Shown: positions 1 through 34,190 of the stretch, piece after piece
How the letters are laid out: each line of letters begins with the position of its first letter
Position numbering within the stretch: the stretch's first letter is position 1
NCBI GenBank assembly: GCA_030041415.1
Contig: JASHNX010000150.1
Coordinates: forward strand, 1-34,190
Reading direction: 5' to 3'
Length of the DNA stretch: 34,190 nt
Origin: Candidatus Sulfotelmatobacter sp.
GTDB lineage: Bacteria; Acidobacteriota; Terriglobia; Terriglobales; Acidobacteriaceae
The notes under the pieces: model-generated
What the model saw: only the letters and a program-made list of their open reading frames with translations
Told to the model about the DNA's origin: nothing
Databases searched by the model: none
Translations under genes and position numbers: made by a program

Positions 1-3000
1 TCGCCCGGGTGCCCCGCTCCAGTAAGCGGTGAAGTATCGCAGTCGGTTAGAGTCAACGGCTCGTTTGGACCGAACGGATTCTCGTTCAATGGAAGCGGTT
101 GCAGCTGATTAAGCTGGCGCTCGACGGTTAAGTGCGTTCCTTTGCTTCCTACATAAGCCGCATTGACCACAACATTCTGCATCACTTCCCTCTGCACGCC
201 GAAACTCCACTGTTGCGCGTATGGCCATACGGCATGCGTGGGAATTCCAGTTACGTCGAGAGGAAAGACCGAACCCACCGGCGGCGTCTTATTTCCCTGA
301 TTGAACATGCAATCGTCGCCGGGCTGGTTCGCCGGAGTTCCGTAACCAACAAAACCAATGCAGGGATAATTCAGGGGAAGTGGCTGGGTCATGCTGAGTA
401 CGACCGGCGAACTCGCCTCGAGTGAGCCTGTGTTCGCTTCATTTCCCGTCCCATGCTCGAAGAAAATGCCGTAGCCGCCGCGGACCGAAGTTTTGCCGTC
501 GCCGAAAGGATCGAAAGCAAACCCGACCCGAGGCGCAGGATTAAAGAGATGCCCAGTCATGCAGCCGGCAGGAATCCCGTTGACCCCGCATTGCACCAAC
601 CCCAGATCGCTTACGATCGAAGGTGCCAGCGCAAAGGTGCTTTGGTTGAAAGGCACAGGCAGTGAGGCGTTGTTTTTATCTAAGAGCACCCCGCTGTTCG
701 GATCGACGGCAAATCTCTTGGCATCGAACGTTGAGGCTTGCCAGTTCCATGCGTTGTGATATTTCTCGCGGTAGGTGCCGAACAGGCTGACTCTCAATCC
801 CAAATTCACCGTCAGCCGCGGAGTTACTTTCCAGTCATCCTGAAAGTAAGGTTCGGCGATCTGGTAGCTCTGGTAATACCGGTGCTGGGAGGAATCCTGC
901 GAGAAGCTCTGGATGAATCCAATATTCTCGCCATCGCTGTAGTACTGCGCGAGAAAATCCGCGAAGGCGTTGCCGGTGCTGTGCGCCAGGTTGCTGAAGG
1001 TTAACAATCCCTGCACATCGCCGGTAGCGGCGCCGATGGAGTTATTAGTCTGATTTCGCTGCGCCCATATGAATTGACCGCCGAACTGGAGCGTATGCTT
1101 GTGGATGGACTTGCCGATATCGTCACGAATCGAATAGGTCGGATTCGTATGAGTCCACGGCATGTAGGAGGGATCGGCCGCGAAGCCTCTGCCACCGTAA
1201 GCCGCATTGGTTCCTAGAATGGCGATTCCTGGCATCTTCCCGCCAAACCCGTTGTTGAATAGGTAGCCCATGCCGCACTGCGGTATGCCGCTGATCGGGT
1301 CCACGCTGGTTTGCGGATTGCACTGCCCGGGCGCCGCGGCGTCTGGAACCAAGGGTTGCCCAAGCGACGGATTCCGTTGAAACTGCGCACCTCCCGGTCC
1401 GTTTTCATCGACCAGCGTGATATCGGAATTAACGTAGCTTACGGTTAAGTCGTTTAACAGCGTTGGAGTGATCGTATCTGTCAATTTTGCGACCAGACTG
1501 ATGCCCGGTCCCGTAAAGTAATTTTGTATGGTTGGAAATCCCTCTGCCGAGGGGTCGTTCGTTCGCAAATAACTCCATTGCGGGGTCAGGACTGTGGTAT
1601 TCCAAGCATCGTGAACATATCGGAACGACGCGCGGATTTTCTCTGTAATCTGGTGGTCAATACGGAACAGCTCTTCGCGCCAATACGTCGACGGTGAAAC
1701 GACAGCGTCATAACAGTGGTTGGGGTCGGTTGGGTCGAGGTTTGCGACCGCGAAGTTGCAGCCGGTTGGAGAATTCGGCAAGGGGACCAGATTGGCTTGG
1801 AGGATGGCTAACGCATTCTTGTCAACCCCGATGGTCGCCGGTCCCTGAGAAGTTTGTTGCCCGAGGAGATTGTAGATCGGCTGCAGCTTCGACTGCGACC
1901 CGACCACTGCCGGGCAATCCGGATATTGCTGCCGGTTGAAGGTTTGTACCGTGCCTTGTGGCGGGCAAACGTCACTGAAATCGAACACTTGCGAAACCAA
2001 CCCGTTCGAGTTGGGCGGAGACAGGTTCTCCCGAATTCCCGAAGGCGTCATGAGCAGGCCACGCTCTTTCAGCGACGGCACAGCGTAGTTGTAGTCAGTG
2101 GGAGTTTTTTCCAGGCGGAACTCTTCAGAGAAGAAAAAGAACGTCTTATCGCGCTTCGTGTTGTAAACGCCCGGGATGGTGATCGGCCCGCCAATAGTCC
2201 CACCAAAATCCTGCCGGCGATAGAGCGGCGCGCCTCCGGGAGGGTCGAAATAGTTGCGCGCATTGAACGCCTCGTTGCGAATGAACTCGTAGAGGTTTCC
2301 ATGAAATTTTGCAGTGCCCGACTTGGTGGTGACGAGTACCGTTCCGGAAGCGGTGCGACCGTACTGAGCACCATAATTGGAAGTCAGCACCTTTACTTCC
2401 TGAATTGCATCCAGGCTGGGATAAACCATCAGCGTGCTGGAAGCACCATTGAGGCCAGTGTTGAGCACGTCGCTGCCGTCCACTTCGAAGGTGTTGTACT
2501 CAACGCGCCCACCGTTAACGCTGTACTTCACGCTGCCGACAACTCCTACCTTGGCTTCGTCCTGTCCGGTCTGGTTGCTGACTCCTGGAGCAAGCGCAAT
2601 TAACTGTGTGAAATTGCGGCCATTTAAGCCAATCGATGTAACTTCTTTCTGCGTGATCGTGCCCGAGACACTGGCATTCTCGGTCTCAACGTTGCCCACC
2701 GTGCTCGATTGGACGTTGACTTCAGTCTTTCCACTTGCCGGCTCCAATTGAGCATCCAGAGTCAATTCCAATCCGACCGTTACATTTATGTAATCGAGGG
2801 TCTTAGCGGCAAAGTTCGGGGCATTCACCGTCACCGTATATGTGCCCGCGTCGAGACCCGTAAATGTGTATTCGCCTTTTTCGTTTGTCTTGGTTTCTTT
2901 CTTGAAATTGGCGGTGTTGGTAAGGTCAACCGTCGCCCCCACTACAACTGCCTGGGTCTGATCGGTGATGGTTCCGTGAATAGAGGCTTTGCCGTTGCCT

Positions 3001-3161
3001 CCTTGCTGGGCCGCCAGCACTGGTAAGGGCGACGTTTCCGGAGGAGGCAGCGGCGAAGATCCTGCCGGCGCCTCCTGAGCAAAGGCAGACAAAGAAAGTA
3101 AGGCGATCAATATAGTAGCCTTTACTATGTTCTGCCAAGCACAGTGCGAGACAACTCTCAA
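1..3161 (-). CDS. TonB-dependent receptor with N-terminal carboxypeptidase-regulatory-like domain (C-terminus outside window)
   Basis: An outer-membrane beta-barrel receptor for TonB-dependent uptake; the ligand cannot be told from the sequence. The frame is open from a TTG at 3161 to the left edge, about 1053 codons, so the last barrel strands are missing. Visible order: signal peptide (about residues 1-29, ending SAFAQ), a proline-rich linker (about 37-48), a carboxypeptidase-regulatory-like Ig fold (about 57-140, with GEYTFTGLDAGTYTV), a plug domain (about 160-260, with GLNGRNFTQL), then long barrel sequence with repeated R-D-x-I/G-x-G and aromatic strand ends. This architecture (Oar-like) is expanded in Acidobacteriota. 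I chose the TTG because GGAGAG (3173-3168) lies 6 nt upstream and no ATG is available before the in-frame stop at 3245-3243. Divergent from the gene at 3561. I read no frameshift at the points checked across the frame. Confidence 0.9.
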   Translation of the reverse strand, partial: MRVVSHCAWQNIVKATILIALLSLSAFAQEAPAGSSPLPPPETSPLPVLAAQQGGNGKASIHGTITDQTQAVVVGATVDLTNTANFKKETKTNEKGEYTFTGLDAGTYTVTVNAPNFAAKTLDYINVTVGLELTLDAQLEPASGKTEVNVQSSTVGNVETENASVSGTITQKEVTSIGLNGRNFTQLIALAPGVSNQTGQDEAKVGVVGSVKYSVNGGRVEYNTFEVDGSDVLNTGLNGASSTLMVYPSLDAIQEVKVLTSNYGAQYGRTASGTVLVTTKSGTAKFHGNLYEFIRNEAFNARNYFDPPGGAPLYRRQDFGGTIGGPITIPGVYNTKRDKTFFFFSEEFRLEKTPTDYNYAVPSLKERGLLMTPSGIRENLSPPNSNGLVSQVFDFSDVCPPQGTVQTFNRQQYPDCPAVVGSQSKLQPIYNLLGQQTSQGPATIGVDKNALAILQANLVPLPNSPTGCNFAVANLDPTDPNHCYDAVVSPSTYWREELFRIDHQITEKIRASFRYVHDAWNTTVLTPQWSYLRTNDPSAEGFPTIQNYFTGPGISLVAKLTDTITPTLLNDLTVSYVNSDITLVDENGPGGAQFQRNPSLGQPLVPDAAAPGQCNPQTSVDPISGIPQCGMGYLFNNGFGGKMPGIAILGTNAAYGGRGFAADPSYMPWTHTNPTYSIRDDIGKSIHKHTLQFGGQFIWAQRNQTNNSIGAATGDVQGLLTFSNLAHSTGNAFADFLAQYYSDGENIGFIQSFSQDSSQHRYYQSYQIAEPYFQDDWKVTPRLTVNLGLRVSLFGTYREKYHNAWNWQASTFDAKRFAVDPNSGVLLDKNNASLPVPFNQSTFALAPSIVSDLGLVQCGVNGIPAGCMTGHLFNPAPRVGFAFDPFGDGKTSVRGGYGIFFEHGTGNEANTGSLEASSPVVLSMTQPLPLNYPCIGFVGYGTPANQPGDDCMFNQGNKTPPVGSVFPLDVTGIPTHAVWPYAQQWSFGVQREVMQNVVVNAAYVGSKGTHLTVERQLNQLQPLPLNENPFGPNEPLTLTDCDTSPLTGAGHPG

Positions 3162-3560
3162 AAGTGGCTCTCCGGCCGTGAATCTGTTTGGAAGTAGGGG
3201 GAGCAGAACGCGGATATTACAGGAAAAGCAAACCGCAGAAGGTTAACAGACTATGAAAATTTACGCAATGAGTTTCTGATTGCGCCTGTGCGTTCTCAGG
3301 AATCCGGTCACAAACAATTCACACGCCCTTAACCGTTCTGTAACACATTTACGGATATTCTCCCGGCGTGATTTCCCAGTGCAGTTTCGGGGCCCCTGTC
3401 GAATAAGCGCGACAAACTACGCGAGGTACACGGTCAGCTACCGGCAGAGAAAGCGGTGGTGTGATTTGCCCAGATTCGAAGCTGCGTGCGGCAGAACCAG
3501 CCGCATGCGACGAAAGTGATGCCTTCAACATTGAATTCTAAATCTCAGAAAGGAATATCT
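3162..3560. other. Divergent intergenic region between receptor and binding-protein genes
   Basis: This 399-bp stretch must hold promoters for both flanking genes. I see no coding potential. There is a run of similar half-sites on the plus strand, CTTAAC (3328-3333) and CTGTAAC (3338-3344), whose TAAC cores are 11 bp apart, followed by TTTACG. That spacing resembles PhoB-type direct repeats, but the match is loose. A 9-bp hairpin with one G-T pair (GCGTGCGGC / GCCGCATGC, about 3483-3508) lies in the presumed 5' leader of the gene at 3561. No clear -35/-10 pair was found. Confidence 0.4.
3168..3173 (-). promoter_or_regulatory. Shine-Dalgarno site that fixes a TTG start
   Basis: Read on the minus strand, GGAGAG sits 6 nt before the TTG at 3161. 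No ATG or GTG exists in this frame between the upstream stop and the signal peptide, so this site supports the rare TTG start of the TonB-dependent receptor. Confidence 0.6.
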
Positions 3561-5291
3561 ATGACGCGTATGAAAACAGTGTTCGCAGCGCTCTTAGTGG
3601 CTGCGATCGTGAATGTCGTGCCGCTGGCAAAGGCGCAGACCATCAAGGTGCAACTGGCGGGCTCTTCCGCGCAGTGGCAGACCCTTGCCTTGGGCGCCTA
3701 TAACGCCGGGAAGTGCGTTTCCGGCGGAACGGCTCCCTGCTTCCACTACACAAACTCCGCCTTCGACTTAACCGATACGCGGCCCACAGTGTTAGGTGGA
3801 ACGGCCGCCGTCGACAGCGGCGCCGTTTGGATCGTGTGGGATAGCGCTGCTACCCCGAACGTTTGGGCTTTCATTAAAGTCGATTCCGGTGTGGGAGACC
3901 GCTGCTATTTCGCTCAACCCCGCTGCAACATTAATGTTACGACTTTCCCCCCGCCTGGAAATCTGATCAGCTCCACGCTCTGGGGCGACGGCTCAAGCGA
4001 CACAACGCCGCCCTCTTCCATCCAGACGCTTTACACATCAGGGACGTCGCTGGTCAACACGGCTGCGAGCGACATTCGTCCAGAAGATGCGTTGTTCGCC
4101 ACCTGCCGCGCTAATTCAGTGCTCGGTGGAGGCACTGACGGCCTGGCTGGCCTCGGTTACGGCGCCAATGCTTCCGGCGTCTGCCCCAAATTCGGAGCTA
4201 AGCTGGCGGATCTGGAAGGAAGCGACATCCTTAGCGGATATCCGCTCAGCACCTCGACCGCACACGTCCTGGCATTCGCGCTCAGCGGCAAGGACCCATT
4301 CACTGGCACCGCGGTTCCCGTGGCGACAACAGTTTCCGTGGGCGCAACCCCAGTTGTCTTCATTATCTCGCGCACTGGCGCCCTCAGTGGCGCAAGCAAC
4401 ATCACCGACCAGGAAGCGCAAACTCTCTTTAGCGGCGCCGATTGCGATGGAGGCGTTGTGGGAGGGTCGGGTGGTCCGATTTCGGTCTACCTGCGTGAAC
4501 CAATGTCTGGAACCATGAACACCACCGAGTACAGCGTATTCCGCTACTGGACGCTCAGCGGCGCCAGCCAGGAGACCGGCGTCGCATCACAGAACCCGCT
4601 CTCCAAGGCTTGCACGGCGGGCGGAAGCCGCTTCCGCGCGATCGGTACGAGCGAAGAGGTAAAATCCGTTCTTAACTCGAACACCAACAACGGCGATGAC
4701 GGCATCGGCTACGCGTTCTTCAGCTACGGGAACGTTTCCAGCATCTCCAACAACGCCAATTACGGTTACCTCACGCTGGATGGCATCGATGGAATCTTCC
4801 ATAAGTACGGAACCACCATCGATCCCGGTGAACCGGCCACGGCTGGAGTGTTGCCAGGCGCAGCCAACCTTCCAGCTGCTTGCTCGGGCGCATTCCCCTG
4901 CCCCGAGGGCAAAATCTGGAGCGGCAATCTTTCGTTCCCCAACCTGCGCAACGGCTCTTACCGGGCTTGGTCGAACCTCCGCGCCGTCAGCAACGGAACT
5001 GCGCTTTCCGCCCTCGACCTCCTGGTCAAGGGATCGCAGACGTACGTTACAACCAGCACTCCTGACTTCGTGCCGGCCGTCAAAGTCGGAGCGAGCGACC
5101 CCGGTCTTCCTCTCCTGCGCTCGCACTATCTGCAGGAAGGCGTGCCCCCGGTCAACGTTTCGACCGCCGGTGATAAGGGCGGAGATGCAGGTGGTTGCAT
5201 CCTGACCAGTACTGGCGTGGAAACAACTTCCGACACGACCACGAGCCTGATTCAAGTCCAGCCTGGATCAGCTTGCGCAGTGTTCCCGTGA
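3561..5291 (+). CDS. Secreted PstS-like periplasmic solute-binding protein
   Basis: 576 residues with a signal peptide (about 1-26, ending LAKAQ). The mature protein has features of type 2 periplasmic binding proteins of the PstS class: an N-terminal AGSSAQWQ stretch, where PstS places its first ligand-binding loop; a central hydrophobic strand with VGATPVVFIISRTG; and a later SGTMNTTEY motif resembling the PstS S-G-T loop that grips the oxyanion. I infer binding of a small anion or another solute; phosphate is only a guess. No pstC, pstA or pstB lies nearby, so it may act as a sensor or scavenger rather than in a standard transporter. Start chosen at the ATG after AGAAAGGA (3547-3554), which gives a clean signal peptide; an upstream in-frame ATG at 3486 would put about 25 polar residues before it. 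Possible terminator downstream at 5358-5390. Confidence 0.6.
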   Translation: MTRMKTVFAALLVAAIVNVVPLAKAQTIKVQLAGSSAQWQTLALGAYNAGKCVSGGTAPCFHYTNSAFDLTDTRPTVLGGTAAVDSGAVWIVWDSAATPNVWAFIKVDSGVGDRCYFAQPRCNINVTTFPPPGNLISSTLWGDGSSDTTPPSSIQTLYTSGTSLVNTAASDIRPEDALFATCRANSVLGGGTDGLAGLGYGANASGVCPKFGAKLADLEGSDILSGYPLSTSTAHVLAFALSGKDPFTGTAVPVATTVSVGATPVVFIISRTGALSGASNITDQEAQTLFSGADCDGGVVGGSGGPISVYLREPMSGTMNTTEYSVFRYWTLSGASQETGVASQNPLSKACTAGGSRFRAIGTSEEVKSVLNSNTNNGDDGIGYAFFSYGNVSSISNNANYGYLTLDGIDGIFHKYGTTIDPGEPATAGVLPGAANLPAACSGAFPCPEGKIWSGNLSFPNLRNGSYRAWSNLRAVSNGTALSALDLLVKGSQTYVTTSTPDFVPAVKVGASDPGLPLLRSHYLQEGVPPVNVSTAGDKGGDAGGCILTSTGVETTSDTTTSLIQVQPGSACAVFP

Positions 5292-5357
5292 GGTTGTATA
5301 GTATCTTTGTAGGGATTATAGCGTATTCCCTACTCTAAACGAACGGTTTGATCAGCC

Positions 5358-5390
5358 GGAAGGGCGATGCTTAACGGCGTTCGCCCTTCC
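5358..5390 (+). terminator. Possible intrinsic terminator (perfect 10-bp stem, weak U-tract)
   Basis: GGAAGGGCGA (5358-5367) and TCGCCCTTCC (5381-5390) are perfect inverted repeats with a 13-nt loop, 67 nt after the stop of the binding-protein gene. The following ATTTCG is a poor U-tract, so it may be a transcript-stabilising hairpin instead. A smaller inverted repeat, TAGGGA / TCCCTA (5310-5332), lies between it and the stop codon. Confidence 0.45.
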
Positions 5391-5473
5391 ATTTCGATCA
5401 CTAAGCGGCCGCGAAGAGCCGCACGAATTACTCCCTCTTTTCTCCCTGTGATAAATTGCGCGCTTTCGATTAA

Positions 5474-6523
5474 ATGGCCACCCGGTTCCCAGTGAAAATG
5501 ACGAGTCGAGAAATTTTTCTATCTTTGGCTGTTGCGATTTTGTATCTGTCGCAAGTCGCCGCCGCTCAACTTATCCCTGCGCCGACACCTATAGCCGATC
5601 CCGCCGATGCCAGGTTCGTTGGAGTTACGGAGGATTGGAATTCTCCGGCCCTTACCACCAGTTCTCTACGGCCAGCACCGCCGCTGGTTGGCTACATCAA
5701 CGATGACGACACCTTCACCGTCGAATTAACTCAGGTGCAGTGGCGATGGGGCGATCCGCTCGATCTGTATGTCATGAAGCCAAAGAGCGTAGCTAAGCCG
5801 CCGGTCATTATCTACCTCTACGGCTACCCGGCGACCACGGACCGCTTCAAGAATGAAGATTTTCAAAAGGCAGCGACCAAGAACGGTTTTGCGGCCGTCG
5901 GATTCGTCTCCGCCCTCACCGGCCATCGTTATCACGACCGCCCGATGCGGGAGTGGTTCGTCAGCGATCTGCAGGAGTGCCTGGCGGTCTCCGCGCACGA
6001 TGTGCAGGAAGTTCTGAATTATCTTGCCAGCCGCAACGATCTCGATATGAGCCGCGTAGGAATGTTCGCTCAAGGCTCGGGAGCGAGCATTGGCATTCTG
6101 GCATCCGCGGCCGATCCGCGAATCAAAGTGCTGGATACGATCGACCCCTGGGGCGATTGGCCCGATTGGATGGCGACTTCGCCGTTCGTACCCGAAGATG
6201 AGCGGGCCAATTACGTGACGCCGGAGTTTCTGAAAAAAGCCGAGACCCTCGAACCGGTCAAATGGCTGCCCAAGATTCAGGCAAAGAAGTTTCGCTTGCA
6301 GGATGCGACATTCGACCGGGTCACTCCCGGAGTCGCGAAGGAAAAACTGCGAGCCGCCGCGCCCGCAGACAGCACGGTCGTGATTTACCGAACTCCAGAA
6401 GAATTTAATGCAGTCGTGCGGAATAACAAAGATTTGGAATGGATCCAAGAGCAACTCCGGTCATTGCCGCAGGCATCGGCCGAATCCGGATCGACTCAAG
6501 CAGCAACTCGAGGCGAAAGATGA
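5474..6523 (+). CDS. Exported alpha/beta-hydrolase-fold protein with altered nucleophile elbow
   Basis: 349 residues with an N-terminal signal peptide (hydrophobic about 14-30, ending VAAAQ). The core looks like an alpha/beta hydrolase: strand VIIYLYGYPA (about 111-120), a region before the elbow with DVQEVLNYLA, the elbow strand RVGMFAQGSGAS (194-205), then DPRIKVLDTIDPWGDW. In active esterases and peptidases the elbow is G-x-S-x-G. Here that slot reads A-Q-G-S-G, so glycine 201 stands where the nucleophilic serine should be and a serine follows one position later. The protein may be a binding protein, or it may use Ser202 or Ser205. The ATG at 5474 is used, but the ATG at 5498 gives an equally good signal peptide; neither has a strong ribosome-binding site. 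The stop TGA overlaps the next ATG (ATGA at 6520), so the pair is probably translationally coupled. Confidence 0.6.
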   Translation: MATRFPVKMTSREIFLSLAVAILYLSQVAAAQLIPAPTPIADPADARFVGVTEDWNSPALTTSSLRPAPPLVGYINDDDTFTVELTQVQWRWGDPLDLYVMKPKSVAKPPVIIYLYGYPATTDRFKNEDFQKAATKNGFAAVGFVSALTGHRYHDRPMREWFVSDLQECLAVSAHDVQEVLNYLASRNDLDMSRVGMFAQGSGASIGILASAADPRIKVLDTIDPWGDWPDWMATSPFVPEDERANYVTPEFLKKAETLEPVKWLPKIQAKKFRLQDATFDRVTPGVAKEKLRAAAPADSTVVIYRTPEEFNAVVRNNKDLEWIQEQLRSLPQASAESGSTQAATRGER

Positions 6524-6987
6524 AATCACTGATCAGAAAACTGAGTGCGGTGAGCGGATTTTTCCTGCTCGCACTTCTGCCGAGCATACAGGGGCAGACT
6601 GCAAAAAGTTCGGCAAATTTTCCATTCCGTTATGACATTTCGGAAGAAGTTACCGTCAGCGGGAGCGTAACCGGCGTATTGACAAAGGCCTCGAAGGGAA
6701 TGATGAACGGCTCTCACCTGCTGATCGCAACGCCATCCGGCTCGATGGATGTCAGCCTCGGAGCGTACGGCTTGACCGGAAGGAATGCCGTTGCCGTGAA
6801 GTTGGGAGAGCGGGTCGAGGTCACCGGAGTAATGAAGACCTCGAACGGTAAGCCGGTACTGATGGCACGCACGGTCACTGCTAGAGATCAGGTTTATCCG
6901 ATTCGCAACGAGCATGGGGTCGCGATGTCTCCGCAAGCAAGAGAACGCGCGCGCAGCGTCTCCGCTCCGGATGGAGGCGCTCAATGA
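6520..6987 (+). CDS. Small exported OB-fold-like protein, function unknown
   Basis: 155 residues: a signal peptide (about 1-26, with FFLLALLPSIQGQ) and one compact beta domain. The pattern (EVTVSGSVTGV, then a hydrophobic strand HLLIATPSG, then VKLGERVEVTGVM and KPVLMARTV) resembles small OB-fold proteins that bind ligands or partners in the periplasm. I do not recognise a named family. The start was placed at the ATG at 6520 because it overlaps the upstream stop by 4 bp, is preceded by GAGGCGAAAG, and begins the signal peptide. Its own stop overlaps the next start in the same way (ATGA at 6984). Being between a hydrolase-like protein and a lipoprotein suggests a shared envelope role, but this is inference. 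Confidence 0.6.
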   Translation: MKSLIRKLSAVSGFFLLALLPSIQGQTAKSSANFPFRYDISEEVTVSGSVTGVLTKASKGMMNGSHLLIATPSGSMDVSLGAYGLTGRNAVAVKLGERVEVTGVMKTSNGKPVLMARTVTARDQVYPIRNEHGVAMSPQARERARSVSAPDGGAQ

Positions 6988-9701
6988 GCCGCAAGATAAT
7001 CAACTGCAAAAGAGTGAGCCGCAAACCAAACGTCAAGGCCTGTCTGGCGATGGCTTTAACCATCTGTCTGATTGCACTCGTGGGCTGTTCGAGTAACCGG
7101 GATTCGCCTCCTACGGTTGCTCCACTCGTGCAGATAACTCCTCAAAGCGGAAGCCCGCAAAGCCATGCTGTCAACGGCGCTTTTGGAACGTTACTGGTTG
7201 CCATGGTGACTTCGAACGGCGTGCCGGCGAATGGAGTCGTCGTAACTTTCACCGCTCCAGGCACCGGAGCCAGCGGCACATTTGGCCCTAAGGGAACTAA
7301 CACGACGACGGCAACCACAAACTCGATCGGCCTGGCGACTTCCACCATATTTACGGCGAATAGAGAAGTTGGGATTTATACGGTGACAGCTTCGTGTTCG
7401 GGCGCAGCGACGGCAGCTCTTTTCGACCTCACGAATACAACCGGAGCTCCAGCCTCCATCACGCCGACATCGGGAAATGGCCAGAGCGCGGCGGTCAACA
7501 CTTCATTCACGAATCCCTTGCAGGTTTCGGTTGTAGATAGCGGGAACAATCCCGTCAACAATGCAACTGTTGTGTTTACCGCCCCGGCGACAGGAGCAAG
7601 CGGCACTTTCCTGACCAGTAGCACGAATATAGCGACCGCGCTCACGAATGCGAGCGGTATCGCGGTTTCGCCAATCTTCTCGGCGAATGGAGTTGCCGGC
7701 GCTGATACCGTGGTCGCGGCCGTGTCTGGGACTACGTCGACTGCCAGCTTCGGCCTGACGAACATGGCGGGTTCAGCCGAAAGCGTGAGCGTAGTTTCCG
7801 GAACGTCGCAAAACGCAATCGGAGGAAAACCATTCGCCGCGCCTCTTTCCGCGCTGGTAGTCGATGATCTGCAGAACCCCGTAGATGGCGTTGTAGTGAC
7901 GTTTACCGCGCCAACCAGCGCGGCTAGCCTCACGTTCGCTTCTACCGGCACAAACACGAGCACTGCAACGACCAACTCCGCGGGAATTGCGACTTCATCT
8001 ACGATGACCGCCAATGACCTGGCCGGCACTTTTGCGGTTCTTGCATCCGCAACCGGAACAACCCAAGCTTCGTTCTCCCTGACGAACTACCCCGTCGGCT
8101 CACAATATTATTCGTTTTATCTGAGCGGGCAGGAGGATCTCGAACAGGGTTCATTTACTGGTTTCTATAACCTTGCTGGGTCAGTGCTCATTGACCCAAC
8201 TGGCGACGTGATTGCTGGAGAACAAGACTACAGCGACGGCTTTTTTGTCGTATCGCCTCAACCCAGCGGCGATACGATCACGGGAGGCGGTTTGACGCTC
8301 AGCAGTACCACTCATCAGGGAACCTTGGTGTTGGATACCAACAATTTGAACGTTGGCGTGTCGGGAGTGGAAACTCTTGCCGTGCAGTTTGTGAACTCGA
8401 ATCACGCTCTGATCGCGCAATACGACGGATCGGCGACTTCCAGCGGAAGCCTTGACCTGCAGACGCTGCCGACTTTATCAACCAGCAACCTGAACGGTGG
8501 CTACGCTTTCACTCTGACGGGACTCGATCCGGTTTTCTCGCCGGTCGGCTACGGCGGGGTATTTTCCATCGCCAGCGGTGGGACGACGTTGCAAAACGGT
8601 TTGTATGATACGAACGATGCCGGAATTGGAGCACCGGTTCTGGGCAGTTCCCTCACTGGGACGCTCTCAATCCCTGATGCCTTCGGGCGCGGAACCATCA
8701 CCAGCACACTCAATTATGACGTGCTCCTTGGGGGACCTTCGCCGGTTTCCCTGAACTATTACATTGTCGGTCCGGAAGTAATACGGATCATCGATGTCGA
8801 TCCGTCAGATACAGCGATTGGCACCGCGTATGGCCAGGGCACGAACGCGACCACGGCCAGCAACGCATCGCTCGGAAGCTCGATCTTTGGCGTCGAAGGC
8901 ACTGTATTCAGTACCCAGTACGGCGACGCGGGTATGTTCTCGACCAACAGTTCGTCCGGAACGTTCACCGGAGTCGGGGACGATAATGAACTCGCCTTCA
9001 GCTTTACTGTTCCGGACGCCACGATTTCCGGGACCTACTCGATCGCCAGCACGGGTTACGGCAGCTTGACGATCGCGCCGGGAGACTTGGGAGATGTGAG
9101 TGCCTTTGGCCTATACATGACGGACCCCAAGCTCAATCTCCTCGATCCCAACAACACCACCAGCGGAACTGGTGGTGGAGCTCTCCTTTTGGACACGGAT
9201 GCTCTGTTCTCCGGCGGTACTGGAATTGTGCTTCCACAAACCAATACGTCTACGTCAAGCTTTACCGGGCAATATGCCATGGGAGCACAGGATCAGAATT
9301 ATCTGATGGGTTTTGAAGGGGAGTTCGATTTCGTTGCCGAATCGACAGTTACCAGTGGGGAGATTGTTGGGTACGGGCTCGTAAGCGACCCGTTCCTGAC
9401 TTTGGGCGCGGACGCTACAAACTCCGATGGGATATTCATCGGAACCCCGCTGCCCGATCCACTCAACGCCGGGCGCTTCAGCATGCTATCGACGAACTCA
9501 CCCGCCAATCCTCTAAACATCAAGGTGGGGAAAATAAAGCAAGAGTACAACGTGGTGATGTATCAAGCTAACGGCGACCAGTTTCTCTGGCTCGATGAAG
9601 ACGAAGCCAGCGTTTTCCTCGGATCGCTGCAACAATTTGGATCGTTCACGACGGTTCCGACGGCCTCGGCGAATTCCAAGAGCAAAACCACACAGAAATA
9701 A
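6984..9701 (+). CDS. Large lipoprotein with three invasin-type Ig-like domains and a repeated C-terminal beta region
   Basis: 905 residues. The N-terminus has a long charged leader, a hydrophobic stretch and lipobox ALVGC with lipidated Cys35, so the protein should be membrane-anchored. Three tandem bacterial Ig-like (Big_1-like) repeats follow at about 45-150, 155-260 and 265-366, each with a VVVTFTAP-type strand and a G-x-A-T-S turn. After them come three Ser/Thr/Gly-rich beta segments starting near residues 373, 506 and 763, each opening with an aromatic motif (YYSFYLSG, GYAFTLTG, QYAMGAQD). I cannot name this C-terminal repeat. Likely a surface adhesion or structural protein. It is the last gene of the coupled set 5474-9701. 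The start overlaps the previous stop by ATGA. No clear terminator follows before the kinase gene 90 bp on. Confidence 0.7.
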   Translation: MSRKIINCKRVSRKPNVKACLAMALTICLIALVGCSSNRDSPPTVAPLVQITPQSGSPQSHAVNGAFGTLLVAMVTSNGVPANGVVVTFTAPGTGASGTFGPKGTNTTTATTNSIGLATSTIFTANREVGIYTVTASCSGAATAALFDLTNTTGAPASITPTSGNGQSAAVNTSFTNPLQVSVVDSGNNPVNNATVVFTAPATGASGTFLTSSTNIATALTNASGIAVSPIFSANGVAGADTVVAAVSGTTSTASFGLTNMAGSAESVSVVSGTSQNAIGGKPFAAPLSALVVDDLQNPVDGVVVTFTAPTSAASLTFASTGTNTSTATTNSAGIATSSTMTANDLAGTFAVLASATGTTQASFSLTNYPVGSQYYSFYLSGQEDLEQGSFTGFYNLAGSVLIDPTGDVIAGEQDYSDGFFVVSPQPSGDTITGGGLTLSSTTHQGTLVLDTNNLNVGVSGVETLAVQFVNSNHALIAQYDGSATSSGSLDLQTLPTLSTSNLNGGYAFTLTGLDPVFSPVGYGGVFSIASGGTTLQNGLYDTNDAGIGAPVLGSSLTGTLSIPDAFGRGTITSTLNYDVLLGGPSPVSLNYYIVGPEVIRIIDVDPSDTAIGTAYGQGTNATTASNASLGSSIFGVEGTVFSTQYGDAGMFSTNSSSGTFTGVGDDNELAFSFTVPDATISGTYSIASTGYGSLTIAPGDLGDVSAFGLYMTDPKLNLLDPNNTTSGTGGGALLLDTDALFSGGTGIVLPQTNTSTSSFTGQYAMGAQDQNYLMGFEGEFDFVAESTVTSGEIVGYGLVSDPFLTLGADATNSDGIFIGTPLPDPLNAGRFSMLSTNSPANPLNIKVGKIKQEYNVVMYQANGDQFLWLDEDEASVFLGSLQQFGSFTTVPTASANSKSKTTQK

Positions 9702-9791
9702 CCGTCGGCGCCCTGAAAACGGCTGGACTGCTACTGATTTACTGTCGTTGACTTTGCATCCATCCCATCTCTAACATGGCCTGAGTTCGCC

Positions 9792-12452
9792 ATGATCGGC
9801 CAGAGTATCTCTCACTACCGCATTGTCGAAAAGCTCGGCGGCGGGGGCATGGGTGTCGTCTATAAGGCGGAGGATGTCAAACTCGGCCGCTTCGTCGCCC
9901 TCAAGTTCCTTCCAGATGATGTATCCAAAGATCCGCAAGCGCTGGCACGCTTCCAGCGCGAGGCCAAAGCCGCATCGGCTTTGAATCATCCCAGCATCTG
10001 CACGATCTACGAAATCGACGATCAGCACGGGCAGGCGTTCATCGCCATGGAGTATCTGGAAGGCATGACGCTGAAGCACAAGATTGCCGCAAAGCCACTG
10101 GAAATCGAGTCGATCCTGGATTTCGGAATCCAGATCGCCGACGCGCTGGACGCGGCCCACTCGAAGGGGATCATCCATCGAGACATCAAACCGGCCAACA
10201 TTTTCGTGACGCCGCGGGGACAGGCGAAGATTCTCGATTTCGGCCTCGCCAAGGTCACCGCCAACACACAGAGCAGCGGCCTGAGCTCGCCAACCCTGGA
10301 GATGGAAGATCACCTCACGAGCCCAGGCAGCGCAGTGGGCACGGTGGCCTACATGTCGCCGGAACAGGCTCGTGGAGAAACTCTCGACGCACGCACGGAT
10401 CTGTTTTCGTTCGGCGTGGTGCTCTACGAAATGGCGACAGCACGTCCGGCATTCTCCGGTGGGACTTCGGCGGTGATTTTCGACGCGATTCTGCATAAGG
10501 CTCCAGTGCCTGCGTTGCGATTGAATCCCGAGGTGCCACCCGAACTCGATCGCATCATTAATAAGGCCCTGGAGAAGGATCCTGAACTTCGTTACCAATC
10601 GGGCGCAGAATTGCGGGGAGACCTTAAGCGATCGAAACGCGATTCGGGTTCGGGAAGATCAAGCACGGTTTTGCCGAGCGCAGTCGAGTTGTCAGCGGGC
10701 GCTCCGGCGAGCGGCACGTCGAAAATAGCCGTCCCACCGGCGAAACCTTCGCGCAAAGCGTACATCGCCTTAGCGGCCATCGTTACCGTGATTGTTCTGG
10801 GCGGGCTGGCTGCATTTTATTTCCATAGTTCATCGAGCGGTCCGGAGAAAGTGGTTCAGATCAGCCACTGGAATAAACCAATGAACGCAGCCGTGCTCTC
10901 TCCCGACGGGCACACAGTGGCGTTCACTTCCCCGGTCGCAGGGTTCAACCAGGTGTTCGTGATGCTGTCTTCCGGCGGTGAGCCGCTGCAGCTTACCAAC
11001 GACTCCGTCGATAAGTTAGTCGAGAGTTTTTCCCCAGACGGCACTCAGATCTATTACACCAACGATTTCGCAGGACAAGAGAGCTTTGCCGTACCCACGC
11101 TCGGCGGCGCTGCTGCGGCCGTCGCCTCTGGATTCCACCTTGCGCTTTCTCCAGATGGAAACTTCTTCTACTTTGTGAAGGGCGGGTTCAGCAATGCCGT
11201 TTTTCGTAAACCGAAAACCGGATTGTCGGACGAGTTAATTTTTCCATCTCCCGAGGGTTCGAGCCCGGTCCGAATTCTGCCCTTTCCGGACGGCAATGAT
11301 CTGCTGATCGCGACTGGAAATGACACGGTGCTGGGGTCTACCAGTTTGACTCTCTATCGCGTGAACGCAGGCACGCACGCCTCGCAAAAAATCGGCGACC
11401 TCTCCGGAAGCCCGACAGGCCTGGTCTGGAACAGTCCTGGGAAAACCATTCTCTGCAGCCGGACGGTGAATGACATCACCAACATCTGGGAGTATCGCGT
11501 CGATGACGGCAGCTTGAGACAAGTCACCTCCGGCGCCGGGCCAGACTTTTCGCCTATGCCGGCTCCCGCAGGCAAGGGAGTATATTTCGTAAACGGCAGG
11601 CGATCCGGGTTCCTCACGGCGTATCACCCACTGACCAAGCAGTCTTTCGACTTGGTGAACGAAGAAGCCACCCAACCCGCCCTTTCATGGGATGGCCGCC
11701 ACATCATGTACATAACTCTTTCGGGCAATGCCCAGCAGGGAGATCTTTGGGCTTCCGATATAGACGGCAGCAATCGCGTCAAAATCACCTCCGGAACGGA
11801 ACTGCTCACGGTGACTTTTAATTCAGACGCTTCCAAGTTGGTATTTGCGGCAACTGAGGGCGGCAAGCCGAAGATCTACACTGTGAAGACCGACGGCACC
11901 GGACTGCGCCAGATTCCGTGGTCAGGAGTATCCGGCGGCTATGGTTCTGCTAGCGCTGACCCGAATTTTTTCTTTCTGGGTGGACAAGAATCCGACTTGG
12001 CTAAGGTGACGACATGGAAGGTTGCAACGGATGGATCAGGCTTGGAGAAATTGGTCGACAACTGCGGGGCTGTTTGGGATTCTTCATCGGATGGGAAATA
12101 TCTGCTCACATCGCTGAATACGGGAGCACAAAGCTTCGGCATCAGTGCGTACTCGCTGGCCGATGGTAAATGTATTCCGCTCCTACCGGACCTGAAAACT
12201 CTGGTCGTCCATTTCTCTTCCGATAACAAATACATTCTTTACATAGGCGCTTCCCGCGGAGAAACCACCATCTACCGCGTCCCTTGGCATGATGGAAAAC
12301 TCACCGGCTCGGCGCAGCCTGCGGTCACACTTCCCTTTGCCTTCCATCTGGGATACAGCGGAAATGCCTACGATTTTTCCAAAGATCTTTCTACGGTCGT
12401 CTATGCCCGCCCCAGCGGCGATGCCGATCTCTACCTTCTCAGCCGGAAGTAA
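9792..12452 (+). CDS. Transmembrane Ser/Thr protein kinase (PknB type) with C-terminal TolB/PD40-like beta-propeller
   Basis: 886 residues. The cytoplasmic kinase domain (about 9-280) is complete: glycine loop GGGGMGVV (16-23), ATP lysine K38, alpha-C Glu57, catalytic HRDIKPAN with D131, DFG with D149, and SPE at 189-191. A proline/serine-rich juxtamembrane stretch leads to one membrane helix (about 324-344). The outer part (about 360-886) carries repeated SPDG-type blades (for example [28 protein letters not shown]), typical of TolB/PD40 propellers. The kinase should sense something outside through the propeller and phosphorylate cytoplasmic proteins on Ser/Thr. It is nearly identical in its first 40 residues to the kinase at 28120-30405 but has a different sensor. 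No ribosome-binding site is evident; the start is set by alignment with that paralogue. It converges with the gene ending at 12532. Confidence 0.92.
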
Positions 12453-12531
12453 ATTCGTCACGTCCGATATCGCAGTGCAGTGCCGGGCCAGTACCGTCCC
12501 TGAGAATCCTCGCCGGCAAGATGACTCGCCT

Positions 12532-13308
12532 TTACGGCGTAATGCCAATCACTCGCAGTGGACTGCCTGAGCCGCCTACGATTTTCAAGGGCGCGGCGAT
12601 TACGATGGCCCCCGTCGCTGGAAGCTGATCCAGATTGCACAAGCTGGCTAAGCCAAACTTTCCGCTCCCGTGCATCAGATAGTGGTTTGGGAATGGAGGA
12701 TCGAAGGTGAACGCTTGGCTGGCGTCGGTCCCAACCGTTTCCACGCCGACACCAAGCACATCTCGCTTCTGTGCGAGCAGGGCCGAAGTTTCTCTGGCCA
12801 ATCCCGGAGTATGTGGGCCGTTTTCTTTCGCGTTGATGTAGTCCTTGGGATCTTTCCGCTTCGACCAGTCTGTGCGCAGAAGAACCCATGCGCCAGCAGG
12901 GATGCGGCCGTGCTTTTGTTCCCACTGCGCGATGCGTTCCGGAGTCACGAGGTAATCCGGATCCTGTGCTGCCTCGGCGCTGATGTTGATCACGCAAGCT
13001 GGACCGACAAATTTTTGTGGCGGGATTCGATCAACGGAATTGTCGGGAATATCTTTTCCTGAAACCCAGTGAATTGGCGCATCGAAATGAGTGCCAGTAT
13101 GTTCGCCGGTTTCGAATCCGTTCCAGTACCACGCAGGACCGCGCTCGTCATAATGGGAGAGCTCCCAGATCTTGAATGCAGGCGTGTTGTTGAACTGCGG
13201 CGGCAGCGGCAGTAGCGGCGTCTGCGGACTCAAAGGCTGGGTAAGATCGACCACTCGCAGCCGGCCGGCAGCGAGTTCTTCCATCAATTGAGCCAGAACA
13301 GAGGACAT
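12532..13308 (-). CDS. Cyclase-family metal-dependent hydrolase (kynurenine formamidase-like)
   Basis: 258 residues, the usual length. The signature H-T-G-T-H-x-D-x-P-x-H is present as HTGTHFDAPIH (70-80); His70, His74 and Asp76 are the expected metal ligands. Family members hydrolyse amide, lactam or lactone bonds, such as N-formylkynurenine or isatin; the substrate here is unknown. It lacks a signal peptide and should be cytoplasmic. The start at 13308 follows GGGGAAAACAA and gives the family N-terminus; an in-frame start 30 bp upstream is less likely. It is the last gene of a leftward arm after the two ThDP decarboxylase subunits, 52 bp downstream of the beta subunit. This places it with amino-acid breakdown genes rather than with a classical kynurenine operon, since no tryptophan dioxygenase or true kynureninase is seen. 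Confidence 0.82.
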   Translation of the reverse strand: MSSVLAQLMEELAAGRLRVVDLTQPLSPQTPLLPLPPQFNNTPAFKIWELSHYDERGPAWYWNGFETGEHTGTHFDAPIHWVSGKDIPDNSVDRIPPQKFVGPACVINISAEAAQDPDYLVTPERIAQWEQKHGRIPAGAWVLLRTDWSKRKDPKDYINAKENGPHTPGLARETSALLAQKRDVLGVGVETVGTDASQAFTFDPPFPNHYLMHGSGKFGLASLCNLDQLPATGAIVIAAPLKIVGGSGSPLRVIGITP

Positions 13309-13360
13309 TTGTTTTCCCCTACGAAATCTCACTTCCAAAACTGATCTTAAAAGGATCGAG

Positions 13361-13939
13361 CTAGGATCCCGGTCGCTTCAGCGACTGGATGTACCGACGG
13401 AACTGAAAGCGATTCTCCAAAAGTGAAAGGTCGGTGACATAGCCAGACGGGCCCGTCGCTTCGACTTTGGCGACGATGGTCGTCAGTTGGCTCCGTGCCA
13501 ACGCCTCTTTCACGGCAGTCCCGAAATCCTCCACCGTGCGCACCGTCAGCGCTTTTGGAATTCCCGACGCGCGAGCGATTCCTTCCAGATCCGTCCCTTT
13601 TCCTGTCGCGGTGGGAAAACCGCCGACCGACAATAAGCTCTCGTTGTCGAACACCACATGAACCAAATTCGCTGGCCGGTACCGCGCCATCGTGCTCAGG
13701 CTGCCAAGATTCATCAGGATCGACCCATCGCCATCCAGGACAATTATTTTTTGCTCGGGCAGCGACAACGCCAAACCCAAACCAGTCGAAGAAGCGAGTC
13801 CCATGGCATGTTGCAGATAAAAGAAATTGGGCCGATGACCAAGAGATTGCAACTCAGCTGCCGTCGCTCCCATGATCGTGACAGCCAAGCAATTTTCCAG
13901 TTCCGGATAAATCGCTTTCAAGCAGTCGAGGCGCAGCAT
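13361..13939 (-). CDS. ThDP-dependent decarboxylase, beta (cofactor-binding) subunit, sulfopyruvate/phosphonopyruvate decarboxylase type
   Basis: 192 residues. It carries the thiamine diphosphate/Mg site: LDGDGSILMN followed about 25 residues later by VVFDNES (the GDG...N motif), and the family stretch GLASSTGLGLAL. This is the C-terminal half of the split 2-oxo acid decarboxylases typified by sulfopyruvate decarboxylase (ComE) and related to phosphonopyruvate decarboxylase. It must pair with the alpha subunit encoded just upstream. Start chosen at the ATG at 13939, which shares one base with the alpha stop (TGATG) and follows GGAGG; a GTG 12 nt upstream is possible. The 2-oxo acid substrate cannot be read from the sequence. 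The next gene, the cyclase-family hydrolase, follows after 52 bp. Confidence 0.82.
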   Translation of the reverse strand: MLRLDCLKAIYPELENCLAVTIMGATAAELQSLGHRPNFFYLQHAMGLASSTGLGLALSLPEQKIIVLDGDGSILMNLGSLSTMARYRPANLVHVVFDNESLLSVGGFPTATGKGTDLEGIARASGIPKALTVRTVEDFGTAVKEALARSQLTTIVAKVEATGPSGYVTDLSLLENRFQFRRYIQSLKRPGS

Positions 13940-14451
13940 CACTCCTCCCACATCAGGTCGCGCATCAGCAGAAGTGCGACGGGTTGCAGGCTGCTTTCGG
14001 CCAGAGTTTGCGCTTGGCGAATTCGCTTTTCGACGTTGTCTGCTCGATCAAGAAACGAATAGGGAATGCTCATGGAGCGGAGAAGTGATTCGGTAACGTT
14101 GCCGCCCTGCGTCTGCCAAGGGTCGCGCTCGCCGAACGTGCCGCGGTAGCTGATGAGCATCAGCAGCGGAATTTTGTAGAGGTGTGCGAACGAAACAATG
14201 CCGTTGATCGATGCCAGGAATCCGTGGTTCTGCATCAGCATGGCAGATTTGACGCCGGCAAAGTGCGCGCCGGCTGAAATGCCGACTCCTTCTTCTTCTT
14301 TTGCCAGACGCACCAGAATCATTTCCGGATCGTCATCCGCCATGCGAATGAGATGGACCAGCCATGTTTCGGGCAACGCCGACATCAGCCGGACATCGCA
14401 TTTTTTCAGCGCGTCAAAGATAACCTTCGAACTGGCTACTGAGACTGGCAT
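13939..14451 (-). CDS. ThDP-dependent decarboxylase, alpha (pyrimidine-binding) subunit, sulfopyruvate/phosphonopyruvate decarboxylase type
   Basis: 170 residues, typical of ComD-like subunits. It has the family landmarks SALPETWLVHLI, then KEEEGVGISAGAHFAG, which contains the glutamate expected to activate the ThDP pyrimidine ring, then MLMQNHGFLASING and a RGTFGE loop. With the beta subunit it should decarboxylate a 2-oxo acid to an aldehyde. Known relatives act on sulfopyruvate or phosphonopyruvate, but many homologues are uncharacterised. I use the ATG at 14451; a TTG at 14493 extends it by 14 residues, and neither has a clear ribosome-binding site. First gene of the leftward arm, divergent from the class V PLP enzyme 77 bp away, so both arms are probably controlled from this short gap. 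Confidence 0.8.
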   Translation of the reverse strand: MPVSVASSKVIFDALKKCDVRLMSALPETWLVHLIRMADDDPEMILVRLAKEEEGVGISAGAHFAGVKSAMLMQNHGFLASINGIVSFAHLYKIPLLMLISYRGTFGERDPWQTQGGNVTESLLRSMSIPYSFLDRADNVEKRIRQAQTLAESSLQPVALLLMRDLMWEE

Positions 14452-14528
14452 GTTCTTGTTAGCCGGACAGTTCTGCCCGCTTTTACCCGACAAACGAAAA
14501 CAGATATTCTAGCTCACGGCGGCGAAGC

Positions 14529-15770
14529 ATGCCGTGCGAAGAACTGGCACCGCAAATGTCGGCTTCGCGAGTTCGGCTACGCTCTGTGGACTACACGCTC
14601 ATGCTGACTGAAGACGAAGTTCGCAAAATTCGTTCCCGGTTCAAGATTTTTCAGCGGAAGATTTATCTGAATAGTTGTTCACAAGGCGCGCTGTCCGATG
14701 CCGTCGAAACTGGCATGAGCGAGTTCATCTCGACCTGGCATGAGCAAGGTTCGCCCTGGGAGGCGTGGGTCGAACGATATGAGGCGGCGCGATCCGCGTT
14801 TGCGAGGTTTATCCATGCGAGTCCCGATGAAGTTGCCATCGTCACCAGCGTCTCAGCGGGGATAAACGGAATTGCCAGCGCTTTGAATTTTCGAGAACGA
14901 AACAAAGTCGTGATGGGCGAGTTCGAATTTCCTACCATGGGCCACATCTGGCTCGCACAACAAGTTCGCGGAGCCGAAGTGCAATTCGCCAAGGCGGAAG
15001 CCAATACGATTCCGACCGCCAACTACGCAAAGCTCATCGACCGCAACACGCTCATCGTGCCCCTCACCCACGTCTGCTTCAAGAACGGATTCCGTACCCA
15101 AATCGGTTCGATTGAGAAACTCGCCCACGATTCGGGCGCGCTGGTCATGCTCGATGATTACCAGGACTGCGGCACGCGCCCGGTGGACGTGAAAGCGATG
15201 AACCTCGACTTTTACGTTGCCGGCACGCTGAAATATCTGCTTGGCCCGCCCGGCCTTGCTTTTCTTTATGTTCGCAAAGAACTCATTCCATCGCTTGCGC
15301 CGTCGGTGACCGGATGGTTCGGGCAGGCGAATCCGTTCGCCTACAACCCGCAGCAGTTCGAGCTTTCGCCGACAGCGCGAAGATTCGAATCGGGATCTCC
15401 ATCCGTGCCCAATGTGTACGGAGCGCTACCCGGCTTTCAGATGCTGCAGGAAATCGGAATGGAGCACATTGCTGCCCACGTGGAATATCTTGCGCAATCG
15501 CTTTTGAATCGCTCACGGGATCTGGGCATCGTTGCAAAAACTCCAGCCGGAAGCTCAGGGCCGCTCGTCGTGTTGCAGTCCAACGATTCAGAGCAATTGC
15601 GCCAAGAGCTGGCAAAGAGCGGTATTATCGCCTCGACCCGTTTCGACGGCCTGCGGATCTCGTTTCACGTCTACAACACGGTCGACGACGTCAACGCGGT
15701 TGTGGAAGTTCTCAAAAAGAACATCCAACTCTTGGCCACTACTCCCGTCGGCGTTGCCAGCCATGACTGA
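14529..15770 (+). CDS. Class V PLP-dependent aminotransferase-fold enzyme (cysteine desulfurase/epimerase-like)
   Basis: 413 residues from the first ATG; the fold proper begins near residue 27, and ATGs at 14556 and 14601 are also possible, so the start is uncertain. Active-site features: H181 in LTHVCFKNG (cofactor stacking), D209 with Q212 in LDDYQDCG (pyridine nitrogen), Schiff-base lysine K235 in AGTLKYLLGPPG, and a C-terminal RISFHVYNT motif. These place it in the NifS/isopenicillin-N-epimerase-like branch. The cysteine-loop signature of a true cysteine desulfurase was not found, and the WCSYKYLN-like motif of kynureninase is absent. It may transaminate, eliminate or epimerise an amino acid. 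Its 3' end overlaps the permease gene by 8 bp. Divergence from the decarboxylase genes suggests that it supplies their 2-oxo acid. Confidence 0.82.
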   Translation: MPCEELAPQMSASRVRLRSVDYTLMLTEDEVRKIRSRFKIFQRKIYLNSCSQGALSDAVETGMSEFISTWHEQGSPWEAWVERYEAARSAFARFIHASPDEVAIVTSVSAGINGIASALNFRERNKVVMGEFEFPTMGHIWLAQQVRGAEVQFAKAEANTIPTANYAKLIDRNTLIVPLTHVCFKNGFRTQIGSIEKLAHDSGALVMLDDYQDCGTRPVDVKAMNLDFYVAGTLKYLLGPPGLAFLYVRKELIPSLAPSVTGWFGQANPFAYNPQQFELSPTARRFESGSPSVPNVYGALPGFQMLQEIGMEHIAAHVEYLAQSLLNRSRDLGIVAKTPAGSSGPLVVLQSNDSEQLRQELAKSGIIASTRFDGLRISFHVYNTVDDVNAVVEVLKKNIQLLATTPVGVASHD

Positions 15771-17214
15771 TCAGTCGCGCCCGGGCACCGTGGCAAGCCT
15801 CACGCCCGAATCTCCCATCATAGACTCGGAGGGTCTGCGCCGCGGCCTCACGCAGAGGCAGCTCACCATGATGGCCATCGGCGGCGCGATTGGCGTCGGC
15901 CTGTTCCTGGGCAGTGGCGTCACCATGCGATTAGCTGGCCCGGCGGTGATCCTTTCTTATCTTCACGGCGCGGTGGTCGCGCTAATCATGTCTTACGCAC
16001 TCGCGGAAATGGCGGTCGTGCATCCGGTCGCGGGGGCATTCGGAATCTACGCTGAGACTTATCTCAATCCCTGGGCAGGATTTTCCGTTCGCGCGACTTA
16101 CGGGGCTGCACAGATCATCGCGATTGGCGCTGAAGTTACAGCAGCCGGCATATATATGTCTTATTGGTTTCCGGATGTTCCCCAGTGGACTTGGGTGGTG
16201 CTGGTTTCGGCGTTGCTGGTTGCGCTCAATTCCATGCAGGTTCATCGCTTCGGCGAGTTCGAATATTGGTTTGCCATGATCAAAGTGGTGGCCATTATCG
16301 CCTTCATCATTGTTGGAATTTTTCTGGTTTTCGGCCGCGGATCACACGGTGCGACCGCTTGGGTTAACCTGACGCAACACGGAGGGTTTCTTCCCGCGGG
16401 ATGGAAAGGAGTCTGGCTTTCGCTCACCATCACAATCACCAGCTATATGGGAGTGGAAGTCATCGCCGTAACCGCGGGTGAAGCCGACTGTCCATCGGTT
16501 ACGATACCTCGCGCCATGCGCAGCATAGTCTGGCGGCTGATCCTTTTTTATGTCCTGGCGATCGCCATCATGGTCGCTATGACTCCGTGGAATCAGAGCA
16601 CGAGCGCATCGGGGCTTTCAGGCAGCCCGTTCGTTCTCGCATTTTCTGCTGCGCACGTGCCCTTCGCCGCCGCGATCATGAATTTCGTGGTGCTCACGGC
16701 AGCGCTTTCAAGCGTTAACACCAACCTATATCTTTCTACGCGCATGCTGTTCTCTCTTGGCAGGGAAGGCTATGCCCCAGCTTGGATGGGCAAGGTGAGT
16801 CGCAACGGAGTGCCGCATCACGCTCTGCTGGCCTCAACCGCAGGGATCATCGCAGCGATTTTGCTGGCCATCTATGCACCCAAGAACGCGTTTCTCATGC
16901 TCTTTGGAACGGCCGTCGCCGGAATGCTTTTCGTGTGGCTCGTGATTCTCGCAAGCCACCTCCGTTTTCGCGAAGCGCTTGCTCGCGAGCGGCTCTTGAG
17001 TTTGCCCATGCGCTTGCCGGCGCATCCGCTCTTCACACTAATCGGCATAGTCTTGCTGATCGCTATTTCGCTGACAACATTCTTCGTCGACGGATTGCGA
17101 TGGTCGGTACCGGCATTTTTTGTTTTTCTTGGACTCATCTCACTCTTGTATTTTCGCAACCGGGAAACGAAGACTGCGGGACAGCTTTCCACCTCTCATG
17201 CCGAGCCAGAATAA
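15763..17214 (+). CDS. APC-superfamily amino-acid permease
   Basis: 483 residues with about 12 predicted membrane helices. The first helix has the diagnostic IGGAIGVGLFLGSG stretch of the amino-acid transporter (AAT) family; the conserved loop GEADCPSVTIPRAM follows helix 6, and SRMLF-like SLGREGYAP lies later. It should be a proton-coupled importer of an amino acid in the inner membrane. The start ATG at 15763 overlaps the PLP enzyme's last codons by 8 bp; a longer in-frame reading runs back inside that gene but is only a shadow. The 3' end overlaps the flavin oxidase start by 17 bp. Tight overlap on both sides makes this one transcript, so the imported compound is probably the substrate of the neighbouring enzymes. 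No visible ribosome-binding site; translation is probably coupled. Confidence 0.92.
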   Translation: MTDQSRPGTVASLTPESPIIDSEGLRRGLTQRQLTMMAIGGAIGVGLFLGSGVTMRLAGPAVILSYLHGAVVALIMSYALAEMAVVHPVAGAFGIYAETYLNPWAGFSVRATYGAAQIIAIGAEVTAAGIYMSYWFPDVPQWTWVVLVSALLVALNSMQVHRFGEFEYWFAMIKVVAIIAFIIVGIFLVFGRGSHGATAWVNLTQHGGFLPAGWKGVWLSLTITITSYMGVEVIAVTAGEADCPSVTIPRAMRSIVWRLILFYVLAIAIMVAMTPWNQSTSASGLSGSPFVLAFSAAHVPFAAAIMNFVVLTAALSSVNTNLYLSTRMLFSLGREGYAPAWMGKVSRNGVPHHALLASTAGIIAAILLAIYAPKNAFLMLFGTAVAGMLFVWLVILASHLRFREALARERLLSLPMRLPAHPLFTLIGIVLLIAISLTTFFVDGLRWSVPAFFVFLGLISLLYFRNRETKTAGQLSTSHAEPE

Positions 17215-18625
17215 GTCTGCGCAGAATGATTCCGAGCAAGCGCGGGCATGCCGCGAGATTCACTCGGTGCTTCGCGGCCGATTCGACGGCGATCTTTTGC
17301 GCGCAGGCGATCCGGGATACGAAGAGGCGCGGACGATCTGGAATGGCATGGTCGCACGTCGGCCGGGCCTCATCGCGCGCTGCGCGGATGTTGGCGATGT
17401 TCGAATCGCCGTGCGAGCTGCAAACGAGATCGGCATTCTCACTGCTATCCGCTGCGGAGGCCACAGTCTCGCGGGTTTCAGCACTTGCGATGGCGGGCTA
17501 GTAATTGACTTGTCGAGGATGCGCGACGTATTTGTCGATGCCGATGCCCGCCGGGCGCGTGTTGCCGGCGGCTGCCTGTTGGGCTCGATTGATACCGCGA
17601 CACAAAAGGCAGGTCTTGTTTTTCCCTCCGGAGTCGTTTCCCACACGGGGGCATCCGGTCTGATTCTTGGCGGAGGCACTGGTTGGCTCACACGGCGGTT
17701 CGGGTTATCGTGTGACAATGTCGAAGCTTTTACTCTGGTTACGGCGGACGGATCTCTCCTTCACGCCGACTCAAAAGAGAATTCGGATCTGTTCTGGGCT
17801 TTGCGCGGAGGGGGTGGCAACTTCGGAATCGTGACCGAATTCGATCTTAAGCTCCATCCGCTGAAATCGGTTGTGCTTGCCGAAGGCCTTATTCCCGAGG
17901 CCAGCATCCGTCAGCTCCTTGAGTGCTGGCGTGACTTCATGGCTGATGCGCCATTCGATCTGAAATGGAATCTTAACCTCCGCCTCGCTCCGCGTCAGAG
18001 TAAGGTTCCGGCGCAACTTCGCGGAAGGCCGGTAGCGGAAAGTTCGCTGGTCTGGACCGGTGCTCAGGAAGCCGCACAAGCATATTTCGAGCGCGCTCTT
18101 TCGTTTTGCCACCCCGATTCGGTGCGAAGCCAAACCGTGTCATATCTAAACCTGCAGACCATGGCCGATTCCGACTTTCCGCATGGCCGCCGTTATTACA
18201 CGAAGTCCGGGTATTTTAGCTGTCTCAACGATGCAACCATCGATCGCTTTCTCGACGCGCTTGCCACGGTTCCATCAGCCGCAACGCAGATCGAACTTGC
18301 TTATCTGGGGGGAGCCGCTGGGCAGGTAGCCTCCGACGAAACGGCGTTCGGTGATCGCAGCGCGCCATTCATTCTTAATCTCCTGGCAAATTGGCCTCAC
18401 GCCGCAGGGGACGATCTACATATTTCCTGGGTTCGTTCGGTCTTCGAAAAGCTGCGTCCGGCGATGAAACCAGGTGTTTACGTGAACTTCATGAGCGGCG
18501 ACGAGCAGGACCGCGTGCCCGAGGCCTACCAACAACGATGGGAACGCATGGTCGAGGTCAAGACTCGCTACGACCCACGCAATTTCTTTTGCCTGAATCA
18601 GAACGTTCAACTACGGACAAATTGA
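17198..18625 (+). CDS. FAD-linked oxidase of the berberine-bridge (BBE/PCMH) family
   Basis: 475 residues. The FAD-binding domain shows RCGGHS with His89 (the usual 8-alpha-histidyl flavin attachment site), the pyrophosphate loop TGASGLILGGGTGWL, and GGGGNFGIVTEF. The C-terminal BBE segment RYDPRNFFCLNQNV is present. The cysteine that forms a second flavin bond in bicovalent members is replaced in the S-H-T-G-A-S-G loop, so a single covalent link is expected. Such enzymes oxidise alcohols, amines or sugars with O2. The start ATG at 17198 lies inside the permease gene (17-bp overlap); an upstream in-frame ATG at 17120 would lie deeper in the permease and is rejected. Last gene of the overlapping set. 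No signal peptide is seen, so it is probably cytoplasmic. Confidence 0.88.
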   Translation: MPSQNKSAQNDSEQARACREIHSVLRGRFDGDLLRAGDPGYEEARTIWNGMVARRPGLIARCADVGDVRIAVRAANEIGILTAIRCGGHSLAGFSTCDGGLVIDLSRMRDVFVDADARRARVAGGCLLGSIDTATQKAGLVFPSGVVSHTGASGLILGGGTGWLTRRFGLSCDNVEAFTLVTADGSLLHADSKENSDLFWALRGGGGNFGIVTEFDLKLHPLKSVVLAEGLIPEASIRQLLECWRDFMADAPFDLKWNLNLRLAPRQSKVPAQLRGRPVAESSLVWTGAQEAAQAYFERALSFCHPDSVRSQTVSYLNLQTMADSDFPHGRRYYTKSGYFSCLNDATIDRFLDALATVPSAATQIELAYLGGAAGQVASDETAFGDRSAPFILNLLANWPHAAGDDLHISWVRSVFEKLRPAMKPGVYVNFMSGDEQDRVPEAYQQRWERMVEVKTRYDPRNFFCLNQNVQLRTN

Positions 18626-18673
18626 TCGAATGTACGATGGAGCCTGCAACGACAATAATTAAGGATGGGAACA

Positions 18674-20221
18674 ATGTTCGCAAATTGGGCAGTCGATCGT
18701 CGCGCCATGAAACTTACTTTCCTGACTGTATTCGTTCTACTTGTTGGTATCCGGCTGTCTTTTGCGCAGAAAAACGCCTCGTTTTACGTGTCAACGAATG
18801 GCAGCGATGCGAACGCCGGAACGCAAACCGCACCCTGGAGAACGATCCAACACGCGGCCGATGTTGCTCGCGCGGGCAATACGATCAATGTGCGCGGCGG
18901 AGCTTATGACGAGTTGCTCACGATCAAGTCGTCGGGCAATGCCACAGACGGATACATAAGTTTTAGAAGCTATCCCGGCGAAACTGCCGTGCTCGACGCA
19001 GCGCATTTTACGCCCACCGGTAGAAGCGCGATTGTGACCATTCACAATCAGAGTTACGTACGAATCGAAGGATTTGAGATTCGGAACTTCCGCACCGCCG
19101 AACACCACCTGGCTCCGCTAGGCATAAGCGTAATGGGATCGGGATCTCATATCGAACTACTGAAAAACAACGTTCACGATATCGAAAATAATTTTCAAGG
19201 CCGCGACCGCCCCGGAAGCGGCGGCAATGGTTTCGGCATCGCGGTGTACGGCACCGATGCGAAAACTCCCATCAGCGACTTGGTCATCGACGGGAACGAG
19301 GTTCATCATCTCAAGACCGGCTCGAGCGAATCGCTGGTTGTGAACGGAAATGTAACCAATTTCCGCATTACGCATAACGTCGTTCACGACAATAACAACA
19401 TTGGAATCGACGTCATCGGTTTTGAGCGCACGGCCCCCGACCCGGCCGTCGATCAGGCTCGGGACGGAGTCGTGAGCGAGAATCTGGTTTACAACATCAC
19501 GTCGCGAGGTAATCCGGCATATGGCCAAGACCAGTCTTCCGACGGCATTTACGTGGATGGCGGCGCCAAGATTCTGATCGAACGCAACGTCATCCATGAC
19601 GTAGATTTTGGCATCGAGCTGGCCAGTGAGCATCGCAACCGCGCCACCAGCTACGTTATCGCCCGAAACAATCTTATTTATCACTGCAACACTGCAGGCG
19701 TTTCCATCGGAGGCTACGCACCTGAACGTGGCCACACCGAACACTGCGTCGTAGTCAACAACACTCTTTACGATAATGACACGGCGGGAACCGGATCTGG
19801 TGAGTTCCAGATGCAGTGGAATATGTCGGACGACGTTTTTGAAAACAACATCGTGTACGCCGGCGAGCGGTGTCTGATGTCGCTGAATAGATCTGACGTC
19901 GACAAGAACCACCCGCCGGTCACCATCGATCACAATCTTTATTATTGTGCGGCCGGATCCAAAGCAAGCAGCTGGAAGGCAGCTTCCGAGAGCTTCACTG
20001 GGTTTGAGAAATATGTTCAATCCACAGGGAATGACAGCCACTCCCGGTTTCTGGATCCTGGCTTCGTTAACGCTCCTGATAGGGACTTTCACTTGCAAGC
20101 CGCCTCGCCGGCAACCGCAGAAGGCGTAATCGAGAACCTGCCTGTAGGCGAACATGATCTCGACGGGTCACCGCGCATCAAGTCGGGGAAGATTGACCTC
20201 GGCTGCTATGAGGGACGGTAA
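18674..20221 (+). CDS. Secreted right-handed parallel beta-helix protein (DUF1565/pectate-lyase-9-like)
   Basis: 515 residues with a signal peptide (about 13-32, ending RLSFAQ). The mature N-terminus FYVSTNGSDANAGTQTAPW with RTIQHAAD is the DUF1565-type cap of pectate-lyase-9-like beta-helices. A long ladder of parallel-helix rungs follows (repeated N-x-V-H-D and I-x-x-N-x-I/V motifs). The C-terminus, FHLQAASPA...DLGCYEG, matches the choice-of-anchor Q-like ending. Likely an extracellular polysaccharide-binding protein or lyase; catalytic residues cannot be assigned. Start chosen at 18674 because AAGGA (18661-18665) lies 8 nt upstream; ATGs at 18665 and 18707 are alternatives. It lies 48 bp after the flavin oxidase, so it may be on the same transcript, but its role fits polysaccharide use better than amino-acid breakdown. 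Confidence 0.8.
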   Translation: MFANWAVDRRAMKLTFLTVFVLLVGIRLSFAQKNASFYVSTNGSDANAGTQTAPWRTIQHAADVARAGNTINVRGGAYDELLTIKSSGNATDGYISFRSYPGETAVLDAAHFTPTGRSAIVTIHNQSYVRIEGFEIRNFRTAEHHLAPLGISVMGSGSHIELLKNNVHDIENNFQGRDRPGSGGNGFGIAVYGTDAKTPISDLVIDGNEVHHLKTGSSESLVVNGNVTNFRITHNVVHDNNNIGIDVIGFERTAPDPAVDQARDGVVSENLVYNITSRGNPAYGQDQSSDGIYVDGGAKILIERNVIHDVDFGIELASEHRNRATSYVIARNNLIYHCNTAGVSIGGYAPERGHTEHCVVVNNTLYDNDTAGTGSGEFQMQWNMSDDVFENNIVYAGERCLMSLNRSDVDKNHPPVTIDHNLYYCAAGSKASSWKAASESFTGFEKYVQSTGNDSHSRFLDPGFVNAPDRDFHLQAASPATAEGVIENLPVGEHDLDGSPRIKSGKIDLGCYEGR

Positions 20222-20249
20222 GCACAACCTGCGGGGAAAAACGACCGAA

Positions 20250-20289
20250 TAAATAAAAAAGCCGGAGACAACCCACCGTGTCTCCGGCT
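20250..20289 (-). terminator. Strong intrinsic terminator of the DsbA-like gene
   Basis: On the minus strand, an 11-bp perfect stem (AGCCGGAGACA at 20289-20279 pairing with its complement at 20270-20260, loop of 8 nt) is followed by a T-rich tract (20259-20251), 33 nt after the stop codon at 20322. A stem-loop plus U-tract of this quality is a convincing rho-independent terminator. It also separates this operon from the convergent beta-helix gene. Confidence 0.9.
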
Positions 20290-20321
20290 CAACGCCTTCG
20301 GCGTTCGGGGGAGATCTTCTC

Positions 20322-21353
20322 TTACTTTCCTGCGCTGGCGACTGTTTGCGACGTCGCTGCTAATTGCTGCTCAATCACCTGGCGCAAAGTCGCATAGTCC
20401 AAAGCACCACTCATGAAGTGCCCATTGATGAAGAAGCTCGGAGTGCCGTTGATCCCGAGGCGAGTGCCTTCTTTTCGGTCCCGATCAACCGCGGCGGCTG
20501 CTTCTCCCGAGTCCAAGCATTTATCGAACTTTCCGGAATCCAGCTTCAAAGCTCTTGCTTGGGCTTTGAGTTGATCGACATCGAGTTCCTTGCTGCGGAA
20601 TAGTTCGTCATGAAACTCCCAGAACTCATTCTGCTCACTCGCACACCGTGCCGCTTCCGCAGCCTTCTCCGCGCGTGCATGCATCGGAAGGGGAAAATCT
20701 TTAAATGCGAATGAGACCTTGCCGCTATAGTCCGAGGCCAGTTTTTTCACATCAGAAGCGACCTTCTGGCAATAGGGGCACTCATAGTCAGCGAACTCAA
20801 CGAGGGTGACCTGTGCGTTCTCCGGTCCTCGCGTCATCTGCGGGTTCGCTGCTTCCAATGTCGCACTGGGGGGAGCGAGAACGATGTACACGGTCGATTC
20901 TGTGCGTAAGGTTTGAATATATGCAGTCTTGGCTTTTTCGGCCCGCAGTTGACGGATCTTTTCGAGAATCTTTTCCCGTACGACTTCGTAGGGCTGATCG
21001 GTCTCCACCCCTTCGTAATAGACCTTCATCTGATCCTCAGTAGGATCTTTCATCTTCGAGTTGACTTCCCGGTCGAGGAGCTGGGCGACCGTCAGGTGCT
21101 CGCTGGCCGCCTTCTGCTCGAGTAGTTTTTTGTCGATGAGGTCGTTTAATGCCTTCGTTTCGACTTGATAGTACTGATAGCGAGCAGCAAGAAGTTTCGC
21201 AGACTCTTCCTGTTCCAGATCAGACATCGTTATTTTCACGCCTCCAACATTGGCCACCGCGCTGTCGTCGCTATTATTCTGAGCGGCGCTCCGCCTCACT
21301 GCGATAAATGCAAGCGCCACGGTCAACCCCAGAACCATTTTGGAAACTGACAT
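20322..21353 (-). CDS. Exported DsbA-like thiol oxidoreductase with SurA-like N-terminal helical domain
   Basis: 343 residues. Signal peptide (about 1-25, ending RRSAAQ). An N-terminal region (about 30-150) with VANVGGVKITMSDLE and many charged helices resembles the SurA/PpiC N-terminal chaperone segment. The C-terminal half is a thioredoxin-fold DsbA (thioredoxin_4) domain with active site C192-P-Y-C195 in FADYECPYC and cis-proline loop GTPSFFING (T304-P305). It should form or rearrange disulfides in the periplasm. The ATG at 21353 follows GGGGGAG by 4 nt. The upstream gene encodes an eight-cysteine secreted protein, an obvious candidate client (inference). A short inverted repeat (21440-21456) lies between the two genes, and the strong terminator follows this one. 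No dsbB-like gene is seen. Confidence 0.87.
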   Translation of the reverse strand: MSVSKMVLGLTVALAFIAVRRSAAQNNSDDSAVANVGGVKITMSDLEQEESAKLLAARYQYYQVETKALNDLIDKKLLEQKAASEHLTVAQLLDREVNSKMKDPTEDQMKVYYEGVETDQPYEVVREKILEKIRQLRAEKAKTAYIQTLRTESTVYIVLAPPSATLEAANPQMTRGPENAQVTLVEFADYECPYCQKVASDVKKLASDYSGKVSFAFKDFPLPMHARAEKAAEAARCASEQNEFWEFHDELFRSKELDVDQLKAQARALKLDSGKFDKCLDSGEAAAAVDRDRKEGTRLGINGTPSFFINGHFMSGALDYATLRQVIEQQLAATSQTVASAGK

Positions 21354-21439
21354 AATCTCCCCCAATCTCATGCAATAAAGTTGCGGTCTGTGACAGTCCC
21401 GCTTATTTTTGCTTGCGAATGAACTCAATGAAACTGCGA

Positions 21440-21456
21440 GGGCTCATAGCGAGCCC
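21440..21456 (-). terminator. Short inverted repeat between the cysteine-rich and DsbA-like genes
   Basis: GGGCTC and GAGCCC (6 bp each, 5-nt loop) lie 15 nt after the stop of the cysteine-rich gene. On the minus strand the stem is followed by TCGCAGTTTCATT, a poor U-tract. It may be a weak terminator or attenuator that lowers expression of the downstream DsbA-like gene. Confidence 0.3.
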
Positions 21457-21470
21457 CCGCCGGTTGAAAG

Positions 21471-22061
21471 CTAGTCTCCCGTTCCGCAAGAGCAGATGCC
21501 GGAGCCGCTGCCAACGTTGTGGATGGAACGGCACTCCGACGCGAGATTGCCTTCTTCGGTTGAGCTGAGGGTGGCATCTTGCGAGGCCGTCTCAGTGATT
21601 GTGTAGCTGGTGTTTTGAATGTGCGTAGCCCAAGCCCTTACCGCAGGGGTCGGAACCAGATTCGCGGAACTGGTTGGCGATGGGCAGCTTTTATCGGGAC
21701 CTGCAATCGTGGAAACGATTTTGATTACGCCACCGGTCAAGCTGGTTCCCGTTAGCGGGTTGCTGGTCAGGTCGGCATCTACCGAAAGAGTCCGCAAACC
21801 GTCGGGGCTAACGTAGCAACTGCAGCACTCGGACATCTCCTCATTCACGTCAAACACAAAGATAGCGGCACACAAAGACCCGCCGGATGTTCCCGGGTTG
21901 TCGATGCGAACCGTTCCATCCGGTGCGCCGCTGGTATTCGCATTGGAAAAATAATCGACCTTCAGAACATCGGCTGGGGGCGTGGTGGCGGCAGCCCACA
22001 AGGACGATGTACAAAGAGCGAGCACCAATGTACACACTACAAACACTGAAGTTTTTGTCAT
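21471..22061 (-). CDS. Cysteine-rich secreted protein, family unknown
   Basis: 196 residues with a signal peptide (about 1-24, ending SLWAAA). The mature protein has eight cysteines: C64, C79, C80, C82 (ECCSC cluster), C126, C177, C190 and C192 (ICSCGTGD at the C-terminus). An even number and two close clusters suggest four disulfides or a metal site. The rest is Ser/Thr/Gly-rich with predicted beta strands (TVRIDNPGTSGGSLCAAIFV). I do not recognise a named domain. The ATG at 22061 follows AGGAGAA, 9-10 nt upstream, and begins the signal peptide; an in-frame extension to 22157 lacks support. The upstream region holds the direct repeats at 22167-22203, implying tight control, and the LuxR-type gene lies before that. 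The DsbA-like gene downstream may fold it. Confidence 0.7.
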   Translation of the reverse strand: MTKTSVFVVCTLVLALCTSSLWAAATTPPADVLKVDYFSNANTSGAPDGTVRIDNPGTSGGSLCAAIFVFDVNEEMSECCSCYVSPDGLRTLSVDADLTSNPLTGTSLTGGVIKIVSTIAGPDKSCPSPTSSANLVPTPAVRAWATHIQNTSYTITETASQDATLSSTEEGNLASECRSIHNVGSGSGICSCGTGD

Positions 22062-22126
22062 TGTGATTATTCTCCTGACAGAGTTACGCTGCCAAGCTGG
22101 GGAGGTGAACTTGGCGAATGGCGCGC

Positions 22127-22203
22127 TCTGTACTCTAGCGGCAAACCACAAACTCACAAGTCTCCATACGTACTATCCACTCTGTACTATTCAATCTGTA
22201 CTA
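22127..22203. repeat. Direct-repeat array upstream of the cysteine-rich gene
   Basis: On the plus strand TACGTACTA (22167-22175), TCTGTACTA (22181-22189) and TCTGTACTA (22195-22203) recur at exactly 14-bp steps. A fourth related copy, TCTGTACTC, lies at 22127-22135, 40 bp before the first. On the gene's strand the unit reads TAGTACAGA. The array is 106-142 bp upstream of the cysteine-rich gene's start. It has the look of a multi-site operator. The binding protein is unknown; the adjacent LuxR-type regulator is the first candidate. Confidence 0.65.
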
Positions 22204-22237
22204 ATTCGATCTCACTAACCCGGCCCGGGCTCTCATT

Positions 22238-22780
22238 TCAGTTTCCTGCACCCACGATCTGGCCAATAATTCCCGATCTCGTCGAGACGTTCATCTTCAC
22301 CATTACCAGCCGCAGAAATGCTTTTACGGTATTCGGGCTGATTTCCATGCGCTGGGCGATTTCCTTGCTGGTGTATCCCTTCAGAAGGTGCCGCACGGTT
22401 TCCAGCTCCCGAGTAGTCAAACCGAAACGCTCCGAAATCTGCGTAAGCTTGACGGTGTCGGTACTTCTGCGTTCCAGCATGACGATCTGCCATCCGCTTC
22501 CCGAAGACGACCCGTTCCCGTTGTTTGCTTTCAGGTCGAGCAAAAACGAGCGACAAAAATATTTCCTTTTTGCGGAACGAAATTCCTCCACAAATCGGGG
22601 CGGAGATTGACGCCGGGCGAGATCGCTGCGAATCTTGTTTGACAGCCAGTTGCCGAGGTGGTGAATCTCCGACGGCTGAGCCGGATAAGTCAGAATCTGA
22701 AGAGCCTCGCCGTTAAAAGCGACCACGGCCAACGAGGCGTCAGTTACTATCAGCCCTGGTGCGGTCGAATCTGTATGCAC
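22238..22780 (-). CDS. LuxR-family transcription regulator with N-terminal PAS-like domain
   Basis: 180 residues. The C-terminal LuxR (GerE) helix-turn-helix (about 117-175) is clear: LTTRELETVRHLLKGYTSKEIA then ISPNTVKAFLRLVMVKMNVSTR. The N-terminal part (about 8-105, with GLIVTDASLAVVAFNGEA) resembles a PAS-type sensor; there is no receiver aspartate pattern, so it is not a standard response regulator. A GTG at 22780 is chosen as the start because AAGGGGA (22792-22786) lies 5 nt upstream; a GTG at 22822 would add 14 basic residues without a ribosome-binding site. The gene for the cysteine-rich secreted protein begins 176 bp downstream on the same strand, with a direct-repeat array in the gap. 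It probably controls that gene (inference). Two palindromes lie about 200 bp upstream. Confidence 0.85.
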   Translation of the reverse strand: MHTDSTAPGLIVTDASLAVVAFNGEALQILTYPAQPSEIHHLGNWLSNKIRSDLARRQSPPRFVEEFRSAKRKYFCRSFLLDLKANNGNGSSSGSGWQIVMLERRSTDTVKLTQISERFGLTTRELETVRHLLKGYTSKEIAQRMEISPNTVKAFLRLVMVKMNVSTRSGIIGQIVGAGN

Positions 22781-23215
22781 TTTGGTCCCCTTTTTTCGCG
22801 CAAAGTCCTGTCTCCGTCGCACATCGTTCGCGACGCAGCAATCTACCTTTACTTCTATTCAGCCTTTACGGGGTCCCGTTGCTCGGCGCAGCTTCCGTTA
22901 GCCGCTTGTTCTTTTAAGCGTTGTCTTCACTGCCGAGCAAATTTTCCAATTTCAGTTGATCGCAACAGGCAGGTATTTTTCCCGGGGGAAAGTGGAAAAC
23001 ACCGCCGCACGTTCCCCGGGGGAGGAACAGTTAATGAATCGATGCGCAGAATTCTGCCACACTAGAATTTGGTGTCAATAGGAAAGTGGTGGAATTCTTA
23101 CCTTAGCCCAAATGAATTAGCCCCTTCGGGCCAGCATGAGAAGAGTAACCCAATAGGATGATCCCACTCCCGCGCGCAGTCGTCATCGCTTCCACACGGG
23201 ATTTAGATTTCTTTC
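22781..23215. other. 435-bp intergenic region with paired palindromes
   Basis: I see no convincing gene here. The region holds two related GC-rich palindromes (22978-22991 and 23012-23023). Further on, AATTCT / AGAATT form a small inverted repeat (about 23051-23070), and a further GAATTCT lies near 23092. It is the likely promoter region of the LuxR-type gene on the minus strand and may also serve as the 3' region of the small gene at 23216. No strong -35/-10 pair was identified. Confidence 0.4.
22978..23023. promoter_or_regulatory. Two similar palindromes, candidate operators
   Basis: TTTCCCGGGGGAAA (22978-22991; 6-bp arms around GG) and TTCCCCGGGGGA (23012-23023; TCCCC-G-GGGGA) are near-identical dyads with centres about 33 bp apart, close to three helix turns. 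They lie about 200 bp upstream of the LuxR-type gene's start. Dyads of this kind often bind dimeric regulators; which one is unknown. Confidence 0.4.
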
Positions 23216-23515
23216 TCACGCGCGGATTTGCCAATTATCAGCGGCATGGTTCACTGTGCGTGGGCGTAGCTTGGCGTGACCGATTTGCATGGCACGGTGC
23301 TTGGGACCAGTTCGGTGTTCCGAGATTGCCCTGTGAACGCACTGCTCAATCCTTCCTCCGATGCTCGACAGCGCTTTCCCAAGTGTGTTCATAATGGGGT
23401 TCGAGAGGAGCCAACTTCGCGAGTGCGGAACCGGAATGTTGGCTTCGATGGCCCGTCTGTATTTGGCGATCCATTGTTGTTCGGCTTCATCGGCGGCAAT
23501 CGACTGGGTCTCCAT
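23216..23515 (-). CDS. Small charged protein, hypothetical
   Basis: 99 residues beginning METQSIAADEAEQQWI. The first half is an acidic then basic amphipathic stretch (WIAKYRRAIEAN, then VPHSRSWLL) that could form a helix; the rest is basic and less ordered. No membrane segment, signal peptide or named motif. AAGGAGAAT (23532-23524) lies upstream, with 11 nt between GGAG and ATG, slightly long but strong. It is divergent from the secreted protein at 23690. The ribosome-binding site and protein-like N-terminus favour a real gene, but the basic C-terminal third looks less protein-like, so a pseudogene or shorter product is possible. Confidence 0.4.
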   Translation of the reverse strand: METQSIAADEAEQQWIAKYRRAIEANIPVPHSRSWLLSNPIMNTLGKALSSIGGRIEQCVHRAISEHRTGPKHRAMQIGHAKLRPRTVNHAADNWQIRA

Positions 23516-23689
23516 ATCGAAAGATTCTCCTTAACCAAAAAATTCGCCGATCTTATACTCCACCTCCGGGCTTCTGGCAAAACTCCGAACGCATTAGCCT
23601 CAAAGTTTAGGGCTCACATTTCAGATCCAGGGGTAGAATCGGCCGCTGTACGCGAAGTTGATTTGTCGGCTGAATCCCGTTGCAACCCG

Positions 23690-24460
23690 ATGGACGTGAT
23701 ACACCCCATATACCGTGCCGCACTTATGTGTGCGATTTTTCTATCGCCAGGATTCGCGCAGACTGCTGCTCGGAGAGATGATCCTTACCTCCGGCAGGCA
23801 TCGATCACAGAAACATCCGAATTAGTTCACATCACGGCGAATAGCCCCAGGCCTTTGCTCCAGACGCTCGACGCTCTCCGGCGAAAATATGGATGGGTGA
23901 TTAACTACGAGGATCCGCCGTACACCTCAAGTTTCGACATCGTCGAAAAGCATGACGACCCATCACAATTGCTACTTCCAGCTGGCGGAAACTTCGATGT
24001 CGAATTTCCCGGTCACCCTCCGCGCCAGGATCAAACTCTGCAACTGATCGTGGACGCCTACAACCAGACTTCGAATCCCGGCCGATTTGAGTTACACACT
24101 ACCCAAGGACGCTTGAATGTTGTGGGCACATCCGACCGCAGCGGGACTAACACATTGTCTCCGCTGCATCCCCTTCTCGACACGCTCTTGGCTGTGCCAG
24201 TTCGACAGAGAACGATCGCCGATTCCGTCAATCTGCTTTGCCACATGCTCACAGTGCAGAATCACACGACCGTTTCTGTTGGTATATGGCCAAAAGCGCT
24301 TGTGGCATACACCACCGTGAAGATCGGTGGAGACGCAGTTCCGGCCCGCGAGCTTTTAAGTCAAAGTTTGCAAGCCGCCCGGAGAAATCTGTATTGGTCT
24401 CTCTTGTTCGACCCCGGGTTGAAGGGCTACGTACTGAATATACACACGGCCAAACCCTGA
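23690..24460 (+). CDS. Secreted protein of unknown function
   Basis: 256 residues with a signal peptide (about 8-24, ending SPGFAQ). The mature part alternates strands and helices: LLQTLDALRRKYGWVINYEDPP, a central stretch with DQTLQLIVDAYNQ, and a C-terminal block ARELLSQSLQAARRNLYWSLLFDP. This alternation resembles small STN/secretin-like alpha-beta modules that sense or pack against envelope proteins, but I do not recognise a named family. The start at the ATG at 23690 gives a clean signal peptide; the frame stays open upstream to 23276 but that part does not look like protein. The ribosome-binding site is weak. Two hairpins follow the stop. The gene converges with the PQQ-type gene. Confidence 0.6.
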   Translation: MDVIHPIYRAALMCAIFLSPGFAQTAARRDDPYLRQASITETSELVHITANSPRPLLQTLDALRRKYGWVINYEDPPYTSSFDIVEKHDDPSQLLLPAGGNFDVEFPGHPPRQDQTLQLIVDAYNQTSNPGRFELHTTQGRLNVVGTSDRSGTNTLSPLHPLLDTLLAVPVRQRTIADSVNLLCHMLTVQNHTTVSVGIWPKALVAYTTVKIGGDAVPARELLSQSLQAARRNLYWSLLFDPGLKGYVLNIHTAKP

Positions 24461-24488
24461 TCTGAATCGCAGGTTGCTCTTCCGACAT

Positions 24489-24535
24489 AATGGCCCGGAC
24501 GTGGTTCTTCGCGGCACACACGGGCCATTTATTTC
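24489..24535 (+). terminator. Likely intrinsic terminator of the 23690 gene
   Basis: AATGGCCCG (24489-24497) and CGGGCCATT (24521-24529) are perfect 9-bp inverted repeats with a 23-nt loop, starting 28 nt after the stop. TTATTTCTT follows, a reasonable U-tract. The long loop lowers confidence. Confidence 0.5.
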
Positions 24536-24614
24536 TTGCGTCGTTGAATCTACGCTGGTTCTCGAGCAGCGATGAGAACATTCGGGGATGTTCAAAAAGT
24601 GCTGCTCAAAAATT

Positions 24615-24647
24615 ACGTTCCAGATCTTGGGTCTGGGACGTTTTTTT
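24615..24647 (+). terminator. Bidirectional intrinsic terminator
   Basis: ACGTTCCAGA (24615-24624) pairs with TCTGGGACGT (24632-24641) with one G-T pair and a 7-nt loop, then seven T residues (24641-24647). On the opposite strand the stem is followed by AATTTTTGAG, so it can also stop transcripts from the convergent PQQ-type gene. Confidence 0.7.
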
Positions 24648-24789
24648 GTTTGGACTACTTTCGGAAATTCCGTCAGGTCCGGATCTAGAAGATGGGTTTC
24701 AACCCTAGCTGCAGAATGCGAGGCTGGAGCGCAGGCGAAAGGCTTCGATGGCACGAAGGGCGTTTACTCAAGAATGGTGCGAGAACCAA

Positions 24790-26892
24790 TTATTTCTTGT
24801 GCGCCGGCGTTGCAGACGCAGCGTTGTGTTCTCCCTGATACGCCTTCCAGGCGCCATCGATCACGTATGCATGAATCGCGTCTGCCTGTTTGGTCGTCAT
24901 GCGCAGATGCGGGAAAGCAAATTTGGGTGGATCGGCAAATCCCGGCATACCGTTTACCCAATGCGTGCCCTCCAGCACAATGCTGTACCACGCCTCGTGC
25001 ACTTCCGGCGGAGCGTAACGCAGGTCGGGAATTGCGCCGTTCAGCACCCAGGCGCCGCTGCCATCGAGCCCGGGGGAATGGCAGCCGTCGCAATAATACG
25101 TACTGTAGAGCTTCGCGCCCTCCTGAATCATTGCGGAGTTCCAGCGCTGGGCGGGCGGCTTTGGCACGGGCGGCACAATATCGGGCGGAGTTGGGAACGG
25201 AACATTGCCGCCCAGCTTGAATGCCAAAATGCGTGAAGGTCCGCGCTTCGATCGCGGCGTGGCCATCGTCCAAGCCGGGGCAAACAACCGCGATCCCGAT
25301 CCCCACCCTACTGGCAACAGCACATACTGCTCGCCGTTCACGGTGTAGGTGACCGGAATGGATTCGATCGCCGAGCCGGTATCGATGGACCAAACTTTCT
25401 TTCCCGAATCCGCCGCGTAGGCTGCGAACTCGCCCGAACCCTGGCCTTGAAATACAAGATTTCCTGCGGTCGACAACACGCCGCCGTTGGTCGCAATTTC
25501 CTCTTCGACCGACCAGCGTGCCGATTGGTTGACGGGATCCCATGCGATGAGACGGCCTTCAGTTTGCTGCATCCACTCCCCGGTTTCGACTTTGGCATGC
25601 GACGCTGGCTTGCGGTCCGTCGCTGGAATGTAAACCAGGCCGGTGATCGAGTCGTAGCTCATCGGCCACCAATTGTGAACGGTCCACTGTTTGCCGCCGC
25701 CCTGCGAAACCGGCACTTCGACTGCTTTGCCCGTGTTCGTATCGATCGAGGTCGCCCAGTTCACCTTCACGATGGGCTTGCCTGAAACCAGCTTTCCGGT
25801 CTGCGCATCGAGGATGTAATAGAAACCGTTCTTCGGAACGGTCATGGCGACGTGCCGCTTCTCGCCATCGATCACGAGATCGGCGATCACAATGTGATTG
25901 TTTTCCGTTTGCATTCCGGGCGAACTGGTCTGGTAGTGCCATACGTACTCGCCGGTATCCGCCTTGACCGCGACAATGCAGCCAGCAAAAAGTTTGTCTC
26001 CCTTGGCACGGATTGCCGACAACTCGCCGTAGTCTGCGCCCGCGCCTGCGGTTCCGAAAATCACATAATCAGTAACCGGATCGTAGGTGATCGCGGTCCA
26101 GACATCGCCTCCGCCCATGCGCCAGGCATCCCCAGCAGGCCAGGTCCTTGCGGCAATGTCGCGCAGCGCCGGCGATTCAAATGGCTTCTTCGGATCGCCC
26201 GGAACCGTCCAGAACCGCCAGAGTTCTTTTCCGGTCGCGGCATCGTAGGCGACAATCGACCCGCGGACGCCGTCATCCGAGCCGTTGTAGCCGATGAAGA
26301 CTTTGCCCTTTGCTACGTGCGGAGCGTTGGTGATCCCGGTCTGGGTTGGCTCGCACACTTGGGCTTCCCAGAGTAGTTTACCGGCCACGGCATCGACGGC
26401 AACCAGCCGGCAGTCGCCAGTTCCAACAAAAACCTTTCCCTCCCACACCGCAACTCCGGCGTTCGTGCGAGCAGAGTACGATCCGTTAAGCGCCTGATCG
26501 AGCCGCACTTTTGGATCAAATTTCCAAATCAACTTCCCCGTCGCGGCCTCGATCGCATAGACCCTCGACTGCGGGGCGCTGATGTACGCGACTCCGTCGA
26601 CTACGATCGGTTCCGACACGATCCCCACTGCGCTGTCAACGTCCATGTACCACGCGAGGCTCAACCCACTGACATTTTGATCGGTGATCTGTTTCAGCGG
26701 ACTGAAGTGTCCCTCGTCGAAGGTACGCCCATTCAGCAGCCAGTTCCCGCCTTCGGATGCCTCGGCGTCAAGTCGGGTTTCGTTTACATTTCCGGCCTTC
26801 GGCGGACTATCGGCGGAGATTTGCCAAGGCCCGATCATGGCCGCGCTCACTGAAAGCGCAGTCAGAGCAATCACGTTTCTAAAGTGGTTCAT
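24790..26892 (-). CDS. PQQ-type beta-propeller dehydrogenase fused to cytochrome c (quinohemoprotein-like), divergent active site
   Basis: 700 residues with a signal peptide (about 1-27). Residues about 40-580 form an eight-bladed quinoprotein propeller: repeated A-x-D-x-x-T-G-K-x-x-W motifs (for example EAATGKLIWKFD, DAATGKELWRFW). The C-terminal about 110 residues are a cytochrome c domain with heme site C601-D-G-C604-H605 and probable axial Met649 (NGMPGF). Known relatives oxidise alcohols and pass electrons from PQQ to heme c. Here several key positions differ: the loop that normally holds W-D-Y with the catalytic Asp reads PGMQTENNH; the Ca-ligand loop G-N-G-S-P-W becomes GTAGAGADYG; and the vicinal Cys-Cys pair is missing. 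PQQ use is therefore uncertain. The start at 26892 follows GCGGAAGC. A tRNA-Leu remnant lies just upstream. Confidence 0.82.
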   Translation of the reverse strand: MNHFRNVIALTALSVSAAMIGPWQISADSPPKAGNVNETRLDAEASEGGNWLLNGRTFDEGHFSPLKQITDQNVSGLSLAWYMDVDSAVGIVSEPIVVDGVAYISAPQSRVYAIEAATGKLIWKFDPKVRLDQALNGSYSARTNAGVAVWEGKVFVGTGDCRLVAVDAVAGKLLWEAQVCEPTQTGITNAPHVAKGKVFIGYNGSDDGVRGSIVAYDAATGKELWRFWTVPGDPKKPFESPALRDIAARTWPAGDAWRMGGGDVWTAITYDPVTDYVIFGTAGAGADYGELSAIRAKGDKLFAGCIVAVKADTGEYVWHYQTSSPGMQTENNHIVIADLVIDGEKRHVAMTVPKNGFYYILDAQTGKLVSGKPIVKVNWATSIDTNTGKAVEVPVSQGGGKQWTVHNWWPMSYDSITGLVYIPATDRKPASHAKVETGEWMQQTEGRLIAWDPVNQSARWSVEEEIATNGGVLSTAGNLVFQGQGSGEFAAYAADSGKKVWSIDTGSAIESIPVTYTVNGEQYVLLPVGWGSGSRLFAPAWTMATPRSKRGPSRILAFKLGGNVPFPTPPDIVPPVPKPPAQRWNSAMIQEGAKLYSTYYCDGCHSPGLDGSGAWVLNGAIPDLRYAPPEVHEAWYSIVLEGTHWVNGMPGFADPPKFAFPHLRMTTKQADAIHAYVIDGAWKAYQGEHNAASATPAHKK

Positions 26893-27229
26893 TTTTTGCT
26901 TCCGCAAATTAAGCTGGTGCCGGGAGGGGAGTCGAACCCCCAAGGTACCAAGTACCGGCGGATTTTGAGAGCGCGGCTACGCTCTCAGCAAATCATTGAT
27001 TCTCTTCACTGTCAACCGTCTACGGAAGCTTCCAATGGGTGATGGTGCGGGTTCGAGGCGATCCGTTCGGGAATGAGAAAGTTCATGCTGCTTCTGTCTT
27101 TTACTCTGATTCCATAGCTACTCGTTCGGTAACGTCATGTCGATCGCCCGACTGAAACCGGACGCGACCAATGCTGCTGGAATCCGCACACATGGAACTC
27201 GCAAGCCCGTGTCGAACCGCGGTGAAAAT
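26893..27229. other. Intergenic region with tRNA remnant and adjoining hairpin
   Basis: This 337-bp gap contains the tRNA-Leu 3' fragment (26915-26969) and, overlapping its inner end, a perfect 8-bp inverted repeat TGAGAGCG / CGCTCTCA (26966-26973 and 26980-26987). No 5' half of the tRNA and no convincing gene are seen in the remaining 240 bp. Confidence 0.5.
26915..26969 (-). pseudogene. 3' fragment of a tRNA-Leu (CAA anticodon)
   Basis: Read on the minus strand, this 55-nt piece begins in an anticodon loop (CTCAAAA, anticodon CAA), continues with the 3' anticodon-stem strand (TCCGC), a class II variable arm (GGTAC-TTG-GTACC), a T arm (GGGGG-TTCGACT-CCCC) and ends CCCGGCACCA with an encoded CCA. 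One base is missing between T stem and acceptor compared with a normal tRNA. No 5' half, D arm or matching 5' acceptor strand is present upstream. Such 3' halves commonly mark attachment sites left by tRNA-targeting integrases, so it is listed as a remnant and not as a working tRNA. Confidence 0.65.
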
Positions 27230-27871
27230 TCATTGTGGATACACAACCAGAATCACCGGCTCGCTTCGCGTGCTGCCTGAGCTGGCGTAGATTTGTGTCT
27301 GTCTTATTGCGGGAACAGATTTCGTCGTAGCCACGCCTCCGGACACCGTGGCCACACTCGTATCGGACGCAGTCCAGACGACGTTCCCTGTCACGTTCTG
27401 CGTTGCACCTCCTAGAAATGTACCGGTTGCTGTATATCGAAGTGTTTGACCTGCACGCACACTCGCGGTTGCCGGAGAAACTTCAATCGAGGTTAAAGGT
27501 GCCGCCGACACCGTAACCCGCGTGCTCCCGGTAACGGACTGGTAGAAAACTGAAATCGTTGCGGAGCCCGTAATCAGTCCAGATAGCATGCCGCTGGCGC
27601 TCACGTTAGCAACCTTTGCGTCATTGCTCGTCCAATTCGCGCTGCCAGTGACGATCTTGCTGGTGCCGTCGCTGTAGGTGGCAATGGCCTTCATTTGCTG
27701 CGTTCGCCCCGATTGCACAAATGGGTTCGCGGGGCTGAGCTGAATGCCGGTAAGTGTTGGATCAACAAAGAACGAGCCACCACAGCCCGTGAAAACTGTC
27801 ATACAGACCAAGAGGGCGCAGCTAATTACTATCCTCTCCGATCGCCACGAATTTTGTTTCATCGGATTCAT
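27230..27871 (-). CDS. Lipoprotein with two Big_2-type bacterial Ig-like domains
   Basis: 213 residues. The N-terminus has a hydrophobic signal and lipobox VFTGC with Cys30. Two Ig-like (BIG2) domains follow, about 40-122 and 128-210, each with the family pattern I-x-L/V-S-P-A-x-x-x-V...G...Y-x-D/G-G...W-x-S-x-D/A...V-A-x-V. Such domains are found in surface adhesins and anchoring proteins. The ATG at 27871 follows AAGGTGA about 5 nt upstream; an ATG three codons later is an alternative. It is transcribed in the same direction as the kinase at 28120-30405 but about 250 bp downstream of it, so it is probably separate. No enzyme motif is seen. Confidence 0.8.
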   Translation of the reverse strand: MNPMKQNSWRSERIVISCALLVCMTVFTGCGGSFFVDPTLTGIQLSPANPFVQSGRTQQMKAIATYSDGTSKIVTGSANWTSNDAKVANVSASGMLSGLITGSATISVFYQSVTGSTRVTVSAAPLTSIEVSPATASVRAGQTLRYTATGTFLGGATQNVTGNVVWTASDTSVATVSGGVATTKSVPAIRQTQIYASSGSTRSEPVILVVYPQ

Positions 27872-28051
27872 GTTGTCACCTTATTTGTCACATCCGCTTT
27901 TTGAGAAACAGTATGCCGAGGTGCTCTTACTCAGCGCATCTGGGGAAAGGAGGATTTTTCTTTTTAACGAACCGCCTACTGCGGGATACCTCGATGTGGG
28001 TACACAGTACGGCCAAGTGAGCAGCGGGAACTCTGGCGCCCAATACGTGGC

Positions 28052-28074
28052 CGAGCAGGACTTCTGCCTGCTCG
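28052..28074 (-). terminator. Possible hairpin downstream of the second kinase gene
   Basis: CGAGCAGG (28052-28059) and CCTGCTCG (28067-28074) are perfect 8-bp inverted repeats with a 7-nt loop, 45 nt past the kinase stop. No U-tract follows on the minus strand, so termination is doubtful. Confidence 0.3.
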
Positions 28075-28119
28075 ACCTTGGCACGATGCCTGCGGACGCA
28101 TGCAGAGGCTTGACGCCGT

Positions 28120-30405
28120 TTACTTCTTGTATTCGAGAATCAATTGCTGGAAGCGTGGATCCGACTTAAGGGATGCGAAGTACGGGCTGTTGTCAATGGC
28201 GGGAAAGTCAGCGAACCCGTTTTGAAACGCTTTCTGCATAGTGTCGAGCGCCTCACTGCGATCGCCTTTTGCGGCATATGCGGCACCCAGCCAGTAGTAT
28301 GTGACGCCGGAAGGTTTAAAGTTTGCAGTCAACGCCTTCACTGCCTTGTCGTACTCGCCCTGCGCTAGGTACACCTGGCCGACGCCCAAGTCTGCGCTGT
28401 TCGCGCCTCGATTGATCTGGCGCATTTGTTCAAAGGCCGCGAGCGCCTCGTCGTAACGCTTTTGCAGCAAGAGCGCACGCCCCAGGTGGTAGTAAGCGGG
28501 GTAAAGAGACGACTGCAGACGAATGGCTTTTCGCGCGGCTGCTTCCGCTCCGATGGCGTCCGGCGGCTGTTGGTAGCCGAGCGCCCATGAGAGTTGGTCG
28601 GAGGCATAGCCGCTGTTCGGGTCCAGATCAGCCGCAGTGCGATATTCGCGGGCGGCAGACACATAGTCATACTTGTCGGAATAAACGGTGCCCATGGCAA
28701 CGTGCGCTTCCGAGAGGTTAGGATCAACCGCAAGCGCACGCCGGGCGTAATTCTCGGCTCGTAGAAGGTGTTCCGGGTTGGTGTCCAGATTCCGGTATAT
28801 CTGACCTTCCACCCACGCCAACCCGGCGATTGCCGGAGCATAGTCAGGGTCTAAGCGCAGCGCCAGTTCGAAGTTTTTGCGCGCCGTCTCCAAGGACTCG
28901 CGCTGGTCAAAGGAAGCCACCAATGCGGATCCACGCAGGTATGCGTCATACGCCTGCGGATTCTGCGTATACCGTTTCTGAATTGCCTGCTGTTCCTGCG
29001 GCGTGAGCTTCAGATTCAGTGACTGCGCGATCTTCAGCGCCGTCTGCTCCTGCAGCGAGAATACATCTTTCATCTCGCCGGTGAAATCATCCGCCCAGAC
29101 CTGGAAACCGCTGTTGGCGTCGATGAGGTGGACGTTCACCCGAACTTCATCTCCGGCCTTCCGTACCGATCCCTCAAGGACGTATCGCACCCCGAGAGCT
29201 TTGCCGATCTCCGTTGGACCCCCCTTTGCAGCCACGACAGCCGCGTGGGAAGCAATGTTAATCCCCTGGATTTTCGAGAGCTTCGTGGTGATCTCGTCGG
29301 TCATGCCGTCACTGAAGTAGCTGCTGTCGCTCTCGGCACTGAGATTCTGTAACGGCAGAACAGCGATCGAGGGCCGGCTAGCAATGCTTACCGGAGTGGC
29401 TGCGGAACGCTCGTGCAACCAGCGGTAGCCGCCGAACGCCAGGACCAACACGATCAATGCCGACGCCAGCCCGAGCTGCACTTTGAAGCGAGGGGCCCTA
29501 CGCTGCTTTGTGGAGGCTTCGAGACGAGTGCCCGATTCCGTGTCACGTTTCAACCGTTGCAAATCTGCTCGCATATCGCCCGCGTGCTGGTAACGCAGAT
29601 TCCGATCCTTCTCCAGTGCTTTATGGATAATCTCTTCCAGCTTGGGCGCCACATTGGGATTAAGCCGCACTGCGGACGTGGGAGACGCGTCCAGAATGGC
29701 CTTAAAGATGACTCCCGGGCTTTCGCCTCGGAAGGGCAACTGCCCGGTGGCCATCTCATAAAGGACGGCGCCAAATGAGAACAGGTCGCTCCTGGCGTCC
29801 AGTTCTTTCGCACGTACTTGCTCCGGCGACATATAGGCGACGGTGCCGAGCGCGGAACCCGGACTGGTGAGGTGTTGTTCGTCCATCGTGGCCATCGTGT
29901 TCGCCGATGCAACCTGGTTGGAAGAACCGGTTGCGGGCGTGACCTTAGCCAGACCAAAATCCAGAATCTTCGATCGTCCGCGCTTGGTCACAAAGATATT
30001 GGCGGGCTTGATGTCGCGGTGGATAATGCCCTGGGAATGCGCCGCGTCCAAGCCGTCAGCGATCTCGATGGCAAGCGAAAGCACAGTTTCGTTCTCTAAC
30101 GGCTTGTCCGCAATCAGATGCTTGAGCGTTACACCGTCGAGATACTCCATCGCAATGAACGACTGCTCGCCGTGTTTGCCGATTTCGTAGATGGTGCAAA
30201 TATTAGGATGATTCAGAGCTGAAGCGGCCCGCGCCTCCCGGCGAAACCGCTCCAGTGCTTGCGGATCTTGTGATAGTTCATCGGGCAGGAATTTGAGGGC
30301 GACAAAACGCCCAAGCAACGTGTCCTCGGCTTTGTAGACGACACCCATCCCCCCGCCGCCTAACTTCTCGACGATACGGTAATGCGAGATGGTTTGCCCG
30401 ATCAT
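28120..30405 (-). CDS. Transmembrane Ser/Thr protein kinase (PknB type) with TolB-like domain and TPR repeats
   Basis: 761 residues. The N-terminal kinase (about 9-280) is complete: GGGGMGVV loop, K38, HRDIKPAN with D131, DFG with D149, and SPE near 193-195. One membrane helix (about 309-327) separates it from an outer part. Residues about 346-480 form a TolB-N/CadC-like alpha/beta domain ([49 protein letters not shown]), and about 490-755 hold TPR repeats with A-x-x-x-Y-x-x-A-L/A-x-x-D/P-P patterns. The TolB/TPR part probably senses or recruits partners. The kinase domain closely matches that of the kinase at 9792-12452. No ribosome-binding site is visible; the start follows the paralogue. 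Divergent from the Asp-box gene at 30677 with a 271-bp gap. Confidence 0.92.
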
Positions 30406-30676
30406 TCGGGAGATGGCGGGTTCTGGGGTCGCTTCATCTTACGGAGCCATCTTTGGCGAGTCAATGAAAGGCGTTTGTGCCGCGAAATAGCTCCGGGGCA
30501 CTCGAGGTGGCGGAGTGAAACGCTAACTCTTGACAATAATTTTACAAGATGGTCTGTGGAGTTCGCACGTCTTGCTGAATCATACCTTCAGTCGTCATCA
30601 CGTTAGCCACGTGGTTGTCGGCACCGCATCCCAGAAAGTTTCATAACCCAGGCACAGTCAGAGGAGATCGAAAACC

Positions 30677-32248
30677 GTGGATACACGCAAAATTTTGCTT
30701 GGAAGTTCTCTGCTCTTAGTGTTGCTCATCTCATACCTACCCGCGACCGCCGGCACTGTGGGTTGCAACGCCGTGAACGGCAGCCTTTTCAACCTCGAGC
30801 CGCGACCAAATGCGGTGGTTCAGGCGGGGCACTCCGTCGGCTTTTTGCTCAATGGCGCGGCGAGCGGCATCGACCTCGTAGTGGAAGCGGCCAATGATGA
30901 CCGTTTCGTCGATGGCTTCTACGTACAGCGCTCCACTGCCGATTGCGCGCCGGATTTCGAAGGCGCAATCCCCGTGATCGGCGCCGACGGAGACAGTTTC
31001 ATACCGAACGGGCAGCCCAGCCTGGTTGCCGATCCGGCGCAGAGTGCATTCTTCTATGTCGACGTGCGGTTTGGAGTGAACACGGAAGACTCCGCAGTCG
31101 GCATCAATCGTACAACCGCCGCCACCTTGCTTAACTCCGCCGATTGTCCCAGCGGAACGGAATCCAACACCAACCCCTGCTGGCCGGCAGGCACCGTGAA
31201 CGACATCGCCGCAGGGGGGTCGAATATTGGTCTGTTCCATCCGACCATTGCAGTGGATCAGCGCACTACGGGGGTTGGAGCCGGCGACGTCTACACGGTG
31301 GTTACGCAGGACACTCCAATTCCAAATTCCAGCGTTTTCCTCACCGCCTGTACCAACGCGCTCAACAGTTGCTCGACGTCGATTGAGATCAGCGGAATCG
31401 ATGAATCCAACCCATTCATGGATTTTGGGTGGGTGCAGGTGCGCCCCGACGGCGGCATTACCGTTACTTTCCGCGCCACCAACTTTCCGGTGGGAATTGG
31501 CGGCGTCAATCCGGAGAAGATTGAGTTGGTCAATTGCACACCCAACGGCGCGCCAACAGCTCCGACCTGCAGCGCGCCAATACTGATCACCACGGAAGAG
31601 CAACCGATCTTTGCTACGCTCATCGGAGATGTGCCGCTGTTAGGGGACACGATTCCCAAGCATGCGAACCGCCTGGAGAGCGACGGAAAGACCGTAACCA
31701 CGTTCGTCGTGTGGGACCGCTGTGTGGCCCCGGTGGTTCAGCAGCAAGGTCTGGGCGTGCCCTTTTGCCCAAAGCTCGAGGTGGTGATGACCACTTCCAA
31801 CGATGGCGGCGCCACCTGGTCACCGATTACCCCGGTCTCCACCAGCAAAGGGCAGCAGTTCTTCGGGCAACCGGCTGTAGACGCCTCTACCGGGGTGGTC
31901 AGCATTGCCTACTACTCGACGGAAAATGATCCTTTCATACAGCGGCCGCAAGTTTTCCTGGCACAGATTCCGGCAGGCTCGACGACGGTTTCCAGCACTC
32001 AAGCCTTGACTTCGGGCTTTGCCGATGTCCAGGTCACATCCGTGCCGGATTGGAACCAGCCTAACTTTACGGTCAACGGAGATAACCAAGCAACCTTCGG
32101 CGACCGCCTGGGAGTGGCAGCTGCCGGTACCGGAACCACCAGCCAGAGCCATGCATACGTGGGTTTCACCTGGAACAGCGTGTTCGGAACCTACAACGGA
32201 ATATCAAGTCCGGATATGAATAACCACCTGGGACTTTTCGAATATTAA
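30677..32248 (+). CDS. Secreted Asp-box (BNR/sialidase-like propeller) protein, copy 1
   Basis: 523 residues with a signal peptide (about 6-25, ending LPATAG). The protein contains an Asp-box motif SNDGGATWS (S-x-D-x-G-x-T-W) near residue 375, as in sialidase-like six-bladed propellers, and the block NLEPRPNAVVQAG near the N-terminus that is shared with the next gene. Several cysteine pairs suggest disulfides. I see no arginine triad that would prove sialidase activity, so the role is open: glycan binding or hydrolysis outside the cell. The start is GTG at 30677, with AGAGGAG about 10 nt upstream. A TTGACA (30530-30535) lies in the upstream region without a good -10 partner. Followed by its paralogue after 48 bp, probably one operon. 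Confidence 0.72.
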   Translation: MDTRKILLGSSLLLVLLISYLPATAGTVGCNAVNGSLFNLEPRPNAVVQAGHSVGFLLNGAASGIDLVVEAANDDRFVDGFYVQRSTADCAPDFEGAIPVIGADGDSFIPNGQPSLVADPAQSAFFYVDVRFGVNTEDSAVGINRTTAATLLNSADCPSGTESNTNPCWPAGTVNDIAAGGSNIGLFHPTIAVDQRTTGVGAGDVYTVVTQDTPIPNSSVFLTACTNALNSCSTSIEISGIDESNPFMDFGWVQVRPDGGITVTFRATNFPVGIGGVNPEKIELVNCTPNGAPTAPTCSAPILITTEEQPIFATLIGDVPLLGDTIPKHANRLESDGKTVTTFVVWDRCVAPVVQQQGLGVPFCPKLEVVMTTSNDGGATWSPITPVSTSKGQQFFGQPAVDASTGVVSIAYYSTENDPFIQRPQVFLAQIPAGSTTVSSTQALTSGFADVQVTSVPDWNQPNFTVNGDNQATFGDRLGVAAAGTGTTSQSHAYVGFTWNSVFGTYNGISSPDMNNHLGLFEY

Positions 32249-32296
32249 GTGGTGTGGAATTCGATCGTACGATTCGATCATATAAGGAGAATTGGA

Positions 32297-34093
32297 ATGA
32301 GGTCAGATCGGGCAAACGTTATCGCGATCATGTGCTTGGTTTTTCTTACCGGCGTATTCGCCGTGCCTAGAGCGGCCGGGCAGCGGCTTTCGACACCTTC
32401 AAGTCAAGCTTTGACGCTCCCTAAAGCGTTCCAGGGCTTCCGTAGAAGGCCTTCGCCTGAACTGCTGTTTCTGGCGTCTGAGGAGGGCAGGGCGTATCTG
32501 CTGGCGACGCACCATCCCCTTGCGCAGGCCGCAATTGCCGCTTTTGGGGAACCGTCGAAGACGACCCACGTTCCAGAGGCGTGGCTCCAGGCCGCGGCTA
32601 TGAGCCATGCGGATTCGGCCAACCCGCCCGCCACCGCGTCCTGCAGCACCTCCGCAGGTACACGGTTCAACCTGGAGCCGCGCGCCAATGCCGTGCCGCA
32701 GAGTGCGACTTTTGCCGACTTCCTCTTTGGCCGCGTTGGCCCCAATGAAGACTTGATTGTGCAGGCCGGCAATGATTGGCGCGGAAACCTGGCACCGCCC
32801 GTGAATTGGGACGGGAACGTGAGCGGCTACTACGTGCATCGCTCCACGACCGCCGACTGCAGCGTTCAATTTGAGGGCGGCCTGCCGACCTTTGCCTCGA
32901 ACGGCAATACCGAGATGGGTGCTGGAGGAACGGTCGTGGCCGCAGACCCGGTGCGCGATGTGGTCTACATGGCGGATATCCGTTTCGCAGGCACGGGCGG
33001 GGTTGGACTATTTAAAGCGACTGCGTCCAATCTGCTGAGCACGACTGCTTGTCCCAACGGTACGCACACGCAGGAACAAGCCACTTCGTGCTGGGGTGCA
33101 ACTCCGCCGGTCCTGCTTTTCCCGCAGCCCAGCTTCAACGCAGTCTCTGACGAGCCGCAAATTGCGGTCGATGAGCGCAGCACCGGTACTGGCGCCGGAG
33201 ACCTTTACGTGGCGAACCTGCAATTCCTTTTCTCGACCCAGACCACCCAGATTTTGCTGGTGGCCTGCACCAGCACGCTGAACTGCACCAGCAACCCTGT
33301 TGCAGTTAGCCCAGCCTTTCCGGCAATCAGTGATCCGTTCATGAAAGTACGCACTGATGGCGTGATCACCCTTTCCTACGTGGTTACGAACACCGACGGG
33401 ACCGACAGCATCTTTTTCGCCACCTGTACGCCGGCTGGCGCACCGAATCCGCCTGTCTGCGGCACTCCCGTGCTGGCGCAGAACGTGGCGGTGCCCTTTT
33501 CCAGCCTCGCTGTGACGTTTCCGTTGATCGGGGTGGAGCAAACTGTGCAGACTACTCCCAAACACGCAACTCGCGCGGAAAGCGGGGGCAAGTTCACTAC
33601 CTTTCTGATCTACGGAGATTGCGCGAATGTGTCTTTCTCTATCTGCATGACTGCCGAAATCGTTATGACCTTCTCGACGGACGGAGGGAATACCTGGTCC
33701 ACTCCTGTTTCGATCGACAACAACCCCGGGCACCACTTTTATGAGTCCATCACTGCCGATTCTTCAAAGGGCATCATCAACTTGGCCTATCTAAGCACCG
33801 ACGGCGACCCATTCAATCACGAAACCAGAGTGCTTCGAAACCAAATCATGCCGGGCCGAACGACCGTGGGAACAGCGCAGCTGGTTACGACAATCTTCGA
33901 TCCGCTCGACGGCGACCCGCAAAGCCTGGGCTTTTTTAACGGCCAGCCAGTGACGGGAGTGGTCGCGCGCGGGAATGGAGCCACCGGGCCTAGCCGGCTG
34001 TATACCTCACTCACTTCCACCACGGTTTTTGGAAACTACGAAGGGCAGCCTGAGCCGGAGCAGAACAATAGCATCAGTTTGTTTAGTTATTGA
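32297..34093 (+). CDS. Secreted Asp-box (BNR/sialidase-like propeller) protein, copy 2
   Basis: 598 residues with a signal peptide (about 7-30, ending PRAAGQ). It is a paralogue of the preceding protein: both have NLEPRxNAV, GYYVHRST-type, C-x-x-x-FEGG/A and D-x-R-F stretches, an aligned Asp box (STDGGNTWS) and a closing SLFSY/LGLFEY. It carries about 100 extra N-terminal residues with a hydrophobic-basic stretch (LLFLASEEGRAYLLATHHPL) that the first copy lacks. The substrate is unknown. The ATG at 32297 follows AAGGAG with a 7-nt gap; an ATG at 32249 has no such site. It starts 48 bp after the first copy, so tandem duplication with later divergence is likely. The window ends about 97 bp after its stop with no further gene seen. 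Confidence 0.72.
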   Translation: MRSDRANVIAIMCLVFLTGVFAVPRAAGQRLSTPSSQALTLPKAFQGFRRRPSPELLFLASEEGRAYLLATHHPLAQAAIAAFGEPSKTTHVPEAWLQAAAMSHADSANPPATASCSTSAGTRFNLEPRANAVPQSATFADFLFGRVGPNEDLIVQAGNDWRGNLAPPVNWDGNVSGYYVHRSTTADCSVQFEGGLPTFASNGNTEMGAGGTVVAADPVRDVVYMADIRFAGTGGVGLFKATASNLLSTTACPNGTHTQEQATSCWGATPPVLLFPQPSFNAVSDEPQIAVDERSTGTGAGDLYVANLQFLFSTQTTQILLVACTSTLNCTSNPVAVSPAFPAISDPFMKVRTDGVITLSYVVTNTDGTDSIFFATCTPAGAPNPPVCGTPVLAQNVAVPFSSLAVTFPLIGVEQTVQTTPKHATRAESGGKFTTFLIYGDCANVSFSICMTAEIVMTFSTDGGNTWSTPVSIDNNPGHHFYESITADSSKGIINLAYLSTDGDPFNHETRVLRNQIMPGRTTVGTAQLVTTIFDPLDGDPQSLGFFNGQPVTGVVARGNGATGPSRLYTSLTSTTVFGNYEGQPEPEQNNSISLFSY

Positions 34094-34190
34094 GTGGCTT
34101 AGGCAGCAATTTCGCATTCTGACTCTGCTACGAAATTCGACGGATGCTGACCGGAACTGCCCGAGACAACGGCGAGGTTCGTAAGCGGAG

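Follow-up and report, generated by a model that had tools for sequence, protein, structure and literature searches.

A divergent gene cluster in Candidatus Sulfotelmatobacter that sets an isatin hydrolase relative beside a split ThDP enzyme, a candidate isatinate decarboxylase

Isatin and isatinate are described as intermediates in bacterial auxin and indole breakdown. In the iad pathway of Variovorax and Bradyrhizobium, as outlined in the pathway descriptions of two reports (PMC9613470; PMC12633357), indole-3-acetate is converted to isatin, then to isatinic acid and then to anthranilate. The later report, a preprint, detected C8H7NO3 and C7H7NO and set both in the pathway after the IadI product and before anthranilate (PMC12633357); we infer that these formulas, which fit isatinate and 2-aminobenzaldehyde, represent those compounds. 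The preprint also describes a nine-gene region, iadC to iadK2, that restored anthranilate in Variovorax, and its step assignment gives no gene for the conversion of C8H7NO3 to anthranilate (PMC12633357). In the iad nomenclature IorAB homologues are named iadA and iadB, and so by name fall outside the iadC–iadK2 region; IorA was found in none of the 25 iad-type loci that we collected. Isatinate may thus be processed without IorAB, which weakens the argument that another ThDP enzyme replaces IorAB, and we have slightly lowered our estimates for the ThDP step and for the whole explanation below to match.

We analysed a 34,190-nucleotide stretch of DNA from Candidatus Sulfotelmatobacter sp., a soil acidobacterium (contig JASHNX010000150.1, hereafter the window), in which a six-gene cluster is proposed to follow the same sequence as iad: isatin, isatinic acid, then a product one carbon shorter. 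The gene sets differ. An isatin hydrolase relative adjoins thiolase-, CoA-ligase- and ABC-binding-protein-like genes in the Bradyrhizobium loci, whereas the window cluster has a split ThDP pair along with an amino acid permease, a PLP enzyme and an EncM-like flavoenzyme. A Pfam scan of 12 window genes found no Rieske-type IadCDE, CoA ligase or thiolase.

Our explanation, which we consider an even call, is that the left arm degrades isatin and the right arm feeds it from oxidised tryptophan. Isatin would be opened by the hydrolase to give a 2-oxo acid, isatinate (2-aminophenylglyoxylate), which the split ThDP pair would then decarboxylate to 2-aminobenzaldehyde and CO2; this core is likely, given the identity of the hydrolase, its linkage to the split pair, and the other ThDP 2-oxoacid enzymes that stand beside the hydrolase elsewhere. 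On the right, either oxindolylalanine or dioxindolylalanine, both oxidised-tryptophan amino acids, would be imported by the permease. The class V PLP enzyme would cleave off the amino-acid side chain and free oxindole, and the EncM-like flavoenzyme would take C3 of oxindole from CH2 through CHOH to C=O, giving isatin. That the right arm makes isatin or oxindole from oxidised tryptophan is a tentative idea, sooner wrong than right. Its fullest form, a complete undescribed route for oxidatively damaged tryptophan (permease for oxindolylalanine, new class V PLP lyase releasing oxindole, catabolic EncM-type flavin-N5-oxide enzyme making isatin in one dual oxidation, isatin hydrolase and new isatinate decarboxylase yielding 2-aminobenzaldehyde), we think unlikely.

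Cluster layout and the isatin hydrolase

The first-pass annotation had described six packed genes of these families in two divergent arms, and an open reading frame and Pfam check agrees in full (Table 1), with the three overlaps (1, 8 and 17 bp) and the gap of 77 bp all holding for the chosen starts. The hydrolase starts at an ATG at 13308, with an alternative TTG start that extends it to 13338. Among 20 relatives aligned with the PLP enzyme, nine start at the Met equivalent to 14601, so the true gap may be 149 bp. The gap holds no consensus promoter, promoter counts in the region are not above those in shuffled sequence, and an Rfam search gave no RNA match.

Table 1. Features of the divergent cluster, in window coordinates
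Feature	Coordinates	Strand	Remarks
Isatin hydrolase family protein (Mn-dependent cyclic amidohydrolase fold)	12532..13308	-	258 aa; PF04199 E 3.5e-42
ThDP enzyme beta subunit (TPP_enzyme_C; C-terminal, ThDP-binding domain), proposed isatinate decarboxylase beta	13361..13939	-	PF02775 E 8e-19
ThDP enzyme alpha subunit (TPP_enzyme_N; N-terminal, pyrimidine-binding domain), proposed isatinate decarboxylase alpha	13939..14451	-	PF02776 E 5e-06
Gap separating the divergent arms	14452..14528	.	77 bp; would extend to 14600 with a PLP gene start at 14601
Class V PLP enzyme (Aminotran_5), kynureninase/SufS-like, without the SufS cysteine segment	14529..15770	+	PF00266 E 8e-42
Amino acid permease (AA_permease, APC type)	15763..17214	+	PF00324 E 7e-105
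EncM-like FAD oxidase/oxygenase (FAD_binding_4/BBE)	17198..18625	+	PF01565 and PF08031

The hydrolase is, by sequence, an isatin hydrolase relative, which makes specific the earlier suggestion of a ring-opening hydrolase: its best PDB matches are crystallised isatin hydrolases (5nnb, 5nna, 5nmp and 4j0n, E 7e-99 to 5e-80). It shares the Mn ligands, the Asp-His-His triad, GLAS and WXW with LaIHA and LaIHB of Labrenzia aggregata and RsIHA of Ralstonia solanacearum, and is identical to LaIHA in 143 of 254 aligned columns. Its putative metal-ligand and triad residues are His70, His74, Asp76, His80, Asp195 and His209, and its segment HTGTHFDAPIH fits the HxG[T/A]HxDxPxH metal motif, present in 86 of 87 hydrolase proteins (the exception, from locus L065, is cut at a contig edge). 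For proton transfer, Asp195, His80 and His209 match Asp193, His79 and His207 of LaIHA, and both isatin hydrolase signatures, GLAS and the pocket motif WXW/FXW (here WYW), are present. These signature residues and motifs, including GLQC or GLAS, follow the motif description in PMC6117287. Among the 32 split-pair-linked hydrolases, window included, 16 have GLAS, one GLTS and 12 GLAG, which is neither GLAS nor GLQC and speaks against our explanation, and three are missed by the pattern; the count leaves unclassified eight proteins with the metal motif and that of L065 (pattern missed or protein cut). The window protein is quite likely to hydrolyse isatin, with predicted Mn dependence. Its gene shares an operon with those of a split ThDP enzyme; LaIHA, LaIHB and RsIHA were compared by protein only.

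Distribution of the two arms

We assembled 86 unique isatin hydrolase loci, a biased set: 131 relatives of the window hydrolase supplied the best 80, a phylum sample supplied eight, and two duplicates were removed. Some gene names in these loci are by-eye readings unless a Pfam or NCBIfam scan is stated, and the open reading frame picker fuses frames in GC-rich loci, giving two negative gene gaps (L038 and L064). In 31 of the 86 loci, from several phyla, a ThDP beta gene precedes the hydrolase gene on its strand, and 29 of these 31 also have the alpha gene. Both ThDP genes occur together with a PLP enzyme, each 68–84% identical to the window's, in 15 of the 86, and the full six-gene divergent layout in 12 of the 86 (again from a set drawn from the best 80 of 131). 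The cluster is thus more than a chance arrangement: the arms co-occur in other genomes, the check that the first-pass annotation had proposed, and its view of a conserved, catabolic-looking cluster holds.

The distribution is patchy within the genus, where 21 of 45 genomes have a close hydrolase (E up to 1e-60). A close alpha subunit (at least 74% identity) occurs in four of 199 phylum-sample genomes, the window's included, and adjoins the hydrolase in all four; against our explanation, it is missing in five of the nine genomes of that sample with a close hydrolase. Twelve genomes were searched for the alpha subunit, ten of them picked since their locus had no split pair: six gave no match and two only relatives of 29–34% identity.

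The best-placed alternative, though still a doubtful one, is that two units share one regulatory gap, isatin detoxification by the hydrolase and ThDP pair on one side and an unrelated use of amino acids by the PLP enzyme, permease and flavoenzyme on the other. Fifteen of the 31 split-pair loci have no PLP gene of the window type in view (six with less than 1.3 kb of flank on that side, nine with at least 2.9 kb), as this alternative would predict, and it also draws on genomes G041 and G191, whose PLP relatives (46–49% identity) come with no close hydrolase and no alpha subunit in sample searches there (G191 has a 40% hydrolase relative). Against it, Gemmatimonas locus L071 carries the ThDP alpha and beta genes, a PLP enzyme, a transporter of a different family (SNF) and the hydrolase, all on one strand and with no flavoenzyme, and so joins these functions independently. 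Genome G054 likewise has the PLP enzyme, permease and a DAO-type oxidoreductase in window order, and its hydrolase gene lies some 17 kb off on that contig. A close hydrolase is also found in three of the five genomes with a close PLP enzyme, as compared to 0.23 expected (hypergeometric P 6e-4; two of the three are of one genus).

The split ThDP pair and other partners of the hydrolase

The ThDP pair resembles sulfopyruvate decarboxylase (the name of which we take to be ComDE) and phosphonopyruvate decarboxylase at the family level and in its GDG...N motif, and shares the alpha/beta split with the former. Unlike both, it scores below the curated cut-offs (alpha 129.1 bits against 147.95 for TIGR03845; beta 128.4 against 221.5 for TIGR03846; 127.9 and 78.3 from the two subunits where the full TIGR03297 model asks for 312.5), forms a motif group of its own and adjoins an isatin hydrolase; on these scores we rejected a sulfonate (cysteate/taurine) or phosphonate route. 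The ThDP/Mg motif is kept (of 32 beta subunits, 31 have GDGS and 29 have VFDN), as is KEEE, presumably the site of the catalytic Glu, in 29 of 30 alpha subunits. The hydrolase-linked group carries SALPETW, MQNHG and PW[QH]T.GG, and the window pair has DPWQTQGG where a phosphonate-context row has DE-PQH (PWQ also occurs in three of six other relatives). In a tree without biochemically characterised sequences, the check that had been suggested for the ThDP subunits, the hydrolase-linked alpha subunits cluster together, separate from six other relatives (support 94); long branches meet and support is modest, so the tree, from which L032, L041 and L064 were left out, is used for that grouping only. 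A clearly distinct alpha relative (35% identity, L134) adjoins genes that by eye are of phosphonate type.

We weighed a quite unlikely alternative, that the PLP enzyme supplies the 2-oxo acid on which the pair acts, as in sulfopyruvate decarboxylase, while the hydrolase acts on a different ring. Its best named family matches and the adjoining class V PLP gene speak for it; the sub-cut-off scores, the replacement of DE-PQH and the tighter linkage of the pair to the hydrolase than to the PLP enzyme, the latter being out of view in those 15 of 31 loci, speak against it. The expected hydrolase product, isatinate, is itself a 2-oxo acid, so the earlier order of PLP chemistry followed by decarboxylation loses its support, while a decarboxylase that would give an aldehyde stands as a proposal. 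The pair probably acts on isatinate. A two-gene candidate for isatinate decarboxylation can thus be named, of a ThDP enzyme type not yet linked to that job. Searches of the open-licence PMC literature found no paper joining sulfopyruvate decarboxylase with isatin, matched only indole degradation for isatinate decarboxylase and isatin degradation phrases, and returned only a marine-fungi match for 2-aminobenzaldehyde, isatin, decarboxylase and bacteria.

Two other ThDP enzyme types stand in a similar genomic place beside isatin hydrolase. An IorA-like gene lies near it in 12 of the 86 loci (with IorB in 11), never together with the split pair; these were found by tblastn, with an HMM scan in L077 only (IorA 288 bits, below the cut-off of 651; IorB 648 bits, above that of 348). 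E1alpha, E1beta and E2 genes lie near the hydrolase in one genome, G054. Neither a split pair nor an IorA-like partner is seen in 43 of the 86 loci, some with short flanks. Partner type follows phylogeny, so the mutual exclusion is weaker than the counts suggest. The L060 hydrolase nests inside the acidobacterial split-pair group (SH-aLRT 95, in a tree that omitted L032, L034 and sequences shorter than 230 residues); its genome has no alpha subunit (search to E 1e-10), and its locus has IorAB, with the IorA gene 5.4 kb off on the other strand behind an outer-membrane-protein reading frame, as well as a gene sharing 48% identity with a salicylyl/anthraniloyl-CoA hydroxylase-like query. A search of the window genome for anthraniloyl-CoA hydroxylase gave no real match (best E 2e-4).

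The PLP enzyme and the EncM-like flavoenzyme

The substrate, called unknown in the first-pass annotation, can be narrowed to isatin/isatinate for the left arm; the right-arm substrate and chemistry given above are conjectural, beside an observed linkage of PLP enzyme and transporter. The PLP enzyme shares the fold, the catalytic Lys and the equivalents of Trp256 and the carboxylate-binding Arg with kynureninase and SufS-type cysteine desulfurase, for which we assume the roles of kynureninase Tyr226, Trp256 and Arg375. Unlike these enzymes it has Leu234 at the Tyr226 position, lacks the SufS catalytic cysteine segment in the profile alignment and falls under both family cut-offs (82.6 bits against 246.4 for TIGR01814, kynureninase; 130.5 against 475.1 for TIGR01979, SufS). 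Retro-aldol precedent exists in kynureninase. Fold search was set aside as a means to tell SufS from kynureninase: with an AlphaFold2 model (pLDDT 88), all fit well and kynureninase slightly less (Z up to 44.9 for cysteine desulfurase, 44.0 for cystine lyase and 42.8 for kynureninase), and Foldseek had no kynureninase among the 50 matches listed.

That the PLP enzyme is a second kynureninase in a kynurenine-salvage variant, with the hydrolase as formamidase, is very unlikely: kynureninase leads the PDB profile matches by a hair (1qz9, 3e-44, against 1.4e-43 for SufS) and CoA-ester genes lie near the PLP relatives in G054 and G041, but the TIGR01814 score and the Leu at Tyr226 oppose it, the hydrolase matches kynurenine formamidase at E 1e-06 as against 7e-99 for isatin hydrolase, the ThDP enzyme is left without a role, and the genome codes elsewhere for TDO and, at two contig ends, for fragments of kynureninase that exceed the family cut-off, in keeping with the earlier view that this is not the classical kynurenine route.

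The flavoenzyme is EncM-like and a predicted oxidase/oxygenase. EncM, a flavin-N5-oxide oxygenase of enterocin biosynthesis, matches it in the PDB at E 2e-124, and the equivalents of all eight checked flavin/oxygen-pocket residues (His78, Leu116, Leu117, Val135, Val136, His138, Thr139 and Leu144) are present in the window protein. Unlike EncM, it belongs to a catabolic-looking cluster, and the 12 scanned genes of the window include no polyketide or carrier-protein genes. If isatin is what the right arm supplies, the cluster would represent a way to use oxidised tryptophan and would give an EncM-type flavoenzyme a catabolic role. Against our explanation, the flavoenzyme gene has a broken frame in four of 13 other loci (L047, L048, L054 and L064); all eight residues are also found in 12 of the 13, the chosen frame in L064 being without that part.

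A conserved cluster around an isatin hydrolase relative

The six-gene cluster is real and conserved, and it probably represents a new form of isatin-route catabolism. The ORFs and strands of the first-pass annotation, with their 1-, 8- and 17-bp overlaps and 77-bp gap, were borne out, as were the gene families that it named for all six; its reading holds in part, but its order of steps, PLP chemistry and then decarboxylation, is unsupported. The window is one entire contig (C255 of G000, its own genome) of an incomplete assembly of 350 contigs, and its closest relatives are from Candidatus Sulfotelmatobacter and further Acidobacteriota MAGs.

In a PDB sequence search with the hydrolase, crystallised isatin hydrolases came far in front (E 6.7e-99 to 4.8e-80), kynurenine formamidase being a weak match (E 1.1e-06). 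The window protein is identical to LaIHA at 143 of 254 aligned columns and carries every feature in the isatin hydrolase list of Sommer et al. 2018 (PMC6117287): the HxG[T/A]HxDxPxH metal motif, the Asp–His–His set, WXW/FXW, and GLQC or GLAS.

A hydrolase-query scan of genome contigs gave 131 relatives, the best 80 of which were retained; with eight from sampled genomes (G numbers), and less two duplicates, these make 86 unique loci (L numbers). Of these, 31 contain the ThDP beta gene, always on the strand of the hydrolase, and the alpha gene was seen in 29 of those 31. Beta and hydrolase are at most 273 bp apart, or their picked ORFs run into each other, in 29 loci, the exceptions being L062 and L071, where other genes intervene. 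Going by record titles, the split-pair loci come from Acidobacteriota, Gemmatimonadota, Chloroflexota (Kouleothrix), a Clostridia MAG and a MAG labelled Bacteroidetes; the complete six-gene set occurs in 12 of the 86 loci. Among 199 genomes of the phylum, the window's included, a close alpha subunit (at least 74% identity) was found in four, adjoining the hydrolase each time, and a close hydrolase (at least 55%) in nine; within the genus, 21 of 45 genomes have a close hydrolase.

Features of the cluster, its neighbours and relatives' loci
Sequence	Coordinates	Strand	Feature
Window	9792-12452		Serine/threonine protein kinase with PD40 propeller repeats, adjoining the cluster
Window	12532-13308	-	Isatin hydrolase relative
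Window	13361-13939	-	ThDP beta subunit
Window	13939-14451	-	ThDP alpha subunit
Window	14529-15770	+	Class V PLP enzyme
Window	15763-17214	+	Amino acid permease
Window	17198-18625	+	EncM-like flavoenzyme
Window	20322-21356		Single chain with SurA-type N-terminal domain and DsbA/thioredoxin domain
L042	6453-7754		Second class V PLP enzyme (TIGR01976, 523 bits; cut-off 352)
L062 (Kouleothrix)	4463-6459		Two ORFs between beta gene and hydrolase
L084 (Geobacteraceae MAG)	2517-8908		Hydrolase with adjoining aldehyde ferredoxin oxidoreductase and xanthine-dehydrogenase-like genes (the latter by eye)
L139 (Gemmatimonadota genome G248)	8589-9718		Separate ThDP pair; hydrolase on a different contig (L075)

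One of the intervening ORFs in L062 resembles a DNA cytosine methyltransferase by eye, perhaps a restriction-modification insertion. Genes near the L084 hydrolase resemble, again by eye, a xanthine-dehydrogenase-type enzyme, and the locus perhaps represents an anaerobic isatin route. L106, recorded as Frankia sp. RB7, groups among Bradyrhizobium rows in the hydrolase tree; the record is probably mislabelled or mixed.

The split ThDP pair as a candidate isatinate decarboxylase

Isatinate, the product of isatin hydrolysis, is a 2-oxo acid, and the left arm would convert isatin via isatinate to 2-aminobenzaldehyde and CO2, a scheme drawn from gene families, linkage and alternative partners. The split pair scores under the curated cut-offs for sulfopyruvate and phosphonopyruvate decarboxylases, and among solved structures a putative phosphonopyruvate decarboxylase pair comes closest to it (alpha 5e-17, beta 8.5e-18). 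In their tree the alpha subunits cluster together, separate from the six other relatives included (support 94, long branches), and carry the motifs SALPETW (28/30), MQNHG (29/30) and PW[QH]T.GG (30/30); PWQ alone is common to three of the six.

Our strongest reason for allowing the pair to act on isatinate is that different ThDP-dependent 2-oxoacid enzymes occupy a similar place. Twelve of the 86 loci have an IorA-like gene no more than about 9 kb from the hydrolase, 11 of them with IorB as well, and none of the twelve has the split pair. One of them, L060, has IorAB and a gene like salicylyl/anthraniloyl-CoA hydroxylase (tblastn, 48%); a tree built from 85 hydrolases puts it inside the acidobacterial split-pair group (the branch with L058, L060 and L063 has SH-aLRT 95), and a search of its 6.9-Mb genome did not find the alpha subunit. 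Its IorA gene is on the opposite strand, 5.4 kb off, with an outer-membrane-protein ORF in between. At a single locus, in G054, E1 alpha, E1 beta and E2 genes of a 2-oxoacid dehydrogenase complex directly precede the hydrolase, and split hydroxylase halves of the salicylyl/anthraniloyl-CoA type lie one ORF beyond it. Some points call for caution. ThDP partner type tracks phylogeny. Neither the split pair nor IorA is present in 43 of the 86 loci, 25 of them of the type of iad, the indole-3-acetate degradation pathway.

For the iad pathway, section 5 of PMC12633357 reports detection of C8H7NO3 and C7H7NO and assigns them to positions after the IadI product and before anthranilate; in that section the gene for the step from C8H7NO3 to anthranilate is unnamed. 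By formula the two are consistent with isatinate and 2-aminobenzaldehyde, which is our own assignment. The same section describes restoration of anthranilate by the nine-gene iadC–iadK2 region in Variovorax, though the IorAB homologues carry the names iadA and iadB; IorAB may therefore be dispensable there. With this taken into account, we rate action of the ThDP pair on isatinate as fairly probable and give the whole explanation, both arms, an even chance. The pair is a plausible new isatinate decarboxylase.

A possible supply of isatin by the right arm

We hypothesize that the right arm would import an oxidised-tryptophan amino acid, cleave it by PLP chemistry and oxidise the product to isatin with the flavoenzyme. 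The PLP enzyme has a class V fold (model pLDDT 88); a profile search ties kynureninase (3e-44) with SufS (1.4e-43), and in fold comparison the best Z scores are to cysteine desulfurase (44.9), cystine lyase (44.0) and kynureninase (42.8), the last being absent among the 50 Foldseek matches listed. Equivalents of kynureninase Trp256 and the carboxylate Arg are kept, whereas the Tyr226 position is Leu, and the cysteine segment of SufS is missing. TDO and kynureninase pieces over cut-off are encoded elsewhere in the window's genome.

In Gemmatimonas L071, alpha, beta, PLP (36% identical), SNF-family transporter and hydrolase genes share one strand; G054 has PLP (49%), permease and DAO-type oxidoreductase genes ordered as in the window, and its hydrolase lies on that contig too, some 17 kb off; and in G191 a PLP gene (46%) diverges from a permease that shares 45% identity with the window's. 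In all three, therefore, PLP enzyme and amino-acid transporter travel together, and in two also with isatin hydrolase. L044 is a counter-case: it retains permease and flavoenzyme along with a second PLP gene, and no window-type PLP gene was seen at the locus. A second class V PLP gene heads the right arm in 10 of the 86 loci, L042 included, and was not found between the arms of the window.

The best PDB match of the flavoenzyme is EncM (2e-124). An EncM review (PMC7662398) names eight residues that attach the flavin or surround the oxygen pocket; the window protein is identical to EncM at every one of them, as are the proteins of 12 of 13 other loci. EncM hydroxylates an enolate carbon, and hydride transfer then gives a ketone (PMC7662398); by analogy, isatin would result if oxindole went through both steps at C3. 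Four of those 13 loci (L047, L048, L054 and L064) have a disrupted flavoenzyme reading frame, and L050 has a disrupted permease frame; in MAGs such breaks may reflect decay or assembly error.

Matches to the kinase beside the cluster also lie close to the hydrolase in L038, L041 and L064.
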